This document shows, in pieces, positions 1 to 62,209 of a stretch of DNA of 62,209 nt (position 1 is its first letter; each line of letters starts with the position of its first letter). Where the stretch lies: assembly GCF_017302275.1 (NCBI RefSeq), contig NZ_JAFLDR010000024.1, positions 1 through 62,209 of the forward strand, given 5' to 3'. Below the pieces are notes generated by a model. It was given only the letters and a program-made list of their open reading frames with translations, had not been told where the DNA came from and searched no databases. Source of the stretch: Sulfuritalea sp. GTDB lineage: Bacteria; Pseudomonadota; Gammaproteobacteria; Burkholderiales; Rhodocyclaceae. The translations under genes were made by a program, and so were the position numbers.

Positions 1-1
1 G

Positions 2-229
2 TGGCTGCTCGATCCCCCCGAAGCGCTGCGCGAAAACCGCGGCCGCCCGCAACGCGCCGGCCCGCTGCGCCTTGCCGCCGGCCCGGAACGCATCGAATCC
101 GGCTGGTGGGACGGCGCCGACGCCCGCCGCGACTACTTCATCGCCATTGACGGCGCCGGACGCTGGCTATGGATCTTCCGCGACCCGCGCCCGCCGGGCG
201 GGTGGTTCCTGCATGGCATTTTCGCCTAG
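2..229 (+). CDS. imuB: ImuB-like Y-family DNA polymerase homologue, C-terminal fragment
   Basis: Only the last 75 codons are present; the gene enters from beyond the left edge in the frame starting at base 2. The visible residues (WLLDPP near the start, then [25 protein letters not shown] and a terminal GWFLHGIFA) are the characteristic end of ImuB/DnaE2-associated Y-family proteins. In that family ImuB is a catalytically inactive polymerase homologue that links the beta clamp with ImuA and DnaE2 in SOS mutagenesis. No ImuA or DnaE2 gene lies inside the window; they would be expected to the left and in the next gene, but the next gene is a convergent kinase whose stop codon overlaps this one by a few bases. 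Family assignment is firm for so short a piece; catalytic features cannot be judged. Confidence 0.85.
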
Positions 230-3200
230 CCGCTTTCATCAAGCTCCGCCAGCAGCATGGCGAACAGGGCTTGCGGATTCACCGGCTTGATCAGGACGTC
301 GTTCATGCCGGCTTCGATGCAGCGCACCCTGTCCTCGACAAAGGCGTTGGCGGTCAGGGCGATGATCGGTACTTCCCGATAGCCATCGATCGCGCGTATT
401 TGCCGCGTCGCATCCAGCCCGTTGATGTTCGGCATCTGCATGTCCATCAGGATGGCGGCATAGCGCCGCGACGCGCACATCGCCACGGCCTCGGCGCCAT
501 CATTCGCCGTGTCCACCGTCAGCCCGACATCTTCGAGCAGGATGCGCGCAATCTCCTGGTTCAGCGGTTCGTCATCCGCGACCAGGACGCTGCGCCCGCC
601 ATGCCGTTCGCGGATTCCGGATTCCGCGTCGATACGCGCCAGGGCTTGCCCCGCGACGGCATCGCCACCCTTCATCAGCGTCGCGGTGAACCAGAAACGG
701 CTTCCCTTCCCCTGCGTGCTCTCGACACCCGCCATGCCTCCCATCAGTTCCGCCAGGCGCCGCGAAATGGCGAGGCCGAGACCGGTGCCGCCATACTTGC
801 GCGTGGTCGAATTGTCCGCCTGCTCGAAGGAATGGAACAGGCGCGGCAGGGCTTCCGCGGGAATGCCGATGCCCGTGTCCTCGACCTCGAAGCGGACCTG
901 TATCGAATCGGCGCCCTCACCCTGGCGCAGGGCGCGCAGCGTCACCGAGCCGTGCTCGGTGAACTTGACGGCGTTGGTGGCGAAATTCAGCAGCGCCTGC
1001 TGCAGGCGCATCGGGTCCCCGGTGAGCATGGGCGGGAAGGAGTCCATCTCCGTGCGCAGCTCGATGCCGGCCGCGCGGACGCGCTCGAACAGGATCGAAC
1101 TCACGTTCTCCAGAATCTGGTGGATGGCGACCGGCGCGGCGTCGAGCACGAACTTGCCGGCCTCGATCTTGGAGATGTCGAGGATGTCGTTGATGATGTT
1201 CAGCAGGTGCTCGGCGGCGCTGTCGATCTTGTCGAGCCGATCCGCCTGCCTTGGGGTGACGCCGTCGCGGCGCAGCAGGTGGGCCATGCCGATGATGCCG
1301 TTCATCGGCGTGCGGATCTCGTGGCTCATGTTGGCGAGGAAGCTGCTCTTGGCGAGATTGGCGTTGTCGGCCTGCTCCCTTGCCGCGACCAGATCGTTGG
1401 TGCGCGCGGCGACGATGCTTTCGAGATGATGTCGATGCGCTTCCAGCTCATGCTCGATCTGCTTTTTTGCCGTCACGTCGCGCAACATCGCCAGCAGCCG
1501 TCCGTCGGGCATGGTGTTGACCGTGACTTCGGCGGTGAATTCCGAACCGTCCTTGCGCCGGAAGCGCCACTCGCGGGAATACACCTTTCCGGAGTTGATG
1601 GTGTCCAGCGCCGGCGCCACCTGTTGAATCTCCTCCGGCGCGACGATGTCGCGGGCATGGCGCCCGATCAGTTCGTCGCGGGCATAGCCCAGCATGCGGC
1701 AGACGCTTTCATTGGCGTCGACATAGACGCTTTGATGGTCCGCGATCAGGATGCCGTCGGCGGCGCATTCGAACAAGGCCTGATAACGGTCGCGGCTTTC
1801 GCGGCGCTCGGCCTCGCGTTTGAAATTATCGAGCGCAAAGCTGATGTCGCCCGCCATTTCCAGCAACAAGCGGCGAATCTCGTCATCGAAGGCGTCGACA
1901 TCACCCGAGTAGATCATGAAGGCGCCTACCGGCTTGCCCTCAAGGCGCAAGGGCAGCGCCGCCGAACTGGCCCAGCCGCGTCCGGCGCCGCGTTCACGCC
2001 AGGGCGCGGTGCGCGGATCGTTGGCGAAGTCCTTGCACCAGTAGGGTTCGCCATCACGGATGGCGGTGCCCGTGGGCCCGTTGCCGTAGGGGCTGTCGGC
2101 GGTGATCGAAATCTTGATCCCTTCGAGATACTCCACGCCCGCGCCATGGGCGGCGACCGGCATGACATCCTTCGTCGCCGCGTCCACCATGCCGATCCAT
2201 GCCATTTTCATGCCGCCGAAATTCACCGCGTCGCGGCAGATTTGCGGGAACAGCTCGGCCGCGCTGGCGCAGCGCACGATGGCCTGGTTGCACTGGCTCA
2301 GCGCCGCGTAAAGCAGGGACAGGCGCTCGATCCGGCGTTCATGATTCTTGCGGTCGGTGATGTCGGCGTGGGTGCCGATCATGCGCAGCGGCTTGCCGGC
2401 GGCGTCGCGGGCGATCACCTTGCCGCGGGCGAGCATCCAGCGGTACGAGCCGTCCTTGCAGCGAAAGCGAAGCTCGCGCGCGTAAGTCGGCGCGCGGCCG
2501 TCGAAACAGGCCTGGATCTGGTTTCGGGTTTCCGCCAGGTCATCCGGATGGATCAGTTGCAAGGAGGATTCCGGCGTCGCGCCGATGTCGTCCTCGGCAT
2601 AGCCGAGCAACTCCTTCCAGCGGCGCGAGTAGAAGACGCTTCCTTCCGCCACCTTCCAGTCCCAAAGGCCGTCACCCGATCCGTCGACGGCGAATTTCCA
2701 GCGGTCGTCGCTTTCGCGCAGGGCATCCTCCCTGGCGGCGACGACATGCAGCAGCCGGTTGAAGCCGCCGATCAGCTGGCCGACCTCGTCGCTGCCGGCC
2801 TGGGCCAGCGCCCGTGGCGGCGTGCCCGACTCGGCCTGGGCGGCGAGCGAGTTCGCCGCCGCCACCATCGGCGCCAATTGCCGTGTCAGCAGCCACCAGA
2901 TCAGCCCGCCGATCAGCACCGTCAACAGCAGCGCGGCGGTCAGCAGGCGCTGCTGCATGGCATGGATGGGCGCGAATGCCTCGGCGGTTGGGCGCGCGAC
3001 GGCAACGTACCAGCCGCTCGCCGGAATGCGTTTGACCGCCGCCAGTACCTCGATGCCGCCGGGGTTTTGCAGGATGTCGACACCCTCGCGGCCGTTCACG
3101 AAACTGTCCAGCGCCGGGTTGATGCCCGGTGCCGGCAAGGACTCCATGACGCGGCGTGCGTCCGACGAGGTGACGATCAGCCTTTGTGCCGGGGCCACAA

Positions 3201-3810
3201 GCACCACATAGCCGCCATTTTTCAGGCTGCTGCTGGTCAGTACATCGAGAAAATTCGGCAGGCCCAGATTGGTCACCCCGGCCAGCGCCCCGATGACCTT
3301 GCCGTCGGCATCGCGAATCGGCGCGGTGGCACCGAAAACCGGTTTGCCGAGTTTCTTGCCCATCACCGGCCGGCCGAACGTGGTCCTGCCTTCGCGCAGC
3401 GCCGCCGCGACGGTGTCGATATCCATGTAGTTGACGCCGATCCGGCCGGCGGAAAGGGGAACTTCCGCGATGGTCGTGCCGTCCGCCGCATGGGCGAGGA
3501 CGCCGCCGTTGAACAGGCCGCGAAACACCGGGCGCTGCACCAGCATCTCCTGCATTGCGGCAGGACCCTTGCGCAGGCTTGGCGCCGCTGTCTCGGCAAC
3601 CGTTTCGAGCGCGCGCTGCCGCAGCGTGAGTTCCTGATTGACTTCGGCGGCGATGAAGGACGCGGTGGCGAGCTGCTCGTCGCCCAGCAGGCGCAGCATG
3701 TCCGCGCGCAGAACCCGGCTGGCGAAGAACGTCAATCCCCACAGGCTGGCCAGAAACACGGCGAGCATCAGCAGCGTCAGCCGGGACTTGAGCGAATGCC
3801 GGGGATTCAT
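226..3810 (-). CDS. Membrane-bound hybrid sensor histidine kinase (Cache-HAMP-PAS-GAF-PAS-HisKA-HATPase-REC)
   Basis: A 1194-residue hybrid kinase. Order seen: a transmembrane helix (about 10-32), a periplasmic double-Cache-like sensor region, a second helix (about 287-307), HAMP linker, PAS (from about 367), GAF-like domain (from about 490), second PAS (from about 675), HisKA with [15 protein letters not shown] (phospho-His about 829), HATPase with [12 protein letters not shown], and a C-terminal receiver with LVADDEP and LMDMQMP (phospho-Asp about 1123). The start at 3810 ([11 protein letters not shown]) places the first helix directly at the N-terminus; the frame stays open 41 codons further upstream, but that stretch has no signal features. 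The shine-dalgarno is weak. No separate response regulator or Hpt gene is adjacent, so output goes through the fused receiver or a distant partner. Ligand unknown. Confidence 0.9.
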
Positions 3811-4201
3811 GGTGGTGGTGTCGGTTCCGTTTTCCAATGTCGCGTGAACTCCGGTCGCTGCGTGATCCGGCGCATCGCTCGACCCTCGGCGAAAAACGCC
3901 GCTACGTTCAACGCTACAGGGAAAGCCCGCCATCGGAGTTGACCGCTGTCAAATCGGGTGTTGTCGCAGCTACGCTACGCGAGGAAATGCCATGACGCTG
4001 GCTGGTAGGGGTCTGCTCGGCCTGACGGCAAGGCGCCGGAGGCTTAAGCTGAACTCCCGAGAGTCACGCAATGATCCAGCTTGAACGGGAGCCGCAGCTC
4101 CCGTTTTTGCTTCTTGAACTCCACCGCATTTGCCGGATCGGGGTCTGCGCGACGCCCCGCCGCTCCCCGGCGCCGTGTCGCCGGCGCCGACTTTTGCAGC
4201 C
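3811..4201. other. Gene-free stretch of 391 bp between two minus-strand genes
   Basis: No convincing protein gene lies here. It contains the upstream region of the hybrid kinase, a strong rho-independent terminator reading rightwards (4084-4108) with no protein gene on that strand to serve, and near its right end (4171-4192) one copy of the scattered GCCGTNNCGCC-type motif described elsewhere. An unannotated plus-strand small RNA ending at the terminator is possible but no good promoter can be seen. Confidence 0.5.
4084..4108 (+). terminator. Rho-independent terminator without an obvious upstream gene
   Basis: A perfect 9-bp stem (AACGGGAGC at 4084-4092 with GCTCCCGTT at 4097-4105), a 4-base CGCA loop, and a run of five T from 4104. 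The T run is on the plus strand only, so it ends rightward transcription, yet both neighbouring protein genes are on the minus strand. Confidence 0.75.
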
Positions 4202-4651
4202 CTACGCGCCGCCACCCGCTTCCCAAGCCTCGATCGTCGCGCGCAGCTTTTCCGGCAGGGGACGCGAGGTCTGGCTTTCCGGGTCGGCGTGCACATAGAC
4301 CATTTCGCCGCTGACCAGCCTTTCCTCGCCGCGGAACACGGCCATTTCGAAGCTCATGCTGGAGTTGCCGAGTTTGGCCGCGCGCACGCAAACCGCCAGG
4401 ACGTCGTCATAGCCGGCCGGGGCGTGGTAATTGAGCAGGCTCCTCACCGCGAACAGGTCGCCGCCGCTGCCGGCGATGGCCTCCGGGTAGGGCAGGCCGA
4501 TCGCGCGCCAGTACTCGGTGATGCCGATGTCGAAGTAAGTCAGATAATGACCGTTGAAGACGATGTTCTGCGGATCGAGCTCGGCCCAGCGCACCCGCAG
4601 CGGATGACGCAGGCGGAAGGCGGTGAGCGGCGAGGGCTCGGGTGGCTTCAA
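4202..4651 (-). CDS. Acyl-CoA thioesterase, 4-hydroxybenzoyl-CoA thioesterase (hotdog) family
   Basis: 149 residues, the usual size of a single-hotdog thioesterase. The N-terminus has [23 protein letters not shown], which matches the family pattern in which an Asp (in ELDPQ) acts near the start of the hotdog helix. It is predicted to hydrolyse acyl- or aryl-CoA thioesters in the cytoplasm. The start is a TTG at 4651 overlapping the stop of the upstream 3-hydroxyacyl-CoA dehydrogenase gene (TTGA), so the two are translationally coupled; no ATG exists upstream of the conserved residues without entering that gene. Substrate unknown; pairing with the dehydrogenase suggests removal of CoA intermediates in a beta-oxidation-like route. 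Confidence 0.82.
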
Positions 4652-6183
4652 GTCGCTTCGGTCAGTAGGGAGACGCCGAGCAGGGCGCGGCGCTTGAGCC
4701 AGGGGCTGGGGCGGTAGCGCGGGTCGCCGTAGAACTTCTGCATGGCTTCCAGCAGGTCGAGCACCAGCTTCGGCTTCAGCGCGTCGCCGAAGGCCAGCGG
4801 GCCCTTCGGGTAGCCCAGGCCGAGAGTCACGGCGCGGTCGATGTCGGCCGGGCTGGCGACGCCCTGCTGGGCGATGTCGCAGCCGATGTTCACGATGCAG
4901 GCGACGATGCGCTGGGCGACGAAGCCGGCACTGTCGGCGACCACGCTGACCGGCGTGCCGTCGGCGGCGAACAGCGCATGGGCGGCGTCGCGCATCGCGG
5001 CGCCGGTGAGCGGCGTGGTCATCAGGTTGCGCCGCGCGCTCTTGCCGGCATCGATGCCGAACAGGCAGTCGATGGCGACGCAGCGTCTGGGGTCGAGGCC
5101 CTGTTCGACGCAGGCGCTGGTGGCGTCGCCACCCAGCGGCGTGACGATGCACAGCGCGTCGGGGCCGGGCAGGTAGTCGGTCTCGACTTCGACGCCGGCG
5201 GCGGCGGCGATCTCGCGCAGCACGTCGGCCCATTCCGGATGGGTCTGGCTGACCCAGACTCGGGCCGGCAGGGCGGTCGGCGCGGGCGGCTCGGCGACGA
5301 CCGCGGCATCCTTGCCGTAGTCATAGAAGCCGCGCCCGGTCTTGCGCCCCAGCACGCCGCCGGCCAGCCGCTGGGCGGCGAGCGGCGAAGGCCGGTAGCG
5401 CGGCTCCTGGTAGTACTGGTTGTAGATCGATTCCATGACCGGGTGCGAGACGTCGAGCCCGGTCAGGTCGAGCAGCTCGAAGGGCCCCATGCGAAAGCCC
5501 GCCAGCTCGCGCATGATGCGGTCGATGGCACGGAAGTCGGCGACGCCTTCGCCCAGCACGCGCAGGGCCTCGGTGACGAAGCCGCGCCCGGCGTGGTTTA
5601 CGATGAAACCCGGTGTGTCCTTCGCCCGCACCGCCGTATGGCCCATGCGGCGGCCGAGGCCGAGCAGGGCATCGCAGGCCCAGGGCGCGGTGAGCAGGCC
5701 GTCGATCACCTCGACGATCTTCATCAGCGGCACGGGATTGAAGAAGTGGAATCCGGCGACGCGCTCGGGCCGGTTGCAGGCGGCGGCGATCGAGGTTACC
5801 GACAGCGAGGAGGTGTTGGTGGCGAGGACGCAATCGGCGGCGACGATGTCTTCCAGTTGCTGGAACAAAGCTTTCTTGACGTCGAGGTTCTCGACGATGG
5901 CCTCGACGATGACCTGCGCCGAGGCGAGGCCGTCGAGGCGCGCGACGACTTCCAGCTTGCCCGCTGCGGCGTCAAGTGCGTCCTGGGTGATCTTGCCCTT
6001 CTCCGCGAGCTTGGCCAGCGTGCCGACCACGGCTTCGCGCGCGTTGGCGGCGGCGCCGTGCAACGCGTCGTAGAGCAGCACGCGGATCCCGGCCTGCGCC
6101 GCGATCTGGGCGATGCCGCGGCCCATGGCGCCGGTGCCGACGATGCCGATGCAAAGATCGGGGGACTGGATATCTGGGGACAT
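4648..6183 (-). CDS. 3-hydroxyacyl-CoA dehydrogenase, PaaH/FadB-like two-domain form
   Basis: 511 residues. An N-terminal Rossmann fold ([18 protein letters not shown], about 12-30) is followed by [27 protein letters not shown], the NAD-dependent 3-hydroxyacyl-CoA dehydrogenase core with its His-Glu type active site, and DTPGFIVN. A second related module follows (about 285-511, with [16 protein letters not shown] and [13 protein letters not shown]), as in the roughly 500-residue PaaH/PaaC group that oxidises 3-hydroxyadipyl-CoA in phenylacetate breakdown. No other paa genes are nearby, so the actual substrate is open. AGAGGAAA about 6 bases before ATG is a good ribosome site. It heads a two-gene operon with the thioesterase. 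Confidence 0.88.
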
Positions 6184-6234
6184 GGGTTTCCTCTGAGAGG
6201 GCGGGGGAGGATGTCGCGCGTCGCGGGCGGGATG

Positions 6235-6257
6235 GCCGGCGCTCAGGCGGCGCCGGC
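6235..6257 (-). terminator. GC-rich hairpin downstream of bamD (possible terminator)
   Basis: A perfect 8-bp stem (GCCGGCGC at 6235-6242 with GCGCCGGC at 6250-6257) and a 7-base loop, just past the bamD stop. There is no T run on either side, so it may be a weak or factor-dependent terminator or a transcript-end stabiliser. Confidence 0.35.
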
Positions 6258-6265
6258 GGCCGGGA

Positions 6266-7090
6266 TCACCAGAGCTTCCACCACGGCACGGCGCGGTCGA
6301 GGCCCCGTTCGTAGTAGACGCTCGTGGGGAAGTTCTTGCGCATCACGCGTTCGGCATCGTCGCGCAGGTCGTTCATGCCGAGCAGGTCGTAGGCCTTGAC
6401 CATGACGAACAGGGCTTCCTCGTTGGCCGGGGCATCGGGATAGGTCTTGATCGCGGTCTGTGCGCGGTTGATCGCGGCGATATAGGCCTCACGCTTCATG
6501 TAGTAGCGGGCGACGTGGACCTCGTGCGAGGCCATGGCATTGACCAGGTATTTCATGCGCGCCGTGGCGTCCGGCGTGTAGCGGCTTTCCGGGTACTTGG
6601 CGACCAGCGCCTTGAAGGCCTCGAAGGAATCGCGCGCGGCCTTGGGGTCGCGCTCGGTCAGGTCCTGCATGCTGATGTGGCCGAGCAGGCCGAGGTCCTC
6701 GTTGAAGTTGGCGAGGCCCTTCAGGTAGTAGGCGTAGTCGACGTTGGGATGGTTGGGATGCAGGCGGATGAAGCGGTCGCAGGCGGCGATGGCCGAAGCC
6801 CGCTCGGCCTGGCGGAAGTAGGCATAGGCGACTTCGAGCTGCGCCTGCTGCGCGTAGCGGCCGTAGGGGAAGCGCGCTTCGAGTTTCTCGAAATACTTGA
6901 TCGCCTTGTCGTAGGAGCCGTCGGCCATGGCGTTCTTGGCTTCGCTGTAGAGGCGGTTGGCGGACCAGCTCGCGGTTTCGTCGATCACGTCGGGCAGCAG
7001 GCCGCAACCGCCGAGCAGGGTGCTACCGGCAGCCGCGCCGAGGAACACGATGGGGGCGAGCGCCCGCAGGAATGCCGCTACACTACGCAT
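6266..7090 (-). CDS. bamD: Outer membrane protein assembly factor BamD
   Basis: 274 residues. The N-terminus is a lipoprotein signal: a hydrophobic stretch ending in LLGGC, with Cys about 29 as the lipidated residue, then TPR-like repeats (for example [33 protein letters not shown], about 60-93) typical of BamD/ComL. BamD is the essential periplasmic lipoprotein that works with BamA in folding outer membrane beta-barrels. Length and motif order fit the family well. GAGG precedes the ATG. It is transcribed divergently from rluD, and the two start codons overlap by two bases, an arrangement that probably conserves the common bamD-rluD neighbourhood of proteobacteria. Confidence 0.95.
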
Positions 7091-8081
7091 GGTGAAAACC
7101 TCGCATGAATTTCCGGCCGATTATAGCCGAAGCCCCGTCCCGCCCTTGACCCGCGCGGCCCTCGACGTGCCAGCGGAATGCGCCGGCTGGCGCCTCGACG
7201 CGACCCTCGCCAAGCTGTTTCCCGAACACTCGCGCAGCCGCCTGCAGGGCTGGCTCAAGGACGGCCTGATCCGCCTCGACGGCGGCAGCGCGGAAGGCAA
7301 GCGCAAGGTGTACGGCGGCGAACGCATCGAGTTCGACATCGCCGACGCCGTGCCGCCGGCGCCGACTCTTGCGGAGTCCGCCGAGGACATTCCGCTCGAG
7401 GTGGTGTTCGAGGACGAACAACTGATCGTCATCGACAAGCCCGCCGGGCTGGTGGTGCATCCGGGCAACGGCAACGCCTCGGGCACGCTGATGAACGCGC
7501 TGCTGCACCACGCGCCGCAGCTGGCCGGAGTACCGCGCGCCGGCATCGTGCACCGCCTCGACAAGGACACCAGCGGCCTGCTGGTGGTGGCGAAGACGCT
7601 GACCGCGCAGACTGACCTGGTGCGCCAGTTGCAGGCGCATACGGTCAGCCGCCATTACCTGGCGCTGGCGCTGGGCCGGGTCGAGCGCGACGGCATGGTC
7701 GATGCCCCGCTCGGGCGGCATGCGATTCATCGCACCAGGATGGCCGTCGTGCGCGCCGGCGGCAGGGAGGCGCGCACCCATTATGCGGTGCTGGAACGCT
7801 TTGCGAGGGCAACCCTGCTCGAATGCCGGCTGGAAACCGGGCGCACGCACCAGATCCGCGTCCATCTCGCCTCGCTCAAGCATCCGCTGGCCGGCGACGC
7901 CGTGTATCGCGGCAACAAGTGCGGCGACGCGCGGCTCGACGCCTTTCCACGCCAGGCCCTGCACGCCCGGCGACTCGCGCTGCGGCATCCCGGGAGTGGC
8001 GCGGAGATGGCCTGGGAAGCGCCGCTGCCGCAGGATTTCGCGCAATTGCTCGCTGAACTGCGACGCGATTCGGCGCAGTGA
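7089..8081 (+). CDS. rluD: Ribosomal large subunit pseudouridine synthase D
   Basis: About 330 residues. It carries an N-terminal S4-like RNA-binding domain (RLDATLAKLFPEHSRSRLQGWLKDGLIRLDG), then the RluA-family catalytic core with HRLDKDTSGLLVVAK, whose Asp is the universal catalytic residue, and GRTHQIRVHL. RluD makes pseudouridines in helix 69 of 23S rRNA. The ATG at 7089 is used here, but it overlaps the bamD start and has no ribosome site; an in-frame TTG at 7146 just before the conserved residues is an equally good start and would leave room for the bamD promoter. It is followed 9 bases later by pgeF, a conserved pairing. Confidence 0.92.
   Translation: MVKTSHEFPADYSRSPVPPLTRAALDVPAECAGWRLDATLAKLFPEHSRSRLQGWLKDGLIRLDGGSAEGKRKVYGGERIEFDIADAVPPAPTLAESAEDIPLEVVFEDEQLIVIDKPAGLVVHPGNGNASGTLMNALLHHAPQLAGVPRAGIVHRLDKDTSGLLVVAKTLTAQTDLVRQLQAHTVSRHYLALALGRVERDGMVDAPLGRHAIHRTRMAVVRAGGREARTHYAVLERFARATLLECRLETGRTHQIRVHLASLKHPLAGDAVYRGNKCGDARLDAFPRQALHARRLALRHPGSGAEMAWEAPLPQDFAQLLAELRRDSAQ
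7120..7125 (-). promoter_or_regulatory. Probable -10 element of bamD
   Basis: Reading leftwards the sequence is a perfect TATAAT, about 30 bases upstream of the bamD start. The -35 region is poor. The element lies inside the first codons assigned to rluD, which argues that rluD may really begin downstream (TTG at 7146). Confidence 0.55.
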
Positions 8082-8090
8082 CCCGGCGCC

Positions 8091-8816
8091 GTGAGCGACT
8101 TCATTTTTCCTGACTGGCCGGCGCCGCGAGGCGTGGGCGCGCTGTCGACCACACGCGCCGGCGGCGTCAGCACGGCACCGTGGCAGGGTTTCAACCTCGG
8201 TGACCACGTAGGCGACGATCCTCAGGCCGTGGCCAGCAATCGCGCGCGGCTGCGCCGCGAACTGCCTTCGGATCCGGTGTGGCTGAAGCAGGTGCATGGC
8301 ACGCGCTGCGTCGATGCGGCGCGGGCGGCGCCCGGCACGGAGGCCGATGCCAGCGTCACTCGCGAACGCGGCGTGGTCTGCGCCGTGCTGGTCGCGGATT
8401 GCCTGCCGGTGCTGCTGTGCGACGACGAGGCGACCGTGGTCGGCGTCGCCCATGCCGGCTGGCGCGGGCTGGCGGCGGGCGTGGTCGAGGCGACGGTGGG
8501 CGCCATGGCGGTCCCCGGCGAACGCCTGATGGCCTGGCTCGGTCCCGCCATCGGGGCGCAGGCCTTCGAGGTCGGCAACGAGGTGCGGGAGTGCTTCCTG
8601 GCCGTCGATGCCGCGGCGGCCGGGGCCTTTGTCGCCGCGCCGGGCGGCAAATGGCTGTGCGACATCGCCCTCCTGGCGCGCCAGCGGCTATCGGCGCTGG
8701 GAATTCGCCGTATCGCCAGCGCCGACGCTTGTTCCGTGGCCGACGCGACGCGCTACTTTTCCTACCGGCGCGATGGCGTCACCGGGCGCATGGCGAGCCT
8801 GGTCTGGCTGGAATAA
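8091..8816 (+). CDS. pgeF: Peptidoglycan editing factor / purine nucleoside phosphorylase (YfiH, laccase-domain family)
   Basis: 241 residues starting with GTG. Family motifs are present: STTRAGGVS near residue 20, the LKQVHG histidine, VADCLPVLL with the metal-binding Cys, VGVAHAGWRGL with the second His, and the C-terminal YFSYRRDGVTGRMA. Members bind zinc or copper and are reported either as multicopper-like polyphenol oxidases, as adenosine/inosine phosphorylases, or as enzymes removing misincorporated L-Ser from peptidoglycan precursors. The gene sits immediately behind rluD and is probably in the same transcript. No nearby ATG precedes the conserved DFIFPDWPAP start, so GTG is accepted. 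Confidence 0.9.
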   Translation: MSDFIFPDWPAPRGVGALSTTRAGGVSTAPWQGFNLGDHVGDDPQAVASNRARLRRELPSDPVWLKQVHGTRCVDAARAAPGTEADASVTRERGVVCAVLVADCLPVLLCDDEATVVGVAHAGWRGLAAGVVEATVGAMAVPGERLMAWLGPAIGAQAFEVGNEVRECFLAVDAAAAGAFVAAPGGKWLCDIALLARQRLSALGIRRIASADACSVADATRYFSYRRDGVTGRMASLVWLE

Positions 8817-8821
8817 CAGAA

Positions 8822-9046
8822 TTACTCGTCGGCCGGCCTGACGGGAACCTCGGGCGCGGCTTTTGCCGCCTCGGCTTCCTTGCTCGCCAGGTTGCGCCGC
8901 CGCTGGGGCGTGCCGAAAAGCCATAGCAGCAGCGCCAGCGGCGCCAGGCCGTAAAAGGCGAAGGTGAGCACGCCCGCGGTGAGATTCGGCTCGGTGGCGG
9001 CCATCAGCAGGGTGACATAGAGCCACCCGATCGCGACTACGTACAT
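8822..9046 (-). CDS. Small two-helix membrane protein of unknown function
   Basis: 74 residues. Two hydrophobic helices (about 2-20 and 24-44) are followed by an Arg-rich turn (GTPQRRRNL) and a charged Ala/Glu-rich tail, so the C-terminus is expected in the cytoplasm. It converges with pgeF, with only five bases between stop codons. Similar short membrane proteins are common in betaproteobacteria near phaC or rluD, but I cannot name a function. Confidence 0.6.
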   Translation of the reverse strand: MYVVAIGWLYVTLLMAATEPNLTAGVLTFAFYGLAPLALLLWLFGTPQRRRNLASKEAEAAKAAPEVPVRPADE

Positions 9047-9081
9047 GCGCCGATTCTAGGGCAGGGAAGGGTGCATCCAGC

Positions 9082-9110
9082 TTGACAGCGGTTATTGTGC
9101 AGTGCAAAAT
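9082..9110 (+). promoter_or_regulatory. Predicted sigma70 promoter of phaC with a TGCA-rich operator-like site
   Basis: A perfect TTGACA (9082-9087), a 17-base spacer and CAAAAT (9105-9110) lie about 97 bases upstream of the phaC ATG. The spacer and -10 contain TTGTGCAGTGCAAAA, an imperfect palindrome of TGCA type. PhaR repressors recognise TGCA/CTGC-like repeats, and phaR is in this cluster, so this may be an autoregulatory operator. That last step is inference. Confidence 0.55.
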
Positions 9111-9206
9111 AAAGATAGAATTTTTTGGGGTTGTGGCCTCTGCAACTGACGCCGACCGGACGGCCGTCGGCCTGTGCCGGAACCACCGTTGTTCTCAGGA
9201 GTCCGT

Positions 9207-10943
9207 ATGCCGTTTCCCACCGATCAGAACGCTGCTTTCCAGGCCATGTTCCAGGCCGGAAATTCCATGGCTCAGGGCTTCAGCCAGTTTCTGGCGGACC
9301 AGCAGCAGAAAATGGCGGCGTCGCAACAGGGAGTGAATCCCGCGGCATGGAGCGCGGAGTCGGAAGCGCTCAAGACGCTGCAGCAGGAATGGATGGCGCG
9401 CCACGCCCAACTCTGGCAGGGCATGCTGGGCAAGGCTCCGGGCCAGGAGGCGCCGCAGGTCGCGAGTGCGCCGGCCGGCGACAAGCGCTTCGACCACCCG
9501 GCGTGGACCGAGAGCCCGATCTACGACTACCTGCGCCAGGCCTACCTGATCAATGCCGAGTACATGAAGCGCATGGCCGACGCGGCGCCCGTGGCCGATG
9601 GCCAGGCCAAGGACCGCATGCGCTTCATGACGCGACAGATGGTCGATGCCATGGCGCCGTCCAACTACCTCGCCACCAATCCGGAATTCGTCAAGACCGC
9701 CCTCGAAACCAAGGGCGAGAGCATCCAGCGCGGCATCCAGAACCTGCTGCAAGACATGCAGAAGGGCCGCATCTCGATGACCGATGACACGGCCTTCGAG
9801 GTCGGCCGCAATCTGGCGATCACGCCGGGCGCGGTGGTGTATGAAAACGAGCTGATGCAGCTGCTGCAGTATTCGCCGACCACCGACAAGGTCGCGGCGC
9901 GGCCCTTCCTGATGGTACCGCCCTGCATCAACAAGTACTACATCCTCGACCTGCAACCGGAGAACTCGGTTGTCCGTTACGCCGTCGAGCAGGGCAACAC
10001 GGTGTTCCTGGTTTCCTGGAAGAACGTGCAGGCGGACCAGGGGCACCTGACTTGGGACGACTATATCGAGAAGGGTGCGCTGCAGGCCGTCAAGGTGGTG
10101 CAGGAGATCTGCGCCGTCGACCAGATCAATGCCCTCGGCTTCTGCGTCGGCGGCACCATCCTCGCCTCGGCCTTGTCCGTCGCGGCCCTGCGCGGCGAAA
10201 GCCCGGTGGCATCGCTGACCCTGCTCACCACGCTGCTCGACTTCGCCGATTCCGGCGAGATCGGCTGCCTGGTGGACGAAACCGCGGTGCAGGCGCGCGA
10301 GGCGACGATCGGCAAGGGCGGACTCCTGCGCGGCGCCGAGCTGGCGCAGGTATTTTCTTCGCTGCGCGCCAACGACCTGATCTGGCAGTACGTGGTGGGC
10401 AACTACCTGAAGGGCAACAAGCCGCCGGCCTTCGACCTGCTCTACTGGAACGCCGACGCGACCAACCTGCCGGGCCCCTTCCTCGCCTGGTACCTGCGCA
10501 ACATGTACCTGGAGAACAACCTGCGCGTGCCGGGCAAGTTGCAGATGTGCGGCGTCAAGGCGGACCTGGGCCGCGTGGACATGCCGTCCTTCATCTATGC
10601 CAGCCGCGAAGACCACATCGTGCCGTGGAAATCCGCCTACCAGAGCCGCAGCCTGCTTGGCGGTGATACGACCTTCGTGCTCGGCGCCTCGGGCCACATC
10701 GCCGGCGTCATCAACCCGGCGACCAAGAACAAGCGCAGCCATTGGCTGAACGACAGCACCACGGCGAACGCCGACGAGTGGTTCGATACCGCGACCGAAA
10801 CCAAGGGCAGTTGGTGGCCGGTGTGGGCCGACTGGCTGAAAAGCCATGCCGGCGGCGAAGTCCCGGCGCGCGTGCGCCTGGGCAGCAAGTCATACGCACC
10901 GGGTGAGCCAGCGCCCGGAAGCTACGTGAAGGAAAAAGCATAG
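9207..10943 (+). CDS. phaC: Class I poly(3-hydroxyalkanoate) synthase
   Basis: 578 residues. It polymerises (R)-3-hydroxyacyl-CoA on the granule surface. The lipase-like box is GFCVGG with nucleophile Cys about 313; the partner Asp lies in SREDHIVPW and the His in GASGHIAGVINP, completing the triad. The N-terminal region (PhaC_N) and overall length match class I enzymes such as that of Cupriavidus necator. The start at 9207 (MPFPTDQN) is chosen because AGGAGT sits 5 bases before it; the frame is open 11 codons upstream without support. It heads phaC-phaB-phaB-phaR; no phaA thiolase is present. Confidence 0.97.
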   Translation: MPFPTDQNAAFQAMFQAGNSMAQGFSQFLADQQQKMAASQQGVNPAAWSAESEALKTLQQEWMARHAQLWQGMLGKAPGQEAPQVASAPAGDKRFDHPAWTESPIYDYLRQAYLINAEYMKRMADAAPVADGQAKDRMRFMTRQMVDAMAPSNYLATNPEFVKTALETKGESIQRGIQNLLQDMQKGRISMTDDTAFEVGRNLAITPGAVVYENELMQLLQYSPTTDKVAARPFLMVPPCINKYYILDLQPENSVVRYAVEQGNTVFLVSWKNVQADQGHLTWDDYIEKGALQAVKVVQEICAVDQINALGFCVGGTILASALSVAALRGESPVASLTLLTTLLDFADSGEIGCLVDETAVQAREATIGKGGLLRGAELAQVFSSLRANDLIWQYVVGNYLKGNKPPAFDLLYWNADATNLPGPFLAWYLRNMYLENNLRVPGKLQMCGVKADLGRVDMPSFIYASREDHIVPWKSAYQSRSLLGGDTTFVLGASGHIAGVINPATKNKRSHWLNDSTTANADEWFDTATETKGSWWPVWADWLKSHAGGEVPARVRLGSKSYAPGEPAPGSYVKEKA

Positions 10944-11027
10944 TTAAAAAGCCGGCGCCTGTGCGGGGCGCAGTCGTCGGCGATGCAATCGAAGCCCCGA
11001 CCCAACAACAATCGAGAGGAGTAGAAC

Positions 11028-11768
11028 ATGCTGCGAGTAGCACTGGTAACGGGCGGAATGGGTGGTCTTGGTGAAGCAATCTGTATCAAGCTGGCGGCGC
11101 TCGGGTACAAGGTGGTCACCACCTACAGCCCCAGCAACACCAAGGCCAGCGAATGGCTGCGCACCATGAACGACATGGGCTACGGCTTCAAGGCCTATCC
11201 CTGCGACGTCGCCGATTTCGATTCCTGCAAGGCTTGCGTTGCGCAGGTAAGCAGTGAAATCGGTCCGGTCGAGGTGCTGGTGAACAACGCCGGCATCACC
11301 CGTGACATGACGTTCAAGAAGATGACCAAGGCCGACTGGGACGCGGTGATCCACACCAACCTCGATTCCACCTTCAACATGACCAAGCAGGTGATGGACG
11401 GCATGATGGAGCGCGGCTGGGGTCGCGTCATCAACATCTCCTCGGTCAACGGCCAGAAGGGTGCCTTCGGCCAGACCAACTACTCGGCGGCCAAGGCCGG
11501 CATGCACGGCTTCACCAAGGCGCTGGCGCTGGAAGTGGCAAAGAAGGGCGTGACGGTCAATACCATCTCCCCGGGCTACATCGGCACCAAGATGGTCATG
11601 GCGATTCCGCAGGAAGTGCTCGACAGCAAGATCCTGCCGCTGATCGCCCAGGGTCGCCTCGGCAAGCCGGAGGAAGTCGCCGGCCTGGTGGCCTACCTGG
11701 CTTCGGAAGAGGCGGCCTTCGTCACCGGCGCCAACATCTCCATCAACGGCGGTCAGCACATGTATTGA
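11028..11768 (+). CDS. phaB: Acetoacetyl-CoA reductase, first copy
   Basis: 246 residues of the short-chain dehydrogenase family. It has the NADPH-binding GGMGGLGEAI motif (about 7-16), NNAGITRD, and the catalytic Ser-Tyr-Lys set in ISSVNGQKGAFGQTNYSAAK. It reduces acetoacetyl-CoA to (R)-3-hydroxybutyryl-CoA for PhaC. AGAGGAG about 8 bases before ATG is a strong ribosome site. It lies 84 bases behind phaC. It resembles the second copy closely in the catalytic block but differs in the N-terminal third, so the duplication is not recent. Confidence 0.95.
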   Translation: MLRVALVTGGMGGLGEAICIKLAALGYKVVTTYSPSNTKASEWLRTMNDMGYGFKAYPCDVADFDSCKACVAQVSSEIGPVEVLVNNAGITRDMTFKKMTKADWDAVIHTNLDSTFNMTKQVMDGMMERGWGRVINISSVNGQKGAFGQTNYSAAKAGMHGFTKALALEVAKKGVTVNTISPGYIGTKMVMAIPQEVLDSKILPLIAQGRLGKPEEVAGLVAYLASEEAAFVTGANISINGGQHMY

Positions 11769-11778
11769 TCGCCACGGT

Positions 11779-11809
11779 CCGACGGCAGCGGCTTGCAGCG
11801 CGCCGTCGG
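11779..11809 (+). terminator. Intercistronic hairpin between the two phaB copies
   Basis: CCGACGGC (11779-11786) pairs with GCCGTCGG (11802-11809) over a 15-base loop. There is no T run, so it more likely sets mRNA stability or partial read-through than full termination. Confidence 0.4.
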
Positions 11810-11847
11810 TCCGCACGGTTTCATTAGTCATATAGGAAGCAGCAATC

Positions 11848-12591
11848 ATGGCAAAAAAAATTGCATTGGTAACGGGAGCAATGGGCGGACTCGGCACGGC
11901 AATCTGCAAGGCCTTCGTCGACGATGGCTACACTGTCGTTGCGGCCTACCACCCGGAGTTCGACAACAGGGACGAATGGCTGAAGGAAATGGCCGCCGCG
12001 GGCTACAAGGATTTCGCCTGCGTCGCCGGGGACGTCTCGAAACTGGAGGACTGCCAGCGCATGGTGGCTGAAGCAGAGGCCCAGGCCGGCCCGGTCGACA
12101 TCCTGGTGAACAACGCCGGCATCACGCGTGACAAGTTCTTCGCCAAGATGGAAAGGGACCAGTGGGACGCGGTGATCAATACCAACCTGTCCAGCCTGTT
12201 CAACATGACGAAGCAGGTCTCCGCCAAGATGGCCGAACGCGGCTGGGGCCGCATCATCAACATCTCCTCGGTCAACGGCGTCAAGGGCCAGGCCGGCCAG
12301 TCCAACTACTCGGCGGCGAAGGCGGGCGTGATCGGCTTCACCAAGGCGCTGGCGCAGGAACTGGCGGCCAAGGGTGTCACCGTGAACGCCGTCGCGCCGG
12401 GCTACGTCGCGACCAAGATGGTCATGGCGATCCGCGAGGACATCCTCAAGGGCATCGTCGACACCATCCCGATGAAGCGGCTGTGCAAGCCCGAGGAGAT
12501 CGGCGGCATCTGCTCCTATCTCGCATCCGACCTGGCGGCCTACATGACGGGTGCCACGCTCAACATCAACGGCGGCTTGCATTACAGCTGA
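11848..12591 (+). CDS. phaB: Acetoacetyl-CoA reductase, second copy
   Basis: 247 residues. It has the same short-chain dehydrogenase plan as its neighbour: GAMGGLGTAICKAF, NNAGITRDKFF, and the Ser-Tyr-Lys set in ISSVNGVKGQAGQSNYSAAK, ending GGLHYS. Predicted to supply (R)-3-hydroxyacyl-CoA. Two adjacent reductases may differ in substrate length or cofactor preference (NADH versus NADPH), which sequence alone cannot settle. It lies 79 bases downstream of the first copy and is followed by a long GC-rich hairpin and phaR. Confidence 0.94.
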   Translation: MAKKIALVTGAMGGLGTAICKAFVDDGYTVVAAYHPEFDNRDEWLKEMAAAGYKDFACVAGDVSKLEDCQRMVAEAEAQAGPVDILVNNAGITRDKFFAKMERDQWDAVINTNLSSLFNMTKQVSAKMAERGWGRIINISSVNGVKGQAGQSNYSAAKAGVIGFTKALAQELAAKGVTVNAVAPGYVATKMVMAIREDILKGIVDTIPMKRLCKPEEIGGICSYLASDLAAYMTGATLNINGGLHYS

Positions 12592-12610
12592 CCTTGCCGG
12601 CGGCAATGCC

Positions 12611-12643
12611 GTTCCGGTTCCTGCCCCTCGGCAGGGCCGGAAC
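12611..12643 (+). terminator. Two-part hairpin after the second phaB
   Basis: GTTCCGG (12611-12617) pairs with CCGGAAC (12637-12643) and CCTGCC (12620-12625) with GGCAGG (12630-12635), giving 13 pairs with a small internal bulge and a CCTC loop. It lacks a T run. It separates the biosynthetic genes from phaR and may dampen read-through. Confidence 0.5.
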
Positions 12644-12697
12644 GGGTCCGCAGTGCCTTGGTAGTAAAATGGGTTTACTGAGGGAGGGGAGTTAAAG

Positions 12698-13249
12698 ATG
12701 GCCACACAGAGCCGACTCATAAAGAAGTACCCGAATCGCCGCCTTTACGACACCCGCACCAGCACCTACATCACGCTGGCCGATGTCAAGGAACTGGTGT
12801 TGGGACATGAACCGTTCCAGGTGGTCGACGCCAAGTCCGGCGACGACCTGACGCGCGCGATCCTGCTGCAGATCATCCTTGAAGAGGAAGCCGGCGGCGC
12901 GCCGATGTTCTCATCCGACCTGCTGTCGCAGATGATCCGTTTCTATGGCAACGCGATGCAGGGCATGATGGGGAGTTACATCGAAAACAACATCAGGTCT
13001 TTCACCGAGGTCCAGGCCAAGTTGAAGGAGCAGGCCAAGTCGCTCTATGGCGAAACCAGCGGCGACAGCCAGGATCTCTGGGCCCAGTTCCTCAAGTTCC
13101 AGGGACCGGCGATGCAGCACATGATGGGCGCCTACGTCGAGCAGAGCCAGAAGATGTTCCAGCAGATGCAGGACACCATGCAGGAACAGACGCGCAAGAT
13201 CTTTCCCGGCATCTATACCAAGCCGGACGAGAAGGCCGAAAAGAAGTAA
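12698..13249 (+). CDS. phaR: Polyhydroxyalkanoate synthesis repressor PhaR
   Basis: 183 residues. The N-terminus [27 protein letters not shown] is the conserved PHB/PHA accumulation regulator DNA-binding domain; a second module rich in Met and Gln (about 95-165) matches the granule-binding part. In the family PhaR binds DNA when granules are absent and is titrated by nascent polymer, releasing phasin genes and its own gene. It closes the pha cluster; the candidate operator is upstream of phaC. GGGAG 8 bases before ATG fits a ribosome site. Confidence 0.95.
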
Positions 13250-13250
13250 G

Positions 13251-14609
13251 TTGGCGCGACGTAAGGCCAAGGCGCCAACCGTCGGCTTCGTCTCGCTCGG
13301 CTGCCCCAAGGCGGCCTCGGACGCCGAGCAGATACTCACCCGCCTGCGCGCCGAGGGCTATGCGATCTCCGGCACCTACGACGGTGCCGACCTCGTGGTG
13401 GTGAATACCTGCGGCTTCATCGACGCCGCGGTCGAGGAATCGCTCGACGCCATCGGCGAGGCGCTGGCCGAGAATGGCAAGGTCATCGTCACCGGCTGCC
13501 TCGGCGCGAAGAAGGATGCCGCTGGGAATGAAATCGTGCGCAGCGTGCATCCGAAGGTGTTGGCCGTCACCGGCCCGCACGCGACGCAGGAAGTCATGGA
13601 AGCCGTGCACGCCCATCTGCCACCCGCGCACGACCCCTTCGTCGATCTGGTGCCGCCGCAGGGCATCCGCCTGACGCCCGACCACTACGCTTACCTGAAG
13701 ATATCCGAAGGCTGCAACCATCGGTGCAGCTTCTGCATCATTCCCTCGCTGCGCGGCGACCTGGTGTCGCGGCCGATCGGCGAGGTGCTGCGCGAGGCCG
13801 AAGTGTTGGCCGCGGCCGGGGTAAAGGAGTTGCTGGTGATCTCGCAGGACACCAGCGCCTACGGCGTCGACGTCAAGTACCGCACCGGCTTTCACGGCGG
13901 GCGGCCGGTGAAGACGCGTTTGCTCGAGCTGTGCCGCGAACTCGGCAAGCTCGGCCTCTGGGTGCGTCTGCACTACGTCTATCCCTATCCCAGCGTCGAC
14001 GACCTGATCCCGCTGATGGCCGAAGGGAAGATCCTTCCCTACCTCGACGTGCCCTTCCAGCACGCCAGCCCGCGCATCCTCAAGCTGATGAAGCGACCGG
14101 CCTCGGCCGAGAAGGTGCTCGACCGCATCGCCGCCTGGCGCCGCGAAGTGCCGGACCTGGCGATCCGCTCCACCTTCATCACCGGCTTCCCCGGCGAAAC
14201 CGAGGCCGAGTTCAACGAACTGCTCGATTTTCTCGATGCGGCACAGCTCGATCGCGTCGGCGCCTTTTCCTATTCCCCGGTAGAGGGCGCCGGCGCCAAT
14301 GCGCTGCCCGGCGCGCTGCCCGACGCGATCCGCGAAGAGCGCAAGGCGCGCCTGCTGCGCCACCAGGAAGACATTTCCACCCAGCGTCTGGAACGCATGA
14401 TCGGGCGTCGCATCCAGGTGCTGGTCGATGACATCGACGAGGAAGGCGTCATCGCCCGCTCGCAGGGCGATGCGCCCGATGTCGATGGCCTGGTGTACAT
14501 CGCCGACGGCCATGATCTGGAGATCGGTGAATTTGCCGAGGTGAGCGTGATCGATTGCGATGTGCACGATCTCTACGCGCAACTGGGCCCGACCATCGCC
14601 GTACCGTGA
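13251..14609 (+). CDS. rimO: Ribosomal protein S12 methylthiotransferase RimO
   Basis: 452 residues with a TTG start one base past the phaR stop. The N-terminal MTTase domain has three cluster-binding cysteines (SLGCPKA, VNTCGFI, TGCLGA); the radical SAM core has CNHRCSFC; a C-terminal TRAM-like domain follows. It adds a methylthio group to an Asp of ribosomal protein S12 using two iron-sulfur clusters. The S-L-G-C-P-K signature separates RimO from MiaB. It is transcriptionally coupled to phaR and overlaps the next flavoprotein gene by 4 bases. Confidence 0.95.
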
Positions 14610-16003
14610 GCGCCGACTTTCAGGATCGTTTGCGCGGCATCGTCGGTGCGTCGCGCGTGCTGACGCAGGCGGACGACGTGGCCCCCTTCTGCACCGACTG
14701 GCGCGGCCGCTACACCGGCAACGCGCGTTGCGTGGTGCTGCCCGGCAGCACCGAGGAAGTTGCCGCGGTGGTCGGCGCCTGCGCCGACGCCGGGGCGAGC
14801 GTTGTGCCGCAGGGCGGCAATACCGGGCTGTGCGGCGGCGCCACGCCGATCGGCGGCGAGGTGGTGGTGGTGCTGACGCGCCTCAACCGCATCCGCGCCA
14901 TCGATCCCGACAACAATTCCATCACCGTCGAGGCCGGTTGCACCCTGCATGCCGTGCAGGAAGCGGCGCGCGAGGCCGACCGGCTGTTCCCGCTCTCGCT
15001 CGCCGCCGAAGGCAGCGCCACCATCGGCGGCAACCTGTCGACCAATGCCGGCGGCGTGCAGGTGCTGCGCTACGGCAACGCCCGCGAACTCTGCCTGGGC
15101 CTGGAAGTGGTGCTGGCCGACGGACGCGTCTGGAACGGGCTGCGCGGCCTGCGCAAGGACAACACAGGCTACGACCTCAAGCAGCTTTTCATCGGCGCCG
15201 AAGGCAGCCTGGGTCTGATCACGGCGGCGACGTTGAAGCTGTTTCCGCGCCCGCGCGCGCGGGCCACGGCCTGGGTGGCGGTGCCCGATCCGGCCGCCGC
15301 CGTCGCCCTGCTCGGACGCCTGCGCGATGTCGCGGGCGACAATGTCACGGCTTTCGAGATCGTCGGGCGGCCGGCGCTGGAACTGGTGCTCAAGCACATT
15401 CCGGGCGCGCGCGATCCGCTCACGGACAAGCCCGAATGGCAAGTCCTGATCGAGCTTTCCGGCGCCCGCGCCGACCTCGCGGCGACGCTGGAGTCGGCGC
15501 TCGACGCGGCGGCAGACGCCGCCGTGATCGCGGATGCCGTGGTCGCCGCCAGCGAGGCGCAGACTGCCGCGCTCTGGGCCCTGCGCGAGAACGTTTCCGA
15601 AGCGCAGAAGATCGAGGGCATCTCGATCAAGCACGACATCGCCGTGCCGGTGTCGCGCATCGCCGAATTCATCGCCCGCGCCGATGTCGCCCTGCGGGCG
15701 GCCTTCCCGGCGGTGCGCATCGTTTGCTTCGGTCACATCGGCGACGGCAACCTGCACTACAACCAGTCGAAGGCCGACGCCGAATCCAATACTGAATTCA
15801 TTGCCCGCACCGGCGCGGTGAACCGCATCGTGCACGACCTGGTGCATGAACTGGGCGGCTCGATATCGGCCGAGCACGGGCTGGGCCAGCTCAAGCGCGA
15901 AGAAATCCTGCGTTACAAGAGCGACACCGAAATGGCACTGATGCGCGCGGTCAAGCAGGCGCTCGATCCGCGCGGCCGGATGAACCCCGGAAAGCTGCTC
16001 TGA
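14606..16003 (+). CDS. FAD-binding oxidoreductase of the D-2-hydroxyglutarate/D-lactate dehydrogenase (GlcD) family
   Basis: 465 residues with a GTG start overlapping the rimO stop (GTGA). An N-terminal PCMH-type FAD domain shows [16 protein letters not shown] and [15 protein letters not shown]; the C-terminal FAD-linked oxidase domain has [12 protein letters not shown] and [15 protein letters not shown], the metal and substrate-binding residues of D-2-hydroxyacid dehydrogenases. It oxidises a D-2-hydroxyacid (2-hydroxyglutarate, lactate or glycolate) and passes electrons to a flavoprotein or quinone. The single-gene form without GlcE/GlcF favours the D-2-hydroxyglutarate dehydrogenase type. 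Substrate not decided from sequence. Confidence 0.88.
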
Positions 16004-16031
16004 GACCGTGCTGAATAGTCCCGAAAAACGC

Positions 16032-16060
16032 TTTACAGGCCCGGTCCGCCTCCCTATAAT
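16032..16060 (+). promoter_or_regulatory. Strong sigma70 promoter for the tRNA pair
   Basis: TTTACA (16032-16037), 17-base spacer, perfect TATAAT (16055-16060), with transcription expected about 8 bases before the tRNA-Ala. The GC-rich GCGCGC just after the -10 resembles a stringent discriminator. Confidence 0.85.
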
Positions 16061-16074
16061 GCGCGCTCTCTTGT

Positions 16075-16150
<76 letters not shown>

Positions 16151-16158
16151 AACGATAA

Positions 16159-16234
16159 GTCCCTATCGTCTAGAGGCCTAGGACAATACCCTTTCACGGT
16201 ATGAACCGGGGTTCGAATCCCCGTGGGGACGCCA
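16159..16234 (+). tRNA. tRNA-Glu (anticodon TTC)
   Basis: 76 bases with CCA encoded, 8 bases after the tRNA-Ala and so in the same transcript. Acceptor GTCCCTA with TGGGGAC, anticodon loop CTTTCAC, T arm GGTTCGAATCC. Confidence 0.97.
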
Positions 16235-16241
16235 CAAAAAG

Positions 16242-16272
16242 AAAAGCCACCCCCCGGGGTGGCTTTTTTTTC
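16242..16272 (+). terminator. Rho-independent terminator of the tRNA operon
   Basis: GCCACCC (16246-16252) pairs with GGGTGGC (16257-16263); the stem is extended by A-T pairs and followed by nine T (16264-16272). Confidence 0.92.
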
Positions 16273-16324
16273 CGGGATGTGCGCGGCGAACTTCAACGCA
16301 AGATGGGCGAAGCAGAAGGATTCC

Positions 16325-17176
16325 ATGATCGACCTTGATCACCTGCGTACCTGGGTTGGACACACGGAGTCGGCGGAGGACATCGTCGCACCGTCGAAAG
16401 TCGCGGCCCTGGCCGCCACGCTGGACCGCGACGATGCCTGGCCGATCGCTGGCGATCCGCTGCCGCCGCCATGGCACTGGACGCTGTGCCTGCCGGCGGC
16501 ACGCCAATCGGCGATCGGGCCCGACGGCCATCCGGCGCGCGGCGGCTTCCTGCCGCCGGTGCCCCTGCCGCGCCGCATGTGGGCCGGCGGCCGGCTGAGC
16601 TTCCCGCAGGCGCTGCGGGTGGGCGAGCGCGTGGAGCGTCGCTCGCGCGTGATGTCGGTCGAACACAAGAGCGGACGCAGCGGCGACCTGGTGTTCGTCA
16701 TGGTGCGCCACGAGTTCCATGGGCCGGCGGGGCTGTGCGTCACCGAGGAACACGACATCGTCTATCGCGACCTGCCGGCAGCCGATGCGGCACCGCCAGC
16801 CTGCCAGCCGGCGCCCGCCGGTGCGGCCTGGGAACGGGAGATCGTCCCCGACGACGTGCTGCTGTTCCGCTACTCGGCGCTGAGCTTCAACGGCCACCGC
16901 ATCCACTATGACCGCCGCTACGTCACCGAGGTCGAGGGCTATCCCGGCCTGATCGTGCACGGGCCGTTGATCGCCACGCTGCTGGTCGACCTGCTGCGCC
17001 GGAACCTGCCCGGGGCGACGATCGCCGCCTTCGCGTTCCGCGCCCTCAAGCCGGTGTTCGACATCGCGCCCTTCTTCGTCTGCGGCCGGCCCGAGGCCGA
17101 CGGCAGGGCCGTCAGGCTGTGGGCCCGCGACAGCGAGAACCACCTGGCCATGGACATGCAGGTGACTCTCGCCTGA
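16325..17176 (+). CDS. MaoC/HTD2-like hydratase (FAS1-like dehydratase, mesaconyl/itaconyl-CoA hydratase type)
   Basis: 283 residues. It has the double-hotdog plan of HTD2-like and mesaconyl-C4-CoA or itaconyl-CoA hydratases: an N-terminal half with a RMWAGGRLSF segment and a C-terminal half with FRYSALSFNGHRIHYDRRY followed by GLIVHGPLIATLL, where the His of NxHRIHYD and the LIVHGP loop form the hydratase site. It probably hydrates or dehydrates a CoA thioester in the cytoplasm. The ATG at 16325 is preceded by AAGGA; an upstream in-frame ATG at 16278 is less likely. It opens a run of plus-strand catabolic genes. Confidence 0.8.
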   Translation: MIDLDHLRTWVGHTESAEDIVAPSKVAALAATLDRDDAWPIAGDPLPPPWHWTLCLPAARQSAIGPDGHPARGGFLPPVPLPRRMWAGGRLSFPQALRVGERVERRSRVMSVEHKSGRSGDLVFVMVRHEFHGPAGLCVTEEHDIVYRDLPAADAAPPACQPAPAGAAWEREIVPDDVLLFRYSALSFNGHRIHYDRRYVTEVEGYPGLIVHGPLIATLLVDLLRRNLPGATIAAFAFRALKPVFDIAPFFVCGRPEADGRAVRLWARDSENHLAMDMQVTLA

Positions 17177-17309
17177 GAATCGGGAATATGGAAATGATCC
17201 AGAAGGACGATGCGGCCTGCCGAGCGATCCGCGCAGCGGTGGGCCAAGCTTGCGCGCATCGCCGCGACGACGGGATCGGCGGCTTCGTGCCTATCGTCAT
17301 GCGACGGCC

Positions 17310-17690
17310 ATGAAGATCGACCGCCTCGACCACCTGGTGCTGACGGTGTGCGACGTCGACGCCACCGTCGATTTCTACCAGCGCGTGCTCGGCATGGAGC
17401 CGGTGAGTTTCGGTGCCGGCCGGCGCGCCTTGTCCTTCGGCCGGCAGAAAATCAACCTGCATCCCGCCGCCGCGCCGCTGAAGCCGCACGCGGCGCAGCC
17501 CGGGCAGGGAACGGCCGACCTCTGCCTGATCGCGGCGACGCCGCTGGCCGAGGTGATCGCCGAACTCGCGGCGCAGGGCATCGCCATCGAGGAAGGCCCG
17601 GTGCCGCGCACCGGTGCCACCGGCCCCATCCATTCGGTGTATTTCCGCGACCCGGATGGCAACCTGATCGAAGTCTCCAACTATCCATGA
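17310..17690 (+). CDS. VOC (glyoxalase/bleomycin-resistance) family protein
   Basis: 126 residues. A vicinal-oxygen-chelate fold is indicated by IDRLDHLVLTVCDVDATVDFYQRVLGM at the N-terminus (His about 7 a metal ligand), and SVYFRDPDGNLIEVSNY at the end (Glu ligand). The family covers isomerases, dioxygenases and resistance proteins. The 133 bases upstream hold no other gene. The context with the hydratase, an MFS transporter and an OYE reductase suggests degradation of an organic compound. Start chosen at the ATG just before the conserved block. Confidence 0.85.
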   Translation: MKIDRLDHLVLTVCDVDATVDFYQRVLGMEPVSFGAGRRALSFGRQKINLHPAAAPLKPHAAQPGQGTADLCLIAATPLAEVIAELAAQGIAIEEGPVPRTGATGPIHSVYFRDPDGNLIEVSNYP

Positions 17691-17702
17691 CCAACAGAAA
17701 AT

Positions 17703-17730
17703 CGCCGTACCGCCAGCGCCGACTCTTGAA
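17703..17730 (+). repeat. Copy of a scattered GC-rich motif
   Basis: Between the VOC and MFS genes lies GCCGTACCGCCAGCGCCGAC followed by TCTTGAA. Close matches recur at 8706, 14597, 39116 (other strand) and 61459, with looser ones at 4171 and 7346. This is the only clean copy outside coding sequence besides the one at 4171. Confidence 0.45.
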
Positions 17731-17742
17731 ATGGAGCCTGCG

Positions 17743-18942
17743 ATGAGCGAAGCCGTCACTCCGCAAATCAAGCGCAACGTCGGCCTGCTCGCCGGCTGCC
17801 AGGCGCTGCTGCTGTGCAATGGCGTGACCCTGATCGCGGTCAATGGCCTGGCCGGCGCCAAGCTGGCGCCGACGCCGACGCTGGCGACGCTGACCGTCAC
17901 CGGCTATGTCATCGGCACGGCGCTGATGACGCTGCCGGCTTCCTGGTTCATGAAGCACTACGGCCGCCGCGCCGGCTTCATCGTCGGCGCCCTGCTCGGC
18001 ATTCTCGGCGGCCTCACCTGCGCCGTGGCGGTGAGCATCGGCAGCTTCTGGCTGCTGTGCCTGGGCACGCTGTGTGCCGGCACCTACAACGCCTTCGGCC
18101 TGCAATACCGCTTCGCCGCCGCCGACATGGCGCCGGCCGACTGGAAGCCGAAGGCGATCTCCTGGACGCTGGCCGGCGGCATCCTCGGCGGCTTCATCGG
18201 CCCCTGGGCGGGCAAGATCACGCGCGACATCTGGGCCGTCGAGTTCGCCGCCACCTATGCTTCGCTTTCGGTCTTCGCGGTCGTCGCCCTGCTGATCGCC
18301 AGCCGCCTGCGGGTGCCGGAAATGGCCGATGCCGGGCAGCAGGGTTCGGGCCGGCCACTGCCCGAGATCGCCCGCCAGCCGGCTTTCGTCGTCGCCGTGC
18401 TGGCCGCCGCGCTGGGCTACGGTACGATGAACCTGCTCATGGCGGCGACCCCGCTGGCGATGGACATCTGCGGCCTGCCCTTCGGCGATGCCGCCTTTGT
18501 CCTGCAGTGGCATGTGCTGGGCATGTACGGGCCGTCCTTCTTCACCGGCAGCCTGATCAAGCGCTTCGGCGTTCTCAGTATCCTGATGGCCGGCGTGGTG
18601 CTGATGTTCGCCTGCATTGCGCTGGCACTTTCCGGCGTCACGCTGATGCATTTCTGGTGGGCGCTGTTCCTGCTCGGTGTCGGCTGGAACTTCCTCTACA
18701 TCGGCGGCACCACGCTGCTGACCGAAACCTACAAACCGGCCGAGCGCGCCAAGGTGCAGGGCGGCAACGACTTCCTGGTCTTCGGCGTGCAGGCCGTGTC
18801 CTCGCTCTCGGCCGGCGCGCTGGTGCTCGGCGGCGGCTGGTACACCCTGAACCTGTACGCCATCCCCGCGGTGATCGTGATCTCGATCGGCGTCGGCGCG
18901 TTGATGCTGCACCGCCGGCGTCTGGCCGCCGCGCATCCCTGA
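17743..18942 (+). CDS. MFS transporter
   Basis: 399 residues with about twelve hydrophobic helices. It carries the loop 2-3 motif WFMKHYGRRAGF and a large positive-inside pattern. The region NGVTLIAVNGLAGAKLAP at the first helix and repeated GxxxG segments fit major facilitator proteins; the exact subfamily is not clear, though it resembles YajR/CynX-like small-substrate carriers. Start at 17743 is preferred over the ATG 12 bases upstream because GGAG lies 6 bases before it. It is followed 13 bases later by the OYE gene, so substrate uptake is probably linked with that reductase. Confidence 0.85.
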   Translation: MSEAVTPQIKRNVGLLAGCQALLLCNGVTLIAVNGLAGAKLAPTPTLATLTVTGYVIGTALMTLPASWFMKHYGRRAGFIVGALLGILGGLTCAVAVSIGSFWLLCLGTLCAGTYNAFGLQYRFAAADMAPADWKPKAISWTLAGGILGGFIGPWAGKITRDIWAVEFAATYASLSVFAVVALLIASRLRVPEMADAGQQGSGRPLPEIARQPAFVVAVLAAALGYGTMNLLMAATPLAMDICGLPFGDAAFVLQWHVLGMYGPSFFTGSLIKRFGVLSILMAGVVLMFACIALALSGVTLMHFWWALFLLGVGWNFLYIGGTTLLTETYKPAERAKVQGGNDFLVFGVQAVSSLSAGALVLGGGWYTLNLYAIPAVIVISIGVGALMLHRRRLAAAHP

Positions 18943-18955
18943 ACCGGAGCCTGTC

Positions 18956-20068
18956 ATGTCGTCACTGTTTTCACCATTCTCCATCGGCCGCATCGCGCTG
19001 CCCAACCGCATTGTCATCGCGCCGATGTGCCAGTACTCGGCCGAGGAGGGCAATGCCAACGACTGGCACCTGATGCACTACGGCAAGCTGGCGCTGTCGG
19101 GCGCCGGCCTGTTGATCGTCGAGGCCACTGGCGTCGAGCCGGAAGGACGCATCACGCCGGGCTGCCTGGGCCTGTGGAACGACGCCAACGAAGCGGCGCT
19201 GCAGCGCGTGGTCAACGCGGCGCGCAAGATCAGCGGCATGCCGCTGGCCATCCAGCTTGCCCATGCCGGGCGCAAGGCGTCCAGCCACAAGCCTTGGGAC
19301 GGCGGCCAATTGATCCCGCCGACCGAGGGCGGCTGGTCGCCCGTGGCACCCTCGGCGATTCCGCATGCGCCGCAGGAGGCGCCGCCGCAGGCACTTGACG
19401 CGGCCGGCCTGGAACGCATCAAGCATGCCTTCGTCGCGTCAGCGGAGCGGGCCCTGCGCCTCGGGTTCGATGCCATCGAACTGCATGCGGCGCACGGCTA
19501 CCTGCTGCACCAGTTCCTTTCGCCGCTGGCCAACCGGCGCGACGATGCCTACGGCGGTTCGCTCGACAAGCGCATGCGCTATCCGCTGGAAGTGATCGAT
19601 GCCGTGCGCGCGGCGGTGGCGGGGCGCTGCGAACTGGGCGTTCGCGTCTCGGCCACCGACTGGGTCGAAGGCGGCTGGGACATCGAGGAATGCATGGTGT
19701 TTGCCGCCGCCCTGCGCGAGCGCGGGCTGGGCTTCATCCACGTGTCCAGCGGCGGCGTTTCACCCATGCAGAAGATCGCGCTGGGGCCGGGTTACCAGGT
19801 GCATCTGGCCGAGCGCATCAAGCGCGAGACCGGCCTGCCGACCATCGCCGTCGGCCTCATCACCGATCCGAAGCAGGCCGAAGGCATCATCGCCTCTGGT
19901 CAGGCCGACATGGTCGCCCTGGCGCGCGGCATCCTCTACGATCCGCATTGGCCCTGGCATGCCGCCGCCGAACTCGGCGCCACGGTGAGCGCACCGCCGC
20001 AGTATTGGCGCTGTCCGCCGCGCGGTCTGGAGAAGTTGTTCGGCGAGATCCGTACCGCGCAGCGCTGA
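18956..20068 (+). CDS. NADH:flavin oxidoreductase, YqjM/NamA class old yellow enzyme
   Basis: 370 residues forming a TIM barrel. PMCQYSAEEGNAN near residue 24 has the Cys that marks the thermophilic-like/YqjM class; HAGRKAS and the active-site pair in ELHAAHGYLLHQFLSP, plus RYPLEVIDAVR, follow. Such FMN enzymes reduce activated C=C bonds of enones, nitro compounds or related molecules. The gene directly follows the MFS transporter and is convergent with the DUF3237 gene. Physiological substrate unknown. Confidence 0.93.
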   Translation: MSSLFSPFSIGRIALPNRIVIAPMCQYSAEEGNANDWHLMHYGKLALSGAGLLIVEATGVEPEGRITPGCLGLWNDANEAALQRVVNAARKISGMPLAIQLAHAGRKASSHKPWDGGQLIPPTEGGWSPVAPSAIPHAPQEAPPQALDAAGLERIKHAFVASAERALRLGFDAIELHAAHGYLLHQFLSPLANRRDDAYGGSLDKRMRYPLEVIDAVRAAVAGRCELGVRVSATDWVEGGWDIEECMVFAAALRERGLGFIHVSSGGVSPMQKIALGPGYQVHLAERIKRETGLPTIAVGLITDPKQAEGIIASGQADMVALARGILYDPHWPWHAAAELGATVSAPPQYWRCPPRGLEKLFGEIRTAQR

Positions 20069-20097
20069 CCCTGTCCGGATCGGCACGCCCTGCCGAC

Positions 20098-20562
20098 TCA
20101 AACCACGAAAAAGCGCATTCGCACCTGGCTGGGCAAGCGCATGCCGGTGCCGACGAAAATGCGTTCGGACAGCCAGGCGAAGCGCGGTGCGGCCGTCTCG
20201 AAGCTGGGGCTGCAGCGGAAGTAGATCAGCGAAGGATCGACGGGCTCGCCCCTGGCCAGGCGCTGCATGTCCTCGGGCGCGCCGGCGCGGACGGCCCGGT
20301 TCTGCACATAGATCAGCTCGCCGCTGTCCAGCTCGAGCGTGTAGCGAGCGTCCAGTTCGGCCATCCGGTCGTTGACGATCAGTTGGAAGTCAGCTCCACC
20401 GGGCAGTACCCGGGCCCGCCAGCCGTCGCCTCGGGCCTCGCCACCGACTATCGGAATCAGGCGCCGCCGCCCGTGTACCGCAAGGCCGATCTCCTGGGCT
20501 GCGGAGACTTCGACCGCCAGGTCGGCGAACCAGGTCAGGTGGGGGGTCGGTAGTTCTTGCAT
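20098..20562 (-). CDS. DUF3237 family protein
   Basis: 154 residues. LTWFADLAVEVSAAQEIG, GRRRLIPIVGGEARGDGWRARVLPGGADFQL and a later SLIYFRCSPSFETAAPRFAWLSERIFVGTG follow the DUF3237 pattern, a small beta-barrel protein often found with aromatic or terpenoid breakdown genes. No catalytic role is established. It is downstream of the sulfatase on the same strand with a 72-base gap and may be part of that operon. Confidence 0.82.
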   Translation of the reverse strand: MQELPTPHLTWFADLAVEVSAAQEIGLAVHGRRRLIPIVGGEARGDGWRARVLPGGADFQLIVNDRMAELDARYTLELDSGELIYVQNRAVRAGAPEDMQRLARGEPVDPSLIYFRCSPSFETAAPRFAWLSERIFVGTGMRLPSQVRMRFFVV

Positions 20563-20634
20563 CTGCGTGCCGTCCTGGTTCGAAGTCCGTTGGTGATTGG
20601 CGACCGAAGCATTTCGCGAGGCTGAACAGGCAAC

Positions 20635-21957
20635 CTATCGCTGCGGCATGTCCTTGAGCGAATAGCCGAGGCTTACCGTGGCGTCGGGCGGAATCGGCGG
20701 AATGCTGTCGTTCCAGGCCAGCCATTGTTCGCGCATACGCGCCATGCGTTCGGGTTCGCGCTTTGCCCGGTTGGCGCGCTCGCGGGCATCCGCGGTGATG
20801 TTGAACAGGTATTCGTTGTCGTCCACCTTGAGGTACTTCCAGTCGCCGATGCGCAGTGCGCGCTGGCTGCGGTGATTCATGCGCCAGTACAGCGGCCGTT
20901 CGAAGTGGTGTCCGGCGTCGCGCAACACGGACTGCAGGGAGATGCCGTCCAGCGGGTAGTCCGCATGGGGCTGGCCGCCGCCGAGTTCCAGCATCGTCGC
21001 GGACCAGTCCATGGTCATGCAATGCTGACGGCTGACCGCCCCGGCCGGAATGGCGGCCGGCCAGTGGGCGATCCAGGGCACGCGGATGCCGCCCTCGGTG
21101 AGATCCATCTTGCCGCCCACCAGCGGCCAGTTGTCGCTGAAGCGTTCGCCGCCGTTGTCACTGGTGAACACCACGAGGGTGTTCTCCGCCAGACCGTGCC
21201 TGTGCAGGGCGTCCATCAGCCAGCCGATGCCTTCGTCCATGTGATGGATCATGCGCCGGTAGCTGTGGATGTTGCCCCCGTCGAGGTGGAACAGGTTCTT
21301 CGCCACGTCCGGAGCGATGTGAGCGTCGTCGCGGGTTTCCCAAGGCCAGTGGGGCGCGGTGTAGTGCAGGCTGAGGAAGAAGGGAGTGCCGGCCCTGGCG
21401 CCATCGGCCATGCGATTTACATAGTCGACCGCGCGTAGCGAGAAGATGTCCGTCAGGTAGCCGACTTCCTTGTGTCCGTCCTCGCCGAGGTAGAGGTCGT
21501 GATCGCCCTTGGGTGAGCAATGCGTAAAGTAATCCACGCCGCCGGCCATGATGCCGAAGAACTCGTCATAGCCGGATCGCAGCGGGCCGAAGGCCGGCGG
21601 GTAGCCGAGGTGCCATTTGCCGACCAGTGCGGTACGGTAACCGGCGTCGCGCAGCAGCGAGGGCAGGGTCGGCAAACTGGCCGGCAGGCCCAGCTCGGCA
21701 TTGCCCTTGCTGCGCGAGTTGATCGGCTCCTCGAGTGCGCCGCGCAGGCGGTACTGGTAGCGCATGGTCATCAGCGCAAAGCGCGTCGGCGAACACACCG
21801 GCGAATTTGCGTAGCCCTCGGTGAATCGCATGCCGCCGGCCGCGAGCCGATCGATGTTGGGCGAGACGTTGCCGAACTGCGCCTCGCGGCCGCCATAACA
21901 GCCGAGGTCGGCAAAGCCGAGATCGTCCGAGACGATGTAGATGATGTTGGGCTTCAT
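20635..21957 (-). CDS. Cytoplasmic type I sulfatase (arylsulfatase family)
   Basis: 440 residues. The N-terminus MKPNIIYIVSDDLG holds the metal-binding Asp pair; CSPTR at 55-59 is the sulfatase signature whose Cys is converted to formylglycine. Further ligands appear in GKWHLGY and TSDNGGERF. There is no signal peptide, so it should act in the cytoplasm on an imported sulfate ester (or, in some relatives, a phosphonate ester). The start overlaps the stop of the fused TRAP permease gene (ATGA), which couples the two and makes the permease the probable importer. A maturase for the Cys (FGE or anSME) is not in the window. Confidence 0.92.
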   Translation of the reverse strand: MKPNIIYIVSDDLGFADLGCYGGREAQFGNVSPNIDRLAAGGMRFTEGYANSPVCSPTRFALMTMRYQYRLRGALEEPINSRSKGNAELGLPASLPTLPSLLRDAGYRTALVGKWHLGYPPAFGPLRSGYDEFFGIMAGGVDYFTHCSPKGDHDLYLGEDGHKEVGYLTDIFSLRAVDYVNRMADGARAGTPFFLSLHYTAPHWPWETRDDAHIAPDVAKNLFHLDGGNIHSYRRMIHHMDEGIGWLMDALHRHGLAENTLVVFTSDNGGERFSDNWPLVGGKMDLTEGGIRVPWIAHWPAAIPAGAVSRQHCMTMDWSATMLELGGGQPHADYPLDGISLQSVLRDAGHHFERPLYWRMNHRSQRALRIGDWKYLKVDDNEYLFNITADARERANRAKREPERMARMREQWLAWNDSIPPIPPDATVSLGYSLKDMPQR

Positions 21958-23876
21958 GTCTGAAACTGTTGCCGACGAGAGTGAACAAACCGGTGCTGCG
22001 CCAGCAGCACGACCGAAAGCGCGATGCCCGCCCAGGTGATGCCATCGCCCGGGGCCAGCAGCAGGACGCTGGCAAGCAGGCGCAGCACGACCTGCCACCA
22101 GGGTAGCGGCCCCAGCTCATACAGGCTCAGGGCGCTGGCGCACATGTACATGGCGAAGGCCAGGGCCACCAGTATCTGGATGTAGGCCGGCCAGGTGAAG
22201 ATGGCGCCGGCTTCCTTGACCGTGAGCAGCAGCGGGTCGTAGGCAAAGGCGAAGGGGATCAGGAAGATCATGATGCCGATGCGGGAGGCAACCACTGCCG
22301 TGGCGATGGGTTTGCCGCCGGAAATCGAGGCCGCCGCGTAGGCCGCGATCGCCACCGGCGGCGTGATGGCCGAGGCGACGGCGATCATGAATACGAACAT
22401 GTGCGCCGTCAGCGGCTCCAGTCCCAGCGACTGCATCGACGGCACGGCGATCGCCGCCACGGTGAGATAGGCGGGCAGGGTCGGCATGCCCATGCCCAGC
22501 AGCGTGCAGCCGGCGAAGACGACCAGCAAGGCGACGAACAGCGACTGGTTCAGGGCGGCATCCATCAGCACGCCGAATTTCACCGGCATGCCGGTGGCGG
22601 AGAGCGTCGAGATCACGATGCCGATGGCCGCGATGGCAGTAAGCAGTTCGGCAAACGTCGCACCGCCGTTGCGCAGGGCGGTGATCAGCAAATGGGGCCT
22701 GGCGCGGATTGCCGGATTGATGAAGCTGAGCGGGAACAGCAGCACGATGGCGGCGATCGAGGCGCCAGACGCGGAAGCACCGGCCACCAGCAGGATCACG
22801 ATGAGAATGAGGGGGCCGAAGATCAGGACCATGTTGAGGTAGTCCTGCAGGCTGGGCTCGGCGATGCCGGATGCGGACGCATCGGCCTGGATGCCGAGCC
22901 TGCGCGTCTCGAACATGATCATCAGGAACAGGCTGAGGTAGTAGGCGATGGAGGGGATCAGGACGGCGACGACCACGGTCAGGTAGCTGACGCCGACGTA
23001 ATCCGCCATGACGAGGGCTGCGGCGCCCATGATCGGCGGCATGATCTGTCCGCCGGTTGATGCCGCCGCTTCCACCGCGCCGGCGAATTCCCTGGTGTAA
23101 CCGCGCTTCCTGATCATCGGAATGGTGACCACGCCCGTGCCGACGACGTTTGCCACCGCGGAACCGGACACAGTGCCGAACAGGGCTGAAGCCAGTACAG
23201 CGGCATGGGCCGGGCCGCCGGCGGTGCGCTTCATCAGCGCGAAGGCGATACGGATCATCGAGTCGGCAGCGCCGACACCATCCAGCACCGCGCCAAGGAC
23301 GATGAACGGAAACACCGTGGTGATGACGATGGCGAAGGTCGCGCCGAGGATGCCGGTGTCCAGGCTGTACCAGAGGTTTTGCGCCAGGAGTTCGCTGAGG
23401 TCACCCGGTATCGTTGCCAGCGGCCCGGGCCAGTAGGGGCCGGTTATCAGGTAGATGACGCCGAGGATTCCCAGCAGGGCGACGGCGCTACCCCAGATGC
23501 GCCAGCAGAAAAACAGCACCGCGGCACTGGCGACGACCGCCACGGTCGCCTCATAGGCGCCGAAGAGGACCATCGCGTCGTTCAAGCTGATGCTGACCCG
23601 GTAGAAGGAGACGCTGGCCCACATCAGCACCGCGACGCTGATCGCCGATGTCACGGCGAGCCAGATGCCGGGCGCCTGGCCGCGCGGACCGCGCACATTC
23701 AGGCCGACCACCGCCACGCACATGGCGAAGAAGCTGGCGCGGAAGAGCTCCATCGGGAATGGCCCCAGGCGGAAGCTGCCAACCGCCGGCATGACGTTGG
23801 CGAGACCGTAGAGCGACACCGCCAGCGCCAGTGCGTAGGTGATCCCCTTGTGCAGACGACCGAGCCAGGTGGACAT
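21954..23876 (-). CDS. TRAP transporter, fused small and large permease subunits (4TM/12TM type)
   Basis: 640 residues, almost wholly hydrophobic. The first part (about 1-200) corresponds to the DctQ-like subunit and the rest to DctM; motifs such as GTVSGSAVANVVGTGVVTIPMI and STGGQIMPPIMGAAAL are typical of the TAXI-type fused permeases. These import organic anions using the sodium or proton gradient. GAGGAG 10 bases before the ATG at 23876 supports this start. It sits between the TAXI binding protein (60 bases upstream) and the coupled sulfatase, pointing to an organic sulfate as a possible substrate. Confidence 0.93.
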   Translation of the reverse strand: MSTWLGRLHKGITYALALAVSLYGLANVMPAVGSFRLGPFPMELFRASFFAMCVAVVGLNVRGPRGQAPGIWLAVTSAISVAVLMWASVSFYRVSISLNDAMVLFGAYEATVAVVASAAVLFFCWRIWGSAVALLGILGVIYLITGPYWPGPLATIPGDLSELLAQNLWYSLDTGILGATFAIVITTVFPFIVLGAVLDGVGAADSMIRIAFALMKRTAGGPAHAAVLASALFGTVSGSAVANVVGTGVVTIPMIRKRGYTREFAGAVEAAASTGGQIMPPIMGAAALVMADYVGVSYLTVVVAVLIPSIAYYLSLFLMIMFETRRLGIQADASASGIAEPSLQDYLNMVLIFGPLILIVILLVAGASASGASIAAIVLLFPLSFINPAIRARPHLLITALRNGGATFAELLTAIAAIGIVISTLSATGMPVKFGVLMDAALNQSLFVALLVVFAGCTLLGMGMPTLPAYLTVAAIAVPSMQSLGLEPLTAHMFVFMIAVASAITPPVAIAAYAAASISGGKPIATAVVASRIGIMIFLIPFAFAYDPLLLTVKEAGAIFTWPAYIQILVALAFAMYMCASALSLYELGPLPWWQVVLRLLASVLLLAPGDGITWAGIALSVVLLAQHRFVHSRRQQFQT

Positions 23877-23936
23877 CCTGATGGACTCCTCGTGGGTTTG
23901 CCCGGCGGGTCGCACCGGGCAACAGGGTGGAAGGGC

Positions 23937-24926
23937 TTACCTGGGCATCAATTCGGCGGGTATCCTGATGCCGGCTTCCTTGTAGTAGCGGGCGGCGCCG
24001 GGGTGCAGGGGCGCCGTGACGCCGATGAAGGGGTCGTCGCCGGGCAGGTCGCGTAGCAGGGCATTGCCTTTGGCCAGTTCGTTGCGGCTTTCGATGTAGG
24101 ACTTCGTCAGCTTGTAGGCGACATCATCGCTGAGGTCCTTCTTGGCCATGAACATCATAACGGTCTTCCACACCGGTACGTCGGCGTCATCGTTGACGCC
24201 CTTGTAGGTGCCCTTCGGGATCACGCCCATGACCATGCCCAGGTCGGCCGGCGGCATGGCATCCGCCGGCAGCGGCAACAGGCGGATTTTCCTCGCCAGG
24301 GACAGTTCGGTGACGACGGCGCTGCCCGTACCGCCGGTCAATACATGCACGTCGAACTGGCCATCCTGGAAGCTTTGCGTTGACACGCCCCAGGGGGCCT
24401 TGATGCCCTCGAAATCCTTGCCCGCCTCGTAGCCGGAACCACGCTTGACCAGCGCTGTGATCTGGGCGTTCGCCGCACCCGCCGGCGGCCCGATATAGAC
24501 CCGCTTGCCCTTGATCTTTGACCAGTCGGAAATGCCGCTGTCAACTGTAACGATGACATGGTAGCTGCTGGCGGTGAAGCCGAACAGGGCACGGGTCTTC
24601 TCGGCGATTGGTTTGCCCTTGTCGCCCATCTGGGCATAGGGCCCCCTGCCGGCGAGCAGGTCGGCGTAGGCCGAGGGCGGGATCACGGAGGTGTCCAACC
24701 CGCCCTGGCCCAACTTCAGCAGCGATTTGGTCAGCGTCTGGCCCAGCGCCAATTCCACGTCCACGCCGGCCTTGGACCAGATCGGCGCCATCGACTGTGG
24801 CAATAGGCCCGTGACGGCGCCCGCAGTGGCCGACTCCATGGATACTTTGGCGGCCCAACCGGGCGCACTGGCCGCCAGACCGAGCGTCGCAATTGCCAGG
24901 GTGCGCCTAAGATGAGCTGTATTCAT
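23937..24926 (-). CDS. TAXI family TRAP transporter solute-binding protein
   Basis: 329 residues with a Sec signal peptide (RRTLAIATLGLAASAPGWA, cleaved near residue 25). The body has ESATAGAVTGLLPQSMAPIWSK, VDVELALGQTLTKSLLKLG and the C-terminal EAGIRIPAELMPR, in keeping with periplasmic TAXI receptors. It captures a ligand and delivers it to the fused permease encoded next. The gene is first in the operon and divergent from a LysR regulator. Ligand unknown; the downstream sulfatase suggests a sulfate ester. Confidence 0.9.
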   Translation of the reverse strand: MNTAHLRRTLAIATLGLAASAPGWAAKVSMESATAGAVTGLLPQSMAPIWSKAGVDVELALGQTLTKSLLKLGQGGLDTSVIPPSAYADLLAGRGPYAQMGDKGKPIAEKTRALFGFTASSYHVIVTVDSGISDWSKIKGKRVYIGPPAGAANAQITALVKRGSGYEAGKDFEGIKAPWGVSTQSFQDGQFDVHVLTGGTGSAVVTELSLARKIRLLPLPADAMPPADLGMVMGVIPKGTYKGVNDDADVPVWKTVMMFMAKKDLSDDVAYKLTKSYIESRNELAKGNALLRDLPGDDPFIGVTAPLHPGAARYYKEAGIRIPAELMPR

Positions 24927-25057
24927 GGTTTGGTCTCCTCTGTTATGGGTCTTTTGTGTCGCGCGGTGGCCGTGACGACCGCTGCCTTGAAAGCAGTTTA
25001 GGTTGCAATTGTTATAGAGTAAAATTCCGATTTGTCGTCCCAAACAAAAGAAAACGT

Positions 25058-25993
25058 ATGGATCCGCGACACCTGATGCAACTGGCCGTCATTCTCGACA
25101 AGGGTTCCATCACAGCGGCGGCACAGCAGTTGCTGCTGACCCAGCCGACGCTGACACGCAACATGACCACCCTGGAAATGCAGGCTGGCGCCCAGTTGTT
25201 CAGCCGCAGCCGCTTCGGCGTGCGCAGTACGCCACTGGGCGAAGGCCTGGCCCGCATCGGCCGCTCGCTGGCCCGCCAGATGCAAGCCGCCAACGAGGCG
25301 GTCGCCCGCCATCGGCTTGGCATTCATACGCAGTTGCGGCTGGGTGCCGGGCCCTTGATCGGCATGGCACTGGTGCCCGGTCTGAGCGAGCGCGTGCTGC
25401 GCGATCACCCCAATCTGGCGCTCAGCGTCACCACGTCGCGCCCGTCGGCTCTGATGGAGCAATTGATCGATGGCGACCTTGACGTGATCATCGCGCCGGC
25501 GGTGTTCGCCCAGGTGCCGCCGGGGATAGACCGCCAGCGCCTGTGCGAGGACGTTATCTCGGTCTTCTGCGGCCCGGGGCATCCCCTGGCACAAGTGCGC
25601 AATCCCTCGGCCGAGGAGCTCAGCGATTCCGAATGGATGAACGTTGGCACCACCTCGCCGTTCCAGAACTCCGAACTCGAGTTGCTTCGGAGAAGCGGCA
25701 TACGCCGGACACGGACGCAGTTCGCCACGGTGGGTGACGCAGTGATCCTCCTGCAGGTGCTGATGCGGGGCCGGCATCTCGCCGTCCTGCCGCGGATGCC
25801 CTTGCGCCTGATGGCGCAGACCTATCCCTTCATCGAGCTCGCCATCCCCGCGGGTCCGACGCAGCGGGACCTGTACATCTGGAGCCGTTCGGAACTGCGC
25901 GCCGAACCGGGCTTGTGTGCCCTGGCCGGGATAGCCCATGAACTGGTGGCACCGCACGAGGGTCCCCTCGGATTGCAGTCGACACTGACCTGA
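25058..25993 (+). CDS. LysR family transcriptional regulator
   Basis: 311 residues. The N-terminal winged helix-turn-helix is MDPRHLMQLAVILDKGSITAAAQQLLLTQPTLTRNMTTLE, followed by a linker helix and the type 2 periplasmic-binding-like effector domain (about 90-300). It is transcribed away from the TAXI/TRAP/sulfatase operon, across a 131-base AT-rich gap containing TTGCAATTGTTATAGAG, a plausible LysR T-N11-A region. It most likely activates that operon in response to the imported compound. The ATG at 25058 starts exactly at the HTH. Confidence 0.93.
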   Translation: MDPRHLMQLAVILDKGSITAAAQQLLLTQPTLTRNMTTLEMQAGAQLFSRSRFGVRSTPLGEGLARIGRSLARQMQAANEAVARHRLGIHTQLRLGAGPLIGMALVPGLSERVLRDHPNLALSVTTSRPSALMEQLIDGDLDVIIAPAVFAQVPPGIDRQRLCEDVISVFCGPGHPLAQVRNPSAEELSDSEWMNVGTTSPFQNSELELLRRSGIRRTRTQFATVGDAVILLQVLMRGRHLAVLPRMPLRLMAQTYPFIELAIPAGPTQRDLYIWSRSELRAEPGLCALAGIAHELVAPHEGPLGLQSTLT

Positions 25994-26012
25994 ACCCGGA
26001 CGGTGACCGGCG

Positions 26013-26028
26013 GGCCGCCGCCGCGGCC
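26013..26028. terminator. Short hairpin between convergent lysR and usp genes
   Basis: GGCCGC (26013-26018) pairs with GCGGCC (26023-26028) around a 4-base loop, in the 39-base gap between convergent stops. No T run; a shared weak terminator is possible. Confidence 0.35.
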
Positions 26029-26032
26029 TGAA

Positions 26033-26845
26033 TCAGCTCGACATCAGCACCGGCACGGTCATGTGTTGCAGGATGTAGCGCGTGCCGGCGCCGCGACTGA
26101 CGAAGGGGAAGCCGATCTGGCCGTGGGCGCCCATCACCAGCAGGTCGGCGCTGCGGTCGCTGACGCGGTTGAGCAGCAGGTCCATGATGCCGAAGTCTTC
26201 GACCACCAATACCTCGGGCTTCGCCGTGATGCCGTGGTCCGCGAGGTGGCGCACGACATGGGCGCAGGAGGCGTCGCCGTCCTCGTGGCGGCTGGCGAAG
26301 CTGAGCACCCAGGCATCCTCGCAGCCGGCCAGCAGCGGCAGCGCGTCGTTTAGTGCATGCGCGGCCTCGCGGGCGTCGTTCCAGGCAATCATTGGCCGCT
26401 TGCCGACATCCTTGAAGTCGCCGGCATAGGGAACCACCAGCACCGGGCGCCCGCAGTCGACGATCACCTCCACGACGAAGTCCTCGGGCAGCAGCGTGTT
26501 GCCGCCATGCTCGCGCTGGCCGAGGACGACCAGATCGGCATGACGGGCCAGGTTGGTGACCTGGCGCAGCACCTCGGCATCGCTGCCGCGGTTGACGTCG
26601 ATCCATTCGGCCCGTGCCAGGCCGGCGCTGGCCTTGGCGAAGGCTGCCTGGCTGGCATCGCGGGCCACAACGTACTCGGGGCTGGGCCAGGTGGCGACGA
26701 CGCCGACGCGCTGCGCCGCGGCGCGCTGGCCGAAGACGCCGATCAGTCGGGCGCCGTGCTGCCGTGCCAGGCTGGCCGCCAGTTCAAGACGGACGGCGGC
26801 GCGCTCGCCGGAATCGAGATGAACCAACAGGTTCTTTATAGACAT
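26033..26845 (-). CDS. Tandem-domain universal stress protein
   Basis: 270 residues made of two UspA modules. The first starts MSIKNLLVHLDSGERAAVRLELAASLARQHGARLIGVF; the second ends with DLLVMGAHGQIGFPFVSRGAGTRYILQHMTVPVLMSS, in which G-x2-G-x9-G(S/T) resembles the ATP-binding loop but with Thr. Tandem Usp proteins help survival during starvation, oxygen loss or oxidative stress. The start at 26845 lies directly at the domain. An unrelated FFLEELY-motif gene lies upstream, 76 bases away. Confidence 0.9.
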   Translation of the reverse strand: MSIKNLLVHLDSGERAAVRLELAASLARQHGARLIGVFGQRAAAQRVGVVATWPSPEYVVARDASQAAFAKASAGLARAEWIDVNRGSDAEVLRQVTNLARHADLVVLGQREHGGNTLLPEDFVVEVIVDCGRPVLVVPYAGDFKDVGKRPMIAWNDAREAAHALNDALPLLAGCEDAWVLSFASRHEDGDASCAHVVRHLADHGITAKPEVLVVEDFGIMDLLLNRVSDRSADLLVMGAHGQIGFPFVSRGAGTRYILQHMTVPVLMSS

Positions 26846-26921
26846 GGTAGGCAAACCCCTGCGAAGATGAATGGACGATCCTTCCCCGGTGGATCGGGGA
26901 TCGGGCGAAGTATAGAACCAG

Positions 26922-27683
26922 TCACTCCGTCGACCGATTCTGAATTCGGAGCGCGCCCTCGCGCGAGGCCTTGTTGTCTCCACCCGGCCTGGCCAGCCAC
27001 TCCCGCATCAGTGCGGTTTCTCTTTCGGTGACGATGGCGAGGAACTCGTCGGCGCCGTTCATGAAGCTGAAGGCGTCGAATCCGCGCTGCAGGAAGGAGT
27101 GCAATCCGCCGAGGCCGGCGAGGTGGGCCGGACCATACATCAGTCGCAGCGAAACGCGGATGAGCGGCATGCGCGTCAGGCGATCGAGGGTCTTGCCTAT
27201 CGTGTCCACCAGTGCGATCTGCCGTTCCCGATCCTGGCGTCGATCGCAGGTCCGGTAGGCCGCAGCGTAGGCGTCCCAGTCTATCTTGCCCTGCCGCTGC
27301 GCCTTGCGCAGGGCCAGCACCATGTCGGTGTCGAGCGATTCCGAGAGCATGTCCATCTGCACCGCTTGCAGCAGGGTCAGCAGCGCCCGCGCCGGCAGCA
27401 CGCGCACCATCACCGGCACCACCCGCGCGAGTTCCTCATCGCGGCTGCGAAAGTCCTTGGGTCCGTAGAGGTCGCTGAGGAAAAACTCCGCTGCCGGCCG
27501 GTAGCGCTCGCTGGCAAGCAGATCCGCATAGGTGCGAGCCAAGCGTGCCGACTGCCATTCCTTGAGTACCGGGTAATCCGCTGCGGCAGGATCGGTGGCA
27601 CGCGAAGCGCGCAATTCGCGCGCCACCGCTATGCACGCCGCCAGTTCACGGCCTATCGCATCCTTGTCCAGATTGTCATCCAT
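26922..27683 (-). CDS. FFLEELY-motif-type protein of unknown function
   Basis: 253 residues, mostly helical and soluble. It contains the phrase RYRPAAEFFLSDLYGPKDFRSRDEEL (about 60-86), the variant FFLSDLYG of the FFLEELY motif that names a proteobacterial family of unknown function, and another conserved area GLHSFLQRGFDAFSFMNGADEFLA near the end. No enzymatic residues are evident. The ATG overlaps nothing. Its upstream gap is shared with the aldehyde dehydrogenase gene, which runs the other way. Confidence 0.75.
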   Translation of the reverse strand: MDDNLDKDAIGRELAACIAVARELRASRATDPAAADYPVLKEWQSARLARTYADLLASERYRPAAEFFLSDLYGPKDFRSRDEELARVVPVMVRVLPARALLTLLQAVQMDMLSESLDTDMVLALRKAQRQGKIDWDAYAAAYRTCDRRQDRERQIALVDTIGKTLDRLTRMPLIRVSLRLMYGPAHLAGLGGLHSFLQRGFDAFSFMNGADEFLAIVTERETALMREWLARPGGDNKASREGALRIQNRSTE

Positions 27684-27799
27684 TTCGGCAAATTATCCGC
27701 CGCCGCGGCGCGGCCTCGTTAGAGTACCCTGCCTAATCCGGCAAAGCCGTGACGCATAAACTGAACCGCTACGCTGTCCAATGCAGGAGGAGCCCCGCA

Positions 27800-29245
27800 A
27801 TGAACGCCATGGAACCCGCCAATCCGGGCGCGAATGCGCCGGTGGCCGACCCGCCCGCCTTCAAGAGTACCTTCGCCGCGATGCATGCCGCTACCCGGCG
27901 CAATCCGTCGGCCGACCGCGATCGTCGCCTGACGCGGCTCAACGCGCTGTTGGCGCTGGTGCATGACAACGGGGAGCGCTTCGTCGAGGCGATCGCGGCC
28001 GATTTCGGCCACCGTTCCGCGCATGAAACGCGCCTGTTGGAAGTCTTTCCCAGCCTTGAAGCCCTGCGCCACACGCGCTCGCATTTCGGCGCCTGGATGA
28101 AGCCGCAGAAGAAGCCCGCCTCGATCTGGTTCCGCCCGGGCCGCGCGCGCATCATCAGCCAGCCGCTGGGCGTGGTCGGCATCATCGTGCCCTGGAACTA
28201 TCCGCTGTTCCTCGCCATTTCGCCCATGGCGGCGGCGCTGGCGGCCGGCAACCGTGCGATGGTCAAGATGTCCGAGTTCACGCCGCACACCGGCGAACTT
28301 CTGGCCGAACTGGTGGCGAAGCACTTCGCCGCCGAGGATGTCGCCGTGGTGCTGGGCGATGCCGCGGTGGGCGCCGATTTCGCGCGCCTGCCCTTCGACC
28401 ACCTGCTGTTCACCGGCTCGACCAAGGTCGGCCACGACATCATGCGCATGGCGGCGGATAACCTGACGCCGGTTACCCTGGAACTCGGCGGCAAGTCGCC
28501 GGCCATTGTCGGCGCCGACTACCCGTTGGCCAAGGCGGCCGAGCGCATCATGGTCGGCAAGCTGCTCAATGCCGGCCAGACCTGCATCGCGCCCGACTAC
28601 GTGCTGGTGCCCGCCGGCCGCGAGCAGGCCTTCATCGAAGCGGCGCGCGCCGCCGTGGCGAAGTGCTGGCCGGACATGGCGAACTCGCCCGACTACACCG
28701 CGATCGTCAATGAGCGCCACTACCAGCGTTTGCAGGGCTATGTCGCGGACGCGCAGCAACGCGGCGCGACCGTCGAACCGCTGTCGACGGCGCAGGCCGA
28801 TGCTGCGCGCCGCCGCCTGCCACCGCTGGCCTTGCTCCAGGTGGATGACGGCATGCGCGTGATGCAGGACGAGATCTTCGGGCCGCTACTGCCGGTACTG
28901 CCCTACCATGACCTCGATGCTGCGATATTCCACGTGAACCAGCATCCGCGCCCGCTGGCCCTGTATTACTTCGGCAACGACAGCGAACAGCGTGACCGGG
29001 TGCTGAGCGGGACCGTGGCCGGTGGCGTTACCATCAACGACACCATCCTTCACATCGCGCAGGAGGAGTTGCCCTTCGGTGGCGTGGGTCCCAGCGGCAT
29101 GGGCCACTACCATGGCAGCGAAGGCTTCAAGACCTTCAGCAAGCAGAAGTCCGTGTTCTACCAGTCGGGGCTCAACGGCATGTCGCTGTTCAATCCGCCC
29201 TATGGCGCGCTGTTCGAGCGCCTGACGAAGTTTTTGATTCGCTGA
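27800..29245 (+). CDS. Coniferyl/long-chain aldehyde dehydrogenase (CalB-like)
   Basis: 481 residues of the ALDH superfamily, nearest in pattern to coniferyl aldehyde dehydrogenase and fatty aldehyde dehydrogenases. Seen: VGIIVPWNYPLFLAISP, the NAD loop FTGSTKVG, the catalytic Glu in LELGGKSP, the nucleophile Cys in NAGQTCIAPDY, and a hydrophobic C-terminus with FERLTKFLIR like membrane-tethered fatty aldehyde dehydrogenases. It would oxidise aldehydes to acids with NAD. AGGAGG 9 bases before the ATG at 27800 fixes the start. It opens the lipid/alcohol gene run and fits recycling of fatty aldehydes. Confidence 0.9.
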   Translation: MNAMEPANPGANAPVADPPAFKSTFAAMHAATRRNPSADRDRRLTRLNALLALVHDNGERFVEAIAADFGHRSAHETRLLEVFPSLEALRHTRSHFGAWMKPQKKPASIWFRPGRARIISQPLGVVGIIVPWNYPLFLAISPMAAALAAGNRAMVKMSEFTPHTGELLAELVAKHFAAEDVAVVLGDAAVGADFARLPFDHLLFTGSTKVGHDIMRMAADNLTPVTLELGGKSPAIVGADYPLAKAAERIMVGKLLNAGQTCIAPDYVLVPAGREQAFIEAARAAVAKCWPDMANSPDYTAIVNERHYQRLQGYVADAQQRGATVEPLSTAQADAARRRLPPLALLQVDDGMRVMQDEIFGPLLPVLPYHDLDAAIFHVNQHPRPLALYYFGNDSEQRDRVLSGTVAGGVTINDTILHIAQEELPFGGVGPSGMGHYHGSEGFKTFSKQKSVFYQSGLNGMSLFNPPYGALFERLTKFLIR

Positions 29246-29254
29246 AAGTCGGCG

Positions 29255-30181
29255 ATGGCGGCACGGCAATTCCGCTGGCTCTTGTACGGCGAACTCTTCA
29301 TCTACGGCGTGCTCGGCTATTGGCTGACGTCGCGCGCAGGCTGGACGCTGGCGCAGGCGGCCGGCCTCGCCCTGGCGGGTTTCCTCGCGGTACGCCTGCT
29401 CATCGTCGGCCTGACCTTTGTCCTGATGCTGCAAGGAAGCGGCGAGGTGCCGCCGGAACTGCGCATCGGCATCGTCGGGGGCTTGCGCATGGTGCTCGAG
29501 GAATACGCGGCAATGATCCTGCTGTTTGCCGTGATACAACCCTTCGAGGCGTTCTGGCTGGGTCCGGATCGCCTGCCGAAACCGGCACCCGGGCGCCTGC
29601 CGGTATTGCTGATCCACGGCTACCAGTGCAATCGGGGTTTCTGGTTCTGGCTGCGGCCGCGGCTCGAAGGCGCCGGCTGGACCGTGGCGACGCACAGCCT
29701 GGAGCCGGTGTTCTCGGACATCGATGCCTATGCGGACGGAATCGCCCGGCGCGTGGACGACGTGCTGGCCATCACGGGGGCGAGCCAGTTAATCCTGGTC
29801 GGCCACAGCATGGGCGGCCTGGCGTCGCGCGCCTACCTGCGACGCCATGGCGCGGGGAAAGTGGCGCGCTTGATCACCCTCGGCTCGCCGCATCAGGGTA
29901 CCGAGCTGGCGCGCCTGGGTCTGGGGCCCAATGCCCGCCAGATGCGCGTGGGCAGCCCGTGGCTGCGCGGCTTGGCGGCACCGCTGCCGGCGGCGTCCGT
30001 GTCCATCTACAGCTGCCACGACAACTACGTGTTTCCGCAGCAAACTTGTTCGACGCTGCCAGGGGCGACCAACATCGCCATCGGCGGCGTTAGCCACCTG
30101 GGCATGGCGTTCTCGGCAAGCTTGCGCCGCATGCTGTTGCAGTCGCTGGAGGGCCCCGCTCCCCGGGCCGGGCAAAACTAG
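29255..30181 (+). CDS. Membrane-anchored alpha/beta-hydrolase (lipase-like)
   Basis: 308 residues. Three hydrophobic segments at the N-terminus (about 8-25, 28-55, 80-98) precede an alpha/beta-hydrolase domain with VLLIHGYQCN (oxyanion side), VGHSMGG (nucleophile Ser) and a later GVSHLGMAF where the His may be catalytic. A short triacylglycerol lipase or esterase of the EstA/LipA-like type is expected, facing the inner membrane. It is 9 bases downstream of the aldehyde dehydrogenase gene. Substrate unknown; the context suggests long-chain esters. Confidence 0.85.
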   Translation: MAARQFRWLLYGELFIYGVLGYWLTSRAGWTLAQAAGLALAGFLAVRLLIVGLTFVLMLQGSGEVPPELRIGIVGGLRMVLEEYAAMILLFAVIQPFEAFWLGPDRLPKPAPGRLPVLLIHGYQCNRGFWFWLRPRLEGAGWTVATHSLEPVFSDIDAYADGIARRVDDVLAITGASQLILVGHSMGGLASRAYLRRHGAGKVARLITLGSPHQGTELARLGLGPNARQMRVGSPWLRGLAAPLPAASVSIYSCHDNYVFPQQTCSTLPGATNIAIGGVSHLGMAFSASLRRMLLQSLEGPAPRAGQN

Positions 30182-30224
30182 CGCGCCGGGCTGCTGCTTG
30201 ATTACTTGGAGGATCGGAAAACGC

Positions 30225-31823
30225 ATGAAGGAATTCGATTACATCGTAGTAGGCGGCGGTGCCGGCGGTTGCGCCGTGGCGGGACGACTTTCGGAGGACC
30301 CCGCAGTCAGCGTCTGCCTTCTGGAAGCAGGCAAAGGCGATGACCAACTGCTGATCAAGGTGCCCTTCTGCACGGCGCTGATGCTGCCGACACCGATCAA
30401 CAACTGGGCCTTCGAAACCGTGCCGCAACCGGGCCTCAACGGCCGCCGCGGCTACATGCCGCGTGGCAAGGCCATGGGCGGCTCGACCTCGATCAATGCC
30501 ATGGTCTATACGCGCGGCCATCCCTGGGATTACGACCACTGGGGGGCGCTGGGCAATGACGGCTGGTCATGGCGCGAGGTCCTGCCGTATTTCAGGAAAT
30601 CGGAACACAACGAAAAATTCGACGGCGAGTACCACGGGCAGGGCGGGCCCCTGAACGTTGCCGACCTGCGCTCGATGAACCCCTTCCAGCGGATCTATCT
30701 CGAGGCCGCGCGCCAGACCGGATTCAAGCTGGTCGATGACTTCAACGGCGCCGACCAGGAAGGGATAGGGATCTATCAGGTGATGCAGAAGAACGGCGAA
30801 CGCTGGAATGCGGCGCGCGCCTATCTGACCCCGCATCGGGCCAGCCGCCCCAACTTGACGGTGCTCACCGGGACGAGGGCCCGGCGCGTGCTTTTCGCCG
30901 GCAGGCGGGCCAGCGGGATCGAGTTCGAGCAGGGCGGCGAGCTGCGGGCCATCCATGCAAAACGTGAAGTGATCCTGGCGGCCGGCGCGATCCAGTCGCC
31001 CCAGTTGTTGATGCTTTCGGGCGTCGGCGCCGGCGCCGAACTGCGGCAATTCGGCATTCCGGTGGTCCGCGACCTGCCCGGGGTCGGCAAGAATCTCCAG
31101 GACCATCCCGACTATGTCTTCAACTACCGCGCCAAGTCGCTGGACCTGCTCGGCATTTCCCTGGGCGGTGGCCTGCAGATGATGAAGGAGATCGGCCGCT
31201 ATCGGCGCGAACGCACCGGCATGATGACTTCGAATGGCGCCGAAGGCGGCGGCTTCCTGCGCCGCTTCCCGGATTCGCCTGCGCCGGAGTACCAACTGCA
31301 TTTCGTGGTCGGCATGATCGACAGCCATGCGCGCAAGCTGCATCTGGGACACGGCTACTCCTGCCACATCTGCCTGCTGCGGCCGAAGAGCGTCGGCACG
31401 CTCGGCCTCGACAGCGCCGACCCGCTGGCGGCGCCACGCATCGATCCGAACTTCCTCGGCCATGCCGACGACCTCGAAGCCATGGTCGATGGCTTCAAGC
31501 TGACGCGGAAACTGATGGATGCGCCGATCCTGGCGGGTATCCGTACCGGCGAGGTCTACACCGAAGGGATACATTCCGACGACGCGATCCGCGAGGAACT
31601 TCGCAATCGCTCCGACACCATCTATCACCCGGTCGGTACCTGCAAGATGGGCAGCGATGCGATGGCGGTGGTTGATTCGCGCCTGCGGGTGCATGGACTC
31701 GAGGGCCTGCGCGTGGTGGATGCCTCGATCATGCCGACCCTGATCGGCGGCAATACGACGGCGCCAACCCTGATGATCGCGGAGAAAGCCGCCGACATGA
31801 TTCGCGGCGATGCCGCAGTCTGA
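30225..31823 (+). CDS. GMC-family FAD-dependent alcohol oxidoreductase (AlkJ/choline dehydrogenase-like)
   Basis: 532 residues. The FAD-binding GGGAGGCAVAGRLSED begins at residue 10; the GMC signatures GKAMGGSTSINAMVYTRG and GAIQSPQLLMLSGVG follow; the catalytic His lies in YHPVGTCKMG and the C-terminal VDASIMPTLIGGNTTAPTLMIAEKAADMI closes it. AlkJ-type members oxidise aliphatic alcohols to aldehydes with electrons going to the respiratory chain. GGAGGA precedes the ATG. Its place between a hydrolase and an iron alcohol dehydrogenase fits long-chain alcohol metabolism. Confidence 0.93.
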   Translation: MKEFDYIVVGGGAGGCAVAGRLSEDPAVSVCLLEAGKGDDQLLIKVPFCTALMLPTPINNWAFETVPQPGLNGRRGYMPRGKAMGGSTSINAMVYTRGHPWDYDHWGALGNDGWSWREVLPYFRKSEHNEKFDGEYHGQGGPLNVADLRSMNPFQRIYLEAARQTGFKLVDDFNGADQEGIGIYQVMQKNGERWNAARAYLTPHRASRPNLTVLTGTRARRVLFAGRRASGIEFEQGGELRAIHAKREVILAAGAIQSPQLLMLSGVGAGAELRQFGIPVVRDLPGVGKNLQDHPDYVFNYRAKSLDLLGISLGGGLQMMKEIGRYRRERTGMMTSNGAEGGGFLRRFPDSPAPEYQLHFVVGMIDSHARKLHLGHGYSCHICLLRPKSVGTLGLDSADPLAAPRIDPNFLGHADDLEAMVDGFKLTRKLMDAPILAGIRTGEVYTEGIHSDDAIREELRNRSDTIYHPVGTCKMGSDAMAVVDSRLRVHGLEGLRVVDASIMPTLIGGNTTAPTLMIAEKAADMIRGDAAV

Positions 31824-31917
31824 TGTTGGATGATAGAGTTCCAGCTTCGGGAAGGGCAATGCCCGGCGCAAACACGGGAAAGAACCCGGCGGGCGGACGT
31901 TTTGGAGGAGAGATTCC

Positions 31918-33243
31918 TTGATTTCGGATTTCATCAGCGATTCGCTTCGCACCACGGCACTGGGTGCCGCCATGAAGGGCGCCGGCCTGGCCGTGCGCTT
32001 CCTGCCCATACCGCAGCCGACCATCCTGGTCGGGCCGGGAGCCAGCGGCCGCCTGGGGCAGACCATCGCCGGCTTCGGCCACAAGAAGATCCTCATCGTC
32101 ACCGACAGCATCATCTCCAAGCTGGGCCTGCTCGACGAGTTGACCTCGGCCCTGACGGCGGGGGGCGCCGAGTTCGTGGTATTCGATGCGATCACGCCCG
32201 ACGCGCCGATTCCGCTGATCGAAGAAGGTATCGACTTCTACACCGCGCACGACTGCGATGCCATCGTCGCCTTCGGCGGCGGCTCCTCGATGGACGCCTC
32301 AAAGGCGATTGCCGCCGCGGTCTCCAATCCCGGCAAGTCGCTGCGGGATCTGGCGGGTTATTTCAAGGGCCTGAGCACGCCGGTCAAGATCTATGCCGTG
32401 CCCACCACCGCCGGCACCGGTTCGGAAGTCACCGTGGCTGCCGTAATTTCCGATCCGGAACGGCAGGCCAAGCTGGTGATCGTCGATACCCGCCTGGTGC
32501 CGAAGATGGCGGCGCTCGATCCCTGCCTGATGACCGGGCTGCCGCCGCATATCACCGCGGCGACCGGCATCGATGCCCTGACGCATGCTATCGAGTCCTT
32601 CATCGGCAAGTGGGCCAACCCCTACACGGATGACATGGCCCTGTCGGCGGTCGGCCTCATTTTCGACAACCTGCGCGTGGCCTACAGCGACGGCAAGAAC
32701 CTCGCCGCGCGGGAGAAGATGGCCCTGGCCGCCACCTATGCCGGACTGGCCTTCACGCGGGCCAACGTCGGCTACGTGCATGCCATCGCCCACCAGTTCG
32801 GCGGCCGTTACCACACGCCGCATGGCCTGGCCAACGCCATCATGCTGCCGCTGGTGCTCAGGTATTCGCTGCCGGCCGTTACCGACCGACTGGCCCTGCT
32901 CGCGGTGCGCGCCAAACTCGGCAAGGAAAGCGAAGGCGAAGACGCCCTGGCGCAGAAGTTCCTCGATGCCGTGGTGCAACTCAATCGCGACCTTGCCATA
33001 CCGACCTTCCTCGCCGCGTTGAAGAAGGCGGACATTCCGCAACTGGCGGAAGCCGCCTGCCGCGAGGCGCATACCGGTTACCCGGTGCCGCGTTACATGA
33101 CGCAGGCGCAGTGCGAGGATCTGATCCGCCAGGTGCTGCCGCCCCAGACTGAACTCGAGGTGGCGCCAAGGAAAGCGGCAACGGCAAGGAAGCCTGCCGT
33201 GGCGACAAGGAAACCGGCTCCGCGCGCAAAGAAGCCGGCCTGA
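31918..33243 (+). CDS. Iron-containing alcohol dehydrogenase with a basic C-terminal tail
   Basis: 441 residues with a TTG start at 31918 behind GGAGGAGAG. The family I core is complete: FGGGSSMDASKAIA, PTTAGTGSEVT, and metal ligands in ATGIDALTHAIESF, YVHAIAHQFGGRYHTPHGLANA. It interconverts alcohols and aldehydes with NAD(P). The core ends near residue 410; the last 25 residues are a Lys/Arg/Ala/Pro-rich tail (RKPAVATRKPAPRAKKPA) not usual for this family but very like those on the neighbouring reductase and phasin. The tail may bind DNA or a granule surface; that is inference. Confidence 0.92.
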   Translation: MISDFISDSLRTTALGAAMKGAGLAVRFLPIPQPTILVGPGASGRLGQTIAGFGHKKILIVTDSIISKLGLLDELTSALTAGGAEFVVFDAITPDAPIPLIEEGIDFYTAHDCDAIVAFGGGSSMDASKAIAAAVSNPGKSLRDLAGYFKGLSTPVKIYAVPTTAGTGSEVTVAAVISDPERQAKLVIVDTRLVPKMAALDPCLMTGLPPHITAATGIDALTHAIESFIGKWANPYTDDMALSAVGLIFDNLRVAYSDGKNLAAREKMALAATYAGLAFTRANVGYVHAIAHQFGGRYHTPHGLANAIMLPLVLRYSLPAVTDRLALLAVRAKLGKESEGEDALAQKFLDAVVQLNRDLAIPTFLAALKKADIPQLAEAACREAHTGYPVPRYMTQAQCEDLIRQVLPPQTELEVAPRKAATARKPAVATRKPAPRAKKPA

Positions 33244-33302
33244 TGCCCCGGATCGCCATGCCTTGATGATGGCGGCCAATCCAACAGACGAGGAATGAAG
33301 TG

Positions 33303-35600
33303 ATGAAAAAAGTCGTTACCGTTACCCTGGGTTCTTCCAAGAAGGATTTCGAGTTCAAGACGAAGTTTCTAGGCCAGGAATTCCAGGTGCGGCGCTTCGG
33401 CGCCGACAAGGACAGCAGCAAGGCCTGGGAGTTGATGCGGCGCCAGCAGGCGTATGCGGATGCCATTGCCCTGAGCGACATGCCCGACCACTACCACGTC
33501 GGCCTGCGCACGGTGATCAACAAGAAATCGCAGCACCTGATGCAGGTCGTCACGCGCGTGCCGGTGACGACCGGCGCCAGCCTGCGCCGGCTGCTCCAGG
33601 TGCGTGCCGTCCGTTACGTGCAGAAGGAACTGGGTCACTACTTCAACAACAACCTGGTGCTATTCCTCTCCGGCATGCGCAACTACGACATGGCGGTCGC
33701 GCTGTCCGATTACACCAAGAATTTGAGTTTCGCCGATCCGGTATTCCATGCGGCATCCCCGGTGCTGCTGGGTTCGCTGGACCAGCTCGAGCTCTTCGCC
33801 AAGGGCAAGGAACTCCTGCCCGACGGCGTCCCCGGGGAGTTCCTGAAATCCGTCCTCGGCACCCTGAAGAACAAGATCGTGGCCAATGCCGTGGCCAAGT
33901 CGCATGTCATCGTCGGCACCTTCCGCGAGATCCAGGCGGTGGCTTCCGGCGGCAACCTGGAAGGCAAGACCCTGATCACTTCGGCTGTCGATGACGAGGC
34001 TCTCGCCTTCTTCGCCAAACAGAAAGTCAATCTGGCGGTGGACGTCACGCCCAAGCTCTTCGACCAGGTGGTGGGCATCAGCACCATCACTGCCATGATC
34101 CTCGCCGCGACCGGCAAGGCGGAGTCAGAGCTCACCGACCACGATTTCGAGGAGATCCTCCACGAGCTCGACATCAAGCCCCGCCTGCTGCATCCCACCG
34201 GGCATTTCCGCAACATCCGCCGCTTCGCCTTCGTCGTCCATCCGCTGAGCCAGGAGTACATCAAGAAGGGCTTCCCGCTGCCCAAGGGCACGCCCAAGTT
34301 CATCATGGACAAGGTGGAAACGCTCGCCGCCTACATGCCGCCGATGGTGTATTGCAAGATGAGCAATATCGTCTCTCCCACCGGCGCCGAGGCCGAGGGC
34401 TGGCTGATCTCGGTGGGCGGCACGCCCAAGGAGATGCTCTCGCACAGCCCCGAGTTCACCTATCGGCGCCTGCTCCACGCGGCGAAGATCGCCGAGGGGC
34501 TGGGCGCCCAGATCATGGGCCTCGGCGCCTTCACCAAGGTGGTCGGCGATGCCGGCATCACCGTGGCGCGACGCGCGAGCATACCCATCACCACCGGCAA
34601 CAGCTACTCCGCATCCGGCGCGCTGTGGGCGGCGGCCGACGCCATGCGCCGCATGGGGCTGATCAAGCCGGGCAAGGATTCGAAGCGGGTGCCCGCCAAG
34701 ACCATGGTGATCGGCGCCACGGGCTCCATCGGCTCGGTCAGCGCCCGCCTGCTGGCCATGGCATTCGACGAAGTGGTGATCGCCGGACGCGACATCAAGA
34801 AGCTCAACGAGCTGCGCGATTCGATCCTGCAGGACACGCCAGATGCAAAGGTCATCTCGTCGACCGATTACGACAGCCTGCTGGGCGACATGGACATGAT
34901 CGTCACCTCGACCTCGGGGGCCGGCAAGAAGATCCTCGACATCACCAAGGTCAAGCCGGGCTGCGTGATCACCGACGTCGCGCGCCCGCTCGACCTGCCT
35001 CCCTCGGAAGTAGCCAAGCGTCCGGACGTGCTGGTGATCGAGTCGGGCGAGATCGAACTGCCGACGCCGGTCAAGGGCATGAAGTCGATCGGCCTGCCGA
35101 AGAACGTGATTTACGCCTGCCTGGCGGAAACCATCGTGCTGGCATTGGAGGGTCGCTTCGAGGTGTTCACCATCGGCCGTGACACCGAGTGGGAAAAGGT
35201 CAAGGAAATCTACAAGCTCGGCATCAAGCACGGCATGAAGCTGGCGGCGATATCGGGCGTCAAGGGCGTGTACAGCGACGACGACATTGCCAAGGTCGTG
35301 GCCCTTGCAAAGAAAGCGCGATCGACCTGGAAGGGGTCCGGTGGTACGGCGTCTGCAACACCGGTGGCAAAAAAGGCGGTGGCAAGGAAAGCCGTGGCGA
35401 AACCTGCGGCAGCGAAGAAGACCGTGCCGGCGACGTCCGTGGCACGAAAGGTCGTTGGGAAAAAGGCCGCGCCAACGAAGGCAGCGGTGAAAAAATCTCC
35501 AGCCAAGGGAGCGGCCGCGCCGAAGAAAGCCGCGTCAAGCCCGGCGCCGACCAAAAATTCCGCGCCGAAGCCGGCCGCGAAGAGGATGGCAAGTTCATAG
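33303..35600 (+). CDS. Tripartite protein: unknown N-terminal domain, acyl-ACP reductase (AAR)-like domain, H1-like basic tail
   Basis: 765 residues. Residues about 308-665 align by eye with cyanobacterial long-chain acyl-[ACP] reductase: FAFVVHPLSQEY, LGAQIMGLGAFTKV, the nucleotide-side TTGNSYSASG (about 430), Rossmann GATGSIGSVSARLL (from about 471) and YACLAETIVLALEGRFE, in which Cys606 matches the thioester-forming Cys of AAR. Such enzymes reduce acyl-ACP or acyl-CoA to aldehyde. Residues 1-300 are a soluble domain I cannot name. Residues about 668-765 are a Lys/Ala/Pro tail with many AKKA and VAKK repeats, as in PhaF or histone H1. AGGA precedes ATG 33303. It follows the alcohol dehydrogenase closely, a logical partner for making fatty alcohol. 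Confidence 0.75.
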   Translation: MKKVVTVTLGSSKKDFEFKTKFLGQEFQVRRFGADKDSSKAWELMRRQQAYADAIALSDMPDHYHVGLRTVINKKSQHLMQVVTRVPVTTGASLRRLLQVRAVRYVQKELGHYFNNNLVLFLSGMRNYDMAVALSDYTKNLSFADPVFHAASPVLLGSLDQLELFAKGKELLPDGVPGEFLKSVLGTLKNKIVANAVAKSHVIVGTFREIQAVASGGNLEGKTLITSAVDDEALAFFAKQKVNLAVDVTPKLFDQVVGISTITAMILAATGKAESELTDHDFEEILHELDIKPRLLHPTGHFRNIRRFAFVVHPLSQEYIKKGFPLPKGTPKFIMDKVETLAAYMPPMVYCKMSNIVSPTGAEAEGWLISVGGTPKEMLSHSPEFTYRRLLHAAKIAEGLGAQIMGLGAFTKVVGDAGITVARRASIPITTGNSYSASGALWAAADAMRRMGLIKPGKDSKRVPAKTMVIGATGSIGSVSARLLAMAFDEVVIAGRDIKKLNELRDSILQDTPDAKVISSTDYDSLLGDMDMIVTSTSGAGKKILDITKVKPGCVITDVARPLDLPPSEVAKRPDVLVIESGEIELPTPVKGMKSIGLPKNVIYACLAETIVLALEGRFEVFTIGRDTEWEKVKEIYKLGIKHGMKLAAISGVKGVYSDDDIAKVVALAKKARSTWKGSGGTASATPVAKKAVARKAVAKPAAAKKTVPATSVARKVVGKKAAPTKAAVKKSPAKGAAAPKKAASSPAPTKNSAPKPAAKRMASS

Positions 35601-35606
35601 ATTTCA

Positions 35607-35644
35607 CCCCGCGCCTCGCTGCCGCAACGGGGTATGGCGCGGGG
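35607..35644 (+). terminator. Hairpin after the AAR-like gene
   Basis: CCCCGCGCC (35607-35615) pairs perfectly with GGCGCGGGG (35636-35644) over a 20-base loop, just past the stop. It lacks a T run of useful length. It separates the reductase from the phasin gene, which may have its own promoter in 35645-35769. Confidence 0.5.
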
Positions 35645-35769
35645 GTTTCCCCCAGGACATTAGTGTGATTTCTCTAATCCTGGCCGCTACACTTTCCATG
35701 TGACAGACTAGGGTTCGCCGGGGACTAGCGCGGCGAAGCAGCAGGGATACGTCAATTTTGGAGATTGTT

Positions 35770-36258
35770 ATGGTCAAGAAGCTCGTGGTTAAGAAACTCA
35801 AGTCCGTTGGCATCGACAGCCAGCTTTCCGCCACCATCCGCGATTCGGCGGAGCAGATTTGGCTGGCGGGCCTCGGCGCTTTCGCCAAGGCCCAGGAAGA
35901 AGGCACCCGGGTATATGACGCGCTGATTCGCGAAGGCGAGGCGATCCAGAAGAAGACCCGCAAGGTGACCGAGGACAAGGTGACTGAAATGGCGGCCAAG
36001 GCCACCGGCACCTGGGACAAGCTGGAGCAGGTTTTCGAGAACCGCGTGGCTCGCTCGCTCAATAGCCTCGGCGTGCCGACCAAGGCCGACGTCGAGCAAC
36101 TGGCCAAGCGCGTGGCGGAACTCAAGGCCGAAGTCGAAAAGCTGAATCGTGGTGCCGCCAAGGCCACGAAGCCGGCGAGCGCAGCCAAGCCGGTGCGTCG
36201 CGCGCCCAAGGCCGTGGCGAAAGCTGCCTCCAAGGCCGCACCCAAGGCGGCTGCCTGA
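35770..36258 (+). CDS. PhaF/PhaI-type polyhydroxyalkanoate granule-associated phasin with basic tail
   Basis: 162 residues. The first about 120 form a phasin helix bundle and leucine-zipper-like coiled coil (RDSAEQIWLAGLGAFAKAQEEGTRVYDALIREGEAIQ, then VEQLAKRVAELKAEVEKLN). The last about 36 are Lys/Ala/Pro repeats (AKPVRRAPKAVAKAASKAA), as in Pseudomonas PhaF, which links granules to the nucleoid. GGAGA 6 bases before ATG 35770 decides the start. It lies between the AAR-like reductase and a patatin, so its target granule may be PHA, neutral lipid or both. Confidence 0.9.
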   Translation: MVKKLVVKKLKSVGIDSQLSATIRDSAEQIWLAGLGAFAKAQEEGTRVYDALIREGEAIQKKTRKVTEDKVTEMAAKATGTWDKLEQVFENRVARSLNSLGVPTKADVEQLAKRVAELKAEVEKLNRGAAKATKPASAAKPVRRAPKAVAKAASKAAPKAAA

Positions 36259-36309
36259 GCGTCGATTTGCCTGACGCGAGCCTGATGGTTGCTGGCGGAG
36301 TGCTCTGAA

Positions 36310-37548
36310 ATGAGCCCGAAAGGCCGTCGGCGGAAAGCGGCCCTTGCCTTGGCCGGCGGCGGTCCGCTCGGCGCCGTCTATGAAATCGGAGTTCTGGTGG
36401 CGCTGTCCGAAGCGCTGGATGGCTTCGATTTCAACGAACTCGATGCCTATGTCGGGGTCAGTGCCGGCAGCTTCATCGCCGCCGGTCTGGCCAATGGACT
36501 CAGCCCGGCCTACCTGTACCGGATGTTCATCGACAGCGATTCGGCCGAGGTTCCCTTCGAACCGGAGATGCTGCTCAAGCCGGCCACCGGGGAATATGCG
36601 CGCCGCGCCGCGCGGTTTCCATCGTTGCTGCTCGAATCCCTGGGCGACTATTTCCGCAGCCCCTTGCAGCGGGATTTCCTGGCGTCGTTCCAGCGGTTGT
36701 CACGGGCGATTCCGACCGGGGTGTTCGACAATTCCGGCATCGACGATTTCCTGGGCCGGCTGTTTTCCCTGCCCGGCCTGAGCAACGATTTTCGCCGGGT
36801 CAGGAAGCCGCTGTACCTGGTCGCGACGGACCTCGATTCGGGAACTTCGGTCGCCTTCGGCGCCAAGGGCTTCGAGCATGTGCCGATCGCCACCGCGATC
36901 AAGGCCAGTGCGGCCTTGCCGGGCCTGTACCCGCCGGTCGAGATCGACGGTCGCTGGTATGTCGATGGCGCGCTGAAAAAGACGCTGCATGCGTCCGTCG
37001 CCCTCAAGGCCGGGGCGCGCCTGGTGTTTTGCATCAATCCGCTGGTTCCCTTCGACGCCAGGCATGCCGCGCACGAACGGCATAGCCGGGAGCGCAAGCT
37101 GGTCGACGGCGGCCTGCCCGTGGTCCTGGCGCAGACCTTCCGCGCCATCATCCATTCGCGCATGAAGACCGGCCTGGCCAAGTACGACATCGAGTACAAG
37201 GACGCCGACGTCATCCTGTTCGAGCCCGGTCGCGACGATGCCGACATGTTTTTCACCAACATCTTCAGCTATGCCGACCGCAAGCGGCTCTCGGAACAGG
37301 CCTACCGCAAGACGCGGGAGGAGCTGCTGCGTCGCCACGAGGAACTGGCGCCCAGGCTGGCCCGCCATGGGGTGAGCATCAACCTCGATGTCCTCGCCGA
37401 TCCGCACCGTTCCCTGGCGCGGCGCATGGGGCAACTGAAACGGCACCGTGCCAGGAACATGGGGCTTACCGCGCTGCGCCTTTCCGACACGCTCGACGAC
37501 CTCGCCCGGGCGGTGCGGCGCATGCAGGCCAGAACCCGTGCGGCATGA
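36310..37548 (+). CDS. Patatin-like phospholipase
   Basis: 412 residues. ALAGGGPLGAVYEIGVLVAL gives the oxyanion loop, YVGVSAGSFIAAGLANG the nucleophile (GxSxG) and WYVDGALKKT the catalytic Asp of the Ser-Asp dyad. Family members release fatty acids from membrane lipids, triglycerides or PHA granules. There is no signal peptide, so action in the cytoplasm on stored lipid or membrane is expected. The ATG at 36310 has GGAG 9 bases upstream. It is close behind the phasin gene and probably co-transcribed. Confidence 0.92.
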   Translation: MSPKGRRRKAALALAGGGPLGAVYEIGVLVALSEALDGFDFNELDAYVGVSAGSFIAAGLANGLSPAYLYRMFIDSDSAEVPFEPEMLLKPATGEYARRAARFPSLLLESLGDYFRSPLQRDFLASFQRLSRAIPTGVFDNSGIDDFLGRLFSLPGLSNDFRRVRKPLYLVATDLDSGTSVAFGAKGFEHVPIATAIKASAALPGLYPPVEIDGRWYVDGALKKTLHASVALKAGARLVFCINPLVPFDARHAAHERHSRERKLVDGGLPVVLAQTFRAIIHSRMKTGLAKYDIEYKDADVILFEPGRDDADMFFTNIFSYADRKRLSEQAYRKTREELLRRHEELAPRLARHGVSINLDVLADPHRSLARRMGQLKRHRARNMGLTALRLSDTLDDLARAVRRMQARTRAA

Positions 37549-37617
37549 AGCGGATTGGCTGACGGTCCTGCCCATGCTTTCTGCTATTCTCGGTTCATTG
37601 CTTGAGATTGGTGATTG

Positions 37618-38265
37618 ATGGAAAGAAAGCCCAAGCGCCGCACCCGCGAGCGCATCCTCGAAACCTCGCTGTCGCTGTTCAACGATTTCGGCGAGCCGAA
37701 CGTCACGACGCAGTTGATCTCCGACGAGATGGGCATCAGCCCGGGCAACCTCTACTACCATTTCCACAACAAGGACGAGATCATTGAGTCTCTGTTCGCG
37801 GATTTCGAGCGCGACATCGAGGACACCCTGGCCGCGCCGACACGGCGGGCGCCGAATGTCGAGGACATCTGGCTGTTCCTGCACCTGGTTTTCGAGTCAA
37901 TCTGGAAATTCCGTTTCCTCTACCGCGACATCAACGAACTGTTGTCGCGCAACCGTCTGCTGGAAACCCACTTCAAGCGCATCGTGGCGCGCAAGGTGAG
38001 CACCGCGTCGGCAATCTGCAAGGGGCTCGTCGCCACCGGCGACATGCGGGCGACGCCGGCGGAGATCCAGGCGCTGGCGGTCAACATGACCGTGGTGGCG
38101 ACCTACTGGCTATCCTTCGAGTTCGTCAGCGATCCGCGCAAGAAGATCGACGGCAACAGCCTGTCGCGCGGTGCCTTCCAGGTCATGGCATTGGCGGCGC
38201 CCTACCTGGTGGGCCGGTCGCGCAAGCTGTTCGAGGAAGTGTCGAAGACCTACCTGACCGACTGA
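37618..38265 (+). CDS. TetR family transcriptional regulator
   Basis: 215 residues. The N-terminal helix-turn-helix is RERILETSLSLFNDFGEPNVTTQLISDEMGISPGNLYYHFHNKDEII; the rest is the ligand-binding helical domain. Similar regulators with the GNLYYHFHNK helix often accompany PHA or fatty-acid genes in betaproteobacteria and respond to acyl-CoA. It lies 69 bases after the patatin gene and 7 bases before a TPR-like gene. The 18-bp direct repeats in front of acbP (40687-40740) are candidate targets, without proof. Confidence 0.92.
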   Translation: MERKPKRRTRERILETSLSLFNDFGEPNVTTQLISDEMGISPGNLYYHFHNKDEIIESLFADFERDIEDTLAAPTRRAPNVEDIWLFLHLVFESIWKFRFLYRDINELLSRNRLLETHFKRIVARKVSTASAICKGLVATGDMRATPAEIQALAVNMTVVATYWLSFEFVSDPRKKIDGNSLSRGAFQVMALAAPYLVGRSRKLFEEVSKTYLTD

Positions 38266-38272
38266 GAGAGCG

Positions 38273-39070
38273 ATGAGGACCAAAACCGCAAGTCCAGCCT
38301 GGAAGAAGTTTCCGCACGCCGACAAGTCCTTCGTCTACGCCGGAGCCGCGCTGAAAAACAACTGGGAACGCCTGCATCGCGGCGATCGCGAGCCTTTCCC
38401 CGCCGATTCCGCCGTGCAGGAGGCCTGGCGGCTCTATCATCAGGGCGAGTTCCAGGCCGCCTTCGAGGCAGGCCTCGCCGCCGGTCTCGATGGCTACACC
38501 GCCGCCAACAAGGCCGCGATGATTTACGCCACCTACCTGGAGGATGATGACAGGCGCAAGCTGGAACTGTTTCAGGCCATTTCCTCGCGCAGCGACGAAC
38601 TGCAGCGCGCACAGCCGAAAAATCTCAACGGGCATTACTTCCAGGCCTACGCGCTGGGCCGTTACAGCCAGGGCATCTCGGTGCTCAAGGCCCTGACCGA
38701 CGGCCTGGGTGGCCGGATCAAGTCGGCGCTGGAGGCAACACTACGGCTCGACCCGAAGCATGCCGAGGCGCATATCGCGCTGGGTGCCTACCATGCCGAG
38801 GTGGTGGACAAGATGGGCGCCATGGTCGGCAAGCTCACCTACGGCGCGAGCAGGGAAGTCGCCATCAAGCATTTCGACACGGCATTGAAACTCTTGCCGG
38901 ATTCGGCGATCGCCCGGATCGAGTATGCCAATGCGCTGGTCCTGCTGTTCGGCGACAAGCGCATGGATGACGCGGTCGGTTTCTACGAAATGGCCGCCGC
39001 GGCGACCCCGGTCGAGGCCATGGAAAAGCTCGACGTCGAGCTGGCGAAGGCGGAGCTGGAAGAAGAGTAG
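38273..39070 (+). CDS. TPR-like helical repeat protein of unknown function
   Basis: 265 residues, soluble, without signal peptide. Helix pairs of TPR type are recognisable (AVQEAWRLYHQGEFQAAFEAGLAAGLDGYTAANKAAMIYA and AIKHFDTALKLLPDSAIARIEYANALVLLFGD). The overall pattern recalls RMD1/TatT-like repeat proteins, but no function can be assigned. It follows the TetR gene by 7 bases and ends 3 bases before the convergent WS/DGAT gene. A scaffold role at granules is conceivable. Confidence 0.7.
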   Translation: MRTKTASPAWKKFPHADKSFVYAGAALKNNWERLHRGDREPFPADSAVQEAWRLYHQGEFQAAFEAGLAAGLDGYTAANKAAMIYATYLEDDDRRKLELFQAISSRSDELQRAQPKNLNGHYFQAYALGRYSQGISVLKALTDGLGGRIKSALEATLRLDPKHAEAHIALGAYHAEVVDKMGAMVGKLTYGASREVAIKHFDTALKLLPDSAIARIEYANALVLLFGDKRMDDAVGFYEMAAAATPVEAMEKLDVELAKAELEEE

Positions 39071-39073
39071 GGC

Positions 39074-40663
39074 TTATTTGCGGAAGCGCTTCGGTATCCG
39101 TCGGCCGGCCGCTGGTTCAGGAGTCGGCGCTGGCAATACGGCGGCTGTGGCTGCGGATTCCGGCGCCGCCTTGCGCCGCGCCGGTTTGCGCGTCGCGGAA
39201 ACCCCGGTGATGCGCCGGCCGAAGAGCTTTTCCTCGGCCAGGACCGGGTCGAGCGGCTGGTCCCATTCCAGCATCAGCAGCGCCAGGAGCATTTTTTCGA
39301 ACTCGGCGGCGAATAGCGGCGTGATGCTGTCCGGGTCGGAGATGAAATGGCGGTCGCTGATCAGGCTGAACTGCACCGCATCGTTGTAGCTGAGGATGGA
39401 GACGCCGACGCCGATGTCACCCGACTGCGGCACCCAGAACATGCACTGGTCGAGGCGGTTGCCGGCGAGATAGAGCGGCTCTTTCGGTCCCGGCACGTTG
39501 GTCATCACCGCGCTGGCCTTGGCCGCCAGCATGTCGAGGAAAGCCTGTTGCACCAGCTTCGGCGCCAGGCCGACGGCGGCCAGCACGCCCAGTGTCAGCG
39601 GCGGCTGGAAGGAGTGCTTCAATTCGTTCATGCGTTCGCGCACCAGGAACAGTCGCGCGAAGGGGTTGCCCTCCCAGATCGGCAGCGACAGCGTGACCAG
39701 GCCGAAGCGGTTGCCCAGCGTTCCCTCGTCCCGCGCCGAGCGCAGGTTGACCGGCACCATCGCGCGCACTTCGACGCCGGCTACGCTTTCGCCCTTCTGC
39801 AGAAAATAGGCACGGATCGCGCCGGCCACGGCTGCGAGCAGCACGTCATTGACCGAGCAGCCCAGCGCCTTGCCCAGTGCCTTGACTTCGGCGAGCGGCA
39901 TCGGCTCGGCCCAGGCCACGCGCTTCACGGTGCCGGTGTGGCCCTTGAGGCTGGTCGGCGAATCGGGCGGCATGGCCAGCAGCTTGGCGAGCTCGGCCAA
40001 CAGGCCGATGCCATACTGGCCGTAGGTCTGCAGGCGATCCGTATCCTGCGCCAGGCTCAGCGCCTTTGCCCCAAGGTCGCTGCCGGCATGGAAGGCCGTG
40101 CCGAGGGATTCGGCCAGGGTTTCGAGCAGGCCACGTGAGGGTTCGTCGACCTCGCCTTCGTCGTCGCGCAATGCCTGCGGTGCCATTTGCGGCGGCGCCT
40201 CGGGCGACGGGTCGGTGAGCGACAGCACCACGCCGACCAGGGCGATGCCGTCGGCGATGCTGTGATGGATGCGCACCACCATCGCCGAGCCGCCTTCGTA
40301 GTCCTCGATCAGGTCGAAGCGCCACAGCGGCTTGCCCGCATTCAGCGGTTGCACCGCGAGTTCGCCGGCCAGCGCCTGCAGCGCGGCCTTGCCCGAGCCC
40401 CTGGGCAGGGCGCGGCGGCGCAGGTGGGCATCGATGTCGAAATCGGGGTCGTCTTCCCAGAAGGCGCCGCCGACTTCCTGCACCGCGCACTGGCGAAAGC
40501 GCCGGTAGCGAGCCACCAGTCGTGCGGCGACGGTGTCGCGCAGGCGGTCGAAGTCCATGCGCCGCGCGAAGACCATGACGCCGAGGATCATCATCAGGTT
40601 GGTCGGCCGGTCCATGCGCAGCCAGGCCGTATCAACGGCGGACATTTTTTCGCGTCGGGGCAT
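39074..40663 (-). CDS. Wax ester synthase / diacylglycerol acyltransferase (WS/DGAT) with basic tail
   Basis: 529 residues. It has the WS/DGAT plan: SAVDTAWLRMDRPTNLM at the start, the catalytic HHSIADG (His133, His134, Asp138), PLNAGKPLWRFDLIE, and NVPGPKEPLYLAG (the ND/NVPGP region). It esterifies acyl-CoA with fatty alcohol or diacylglycerol to form storage wax esters or triacylglycerol. The core ends near residue 480; the final stretch is Arg/Lys/Ala/Pro-rich (RKPARRKAAPES, then GRRIPKRFRK). The start at 40663 has GGAAGAG 4 bases upstream. It is divergent from acbP. Confidence 0.93.
   Translation of the reverse strand: MPRREKMSAVDTAWLRMDRPTNLMMILGVMVFARRMDFDRLRDTVAARLVARYRRFRQCAVQEVGGAFWEDDPDFDIDAHLRRRALPRGSGKAALQALAGELAVQPLNAGKPLWRFDLIEDYEGGSAMVVRIHHSIADGIALVGVVLSLTDPSPEAPPQMAPQALRDDEGEVDEPSRGLLETLAESLGTAFHAGSDLGAKALSLAQDTDRLQTYGQYGIGLLAELAKLLAMPPDSPTSLKGHTGTVKRVAWAEPMPLAEVKALGKALGCSVNDVLLAAVAGAIRAYFLQKGESVAGVEVRAMVPVNLRSARDEGTLGNRFGLVTLSLPIWEGNPFARLFLVRERMNELKHSFQPPLTLGVLAAVGLAPKLVQQAFLDMLAAKASAVMTNVPGPKEPLYLAGNRLDQCMFWVPQSGDIGVGVSILSYNDAVQFSLISDRHFISDPDSITPLFAAEFEKMLLALLMLEWDQPLDPVLAEEKLFGRRITGVSATRKPARRKAAPESAATAAVLPAPTPEPAAGRRIPKRFRK
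39116..39143 (-). repeat. Copy of the scattered motif inside the WS/DGAT tail
   Basis: On the minus strand: GCCGTATTGCCAGCGCCGAC then TCCTGAA, matching the intergenic copy at 17703 at about 24 of 27 positions. Here it encodes the AAVLPAPTPEP part of the low-complexity tail. Confidence 0.45.
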
Positions 40664-40686
40664 CGTGCTCTTCCTCAAATGGGCGG

Positions 40687-40740
40687 ACATATCGCGCCGA
40701 TACCTTCCTGCAAAATGCAGCTACATATCGCCGGGATACC
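40687..40740. repeat. Pair of 18-bp direct repeats, candidate operator
   Basis: ACATATCGCGCCGATACC (40687-40704) and ACATATCGCCGGGATACC (40723-40740) are 36 bases apart start to start, matching at 15 of 18 positions. Between them lies CTGCAAAATGCAG (40709-40721), itself a perfect palindrome around AAA. They sit in the divergent region of WS/DGAT and acbP, upstream of the acbP -10, spaced by whole helical turns, so a dimeric regulator could bind them. Confidence 0.6.
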
Positions 40741-40762
40741 GTTCCTTCGTTCCTCGGGAACA

Positions 40763-40768
40763 TATAAT
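40763..40768 (+). promoter_or_regulatory. Probable -10 box of acbP
   Basis: A perfect TATAAT about 46 bases before the acbP start. No -35 consensus is present, in keeping with an activator-dependent promoter governed by the repeats just upstream. Confidence 0.55.
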
Positions 40769-40814
40769 AGTCGAAGCCCAATCCGGGTGACCATTCCTTG
40801 ACGGTGACGACGAC

Positions 40815-41072
40815 ATGAGCAATCTCAAGAAGAAGTTCGAAGCGGCAGCGGCCGATTCCAAGAAGCTTCCCGAGCGGCCCTCCAACGACGTGCTGTTGCA
40901 GCTCTATGCGCTCTACAAGCAGGGCAGCGAGGGCGACGTGGAAGGCAAGCGCCCCGGCTTTACCGACATGGTCGGCCGCGCCAAGTATGACGCATGGGCA
41001 GCGGTCAAGGGCACCGACGCCGAGGACGCGATGCAGCAATACATCGACCTGGTGAAATCGCTCAAGGATTGA
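40815..41072 (+). CDS. Acyl-CoA-binding protein
   Basis: 85 residues, the classic ACBP length and four-helix pattern: LPERPSNDVLLQLYALYKQGSEGDV, with the Tyr and Lys residues that contact CoA, then KYDAWAAVKG. ACBP buffers long-chain acyl-CoA and presents it to acyltransferases. It is common in eukaryotes and patchy in bacteria; here it lies divergent to WS/DGAT and beside a FadD ligase, so it may feed acyl-CoA to storage-lipid synthesis. GACGACG precedes the ATG with no strong ribosome site. Confidence 0.94.
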   Translation: MSNLKKKFEAAAADSKKLPERPSNDVLLQLYALYKQGSEGDVEGKRPGFTDMVGRAKYDAWAAVKGTDAEDAMQQYIDLVKSLKD

Positions 41073-41083
41073 TGCCGTGCGGC

Positions 41084-41146
41084 GCCGTGTCACCGGTGCC
41101 GTCCGCAAGGGATACCGTCTCCGGCTTTGCCGGGGACATAACTCTC
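41084..41146 (-). repeat. 63-bp palindromic element, copy 1 (convergent intergenic)
   Basis: Matches the element at 45911-45973 in inverted orientation at 57 of 63 positions, with a 30-base identical core. It contains the hairpin CCGGCTTTGCCGG flanked by GTC and GAC. Read with the minus-strand gene, the homology starts at that gene's TGA stop codon. Its far end carries a GCCGTGTC-type motif akin to the scattered one. Confidence 0.75.
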
Positions 41147-41426
41147 AGGCAGGGCCGAAGTTCTCGTCGCAGAAGCGGTTGATCTCGTGCTCGATGCGCG
41201 GCCCCAAGGCCGTCAGCAGAAAGCCAAGCTTGACGTAGATCTCGACCTCCTTCTTGCCGACTTCGATGTGGCCGGCCACGCCCATGCGCTGGAAGCGCAG
41301 AGTGTCGCCCTCCCACTCGTGGTCCAGGCCGAATTCCTCGCCGAGTTCCTCGGCGATGTGCTCCGCGCCCTTGCGCGCTTTCTTGAGCGTGGTGTGGTGC
41401 GGACGGCAAACCCGGATTTCACTCAT
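41145..41426 (-). CDS. Polyhydroxyalkanoic acid system (PHA granule region) family protein
   Basis: 93 residues. IRVCRPHHTTLKKARKGAEHIAEELGEEFGLDHEWEGDTLRFQRMGVAGHIEVGKKEVEIYVKLG follows the small PHA_gran_rgn family found near PHA and fatty acid genes in proteobacteria. It is a compact alpha-beta protein; no enzymatic role is known. It lies 19 bases downstream of fadD and is probably translated from the same message. The 63-bp element directly follows its stop. Confidence 0.85.
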   Translation of the reverse strand: MSEIRVCRPHHTTLKKARKGAEHIAEELGEEFGLDHEWEGDTLRFQRMGVAGHIEVGKKEVEIYVKLGFLLTALGPRIEHEINRFCDENFGPA

Positions 41427-41445
41427 TGCATGGAGCCCTTCCGGC

Positions 41446-43110
41446 TCAGGCCTTCTCGTCGCGCAACTGGCGGCGCAGAATCTTGCCGACGTTGGTCTTC
41501 GGCAGTTCGGTGCGAAACGCTATCTGGCGCGGAATCTTGTAGCCGGTCAGGTGGGCGCGGCAGTGCTCGATGATCGATGCTTCCGTCAGGTCGGGATCCT
41601 TCTTGACGACGAAGATCTTGATTGCCTCGCCGGTCTTCTCGTCCGGTACGCCGACCGCGGCGGACTCCAGCACACCGGGATGCATGGCCAGCACGTCCTC
41701 GATCTCGTTCGGATAGACGTTGAAGCCCGAGACCAGGATCATGTCCTTCTTGCGATCGACGATCTTGAAGTAGCCTCTGTCATCCATCACCGCCACGTCG
41801 CCAGTGCGCAGGAAACCGTCGGCCATGATCACCTTGGTGGTTTCCTCGGGACGGTTCCAGTAGCCCTTCATCACCTGCGGGCCGCGGATGCACAACTCGC
41901 CGGGTTCGCCCATCGGCAGATCCTTGCCGTCATCGTCGCGGATCGTCGCCTCGGTGGATGAGATCGGCAGGCCGATACAGCCGTTGTACTCGGGCATGTC
42001 GAGCGGGTTCATGGTGGCAGCCGGCGATGTCTCGGTCAGTCCGTAGGCCTCGATCAGCGTGACGCCGGTGATCTGCTTCCAGCGTTCGGCCACCGCACGC
42101 TGCACGGCCATGCCACCGCCCAGCGTCAGGCGCAGCTTGGAGAGGTCGATGCTGGCGAAATCCGGATTGTTGATCATGGCGTTGAACAGCGTATTGACCC
42201 CGGTGATGGTGGTGAAGGGATACTTGCCGATTTCCTTGACGAAGCCCGGGATGTCGCGCGGATTGGTGATAAGCAGGTTGGTGGCGCCGATCTTGAAGAA
42301 GGTCAGGCAGTTCGCCGTCAGTGCGAAGATGTGGTACAGGGGCAGTGCCGTGACGATGATCTCGCTGTCGGTCACGGCGTCCTTGATCCACGCATGCGCC
42401 TGCTGCAGGTTGGCGATGATGTTGCGGTGGGTCAGCATCGCGCCTTTCGACACCCCCGTGGTGCCGCCGGTGTATTGCAGGAAGGCGATATCTTCGTGCC
42501 CGACCTCGACCGGCTTGAGCGGAAAGCGGCCGCCTTCGATCAGCGCGTCGCGCAGTTCGATGGCATCGGCGATGTGCCATGCCGGAACCATTTTCTTGAC
42601 GTGCTTGACCACGATATTGACGATCATGCGCTTGGGGAAGTCGAGCATGTCGCCCAGTTGGGTGACGATCACGTGCTTCACCGGCGTGCGCGTGACGACG
42701 TTCTCCAGCACTTTGGCAAAGTTCTCCACGATGACGATCGCCTCGGCGCCGGAGTCTTTGAGCTGGTGCTCGAGTTCGCGCTCCGTGTACAGCGGGTTGC
42801 AGTTGACCACCGTGTAGCCGGCACGCAGCGCGCCGTAAAGGCAGATCGGGTACTGCAGCAGGTTGGGCATCATCAACGCGACGCGGGCGCCCCTGGGCAA
42901 CTTGAGCACGGATTGCAGGTAGGCGCCGAAGGCCGCCGAGAGCTTGTCCAGGTCGGCGTAGGTGATCGCCTTGTCCATGTTGATGTAGGCCTTGCGCGGC
43001 CCATACTGCCTGACGCTCCTCTCGAACAGCTCGCCAATGGAGCGGAACTCGTTGAGGTCGATTTCGGCGGGCACGCCAGCCTGGTAACTCTTGAGCCAGA
43101 TCCTTTCCAT
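41446..43110 (-). CDS. fadD: Long-chain fatty acid-CoA ligase
   Basis: 554 residues of the AMP-forming ligase family. The P-loop-like [18 protein letters not shown], the A5 motif [10 protein letters not shown], the fatty acyl signature [35 protein letters not shown] and the terminal Lys in [13 protein letters not shown] are all present. It activates long-chain acids to acyl-CoA at the inner membrane. AGGAGG before the ATG at 43110 fixes the start. With acbP and WS/DGAT nearby it can supply acyl-CoA for storage as well as for beta-oxidation. Confidence 0.95.
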
Positions 43111-43186
43111 GACAAGCCTCCTTGAAGTTTTCTCTATTCTAATCACATTGCGCAAAGCTGAAATCGCCTGTCGCGCCGCCATGGTT

Positions 43187-44398
43187 TCAGCAAAGCCAGC
43201 GCCGCAACTGCTCGTATAAGGCGGCGTTGTCGAGCAGGTCCATGTGGTTCATGCCATGGCCGATCCATCGCTGCGAAACCGGTATGTCAAGGCTGCCCCG
43301 CCTGGCCGTGCCATCGCCAAGCGCGCTTTTCAGCGGAACCAGACCGTCGCCCAGCAAGGAGTCTGCCACCTTGCCCGGCGCCTTGGCCAGCGTCGCGCCG
43401 GCAGCATGGCACAGCACGTCCGCCGGCAGCGGTACCAGGCGCGGGGCGCGGCCATGGGCGTAGCGGTTGCCATGGTCCCAGTCTTCGTCGAGGATGCTGC
43501 CGTGGCGTAGGTCGGTAATCCCGGCGCTGCGGATCTTGCCGAGGCGGGTCAGGGCAGCCGTGTAGGGGCTGACGCCGAGGATGACGTCGATCCAGTGGCC
43601 GCCACGCTCTAGCGGCGCACCGAGGTGAGGGGTGCCGAGGAAAACCATCCGGCGCAGCCGCGCAAGCCAGGCATGGCCGGCCTTGGCGCCGCTGTGGCAG
43701 GCGCTGCGCGCCACCAGGCCACCCATGCTGTGGCCGACAATCGCCAATTCCTCGATGGGAACCGGCCAGGCGGCCATCAGTGTTTCGAGCAGCCGATCCA
43801 GGTCTTGGCCGTTGCAGGAGACGTGGCGACCGCTGTTGTAGTGAAGGTACAGGGGGGTATGGCCGCACGCCTGCGCCAGCGCGCCACCGTGGTCGTGGCC
43901 GTTGCGCCGCCATTGCAGGTCGTTCATGCACAGGCCATGGACCAGCAGCAGGATCCTGCCGCGGGCGGCGGGAAATTCGCTCGCGAGGCCCGCCGCGGTC
44001 ATTGCGAGTGGCCTGCCCTTGTGGCGCATCTGCATCGGAATCGCCAGCGGATTGGCGCTGGCCTCAAGATGGTCGCCGAGGACGCCATTCAGGGCGGCCA
44101 GCAGGGCTTCGCGCGCCGCGGAGGATGCTGCGGGCTGCCGGTCGAGCAGCGGGATCAACTGGCCCAGCAAGGCGTCGATGCCGCTGCCGACCAGTCGTGT
44201 CGTGCCCTGAATGGTGCGATAGACCATTCCGGTGATGCCCGTGGTCGGCGCTTTGCTGTGCCGGCCGACGGGGCCCGGGGTCCGCGAGATGTTGTGATGC
44301 ATGTTTTCCACCAGGCGCGTCAGCCCGATCGTGGCATCGATCGCGAGGCGGCTGAAGCCGCGCAGGTCGGTGGGGTGAAGATGGGCCTTCTGCGTCAT
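43187..44398 (-). CDS. PGAP1/lipase-like alpha/beta-hydrolase
   Basis: 403 residues. A helical N-terminal region of about 140 residues (amphipathic, [13 protein letters not shown] and a [20 protein letters not shown] stretch) precedes the hydrolase: [25 protein letters not shown] (nucleophile Ser), [12 protein letters not shown], and a late [12 protein letters not shown] carrying the likely catalytic His. No signal peptide is obvious. It is 76 bases upstream of fadD on the same strand, so release of fatty acid by this hydrolase followed by activation by FadD is a plausible path. Possible substrates are neutral lipid or polyester. Confidence 0.85.
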
Positions 44399-44550
44399 CG
44401 CGATCTACCTGTCGAGTTGCCGTGGCCGGGTCCGATGTGGCGGGATCCCAAGGATGAATGGTGCTCGTACGCCGCTAGAATGCACTGTCCTTCATAGTTC
44501 GATTATCCCATGCTCTTCCCGACAGGCGCGGGTGCCGACCGGCAGTCCAG

Positions 44551-45456
44551 ATGCAGCGGATCTGCCTGATTTTCCTCTGTGCGCTGGCTTGCCTGCCGGC
44601 GCAGGCAGAGATCGCGCTCACCGATGTCGGCGGCGCGCGCATCCGGCTTGCCGCGCCGGCGCGGCGCATCGTCAGCCTGTCGCCGCACATCACGGAACTG
44701 CTGTTTGCCGCCGGCGCCGGCAGCCGCGTCGTTGGCAATGTCGAGTACGGCGACCATCCGCCCGAGGCCAGGGCGATTCCCAAGGTGGGCGCCTATTCCC
44801 GGCTCGACCTCGAAGCGATTGTCGCCTTGCGTCCGGACCTAGTGCTCGGCTGGCAGAGCGGCACCCCGCAGGCGGCGGTGGCCCGCCTGCGTGCCATGGG
44901 GCTGGCGGTCTTCATGATCGAGAGCCATCGCATTGCCGACATCCCCGGCGAACTGGAACGACTTGGCCGGCTCGCCGGCAGCGAGACAGCGGCGGGTACG
45001 GCGGCGACGGCGTTCCGCCAGCGCCATGACCGGCTGGCCCAGCGCTACAGCCAGCGGCCGACGGTCACGGTGTTCTACCAGATATGGAAGCAACCGCTGA
45101 TGACGGTTAATCGCGAGCAGATGATCAGTGACGTGATACGCCTGTGCGGCGGCCGCAACGTGTTCGCCCAACTGGCGACGCTGGCGCCCACCGTCAGCGT
45201 CGAAGCGGTGATTGCCGCCAACCCGGAAGCCATCGTCGCCAGCGGCATGGATGCGGCGCGACCCGAATGGCTCGACGATTGGCGGCGCTGGCACACACTG
45301 CGGGCCGTGGCGAGCGACAACCTGTATTTCGTGGCGCCGGAGCTCATCCAGCGCCATACCCCGCGCATCCTCGACGGCGCCGAGCGGCTCTGCGAGCAAC
45401 TCGAGCTGGCGCGCGGCAAGCGGGGCGCAATTTCGCGCCCGGCAACAGGCGGCTAA
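44551..45456 (+). CDS. btuF: Cobalamin ABC transporter periplasmic binding protein (BtuF-like)
   Basis: 301 residues with a Sec signal peptide (ICLIFLCALACLPAQA). It has the class III periplasmic-binding fold typical of BtuF: RRIVSLSPHITELLFAAGAGSRVVGNVEY and DLVLGWQSGTPQAAVARLRAMGLAVF, then ASGMDAARPEWLDDW. It captures cobalamin or a related corrinoid for BtuCD. The cognate permease and ATPase genes are 2 kb to the right on the other strand, so the transport set is split. No riboswitch is seen in front of this gene. Confidence 0.88.
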   Translation: MQRICLIFLCALACLPAQAEIALTDVGGARIRLAAPARRIVSLSPHITELLFAAGAGSRVVGNVEYGDHPPEARAIPKVGAYSRLDLEAIVALRPDLVLGWQSGTPQAAVARLRAMGLAVFMIESHRIADIPGELERLGRLAGSETAAGTAATAFRQRHDRLAQRYSQRPTVTVFYQIWKQPLMTVNREQMISDVIRLCGGRNVFAQLATLAPTVSVEAVIAANPEAIVASGMDAARPEWLDDWRRWHTLRAVASDNLYFVAPELIQRHTPRILDGAERLCEQLELARGKRGAISRPATGG

Positions 45457-45498
45457 CATAGCCGCGGACTGCCGACGGATTTCACAGGAGAGCCAACC

Positions 45499-45912
45499 AT
45501 GCCCGCTTTCCACTATGCGTTTACGATTACCGATATCGCGCGGGCGCGGGAATTCTATGTGGGCCGGCTGGGTTGCACCGAGGGTCGCAGCACCACGCAC
45601 TGGATCGATTTCGGGCTGTTCGGGCACCAGCTCTCGGGGCACCTCGGCCTGCCTGCCCGCGCCAGCGGCGAGGGCCTGGTCGATGGCCACGCGGTGCCGA
45701 TTCCGCATTTCGGTGTGATCCTGCCGCTGGACGAGTTCTGGGCCTTCGCCGAACGCCTGCGTGCCCTGGGCATCCGCTTCCTGATGGAGCCGTCGGTGCG
45801 CTTCGTCGGCAAGCCGGGTGAGCAGGCGACCATGTTCTTCCTCGATCCGGACGGCAATGCGCTTGAGTTCAAGGCCTTCGTCCGGCCCGACGAGGTATTC
45901 GCCAAGCACTGA
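45499..45912 (+). CDS. VOC family (glyoxalase-like) protein
   Basis: 137 residues. FHYAFTITDIARAREFYVGRLGC carries the N-terminal ligand His, and TMFFLDPDGNALEFKAF the C-terminal Glu of the vicinal-oxygen-chelate fold. The insert WIDFGLFGHQLSGHLGLP is typical of a widespread uncharacterised VOC group. Ribosome site GGAG at 45488-45491. It lies 42 bases after btuF, and the 63-bp element starts at its stop codon. Confidence 0.87.
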   Translation: MPAFHYAFTITDIARAREFYVGRLGCTEGRSTTHWIDFGLFGHQLSGHLGLPARASGEGLVDGHAVPIPHFGVILPLDEFWAFAERLRALGIRFLMEPSVRFVGKPGEQATMFFLDPDGNALEFKAFVRPDEVFAKH

Positions 45913-45973
45913 AAGTTATTTCCCCGGCAAAGCCGGAGACGGTATCCCTTGGGGACGGCGCTGGCGACACGGC
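45911..45973 (+). repeat. 63-bp palindromic element, copy 2 (convergent intergenic)
   Basis: Inverted partner of the element at 41084-41146 (57 of 63 identical). Read on the plus strand it begins within the TGA stop of the VOC gene and contains CCCCGGCAAAGCCGGAG. Both copies lie between convergent genes. Confidence 0.75.
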
Positions 45974-45985
45974 CTTCGCAGCGAT

Positions 45986-46720
45986 CTATTCCGCCGCGGT
46001 ATTCCTGCGCTGCTGTTGCGCCTCGCGCCCGCGAAATGCCATGGCCATTTCGAAGGCGGCGCGGGTGAAGGTCAGGACCTCAGCGAATTCGGCATCGTTC
46101 AGCTTGCGCGCCTCGTCGTCACCACGGTAGATGTTGGCGAATTCGCGCTCGCGCGCCGACTGGATCAGCAGCTTGCCGACGCCGAGGTTTTCCAGGCTGC
46201 GCCACAGGTCGGGATTGGACGCGCGGGTGAACTTCATGACGAAGTCGATCGGATCGTTGCGACCCAGCACGGCGGCCAGGCGCAGGATCAGTTCGAAAGG
46301 CACGGCGATGCGGCCGTTCTCCCAGGCTTCGATCAGCGACGGGTCCTTGAGATTGATCGCCGCGCCGACTTCGGTGATGGTCAGGCCGGTGGCCTTGCGC
46401 AGGCGCTTGAGTGCGGCGCCCGTGCGGATCCATACGCCGGGTTCGGACAAGCCGGGCAACATGGCCTTGAGTACGTCGGCGGCGGCTTCCATCGGCTTGC
46501 TGCGGCCCAGCGCGCGTGCCACGTCGGCCGCGGTCTTCAGCGTCGATGCCGCGCCCACCGTTGCGGCACCGGCATCGAGCACCTTGCCGGCCATGTTGCG
46601 CATCTGGTCCACCAGGCCGGATTCGTTCGGCATGGCCGCCGCAGTGCCTGATGTCGGCACCTTCCGCGCCGCGGCCTTGCGGCGTGGCGTGGTGGCGGCG
46701 GCGGTGGGTTTCCCTTTCAC
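45986..46720 (-). CDS. Helix-turn-helix (XRE-like) protein with basic N-terminal tail
   Basis: 244 residues. The first about 25 are Lys/Ala/Pro-rich (TTPRRKAAARKVP); a helical segment follows, then an XRE-type HTH at about 125-160 (ALKRLRKATGLTITEVGAAINLKDPSLIEAWENGR) and a C-terminal helical domain (about 170-244). It may regulate transcription or act as a nucleoid-associated protein. It lies 12 bases downstream of the DksA-like gene and is probably co-transcribed. The basic tail recalls those in the lipid island 5 kb away. Confidence 0.8.
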   Translation of the reverse strand: MKGKPTAAATTPRRKAAARKVPTSGTAAAMPNESGLVDQMRNMAGKVLDAGAATVGAASTLKTAADVARALGRSKPMEAAADVLKAMLPGLSEPGVWIRTGAALKRLRKATGLTITEVGAAINLKDPSLIEAWENGRIAVPFELILRLAAVLGRNDPIDFVMKFTRASNPDLWRSLENLGVGKLLIQSAREREFANIYRGDDEARKLNDAEFAEVLTFTRAAFEMAMAFRGREAQQQRRNTAAE

Positions 46721-46732
46721 GGCCGCACCCGG

Positions 46733-47155
46733 CTATTTGCCCAGGATGCGCTGCCGCGACTCGTGGCGCTCCTGCGCCTCGATCGAATACACGGTGGTCG
46801 GCCGTGCCAGCAGGCGGCGCAGGCCGATGGGATCGCCGGTTTCCTCACAGTAGCCGTAGGAGCCGTCATCGATGCGGCGCAGGGCGGCTTCGATGCGCGG
46901 CAACATCTTGCGCTCGCGGTCGCGAATGCGCAGCTCGATGGAATTCTCCTCCTCGATCGTGGCGCGATCGTTGGGGTCGGCTTCGGCTTCGCCGTCGCGC
47001 AGGTGGTCGATGGTCATCGAGGCGTTGTCGATCAGGTCCTGCCGCTGCTTGCGCAACAGGTCGCGAAAGAAGTCGAGTTGCTCTGCGTTCATGTATGCCC
47101 TGGCGGGCATGGCCAGCAGGGCTTTTTCGGAAAGTGTCTTGAGTGTGGTTGGCAT
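46733..47155 (-). CDS. dksA: DksA/TraR family RNA polymerase-binding regulator, cysteine-poor
   Basis: 140 residues. The start LSEKALLAMPARAYMNAEQLDFFRDLL and the coiled coil follow DksA; the ppGpp-response tip of the coiled coil has DPNDRATIEEE (Asp residues retained). The zinc finger region YGYCEETGDPIGLRRLLARPTTVYSIEAQER keeps only one of the usual four Cys. This is known in DksA variants that fold without zinc and work under oxidative or zinc-poor conditions. It modulates promoter response to starvation. No other dksA in the window. Confidence 0.92.
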   Translation of the reverse strand: MPTTLKTLSEKALLAMPARAYMNAEQLDFFRDLLRKQRQDLIDNASMTIDHLRDGEAEADPNDRATIEEENSIELRIRDRERKMLPRIEAALRRIDDGSYGYCEETGDPIGLRRLLARPTTVYSIEAQERHESRQRILGK

Positions 47156-47305
47156 GGCAGGTATCCCTGATTCTCCGTACGGTCGCGAGTGGCCGATGCC
47201 GCTACTCTATCGAAAGACTGGCGAGCCGTCAGGGGAATCTTGGACGCCTCGATTTGAAGCCAGTGTGGCGGCCATCGGCGCTGCCCCCGGCGGCCGCCGG
47301 CGACC

Positions 47306-48088
47306 TCAGCCGGGAACGAACCAGCGGTGGCCGTCGACGCCGATCTCGCGCAGCGGATGCCCGTAGAGCCGGGTCAGGTTGCTCGTGGTGATTGCCGTGT
47401 CGGCCGGTCCGGCCAGCCATTCGCCATCGCCGAACAACAGCAGCACCTTGCTGCAGTAGCGCGCGGCAAAGCCCGGATCGTGCAGCACGGCGACGATGGC
47501 GGCGCCGTCCCGGGCACGGCGCGCGAACAGGTCCATGACGGCTACCTGGTGCGACAGGTCAAGGTGGGTCAGTGGCTCGTCGAGCAGAAACAGCGCGGGC
47601 TGTTGTGCCAGAAGTTGCGCCACGGCCAGTCGCTGGCGTTCGCCGCCGGACAGGGTTTGCACGTCGCGCTCGGCACAGTCGGCGAGGTCGACTTCGGCCA
47701 GCGCGGCGACGGCGATGTCGCGATCGGCCGGGGATTCCCAATCCCAGCGCCCGAGGTGCGGATGGCGGCCGACCAGCGCGGTTTCCATAGCGGTGGAGGC
47801 GAAGGGGTCGGTCTGGTGTTGCGCCAGGTAGCCGCGTACCCGTGCCAGGGCGCGCGCATTGCGTCCGGCAGCGGCTGCGGGCAGGGCGTGGCCGCCGATG
47901 CCGAGCTCGCCCCGATCCTGCCGATGCAGGCCGGCCAGGGTGTTGAGCAGAGTCGATTTGCCGGAGCCGTTGCGGCCAAGGATGGCCCATGTCTCGCCGG
48001 CGTAGACCGTCCAGTCCAGGTCGCGGCAGACGGCGTGGCGGCCAATGCTGACCGACAGGGCAGCCGCACGAAGCAATGGCGAGCTCAC
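47306..48088 (-). CDS. btuD: Cobalamin ABC transporter ATP-binding protein (BtuD-like)
   Basis: 260 residues. Walker A ILGRNGSGKSTLLNTLAG, signature LSGGERQRLAVAQLLAQ, Walker B LFLLDEPLTHLD and the switch His in VAVLHDPGFAARY are all present, as in BtuD/FecE-type importers of corrinoids and iron chelates. It overlaps btuC by 4 bases (ATGA). The riboswitch in front of btuB, the first gene of the run, assigns the set to cobalamin. Confidence 0.9.
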   Translation of the reverse strand: MSSPLLRAAALSVSIGRHAVCRDLDWTVYAGETWAILGRNGSGKSTLLNTLAGLHRQDRGELGIGGHALPAAAAGRNARALARVRGYLAQHQTDPFASTAMETALVGRHPHLGRWDWESPADRDIAVAALAEVDLADCAERDVQTLSGGERQRLAVAQLLAQQPALFLLDEPLTHLDLSHQVAVMDLFARRARDGAAIVAVLHDPGFAARYCSKVLLLFGDGEWLAGPADTAITTSNLTRLYGHPLREIGVDGHRWFVPG

Positions 48089-49086
48089 GGCCCGCTCCCG
48101 CGCTGGCGTCCGAGCAGGAACAGGAAAAGGGGCACGCCAAGGATTGCGGTCAGTGCCCCGACCGGCAGCTGCAGCGGCGCGACGATGGTTCGCGCCAGGG
48201 TATCGGCCAGCACCAGCAGGCTGCCGCCGGTCAGTGCCGAGGCGGGCAGCAGGAGGCGCTGGTCGTTGCCCCAGCCGAGTTTGAGCATGCCCAGCCGCGC
48301 CAGGTGCGGCACCACCAGGCCGATGAAGCCGATGCTGCCCGCCGTGGTCACGGCCACCGAGGTGAACGTCGCGGCGAGGAAATACACGCCCAGCCTGACT
48401 CGCTGCACCGACACGCCGAGGGTTTGCGCCAGGGTGTCGCCGCGCGAGAGCAGGTTGAGTTCGCGCGCGAAGGGCAGGCTCACCGCCACGCCGGCGGCCA
48501 GCACCGCGAGTGCCGGCCAGGGATTGCTGGCGTGACTGGCGTCGCCCATCAGCCAGAACAGCATGCCGCGCAGCTGCGTCTCGGGTGCGATCGACATGAT
48601 CAGCGCGACCACGGCGCCGCAGCCGGAAGCAACGATGACGCCGGTCAGGAGCAGGCGGCTGCGGGTCCAGCTGCTGTCGCCGTGCGCCAGACCGAACACC
48701 AGCAACATGGCGGCAAAAGCGCCGGCGAAGGCGAACAGGTTGACCAGCGCCAGGGCCAGGCCGGCCAGCATCGCCGACAGCGCGCCGACAGCGGCGCCGC
48801 CGGAAATGCCAAGCACATAAGGATCGGCCAGCGGATTTCGCAGCAGCACCTGCATCAGCGCGCCTGCCAGCGCCAGCAGGCCGCCACAGGCGAAAGCCGC
48901 GATCGCGCGCGGCAGGCGCAGGCCCTGGATCACCTCTGCTGCAAGGCCTTCGCCTCCTGTCAGCGCACGCAGCACGTCGCCGGGCGTAACCGCCATGCTG
49001 CCCGCCGCCAGCGCCACCAGCAGGCTTGCCAGTGCCAGCCCGCAGAGAGCGAGGATGACCAGCAGGGCACGGCGGCGGCTGGGCAT
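48085..49086 (-). CDS. btuC: Cobalamin ABC transporter permease (BtuC-like)
   Basis: 333 residues with about ten hydrophobic helices of the FecCD family. LRLPRAIAAFACGGLLALAGALMQVLLRNPLADPYVLGISGGAAVGA is the signature block, followed by GSIGFIGLVVPHLAR near the end. It forms the inner membrane channel for corrinoid uptake. It is 55 bases downstream of btuB and overlaps btuD. Very GC-rich but with ordinary codon use for the window. Confidence 0.92.
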   Translation of the reverse strand: MPSRRRALLVILALCGLALASLLVALAAGSMAVTPGDVLRALTGGEGLAAEVIQGLRLPRAIAAFACGGLLALAGALMQVLLRNPLADPYVLGISGGAAVGALSAMLAGLALALVNLFAFAGAFAAMLLVFGLAHGDSSWTRSRLLLTGVIVASGCGAVVALIMSIAPETQLRGMLFWLMGDASHASNPWPALAVLAAGVAVSLPFARELNLLSRGDTLAQTLGVSVQRVRLGVYFLAATFTSVAVTTAGSIGFIGLVVPHLARLGMLKLGWGNDQRLLLPASALTGGSLLVLADTLARTIVAPLQLPVGALTAILGVPLFLFLLGRQRGSGP

Positions 49087-49141
49087 GGATCAGCTACCCG
49101 GCAGGCACTGGTCGATCGGCAGGATGCGACTCATCGCCTGA

Positions 49142-51109
49142 TCATAGCCTTAGCTCGGCCGAGACCATCAGGCGTCGACCCAGTTCGGGGTAGGCGCTGA
49201 AGCTGGTCGGCGCGACGGCACTGTTGGTGATGGCGTACGAGTAGTGACGCTTGTCGAACAGGTTGTCGACGGCCAGCGCCCAGGTCCAGCTTCCCATGGC
49301 ATGGCTGTACTTGACATCGACCAGGCCATAGGCGGGCATCTTGCGGAACGCATTGATCTGGTCGTTGTCGTAACGCTGTTCGCCGACGTGGCGCAAGTTG
49401 CCGGTCAACTGCCGTCCCGAGCCGATGCGCCAGGTGGCATTCAGGCTCAGCATCCGCTCGGGGACCAGCGGCACGTCCTTGCCGGTCACGTCGATGCCGC
49501 CGTAGGTTCCGGAGCGGAATGTGGCGCGCATCTGGCGCAAGCTGGCGGCCAGGTCGAGCTTCGGCAACGCGCGCCAATGGCCTTCCAGCTCGATCCCGGT
49601 GCGGCGCGTCGGCGACAGGTTGGTGTTGGCACCACCGAAGAAGGGAGGCGTGCCGAATGCCGGGAAAGGGATGAAATGGATCTCGTTGTCGAGATTCGAC
49701 AGGAACCACGCGGCACGCAGGCGATTCGCGCCGCCGCCGAATTCCATGCCGACTTCGCTGTCGCGCGACTCCTGTGGCAGCAGTGGCGCCGCCAGGCCAA
49801 CGTTCTCGTCCACCGTGGCGAGGCGGAAACTCGATCCGGTTCGGCCATATGCACTAAGCTGCGCTGTCAGTTCCTGGCGCAGGCCGAGTTCCCAGGCGTC
49901 CAGCCTGGTGGTGCGCCTCACCGCCGCCGTCCCGTCCAGCGAACGTTGCCAGCGCACGCCGCCGGTCAGCAACGTCCCGGGCAGCACGCGCAGGCGCTCT
50001 TGAGCGTACAGCGCATCGCTGTCCTGGCTGGCGATGGTCAGGCCGCCGAAGTTGTTGGTCTGCCGGTAGTTCCAGCGCGCGTTGTCCCAGCCCACCACCA
50101 GTTCACCGGCGCCGCCGGGACCAGCGTGCGGCAGGCGCAGGCGGGGTGTGAAGCTGACGCGCTGCGTCGCGGTTTCCGAGAGAAAGGCGAAGGCGACGAA
50201 GTCTGAACGGACCTGGCGATTGCGCACATCGAGTTCCGCGGAAAACTCGTTGTTGCCGAAGCTGAAGCGGCCACCGATGCCGGCATGCCAGGTGTCGGTT
50301 TCGGCATGGTCGTTGGGATTGGTGGCGGCACGCGGCGCGCTGGCGAGTTGTGCTTCGGTGCGTGCGCCGGGGAGGCCGAGCGCCTGCCGGCCGGTGCCGA
50401 ACTTCAGGTTCAGTTCGCTGCCGGCGCCGCGATAGCGCAGCGCGCCTTCGACGTTTTTTTCGTTGACGTGGTTGTTCTGGCGGTAGTTGTCCGATGCATG
50501 CCGGTTGGCGCTGAGCATCACGCCGACCGGACCGACATTGAATTCGAGGTTGGCGCGCAGGGCGGCCGTATCGTAGGTCCCGTAGCTGGCGCCAAGTGCA
50601 AAGGCCTTTCCTTCGGCACCCGGTGCACGGGTGACGATGTTGACGGTGCCACCGGTGGCGCCGCTACCGTAGAGGACGGCGCCGGTGCCGCGCAGGATTT
50701 CGATGCGCTCGATGGCATTGAGGGGGATGGCGGTGAGGCGGGCCGTGGCGAGCTCGTTTTCGCTGATGCGCTGGCCGTCGAGCAGGATCAGCGTGTTCTG
50801 GTCGCCGGTGATTCCGAACCCGCGCAGGTCGACCTGCCAGTTCGGGTCGCCCGCGTTGTTGCGGACATGCATGCCGCCGAGCTTGACCAGGACTTCGGGA
50901 ATGGTCGTGGCCGACGAGCGCGCGATGTCGGCCGCCGAGATGACGGAAACGCCAGCAGCTACTTGTTCGGCACCGGCGCCGAACCGGTTGCCGGATACGA
51001 GCACGGCGGCTTCATCGGCAGCCAAGGCCGGCAGAGCCGCAATGACTGCGGCAGTTGGCAGGAAGCAGCGGAACACGCGACGTGTCGCGCGGATTTTCTG
51101 GATGGACAT
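49142..51109 (-). CDS. btuB: TonB-dependent cobalamin receptor BtuB
   Basis: 655 residues with a signal peptide (FLPTAAVIAALPALA). The TonB box region AAVLVSGNRF and the plug domain (VSVISAADIARSSATTIPEVLVKLGGMHVRN, LDGQRISENELA) lead into a 22-strand barrel ending LMVSAELRL with a terminal aromatic/Leu sequence typical of outer membrane proteins. It imports vitamin B12 using TonB energy. AGGGAG before ATG 51109 supports that start. It is the first gene after the cobalamin riboswitch. Confidence 0.93.
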   Translation of the reverse strand: MSIQKIRATRRVFRCFLPTAAVIAALPALAADEAAVLVSGNRFGAGAEQVAAGVSVISAADIARSSATTIPEVLVKLGGMHVRNNAGDPNWQVDLRGFGITGDQNTLILLDGQRISENELATARLTAIPLNAIERIEILRGTGAVLYGSGATGGTVNIVTRAPGAEGKAFALGASYGTYDTAALRANLEFNVGPVGVMLSANRHASDNYRQNNHVNEKNVEGALRYRGAGSELNLKFGTGRQALGLPGARTEAQLASAPRAATNPNDHAETDTWHAGIGGRFSFGNNEFSAELDVRNRQVRSDFVAFAFLSETATQRVSFTPRLRLPHAGPGGAGELVVGWDNARWNYRQTNNFGGLTIASQDSDALYAQERLRVLPGTLLTGGVRWQRSLDGTAAVRRTTRLDAWELGLRQELTAQLSAYGRTGSSFRLATVDENVGLAAPLLPQESRDSEVGMEFGGGANRLRAAWFLSNLDNEIHFIPFPAFGTPPFFGGANTNLSPTRRTGIELEGHWRALPKLDLAASLRQMRATFRSGTYGGIDVTGKDVPLVPERMLSLNATWRIGSGRQLTGNLRHVGEQRYDNDQINAFRKMPAYGLVDVKYSHAMGSWTWALAVDNLFDKRHYSYAITNSAVAPTSFSAYPELGRRLMVSAELRL

Positions 51110-51249
51110 GAGACTCCCTTCGTGGCCAGCGTCCCCGCAGGCCAATACATTGCATCAACGAAAACGCGAAGGGAAAAAGGAACGGAGCGGCCGAATGGGG
51201 ACGGCGGCTGACGCACACTGCTTCCCCGCAGCGCATTCAACGAATGTCC

Positions 51250-51432
51250 CTGGCCGGTCTCCGGGCTTGAAAGTCTTGGTCCGTCGCCTTCCCGGGCCTG
51301 GCCCAGTGGCAGAGTGACGAACCCGCACTTCCTTACCGTTGCGGGGGCAGCGCCGGAATCGAGCCTTGTTGTTCAGGCTCCCACCGGCTTCCCGTTTCAC
51401 CCATTCACCAAAAACGTGTTTGGGCACCACGA
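51250..51432 (-). promoter_or_regulatory. Cobalamin riboswitch (B12 element)
   Basis: Read leftwards, the conserved blocks occur in order: GAAACGGGAAGCCGGTG, then GCTGCCCCCGCAACGGTAA, then CCACTGGG, then AAGCCCGGAGACCGGCC. This is the canonical B12 box arrangement. It lies about 150 bases before btuB and should switch off btuB-btuC-btuD when cobalamin is plentiful. Edges are approximate. Confidence 0.95.
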
Positions 51433-51543
51433 ACGACATAAAGTGTAGCAAACTAGCGCCCGTAGGGGGGCGGGTCGCGTTCAGCAATAATTCCACGTTC
51501 CGGATTTCTGGCCGTGCGCGTCAAGTCCGTATCAGGTCGCAAC

Positions 51544-51557
51544 TTGATGCCGGTCAA
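51544..51557 (+). promoter_or_regulatory. FNR/DNR-type box upstream of nirS
   Basis: TTGATGCCGGTCAA, differing from the TTGAT-N4-ATCAA consensus at one base. It is centred about 41 bases upstream of a plausible start point near 51592, a class II activator position. It fits control of nirS by an oxygen or nitric oxide sensing CRP/FNR regulator. No such regulator gene is in the window. Confidence 0.75.
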
Positions 51558-51574
51558 GGTTTTCGGGTATGTTG

Positions 51575-51600
51575 CGGCGCAATCTTTCACCATTGCGCCG
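51575..51600 (+). repeat. Perfect 9-bp inverted repeat in the nirS leader
   Basis: CGGCGCAAT and ATTGCGCCG flank an 8-base spacer, between the FNR box and the nirS start (61 bases downstream). It may be an operator or a 5'-end mRNA hairpin. Confidence 0.6.
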
Positions 51601-51660
51601 GGGAGGTTTTTGCGGGGCGCTGAATCGAGTCACCAACAAATCACTCACAAGGAGAGAAGG

Positions 51661-53340
51661 ATGAAGCGTAAGTCACTGGGGATGTTTGCTGTTTCCGCGA
51701 TGGTTGGGGCCATGGGCAGTGCGTTTGCCCAGGAAGGCGCTCCGGCGATGACGGCGGCCGAAAAGGCGCAGGGCGCCAAGATCTACTTCGAGCGTTGCGC
51801 AGGCTGTCATGGCGTGCTGCGCAAGGGCGCCACGGGCAAGAACCTCGAGCCGGCCTGGAAGAAGACCGACAAGGATGGCAAGGTCAGCGAGGGCGGCACG
51901 CTCAAGCTCGGAACCACGCGCCTTGAAAAGGTCATCGCCTTCGGTACCGACGGCGGCATGGTGAACTACGACGACATCCTGACCAAGGATGAAATCAACC
52001 TGATGGCCCGCTACATCCAGAACACCCCGGATGTGCCGCCCGAGTTCAGCCTCAAGGACATGAAGGACTCGTGGAAGCTGATCGTGCCGGTCAAGGATCG
52101 CCCGACCAAGCAGATGAACAAGATCAACCTGAGCAACGTCTTCGCCACCACCCTGCGTGACACCGGCGAACTGGCGCTGATCGACGGCGACACCAAGCAG
52201 ATCTGGCACATCCTGAAGACGGGCTATGCCGTGCATATCTCCCGCATGTCCGCGTCGGGTCGCTATGTCTATACCGTGGGCCGCGACGGACTGGTAACGA
52301 TGATCGACCTGTGGTTCGAGAAGCCGACGACGGTTGCCTCGATCCGCCTGGGTTCCGATGCCCGTTCCGTGGATGTATCGAAGTTCAAGGGCTACGAGGA
52401 CAAGTATCTGGTCGGTGGTGGCTACTGGCCGCCCCAGTACTCGATCATGGACGGCGGCACGCTCGAGCCGTTGAAGATCGTTTCGACCCGTGGCGCCACG
52501 GTTGACGGCGAGTATCACCCCGAGCCGCGCGTGGCCTCCATCGTCGCGTCGCACATCAAGCCGGAGTGGGTTGTCAACGTCAAGGAAACCGGCATGATCA
52601 AGCTGGTTGACTACTCGGACATCAACAACCTCAAGGAAACCACGATCAACTCCGCCAAGTTCCTGCATGACGGCGGTTGGGATTACACCAAGCGTTACTT
52701 CCTGGTGGCGGCCAACGCCTCCCACAAGGTTGCCGCGGTTGATACCAAGACCGGCAAGCTGGCTGCGCTGGTTGACACCAAGAAGATCCCCCACCCGGGT
52801 CGTGGCGCCAACTTCATCCATCCGCAGTTCGGTCCCGTCTGGGCAACCGGTCACCTGGGCGATGCCGTGATCACCCTGATCTCGACCCCGACCGACGATC
52901 CCAAGTACGCAAAGTACAAGCAGCACAACTGGAAGGTCGTCCAGGAGTTGAAGACCGCCGGCGCGGGCAACCTGTTCGTCAAGACGCATCCGAAATCCTC
53001 GCACCTGTGGGCTGACATGCCGATGAACCCCGAGCGTGAGAATGCCGAGGTGAACTACGTGTATGACATCAAGGATCTTTCCAAGCCGCCGGTCAGGATC
53101 GATGTGGCCAAGGATTCCGGCCTGCCGGTGACCAAGGCGCTGCGTCGCGCGGTGCATCAGGAGTACAGCAAGGATGGTTCCGAAGTCTGGATCTCGCTGT
53201 GGGGCGGCAAGACCGACCAGTCCGCCATCGTCGTGTATGACGACAAGACCTTGAAGCTCAAGAAGGTGATCACCGATCCGAAGATGATCACCCCGACCGG
53301 CAAGTTCAACGTCTACAACACCATGAAGGACATCTTCTAA
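51661..53340 (+). CDS. nirS: Cytochrome cd1 nitrite reductase
   Basis: 559 residues with a signal peptide cleaved near AFA-Q (about 23-24). The c-type heme is at C46-x-x-C49-H50 (ERCAGCHGVLRKGATG); the remainder is the eight-bladed heme d1 propeller, with the typical YAVHISRMSASGRYVYTVGRDG. It reduces nitrite to nitric oxide in the periplasm. Lysines and Asn-rich surface are typical. AGGAGAGAAGG precedes ATG. The gene has a distinctly less GC-biased third position and is the first of the nir operon. Confidence 0.98.
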   Translation: MKRKSLGMFAVSAMVGAMGSAFAQEGAPAMTAAEKAQGAKIYFERCAGCHGVLRKGATGKNLEPAWKKTDKDGKVSEGGTLKLGTTRLEKVIAFGTDGGMVNYDDILTKDEINLMARYIQNTPDVPPEFSLKDMKDSWKLIVPVKDRPTKQMNKINLSNVFATTLRDTGELALIDGDTKQIWHILKTGYAVHISRMSASGRYVYTVGRDGLVTMIDLWFEKPTTVASIRLGSDARSVDVSKFKGYEDKYLVGGGYWPPQYSIMDGGTLEPLKIVSTRGATVDGEYHPEPRVASIVASHIKPEWVVNVKETGMIKLVDYSDINNLKETTINSAKFLHDGGWDYTKRYFLVAANASHKVAAVDTKTGKLAALVDTKKIPHPGRGANFIHPQFGPVWATGHLGDAVITLISTPTDDPKYAKYKQHNWKVVQELKTAGAGNLFVKTHPKSSHLWADMPMNPERENAEVNYVYDIKDLSKPPVRIDVAKDSGLPVTKALRRAVHQEYSKDGSEVWISLWGGKTDQSAIVVYDDKTLKLKKVITDPKMITPTGKFNVYNTMKDIF

Positions 53341-53366
53341 GCGATCGAAACTTGATCGGCAGCAAG

Positions 53367-53392
53367 GATAAGGGGGCGTAAGCCCCCTTATC
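53367..53392 (+). terminator. Perfect 11-bp hairpin after nirS
   Basis: GATAAGGGGGC (53367-53377) pairs with GCCCCCTTATC (53382-53392) over a GTAA loop, with only a weak T stretch afterwards. It probably stabilises nirS mRNA or lowers read-through into nirT, allowing more NirS than the maturation proteins. Confidence 0.65.
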
Positions 53393-53433
53393 ATGTAGGC
53401 CTTTAGAAACCACTGGCGCATAGGGGAAGTTTC

Positions 53434-54024
53434 ATGGCTGACAATGAGAAATCGGGGCTCCTGGCAATGCTGCGGCGGCCGAGCGCAAAATATTCGCTGC
53501 TAAGCCTTCTGGTCGTGGGCTTTTTCTCCGGCATTTTCTTCTGGGGCGGCTTCAACACCGCGATGGAAGCCACCAATACCCTGGAGTTCTGCATCGGCTG
53601 CCACGAGATGCGTGACAACGTCTATGTGGAGTACAAAAAGACCATCCACTACGCCAATCGCACCGGCGTGCGCGCCGTGTGTTCCGATTGCCACGTGCCC
53701 AAGGACTGGACGCACAAGATGATCCGCAAGATCCAGGCGAGCAAGGAACTCTGGGGAAAGATGACCGGGATAATCGACACGCCGGAGAAGTTCGCGGCGC
53801 ACAGGTTGCAGATGGCCGAGAGCGAGTGGGCGCGAATGAAGGGTAACGATTCGCGCGAATGCCGAAATTGCCACAGTTTCGACGCCATGGATGTCGAGAA
53901 GCAGAAGCTGCGCGGTTCCAAGATGCACAAGATCGGCGTTGCCGAGAAGAAGACCTGCATCGACTGCCACAAGGGTATCGCCCATACCAAGCCCAAGGGC
54001 ATGAAGGAAGACGAGGAAGAGTGA
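53434..54024 (+). CDS. nirT: NapC/NirT family tetraheme cytochrome c
   Basis: 196 residues. A membrane anchor at about 20-42 (YSLLSLLVVGFFSGIFFW) is followed by four heme motifs: CIGCH, CSDCH, CRNCH and CIDCH. It matches NirT/NapC, which takes electrons from the quinol pool and passes them to periplasmic nitrite or nitrate reductase. GGGGAAG precedes ATG. Its position after nirS equals that in Pseudomonas stutzeri nirSTB. Confidence 0.94.
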   Translation: MADNEKSGLLAMLRRPSAKYSLLSLLVVGFFSGIFFWGGFNTAMEATNTLEFCIGCHEMRDNVYVEYKKTIHYANRTGVRAVCSDCHVPKDWTHKMIRKIQASKELWGKMTGIIDTPEKFAAHRLQMAESEWARMKGNDSRECRNCHSFDAMDVEKQKLRGSKMHKIGVAEKKTCIDCHKGIAHTKPKGMKEDEEE

Positions 54025-54085
54025 GTCAACGTCCTGACCGGAGCCCGCGTTATATTTCGTACCTATCGTTCGAGAGGAGCATCAA

Positions 54086-54910
54086 ATGAGCAAGTCCATC
54101 GTCCAAATCGCCGTCGCCGGTGTCCTTCTGGCTCTTGGTACCCAGGCGGCGATCGCCGCCCCCGACTGGAGCAAGGTGCCCAAGCGCGACATTCAGGTCT
54201 TCCATCCCGGCGTCACGGCCATGGAGTGGATCGTCAAGAAGTCCGACCATAGCGGCACCGCGGGCCTGCGTAAGGGCGAGAGCTGCGTCGGCTGCCACGA
54301 GGAGAAGGGCAACCTGAACTTCAACATGAAGCGCATGGCCGACAAGGAACTTGAGCCGAAGGCTGCGCCCAAGACCATGAACTTCCCGGTCAGCGTGCAG
54401 GCTGCCTCGGATGCCGCCAATCTCTACATCCGCTTGAGCTTCAAGGCGCCCGCTGGCGGCGCGGACAAGGGCGACAAGGACAATGAGGTCAAGGCGACGC
54501 TGCTCTTCGGCGACGCCAAGGTGCCGCAGGGCGCACAGGTTGGCTGCTGGGCCACCTGCCACACCGACGCGCGCACCATGCCCGGCGCCGACGAGAAAAA
54601 GACCAAGTACACCAAGGAAGGCGCCTACGAACTGATCCAGTGGGCCAGCAAGGGCAACAAGGTATCCGACGGCAGCGTCACCACCGAGCGCAAGATGAGC
54701 GGCGGCTCGACCGGCGCCAAGGTCGAGGGCGGCAAGAGCGGCGATGGCTACACGCTGACTTTCACGCGCAAGAATCCGGGCGAAGGCAAGACCGTGCCTT
54801 TCGGTTTCGCCATCCATGCCGACCATGCCAGCGGCCGCTTCCATCATGTTTCGATGGGCTACACGCTGGGTATCGGCGCCGACGGCGACATCAAGGTCAC
54901 CAAGCAGTAA
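54086..54910 (+). CDS. nirB: NirB-like diheme cytochrome c-552 (ethylbenzene-dehydrogenase heme-binding family)
   Basis: 274 residues with a signal peptide (VAGVLLALGTQAAIA). It has one normal heme site, SCVGCHEE, and an unusual CWATCH site, which places three residues between the two Cys (CX3CH). The rest has LYIRLSFKAP and GFAIHADHASGRFHHVSMGY, typical of the EB_dh heme-binding fold with Met/His axial ligands. It lies where P. stutzeri carries nirB. Probably a periplasmic electron carrier to NirS. GAGAGGAGC precedes ATG. Confidence 0.75.
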   Translation: MSKSIVQIAVAGVLLALGTQAAIAAPDWSKVPKRDIQVFHPGVTAMEWIVKKSDHSGTAGLRKGESCVGCHEEKGNLNFNMKRMADKELEPKAAPKTMNFPVSVQAASDAANLYIRLSFKAPAGGADKGDKDNEVKATLLFGDAKVPQGAQVGCWATCHTDARTMPGADEKKTKYTKEGAYELIQWASKGNKVSDGSVTTERKMSGGSTGAKVEGGKSGDGYTLTFTRKNPGEGKTVPFGFAIHADHASGRFHHVSMGYTLGIGADGDIKVTKQ

Positions 54911-54925
54911 GTACCCGTTCCCGCC

Positions 54926-55255
54926 GTGAGCGGCAATGGTTCGTTGCTGAAAAGAGTGCCGGTCTTGCTGGCACTCTTTTCCATTTGTGCCGCCGCACAG
55001 CAGACGGTGACCGTCAGCATGGCCGAGTACAAGTACGTGCCGGCCGAAGTGCGCATCAAGGCGGGGGACACGGTGAAGTGGGTCAATAACGAACGGCGCA
55101 CCAGCCATTCGGTACTGTTCCCGGCGGAGAACAGCCTCGAGTCGACGCGCATGTTTCCCGGCGAAAGCTGGGAGCGTCGCTTTCCGGTTCCCGGCCGCTA
55201 CGAATACACCTGCGGACCGCATCCTGAAATGATGGGCGTGATCCATGTCGAATAG
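54926..55255 (+). CDS. Cupredoxin (plastocyanin/azurin-like copper protein)
   Basis: 109 residues, GTG start 15 bases after the nirB stop. A signal peptide (LLALFSICAAA) is followed by VSMAEYKYVPAEVRIKAGDTVKWVNNE; copper ligands are His in RRTSHSV and Cys, His and Met in YTCGPHPEMMG, a type 1 site. In related nir clusters this place is held by a cytochrome c551 (nirM), so it is a likely electron donor to NirS. It overlaps nirC by 11 bases. Confidence 0.85.
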   Translation: MSGNGSLLKRVPVLLALFSICAAAQQTVTVSMAEYKYVPAEVRIKAGDTVKWVNNERRTSHSVLFPAENSLESTRMFPGESWERRFPVPGRYEYTCGPHPEMMGVIHVE

Positions 55256-55574
55256 CGGTATTGCCGGGCGCGTGGTTGCCGCGCTGCTCCTTGCCTGCGC
55301 AATGCCGGCGGCGGCCGAGCCCGCGCCGGCACGGCAAAAAGAACTGATCCACATGGTGCGCCAGGATTGCGGCTCCTGCCACGGCCTGACCCTGCAGGGT
55401 GGTCTGGGACCGGCACTGCTGCCGCAGACACTGGCCGACAAGCCGGCGGAAGGCCTCGTGGCGACCATCGTTCATGGCCGCCCCGGCACCGCGATGCCGC
55501 CCTGGCATCGTTTCCTCGCCGAAGAGGAAGCGCAGTGGATCGTCACGCGCCTGATGGAGGGCTTTCCCAAATGA
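55245..55574 (+). CDS. nirC: Cytochrome c55X, NirC
   Basis: 109 residues with a signal peptide (VVAALLLACAMPAAA) and one heme site, DCGSCHGLTLQGGLGP; the Met axial ligand is in PGTAMPPWHRFL. NirC-type monoheme cytochromes donate electrons to heme d1 maturation (NirF/NirN steps) and to NirS. It overlaps both neighbours (cupredoxin upstream, nirF downstream by 4 bases), so the operon is tightly coupled. Confidence 0.92.
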   Translation: MSNSGIAGRVVAALLLACAMPAAAEPAPARQKELIHMVRQDCGSCHGLTLQGGLGPALLPQTLADKPAEGLVATIVHGRPGTAMPPWHRFLAEEEAQWIVTRLMEGFPK

Positions 55575-56746
55575 GGGTCGCCGTGCGCCTGCTCTGGCTG
55601 ATGGCTGCGGCGCTGCTGCTGGCGGCCTGCGCCGGTGCAGCTTTGCGCGGCACCGGCGACCTCGGCCTGGTCATCGAACGCGCCAGCGGCCATGTCACGC
55701 TGGTGAACACCTCGTCCCGTTCCGCGTACGCGCGCATCGGTGGGCTCGGCGACCTGTCGCACGCCTCGGTGGTGTATTCGCGCGACGCGCGTTATGCCTA
55801 CGTCTTCGGCCGTGACGGCGGGCTCTCCAAGATCGACCTGCTCGAAGCGCGCTTGGTCAAGCGCGTGATCCAGTCGGGCAACGCCATCGGCGGCTCGATC
55901 TCCCAGGATGGGCGCATCGTCGTGGCGCAGAACTACACGCCGGGTGGCATCAAGGCCTTCGACGCCGAGACTCTCGAACTGCTGGCCGAGGTGCCGGCCG
56001 AATATGCGCCGGGCCAGTTTTCCAAGGTCGTCGGCCTGGCCGACGTGCCGGGCAACAAGTTCGCCTATGCCTTGTTCGACGGTGGCGAAATCCGCGTCAC
56101 CGATTTTTCCGATCCGAAGCGCCCGACGACCCAACGTTATCCCGCCGGCCGTCAGCCCTATGACGGTCTGGTGACGCCCGACGGCCGCCACTACCTTGCC
56201 GGCTTGTTCGGCGAGGACGGTGTCGCCCTGCTCGACCTCTGGCAGCCGGAAAAAGGTTCGCGGCGCATCCTCGACAAGTACGGCAAGGGCGAGGAAAAAC
56301 TGCCGGTGTTCAAGATGCCGCACCTTCGTGGCTGGTCGGTGGCTGCCGGGCGTGCCTGGCTGCCGGCGATCGGGCGCAACGAGGTGCTGGTGGTCGATGC
56401 CTCGACCTGGAAGGAAACCGCGCGCGTCGCGGTCAAGGGCCAACCGGTGTTCGTCATGGCGAGCCCGGACGGCCGCCAGGTCTGGGTTAACTTCGCCTTC
56501 CCCGACAACGGCTGGGTGCAGGTGATCGACACGCTCAGCGGTCAGGTGGTGCAGACCCTGCAACCGGGCAAGGCCGTGCTGCACATGGAATTCACCCCGC
56601 GCGGCGAGGCCGTCTGGATTTCCGCGCGCGACGACAATCGCGTGCTGATCTACGACACACGCAATTACCGCGAACTCGGCAGCCTGCCGGCCGAGGCGCC
56701 CTCCGGCATCTTCTTCACCAGTCGCGCCGCACGCATCGGGTTTTGA
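55571..56746 (+). CDS. nirF: Heme d1 biosynthesis protein NirF
   Basis: 391 residues. The N-terminal LLLAACAG suggests a lipoprotein or a Cys-containing signal peptide. The body is a d1-type beta-propeller, homologous to the NirS propeller without the c domain (for example VVYSRDARYAYVFGRDGGLSKIDLLEARLVKRV). It acts in the periplasm, completing heme d1 after NirJ by dehydrogenation or handling of the dihydro intermediate. ATG overlaps the nirC stop. Confidence 0.95.
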   Translation: MRVAVRLLWLMAAALLLAACAGAALRGTGDLGLVIERASGHVTLVNTSSRSAYARIGGLGDLSHASVVYSRDARYAYVFGRDGGLSKIDLLEARLVKRVIQSGNAIGGSISQDGRIVVAQNYTPGGIKAFDAETLELLAEVPAEYAPGQFSKVVGLADVPGNKFAYALFDGGEIRVTDFSDPKRPTTQRYPAGRQPYDGLVTPDGRHYLAGLFGEDGVALLDLWQPEKGSRRILDKYGKGEEKLPVFKMPHLRGWSVAAGRAWLPAIGRNEVLVVDASTWKETARVAVKGQPVFVMASPDGRQVWVNFAFPDNGWVQVIDTLSGQVVQTLQPGKAVLHMEFTPRGEAVWISARDDNRVLIYDTRNYRELGSLPAEAPSGIFFTSRAARIGF

Positions 56747-56748
56747 TC

Positions 56749-57756
56749 ATGGACTGCCCATACACGCCGCTCGAATACGCGCTGCTCAACAACTGGCAGC
56801 GTGACTTTCCTATCGTCACCCATCCGTTTGCCGAGGTCGGGCTGAAAGTCGGCGCCGACGAGACGGCGATTCTCGCCACCCTGCAACGCCTGCGGGAGCG
56901 CGGCGCCATCAGCCGCGTCGGCGCCGTGTTCGCACCGCGCCGCATAGGCGCCTCGACCCTGGCGGCGCTGGCCGCGCCAGCGCAGCAGATCGAGGAGATC
57001 GCCGCGCTGGTCAGCGCCCGACCGGAAATCAATCACAACTACCAGCGCGAGCATCGCTACAATCTCTGGTTCGTCGCCACCGCCGCTGACCAGGCGGCGC
57101 TGGACGCCGTGCTCACGGCGATCGAACTTGACACCGGCTGTCCGGTGATCGCTTTGCCGCTGGAGAACGAATTCCACATCGACCTCGGCTTCGACCTCGC
57201 TTCGGGCCACAAGTCCGTTGCACCGGTCGCCAGCGTTTCGGCACGCCAGCCGGATAACGAGGAAAAGCGCCTGATTGCGGCGCTGCAGCCCGGGCTGGAG
57301 ATCATGCCGCGGCCCTTCCGCCAGCTCGGCGAAACCCTGTACATGGAGGAGGACGAGGTGCTGGCGCGCATCTCCGGCATGATCCAGGAGGGCATGATCA
57401 AACGCTTCGGGGTCGTCGTGCGCCACCACGAGCTGGGCTATCGATCCAACGCCATGGTGGTGTTTGACCTGGCCGACGATATCGTCGATGGCATTGGTGC
57501 GCGACTGGCCGCCGAACCGGGCGTCACGCTCTGCTATCGGCGCCGGCGCAGCCTGCCGGACTGGCCCTACAACCTCTATTGCATGGTGCATGGCCGTTCG
57601 CGCGCGGAGGCGCAGCCCGTGATCGATCGCCTCGCCTTCATTGCCGGCGCGCCGGCGACGACGTTGTTCTCGACGCGGCGTTTCAAGCAATGCGGCGCGC
57701 GCTATTTTTCCGACTCCGTGGCGAATCGTCGCCTGGTCGAGCCCGACAATGCCTGA
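56749..57756 (+). CDS. nirDL: Fused siroheme decarboxylase subunits NirD-NirL
   Basis: 335 residues made of two AsnC/Lrp-like modules. The first (about 1-160) ends with NYQREHRYNLWFVAT, the D/G type; the second (from about 165) has CYRRRRSLPDWPYNLYCMVHG, the L/H type. With NirG and NirH it decarboxylates siroheme to didecarboxysiroheme in the cytoplasm. Its catalytic His lies in the REH segment. A TTG at 56743 overlapping the nirF stop is a possible earlier start, but ATG 56749 is chosen. It overlaps nirG by 8 bases. Confidence 0.9.
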   Translation: MDCPYTPLEYALLNNWQRDFPIVTHPFAEVGLKVGADETAILATLQRLRERGAISRVGAVFAPRRIGASTLAALAAPAQQIEEIAALVSARPEINHNYQREHRYNLWFVATAADQAALDAVLTAIELDTGCPVIALPLENEFHIDLGFDLASGHKSVAPVASVSARQPDNEEKRLIAALQPGLEIMPRPFRQLGETLYMEEDEVLARISGMIQEGMIKRFGVVVRHHELGYRSNAMVVFDLADDIVDGIGARLAAEPGVTLCYRRRRSLPDWPYNLYCMVHGRSRAEAQPVIDRLAFIAGAPATTLFSTRRFKQCGARYFSDSVANRRLVEPDNA

Positions 57757-58222
57757 TCGTGCCGGCGCGGCGGCGGGTCTTGACGCCACCGATCGCCGCA
57801 TCATCAACGCCCTGCAGGGGGATTTTCCGCTGGTGGCGGAGCCTTTTCGCGAGGTTGCCGACGCGTTGGGCCTGAGCGAAGCGGAACTGCTGCAACGGAT
57901 CGATGCGATGCTCGAACGCAAGGTGCTGACGCGCTTCGGGCCCATGTTCCAGATCGAGCGCGCCGGCGGCGCCTTTGTCCTGGCGGCGATGAAGGTGCCA
58001 GAGGCGGAGTTCGATCGTGTCGCGGCGCAGGTGAATGCCTTCCCCGAAGTGGCGCATAACTACCGCCGCGACCATGCGCTCAACATGTGGTTCGTGCTCG
58101 CCACGGCGACCCCGGAGGGCATCGCAGCGGCCGTGGACGCAATCGAGGCCGCAACCGGCCTGCCGGTATTTCCCTTCCCCAAGGAACGCGAATACTTCGT
58201 CGAGATGAAACTCCATGCCTGA
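57749..58222 (+). CDS. nirG: Siroheme decarboxylase subunit NirG
   Basis: 157 residues of the Lrp/AsnC-like heme d1 family. ATDRRIINALQGDFPLVAEPFREVADALGLSEAELLQRIDAMLERKVLTRFGPMF is the HTH-like part; NYRRDHALNMWFVLAT has the presumed active His. D/G-type module, so it should pair with NirH. Start overlaps nirDL and its stop overlaps nirH. Confidence 0.9.
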   Translation: MPDRAGAAAGLDATDRRIINALQGDFPLVAEPFREVADALGLSEAELLQRIDAMLERKVLTRFGPMFQIERAGGAFVLAAMKVPEAEFDRVAAQVNAFPEVAHNYRRDHALNMWFVLATATPEGIAAAVDAIEAATGLPVFPFPKEREYFVEMKLHA

Positions 58223-58715
58223 AACCGCGGTCAAGCCCGAACTCGACGCGCTCGACCGGCGCCTGATCGTTGCCACGCAGGGCGGCCTGCCGCGCGTCTC
58301 GCGGCCCTTCGATGTCGTTGGCAACGAACTAGGCATCGCAGGCGGCGAGGTCATCGTCCGCTTGCGGCGCATGGTGGAAACCGGCGTGATCCGCCGCATC
58401 GGTGCCGTGCCCAACCACTACGCCATCGGCTACACCGCCAACGGGATGTCGGTGTGGGATGTCGACGATGCACGCATCGACGAGCTTGGGGCGCTGGTCG
58501 GCGCGCTGGGTTTCGTCACCCACTGCTACCGGCGTCCGCGCCGCTTGCCGGACTGGCCCTACAACCTGTTCGCCATGGTGCATTCGCAGGGTCGAGAGGA
58601 AGTCGCCGCAAGCGTCGCCGAGATTGCCGTGCTCCTTGGCGATGCCTGCCGCGCACATGACGTCCTCTACAGCACCGCGATACTCAAGAAGACCGGCCTG
58701 CGCATCACCGGCTGA
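58215..58715 (+). CDS. nirH: Siroheme decarboxylase subunit NirH
   Basis: 166 residues. ALDRRLIVATQGGLPRVSRPFDVVGNELGIAGGEVIVRLRRMVETGVIRRIGAVPNHYAIGYTANGM and CYRRPRRLPDWPYNLFAMVHS identify the L/H-type module. It works with NirD/L/G on siroheme. It is the last gene of the operon visible here: nirJ, nirE and nirN do not follow, a stop that is unusual compared with the common nirFDLGHJEN order. Confidence 0.92.
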   Translation: MPETAVKPELDALDRRLIVATQGGLPRVSRPFDVVGNELGIAGGEVIVRLRRMVETGVIRRIGAVPNHYAIGYTANGMSVWDVDDARIDELGALVGALGFVTHCYRRPRRLPDWPYNLFAMVHSQGREEVAASVAEIAVLLGDACRAHDVLYSTAILKKTGLRITG

Positions 58716-58733
58716 ATCCGGCCAGCGGCAGGT

Positions 58734-59111
58734 TCAGGCGTGTTCCTCGACGGCGAGCCAGTGCCGGGCATCGCCGAGGCTGGAGGACACCGCGGTGGGG
58801 CAGGCGGGAATCCCCTGGGCCTTGTAGTGCATCACCAGTGCGACGACCTCTGGACACGTGGCAATGATGGCCTTCCTGATCCGCGGATTGGAGATCCCCG
58901 CCGCCAGGTCGATAGCCCAGAGACGGTCCACCTCGGACGGGGTGGCATCGCAGCCGGTGATGCGCGTGAAATCGGCGACTACGCAGCGGATGAGGTCGAA
59001 GCGGACATCGCTTTGATAGTCGATGGTGGCGTTGCGGATGTCGTCGAAGGAAATCCGGCCGGAAAAGGTGAGCGCAAAGCCGCGCGGTTCCCAAGCTAGC
59101 TCGTAGCTCAT
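58734..59111 (-). CDS. Small protein of unknown function (STAS/SpoIIAA-like appearance)
   Basis: 125 residues, soluble. GFALTFSGRISFDDIRNATIDYQSDVRFDLIRCVVADFTRI has the strand-helix order of SpoIIAA-like proteins, and IRKAIIATCPEVVALVMHYKAQG follows. Weak resemblance only; no phosphorylated Ser site is obvious. It converges with nirH, 18 bases between stop codons. The gene may be unrelated to denitrification. Confidence 0.6.
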   Translation of the reverse strand: MSYELAWEPRGFALTFSGRISFDDIRNATIDYQSDVRFDLIRCVVADFTRITGCDATPSEVDRLWAIDLAAGISNPRIRKAIIATCPEVVALVMHYKAQGIPACPTAVSSSLGDARHWLAVEEHA

Positions 59112-59258
59112 TGCGGTTGCTCTGCCCCCTTGCGACCAGAGAAGCGGCGCACGCTACCTGGCGGTCGGCGGCAAGTCATCACCCCATGGGGTGATGGCAT
59201 TCGCGTTGCCAAGACGGATAGTTGAACTGCGCTCCTTTGTTAAGGGACATTCGCTCAC

Positions 59259-60049
59259 ATGGGTATCAGTCCTACCGGTCACGCCGAGATCGACCAGCAG
59301 CATCTGATCCTCGAAAGCATAGTGGAGGAACCGGCGCGCTTCTGCGCCTAAGTCTGCATCGCCCCGGATGCCTCGTGTGATCAATGCCACGTGTCAATGC
59401 GAAAGTGCAGCGGTCGACGCTGGCGTCGATCACCGGCGATTTGCGGGGGCTCCTCGTCGGCCATGCGACCTACGAGGAACGCATGATGGGACTGTAGCCA
59501 CGGACTGCAAGCTGCCGCACCCACGCCAATGGCCACAATGCTGCCCATAACGGCATCGCGAGGCAACTGAAGCGGATTTCACAACAGATAGACAAGGAGT
59601 GCCCAAAGGCGCTCGCCGTGCAGTTGGAGGAAACCGCCACGGAATGGATTGGCAATCATGGTGTCCGTTTCGACATCAAGCTGGTCAAGCAGCTGGATCG
59701 CCGCGAGAAGCGCGAGATCGACTACGACGGCGAACTGGTGGCCATCCTCGACGAGTACCTATTCCACAATCGGCCCGTCGGCAAGAAGCCGTCGCCGATA
59801 GCGACCCGGGCGCGGGACAGGAAAAAGCTGGAGATCCGGGGAGGTTTCGAATCTCTGTCGCCGGCGCAGCGGGAGGTCTTCTGGCGGGTGGTCAAGGGCA
59901 GCAAGAACGCCGAAATCGCCAGTCAGCTTGGCATTTCGATCAATACGGTGAAGACCCATCGCGCGGCGGTCTTCCAGAAGATGGAAGTCAGTTCCGTACT
60001 CGACCTGGTGAAAAAGACCGATGTTCTGCGTGACACCCTGCGCACATGA
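59259..60049 (+). pseudogene. Decayed hemerythrin-domain LuxR-type regulator
   Basis: Three coding pieces of one protein can be joined. In the first frame MGISPTGHAEIDQQHLILESIVEEPARFC reads into a TAA at 59349; near 59412 the matching frame shifts, giving LASITGDLRGLLVGHATYEERMMGL, then a TAG at 59495, then HANGHNAAHNGIARQLKRISQ and WIGNHGVRFD, and finally an intact LuxR-type HTH (LSPAQREVFWRVVKGSKNAEIASQLGISINTVKTHRAAVF). The His/Glu spacing (H-E-M, H-x3-H, WIGNH) is that of hemerythrin. Two stops and a frameshift make it a pseudogene, although a shortened protein could begin at GTG 59618 (143 residues) and keep the HTH. Confidence 0.7.
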
Positions 60050-60196
60050 GGGAGCGGCGGTCCGGCCGTCGAATGGGGCCGGCGTGGATGGTATCGTTGA
60101 CGGCGATCATGGGTGGCGGTCGGACCGGGAACCTTCAACGGGTCATCGTCGAGGCAGGCCCCCGCCGCATGGCCGAAATTGCCAACGGAGAACCCG

Positions 60197-60616
60197 ATGC
60201 CCTTAGTCTGGCGCGACGCCTTAAGTACTGGATACCGACAGATCGATAGCGATCATCGACACCTGTTCGACCTGATCAATATCGTGGAAGTCGCCCTGAC
60301 GAGCGAGCATGCGCTGAGCAAGTTGCTGAACGCGATCGATGACCTCGCTGCCTATACCCGGCAGCATTTCACGTTCGAAGAGCGCCTGATGCTCGATGCC
60401 AAGTATGCCAATTTCGCCAGGCACAAGGAGGCACATCTGACGCTGATCGAACAACTGAAGCAAGTGGCAAAGCCGATCCAGGAGCTAGCCCACGGCGAAG
60501 CACACACCACGCTCGCCGTGCCGGAAGAAGCCCGCGATGCCATGGTCGGCCTGCTGCGCCACTGGCTGGTGGACCACATCATCAAGGAAGACATGCAGCT
60601 GAAATCGGTGCTGTAG
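60197..60616 (+). CDS. Bacteriohemerythrin
   Basis: 139 residues. All diiron ligands are visible: His in QIDSDHRHLFDL, His and Glu in QHFTFEERLM, His pair in ARHKEAHLTL, and His and Asp in VDHIIKEDM. The four-helix bundle binds O2 and can react with nitric oxide. GGAG 6 bases before ATG 60197 decides the start. It lies 147 bases behind the decayed hemerythrin regulator and close to the nir genes, so a role in NO or O2 handling is reasonable. Confidence 0.93.
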   Translation: MPLVWRDALSTGYRQIDSDHRHLFDLINIVEVALTSEHALSKLLNAIDDLAAYTRQHFTFEERLMLDAKYANFARHKEAHLTLIEQLKQVAKPIQELAHGEAHTTLAVPEEARDAMVGLLRHWLVDHIIKEDMQLKSVL

Positions 60617-60623
60617 CAGCGGG

Positions 60624-61274
60624 CTATTTCTGGTCCTGCAGGGTGGTGATATAGGCCAGGATGTCCTGCAGGTCGTCTTCCTTCAGCTTGTCGAGCAGGC
60701 CGCCCACCGCTTCCTCGTCGTGTGGCCGTTCGCCTTTGATGTATTTCTCCATCTGCCGCTTGAGGTAGCTGGTGTACTGCCCGACCAGCATCGGGAACAT
60801 GCCCCGCCCCAGGCCGGTCTTGCCGTGGCAGGTGACGCATTGCTTCTGGTAGAGCGCCTCACCGTTGGCAAGGTTGCCAGGCACGCGCGGAATGATCATG
60901 ACGCGCTCGGTCAGCGTAAGGCGGGTCAGGGCGTCATCCGTGGCCTTGAACACCGGCCATTGGGTAGGCAACTCGATGGATGCCAGGTAGGCCGAGACGT
61001 CCCTGATGTCCTCGTCGGGCAGTTCCCGCTCCTGGGTGTAGGGATACATCGGAATATTCACGCGCGTACGGGCACGGAAAGCGCGAAGCTGCGCTTCGAG
61101 GTACTTCGCACCCTGGCCCGCGAGGCGCGGATACTCGCCTCGCGACCCGCCTTGACCCAAGTCACCATGGCAGCCGGCGCAGGTGGTATTGATTTCCTTG
61201 CCCTTCTCCAGATTCTGCGCGTGGGCAAACCCGCCCACGGTCAGCGCAAAAAGGAATAGCAGACAGCGCAGCAT
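60624..61274 (-). CDS. Diheme c-type cytochrome (c4-like)
   Basis: 216 residues with a signal peptide (LRCLLFLFALTVGGFAHA). Two heme motifs, TCAGCHGDLGQGG and CVTCHGKTGLGRGMFPMLVGQ, form the tandem class I cytochrome plan of c4; Met axial ligands are likely in NIPMYPYT and GMFPM. It would carry electrons in the periplasm, for example from cytochrome bc1 to oxidases or to denitrification. ATG 61274 is used. It is divergent from the RegB-like kinase gene. Confidence 0.9.
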   Translation of the reverse strand: MLRCLLFLFALTVGGFAHAQNLEKGKEINTTCAGCHGDLGQGGSRGEYPRLAGQGAKYLEAQLRAFRARTRVNIPMYPYTQERELPDEDIRDVSAYLASIELPTQWPVFKATDDALTRLTLTERVMIIPRVPGNLANGEALYQKQCVTCHGKTGLGRGMFPMLVGQYTSYLKRQMEKYIKGERPHDEEAVGGLLDKLKEDDLQDILAYITTLQDQK

Positions 61275-61360
61275 CGTGTTCCATCCATAGCGTGTTGATG
61301 CGACCGATTGTCGCAGACCAATGGCGCACTTTTCCTTGATCTGTGTCGGATAATCTGCGC

Positions 61361-62182
61361 ATGCCAGCATTTCCGGTCGCCGACGGCGCCGCCAACCTCT
61401 ACCTTGACCAGCGCCGCAGCATCCTGTTGCGCTGGTGGCTGTTGCTGGCAGCGGCAATTGCCGTATCGTCAGCGCCGACTTTGCTCGGACTGGCCCTTCC
61501 GCTGCCACCCATGCTGGCAGTGCTGGCGGCGCTGGCGGGATTCAACGCCTGGCTGCAGTGGCGATCGCCGCAGGCGTCGGTTCCGGCCGGCGAACTGTTC
61601 GGGCAACTCTGCGTCGATCTGGCGGCGCTGACGGTGCTGCTCTACCTTTCCGGCGGCGCCGCCAATCCGTTGATCTCGCTGTTGTTGATCCCGGTTGCGG
61701 TGGCCGCGCTGTCGCTGCCGGGACGGCTGACGGCGCTGGTGACGGTGCTGGCCGTGTTGGCCTACTCGCTGCTGACCGGGTTCTACCTGCCGCTGGCGAT
61801 CGACGACGTCGCCCGCGCCGCGCGCCTGCACCTGGCCGGAATGTGGCTGACCTTCGTGGTCTCGGCGGCGATGATCGCCTGGTTCGTCGCGCGCATGACC
61901 GCCTCGATCCGCGAACGCGACCGCGATCTCGCCGCCGCGCGCGAGCAGGCCCTGCGCGACGAACGCGTGGTGGCCCTGGGCGCGCTGGCCGCTGGCGCCG
62001 CGCATGAACTGGGCACGCCGCTGGCGACCATCGCCGTGCTGGTCGGCGAACTCGAGCGCGAGCCTTCGCTCGATGGCGAAGCGCGGGCCGACCTGGCCCT
62101 GGTACGCGAGCAGGTCGCCTTGTGCAAGGGCATCATCATAAGCATAGGTAGCCATCAGCAGCGCCCCGGCTCTTGGGAGTAG
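61361..62182 (+). CDS. regB: RegB/PrrB-like redox sensor histidine kinase, truncated
   Basis: 273 residues visible. Six hydrophobic segments (about 24-170) include GGAANPLISLLLIPVA, like the RegB quinone-binding GGxxNPF loop; the H-box is AAGAAHELGTPLATI, as in RegB/PrrB/ActS. The Cys in VALCKGII may correspond to the redox Cys of RegB. After residue about 257 the sequence departs from the family and stops at 62182, so the ATP-binding domain is missing. The last 70 bases are AT-richer than the rest, so an insertion or an assembly edge may cause this. ATG 61361 is used; GTG 61343 is an alternative. Confidence 0.82.
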   Translation: MPAFPVADGAANLYLDQRRSILLRWWLLLAAAIAVSSAPTLLGLALPLPPMLAVLAALAGFNAWLQWRSPQASVPAGELFGQLCVDLAALTVLLYLSGGAANPLISLLLIPVAVAALSLPGRLTALVTVLAVLAYSLLTGFYLPLAIDDVARAARLHLAGMWLTFVVSAAMIAWFVARMTASIRERDRDLAAAREQALRDERVVALGALAAGAAHELGTPLATIAVLVGELEREPSLDGEARADLALVREQVALCKGIIISIGSHQQRPGSWE

Positions 62183-62209
62183 TTCGTAACATTCCAGCGC
62201 TTTTTCCAG

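Follow-up and report, generated by a model that had tools for sequence, protein, structure and literature searches.

The window, by which we mean the whole 62,209-nucleotide stretch that was analysed, comes from a Sulfuritalea-type genome. Between 31.9 and 40.7 kb it encodes four proteins with basic tails that continue past their conserved folds, and these tails are confirmed as real. The iron-type alcohol dehydrogenase (Fe-ADH; 31918..33243, + strand, 441 aa; PF00465/PF25137) has Pfam domains that stop at residue 405, and its basic tail covers residues 409–441 (33142..33240, +), 33 aa with nine basic residues (five Lys, four Arg) and two acidic ones. The AAR-like long-chain acyl reductase (33300..35600, +, 766 aa) ends in 87 aa (35337..35597, +) that contain 18 Lys, 3 Arg and no acidic residue. 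A PhaF/PhaI-type phasin (35758..36258, +, 166 aa) has a basic tail of 36 aa (7 Lys, 3 Arg, none acidic), and a wax ester synthase/diacylglycerol acyltransferase (WS/DGAT; 39074..40690, − strand, 538 aa) has one of ∼50 aa, with 4 Lys, 9 Arg and 2 acidic residues in the final 50. The tail lengths given in the original prediction (25, 98, 36 and 50 residues for the ADH, AAR, phasin and WS/DGAT, respectively) are about right. Enzyme activities are assigned to the tailed proteins from their sequence families and should be taken as putative.

The reductase consists of an N-terminal half (∼1–340), an AAR half (∼345–650) and an H1-like tail (∼680–766). Its C-terminal half matches AAR (structures 6jzq/6jzu, E ∼1e-12) as well as 4ppm (E 7e-28), and the AAR fold was recovered there by Foldseek (6jzq, E 8e-17, TM by target 0.69–0.73). 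An invariant cysteine, C606, aligns with the AAR cysteine in a conserved acyl-reductase stretch. We take C294 of AAR to be the catalytic cysteine; this residue is named in the title of structure 6jzz. The cyanobacterial AAR and the PigE reductase domain thus correspond to the C-terminal half, with the AAR cysteine position kept, whereas the window protein has an additional ∼340-aa N-terminal half and the H1-like tail. With a TIGR04058 score of 63.1 bits against a cut-off of 449.7, the protein is, judged by sequence, an AAR relative that we do not file as AAR itself. A profile comparison of the two halves found no sequence duplication.

The WS/DGAT fits its family (TIGR02946, 390.8 bits, cut-off 309.95), and the match stops at residue 468 of 538, leaving the basic tail beyond the profile. 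The motif HHxxxDG, presumably the catalytic motif of WS/DGATs, is present as HHSIADG. The phasin scores 129.6 bits for PF05597 (cut-off 28.8) and 98.2 for TIGR01837 (cut-off 94.7), and has a Lys/Ala/Pro-rich, histone-like C-terminus; a search of the genome found no other PF05597 match. PHB phasins of the Phasin_2 type were considered as further tail bearers and rejected; two of the three hits were read and have short basic ends only.

The surrounding genes are untailed. Upstream, all on the + strand, are an aldehyde dehydrogenase (27749..29245; PF00171; 0/14 tailed in its family), an alpha/beta hydrolase whose translation lacks a tail (29255..30181; 0/13) and a GMC-type oxidoreductase named by sequence reading, with an approximate start (30216..31823; 0/15). 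The aldehyde dehydrogenase likely belongs to a mobilisation arm, and the genes of this island with a likely role in mobilisation have no tails. Within the island, a patatin-like lipase (36289..37548, +; 1/17) serves as an internal control, followed by a TetR-family regulator (37615..38265, +; 0/18) and a TPR-like protein with Pfam matches below the cut-off (38273..39070, +; 0/14). A role for the patatin as a defence gene was rejected, the PADLOC matches being partial only. Beyond the WS/DGAT lie an acyl-CoA-binding protein gene divergent from it (ACBP; 40815..41072, +; PF00887) and an AMP-binding acyl-CoA synthetase (41446..43182, −; PF00501; 0/11). No tail was flagged in the PhaC/PhaR region at 9174–13249.

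Occurrence of the tails in the genome and among orthologues

Tails rich in Lys, Arg, Ala and Pro are found on four of the seven called genes of the island, as compared with 4/1107 of the complete genes called in stretches sampled from this genome, a background from which the three stretches fetched for WS/DGATs were excluded. Dropping the three-lysine requirement raises this background to 6/1107. This exceeds what chance or local composition would produce (Fisher p 4e-8), but the p value is post hoc because the region had been picked for its tails; the orthologue comparisons are free of this flaw. The fixed tail rule is our own, near species are non-independent samples, and the gene caller is a simple script that misses some genes, such as the one at 29255–30181. 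An HU-type DNA-binding protein of the same genome also ends in a tail of similar style.

Among orthologues, the tail is kept in 63/63 ADHs and 67/76 AAR-like reductases, and a lack of tails in close orthologues, the result that would have spoken against a dedicated system, was looked for and did not occur. The nine untailed AARs indicate that the reductase can do without its tail. In 80 neighbourhoods, counting complete genes under a strict rule, tails are carried by 16/16 phasins, 62/77 AARs, 34/57 ADHs and 17/28 WS/DGATs, but by only five of the 736 genes outside these four families. Four of those five resemble PHA-granule proteins: three, of which one was tested in Pfam, come from a single PHA-granule-region cluster, and the fourth is a PhaR/phasin hybrid. 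Loci L083–L098, which appear to duplicate genomes already included, were left out of the counts. The tail distribution is therefore shown to be pathway-specific. The random scatter among unrelated proteins that would have weakened the original prediction did not occur either in the genome or in the neighbourhoods, and the same-genome counts reject random tails.

The ADHs were also compared by linkage. In sampled Burkholderiales, 0/27 ADHs without a close AAR match are tailed as compared with 3/3 AAR-linked ones (the window included), although the 27 are only 37–48% identical and of another subfamily, such that shared ancestry could explain the contrast. Thirty of the 32 ADH rows were read, and the sample was taken as the same draw as the AAR-presence sample, with which its identifiers and denominators agree.

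Four WS/DGATs were found in the genome, on three contigs, and each ends in a basic tail. Three are outside the island and could not have been seen when the original prediction was made. In a tree of 93 WS/DGATs, tailedness switches ∼12 times, and at least nine of these switches are forced by well-supported branches; this is one FastTree tree with long branches. Tree labels replace a looser count of 23/32 tailed WS/DGATs, which was dropped because it included four Desulfobacterota-like ends of another kind and missed three genuine tails. Untailed WS/DGATs do occur near the reductase (at L042 and L069 and, at L048, L053 and L059, the one that directly follows), and tailed ones, in a search of which six partial rows were left out, occur in genomes where no close AAR match was found, so the tailed genes do not form a strict set.

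The original prediction had also included the HTH protein encoded at 45986..46720 (−). Its basic N-terminus is present (∼29 aa) and is kept in 20/20 same-genus loci read, its own included. However, the gene occurs in 30/31 genomes of the genus as compared with 17/31 for the reductase, and the two Comamonas relatives adjoining ADH lack the basic N-terminus. On these grounds we rejected it as a member of the set and judge it independent of the island.

Composition and spacing of the tails

The reductase tail has a pLDDT of 33–40 and is predicted to be disordered. Its scores for HC2 (PF07382; 24.1 bits of 40) and the Burkholderia H1-like family (NF038053; 19.6 of 80) both fall below the cut-offs; by these profiles it resembles the histone H1-like families without being a member. 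Comparison of 13 AARs shows cores 74–97% identical to that of the window protein and tails 40–56% identical at every distance.

Basic residues in the reductase tails recur at a lag of five residues (0.51, z 21; z 18.8 without repeated 8-mers). The pooled tails of AAR orthologues (4727 residues) contain PAKKA 34 times, as compared with 3.3 (SD 1.9) in shuffles. AAKP and S/T-P-K/R-K were tried as common motifs and are not supported, the first showing no clear enrichment in AAR tails (21 versus 14.6) and the second none (3 versus 3.3). Basic spacing in the phasin tail, taken over 18 orthologues, peaks at 4 and 8 residues, and the tails of the neighbourhood WS/DGATs are arginine-rich and weakly periodic. 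The reductase tails resemble those of PhaF, H1 and MLDS in both composition and spacing, and the other tails do so in composition. The proposal that wax-synthesis enzymes and a phasin share tails of PhaF/H1/MLDS-like composition, rare elsewhere in the genome, is borne out.

Known basic tails and possible roles

Several proteins with comparable tails are known; PhaF, PhaM, AlgP and MLDS are granule or droplet proteins whose ends bind DNA according to published work. The PhaF tail has eight AAKP-like repeats and binds DNA non-specifically (PMC5658603), with the repeat stretch at 143–225 (PMC3574117). Pseudomonas PhaF and the PF05597 phasins share with the window phasin a phasin domain and a Lys/Ala/Pro-rich disordered C-terminus; the window tail, however, is short (36 aa), and here a similar tail is also found on three catalytic enzymes. 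In MLDS of Rhodococcus jostii RHA1, C-terminal PAKKA motifs are reported to bind DNA without sequence specificity, which lysine-to-glutamate substitution abolishes (PMC5504291). This neutral-lipid droplet protein has PAKKA in common with the AAR tails, where the motif is in excess, but MLDS is described as the droplets' major protein, comes from a different phylum and is not an enzyme. The betaproteobacterial PhaM of Ralstonia eutropha, a granule–nucleoid tether, binds PhaC1, PHB and DNA (PMC3556143; PMC13052382). There a separate protein joins synthase and DNA, whereas here the enzymes themselves bear tails. Betaproteobacterial WS/DGAT contexts with ACBP, a phasin and a PHA-system protein have been described (PMC10351704), as has another acyl-CoA reductase (PMC11948995), and the available portions of these two papers make no mention of tails. 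Among the matches listed for open-licence PMC papers, titles and the starts of abstracts describe no tails of this kind on WS/DGAT, AAR or ADH.

Our preferred explanation, to which we give a little under an even chance, is an H1-like address by which the neutral-lipid enzymes and the PhaF-type phasin are kept on a single polyanion, nucleoid DNA being the likeliest candidate. The tails would be disordered H1-like polycations in which selection acts on composition and spacing and not on the sequence itself, and would form an address shared by the acyl reductase, the alcohol dehydrogenase and the wax ester synthase, acting in that order, and by the granule-coating phasin. If all tails bind the same polyanion, probably the nucleoid DNA that PhaF, PhaM and MLDS bind, the three enzymes that follow one another in the pathway would be held together with the granule as it grows, fatty aldehyde and alcohol could be handed along, and granules would be placed on the nucleoid. 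DNA binding, co-localisation and channelling by the tails are what we infer. We hold more doubtfully to a generalization in which this address is portable for neutral-lipid storage in Pseudomonadota: unrelated folds (the reductase, Fe-ADH, WS/DGATs of two deep branches, phasin and a PHA-granule-region protein) would have gained the tail separately, and enzymes, not only a coat protein, would be moored to the nucleoid as a chromosome-bound wax factory.

If tails do moor catalytic enzymes to DNA, then the coat and linker tethers PhaF, PhaM, MLDS and AlgP would exemplify a broader rule of addressing, and enzymes could set the birthplace of a bacterial lipid body. Removal of the tails should leave the folds intact, making a direct test possible. 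The H1-like tail could also serve as a sequence mark for finding storage-lipid enzymes, and would give grounds for retaining or trimming the native tails of these enzymes in wax-ester production.

The alternatives are not mutually exclusive with this explanation or with one another, and the likelihoods we attach to them need not sum to 1. The main rival to a DNA tether, which we consider rather unlikely, is an electrostatic lipid anchor: the tails would keep peripheral enzymes on anionic phospholipid of the membrane or lipid-body monolayer, close to their greasy substrates, with no role for DNA. The tailed enzymes belong to families acting on long-chain acyl substrates, and the C-terminal Ala/Lys/Pro domain of mycobacterial HBHA, which is like the tails described here but not on a lipid-making enzyme, is required for PI and PIP2 binding and for lipid-inclusion formation (PMC6176652). 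However, phosphoinositide binding by HBHA depends on methylation (PMC6176652), and the reductase tails contain 1.4% F/W/Y/L/I/M and no cysteine, so neither insertion nor acylation is expected. The five-residue spacing and PAKKA excess fit a DNA-binding tail, and the acyl-CoA synthetase and hydrolases, also expected at lipid surfaces, are untailed.

It is improbable, in our estimate, that the tails instead phase-separate with RNA, polyphosphate or DNA into an enzyme droplet that seeds the granule. Several partners do have polycationic low-complexity tails, one of them predicted to be disordered, and Pseudomonas aeruginosa AlgP, which has a KPAA-repeat C-terminus, is located on polyphosphate granules and spaces them (PMC9239181); AlgP differs in that its granule is not lipid, it is not a pathway enzyme and its tail is longer (a 154-aa repeat region). 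The present sequence data, however, do not distinguish which polyanion would be bound.

Slightly less probable again is that only ordinary PhaF biology is at work, with the phasin tail alone mattering and the enzyme tails accessory, for example by attaching to a granule coat that is acidic. Only the phasin family is tailed in every complete member, and DNA-binding tails are already known from PF05597 phasins (PMC5658603). On the other hand, the AAR tail exceeds the other three in length, and AAR and ADH tails occur at many loci where the flanks examined hold no match to the window's phasin.

Neutral drift, in which repeat slippage in GC-rich DNA yields Lys/Ala-rich ends that are merely tolerated, is very unlikely: tail sequences and lengths do change fast, some tails hold tandem repeats and a few unrelated proteins have H1-like tails too, but 731/736 other adjoining genes are untailed, acidic residues are few in AAR tails (98/4747) and the five-residue period persists after repeat removal. 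GC or codon drift is likewise rejected, as tailed WS/DGATs occur at loci of 45–48% GC and the lysine codon AAA is commoner in the AAR tail (9/21 lysines) than in the ADH plus AAR core (9/78), opposite to GC pressure, which would give less AAA.

Basic tails in the neutral-lipid island

The neutral-lipid island spans 27.7–44.4 kb of the window and encodes an aldehyde dehydrogenase, a hydrolase, a GMC-type oxidoreductase (named by sequence reading alone), an Fe-ADH (31918–33243, + strand), an AAR-like reductase (33300–35600, +), a PF05597 phasin (35758–36258, +), a patatin, a TetR protein, a TPR-like protein, a WS/DGAT (39074–40690, −), an acyl-CoA-binding protein, an acyl-CoA synthetase and a further hydrolase. 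A class I PHA synthase, a short-chain dehydrogenase and PhaR lie at 9.2–13.2 kb. The genome holding the window comprises 4.41 Mb in 88 contigs, and the nearest relatives of the reductase, among the matches listed, are from Sulfuritalea, Rhodocyclales and beta-proteobacterial assemblies. From family knowledge, we presume that the reductase converts acyl-CoA or acyl-ACP to fatty aldehyde, the Fe-ADH converts the aldehyde to fatty alcohol and the WS/DGAT converts the alcohol to wax ester.

The original prediction that the Fe-ADH, reductase, phasin and WS/DGAT share basic tails is sound, and stronger than could be seen when it was made. Past their conserved folds, these proteins end in K/R/A/P-rich stretches of 33, 87, 36 and 50 residues, respectively. 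The reductase tail is disordered in the predicted structure (block pLDDT 33–40 versus a whole-model mean of 74.6), and H1-like models match it weakly, with scores under their cut-offs. In a post hoc comparison, 4/7 called genes of the island (31.9–40.7 kb) pass our tail rule versus 4/1107 complete called genes in a 1.51 Mb sample of the same genome that excludes three stretches fetched for their WS/DGATs. Of the four tailed background genes, one encodes a radical-SAM protein, one an HU-type DNA-binding protein and one a protein that matches no Pfam family. The fourth, on another stretch of the genome (L219:18687–19196, −), encodes a 169-residue protein that matches the phasin family below threshold; it has a 37-residue basic tail and is possibly a second tether. 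The sample also holds two N-terminal basic stretches, one of them on a 755-residue protein that we take, from its sequence, for the primary sigma factor.

Conservation and family specificity of the tails

Across 80 loci of reductase relatives plus the window, close orthologues carry the tails. They are present in 63/63 Fe-ADHs of at least 60% identity (16 of the Sulfuritalea type, including the window's, and 47 others; tail length 14–60 residues), in 18/18 readable phasins and in 67 of the 76 reductases with a readable stop. The nine tailless reductases (L058, L061, L064, L073, L075, L076, L077, L079 and L081) are 45–73% identical to the window's, and six are Desulfo-/deltaproteobacterial by name. 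Locus L048 holds a second, divergent reductase paralogue (L048:5739–7853, −; 54% identical to the window's), which is tailed too. Among 13 reductases with cores 74–97% identical to the window's, tail identity is 40–56% whatever the distance; the tails conserve composition, not sequence. The HTH protein of the window (45986–46720, −) has a basic N-terminus in 20/20 same-genus loci read, its own included; in two Comamonas loci a relative directly before the Fe-ADH is without one.

A control on 300 Burkholderiales genomes, in which 30 of the 32 Fe-ADH matches listed were read, found tails on all three reductase-linked enzymes, the window's included. The other 27 are 37–48% identical and end at the end of the fold or a few residues past it, but they form another subfamily, so this contrast by itself could reflect ancestry. 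The sole other Fe-ADH-domain match in the window's genome, a 3-dehydroquinate synthase, has no tail.

When a strict tail rule was applied to the complete genes of the 80 neighbourhoods (41 genes without a stop excluded), it was passed by 62/77 reductases, 34/57 Fe-ADHs, 16/16 phasins, 17/28 WS/DGATs and 5/736 other genes. With the rarity of tails in the background sample, this last count indicates that they are not random over the genome. The 23 failing Fe-ADHs are the distant L076, L077 and L081 enzymes and 20 with short basic ends. Three of the five outside genes belong to one PHA-granule-region cluster (Pfam tested on one of the three); the others are a PhaR/phasin hybrid and a chemotaxis receptor. 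Cluster proteins near the reductase in L042, L047, L050 and L069 have 105–115 residues, the last 11–16 mostly basic and alanine-/proline-rich (the L050 protein, tested, is PF09650 PHA_gran_rgn). The hybrid (L073:6536–7042, −), beside the reductase, has 168 residues, a PhaR N-terminal domain, a sub-threshold phasin match and an H1-like tail; the adjoining enzymes are untailed, and in this locus the coat-like protein alone bears such a tail. Under a looser rule that scores genes without a stop as untailed, tails occur in TetR 0/18, patatin 1/17, GMC 0/15, aldehyde dehydrogenase 0/14, TPR 0/14, hydrolase 0/13 and acyl-CoA synthetase 0/11. By these family counts, tails belong to the synthesis arm and the coat, not to what is likely the mobilisation arm.

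Residue spacing and a possible DNA address

Basic residues in the reductase tails are spaced five apart (lag 5, 0.51, z 21), with lag 2 depleted (z −18), and the period persists when repeated 8-mers are taken out (z 18.8). Spacing peaks at 4 and 8 in phasin tails (z 4), at 1, 4 and 5 in Fe-ADH tails and at 5, with a lower z (4.6), in other WS/DGAT tails; it is only weak in the neighbourhood WS/DGAT tails. PAKKA occurs 34 times in reductase tails versus 3.3 in shuffles and KPAA 36 times versus 14.2, with no clear enrichment of AAKP or S/T-P-K/R-K over the shuffles.

MLDS carries DNA-binding PAKKA motifs that tether lipid droplets to DNA (PMC5504291), AAKP-like repeats of PhaF bind DNA (PMC5658603) and the KPAA domain of AlgP spaces polyphosphate granules (PMC9239181). 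We tentatively favor the idea that the tails would be an address whose target is a single polyanion, with DNA the likeliest candidate. Anchoring to a lipid surface is less likely. It is favored by the work of the enzymes on lipids and by HBHA, whose tail binds anionic lipids and is required for inclusions (PMC6176652); the spacing and the PAKKA excess favor DNA. Condensate formation ranks lower still and is improbable; the three readings are not strictly exclusive. That the tailed enzymes form a metabolon is a good hypothesis rather than a result. The accessible portion of a 2025 review names PhaM, PhaF, PhaH and AlgP as tethers and no tailed enzyme (PMC13052382), and no enzyme with such a tail was found among the publications listed, in the text available for them.

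WS/DGAT tails beyond the island

By their tree labels, WS/DGATs in the orthologue loci are mixed, with tails on 21/31 readable proteins; the window's is also tailed. All four WS/DGATs in the window's genome have basic ends, the weakest of 23 residues. The one on another contig, C29, falls in a tree branch of 12 in which every member is tailed; nine of these come immediately after the reductase in their own loci and are just 25–27% identical to the window's. The L048, L053 and L059 enzymes also directly follow the reductase yet are untailed, in an untailed branch; the L060 sequence, in the same position, is cut. Across a tree of 93 WS/DGATs, 49 of them tailed, the tail label switches ∼12 times, at least nine by starred branches. 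Tails occur on 24 of 59 other Burkholderiales WS/DGATs read (one a fragment) and in 7/28 loci read of a class-wide sample, one of them a sub-threshold match and another belonging to the same order; of the seven, five are at 45–48% GC. WS/DGAT tails are therefore wider than the island and do not require the reductase. Beside the reductase in the Desulfobacterota-like loci L073, L075, L076, L077 and L081, the WS/DGATs have no K/R/A/P tail and end in a C..T..G..C....C..H-type stretch that looks like a small metal-binding end.
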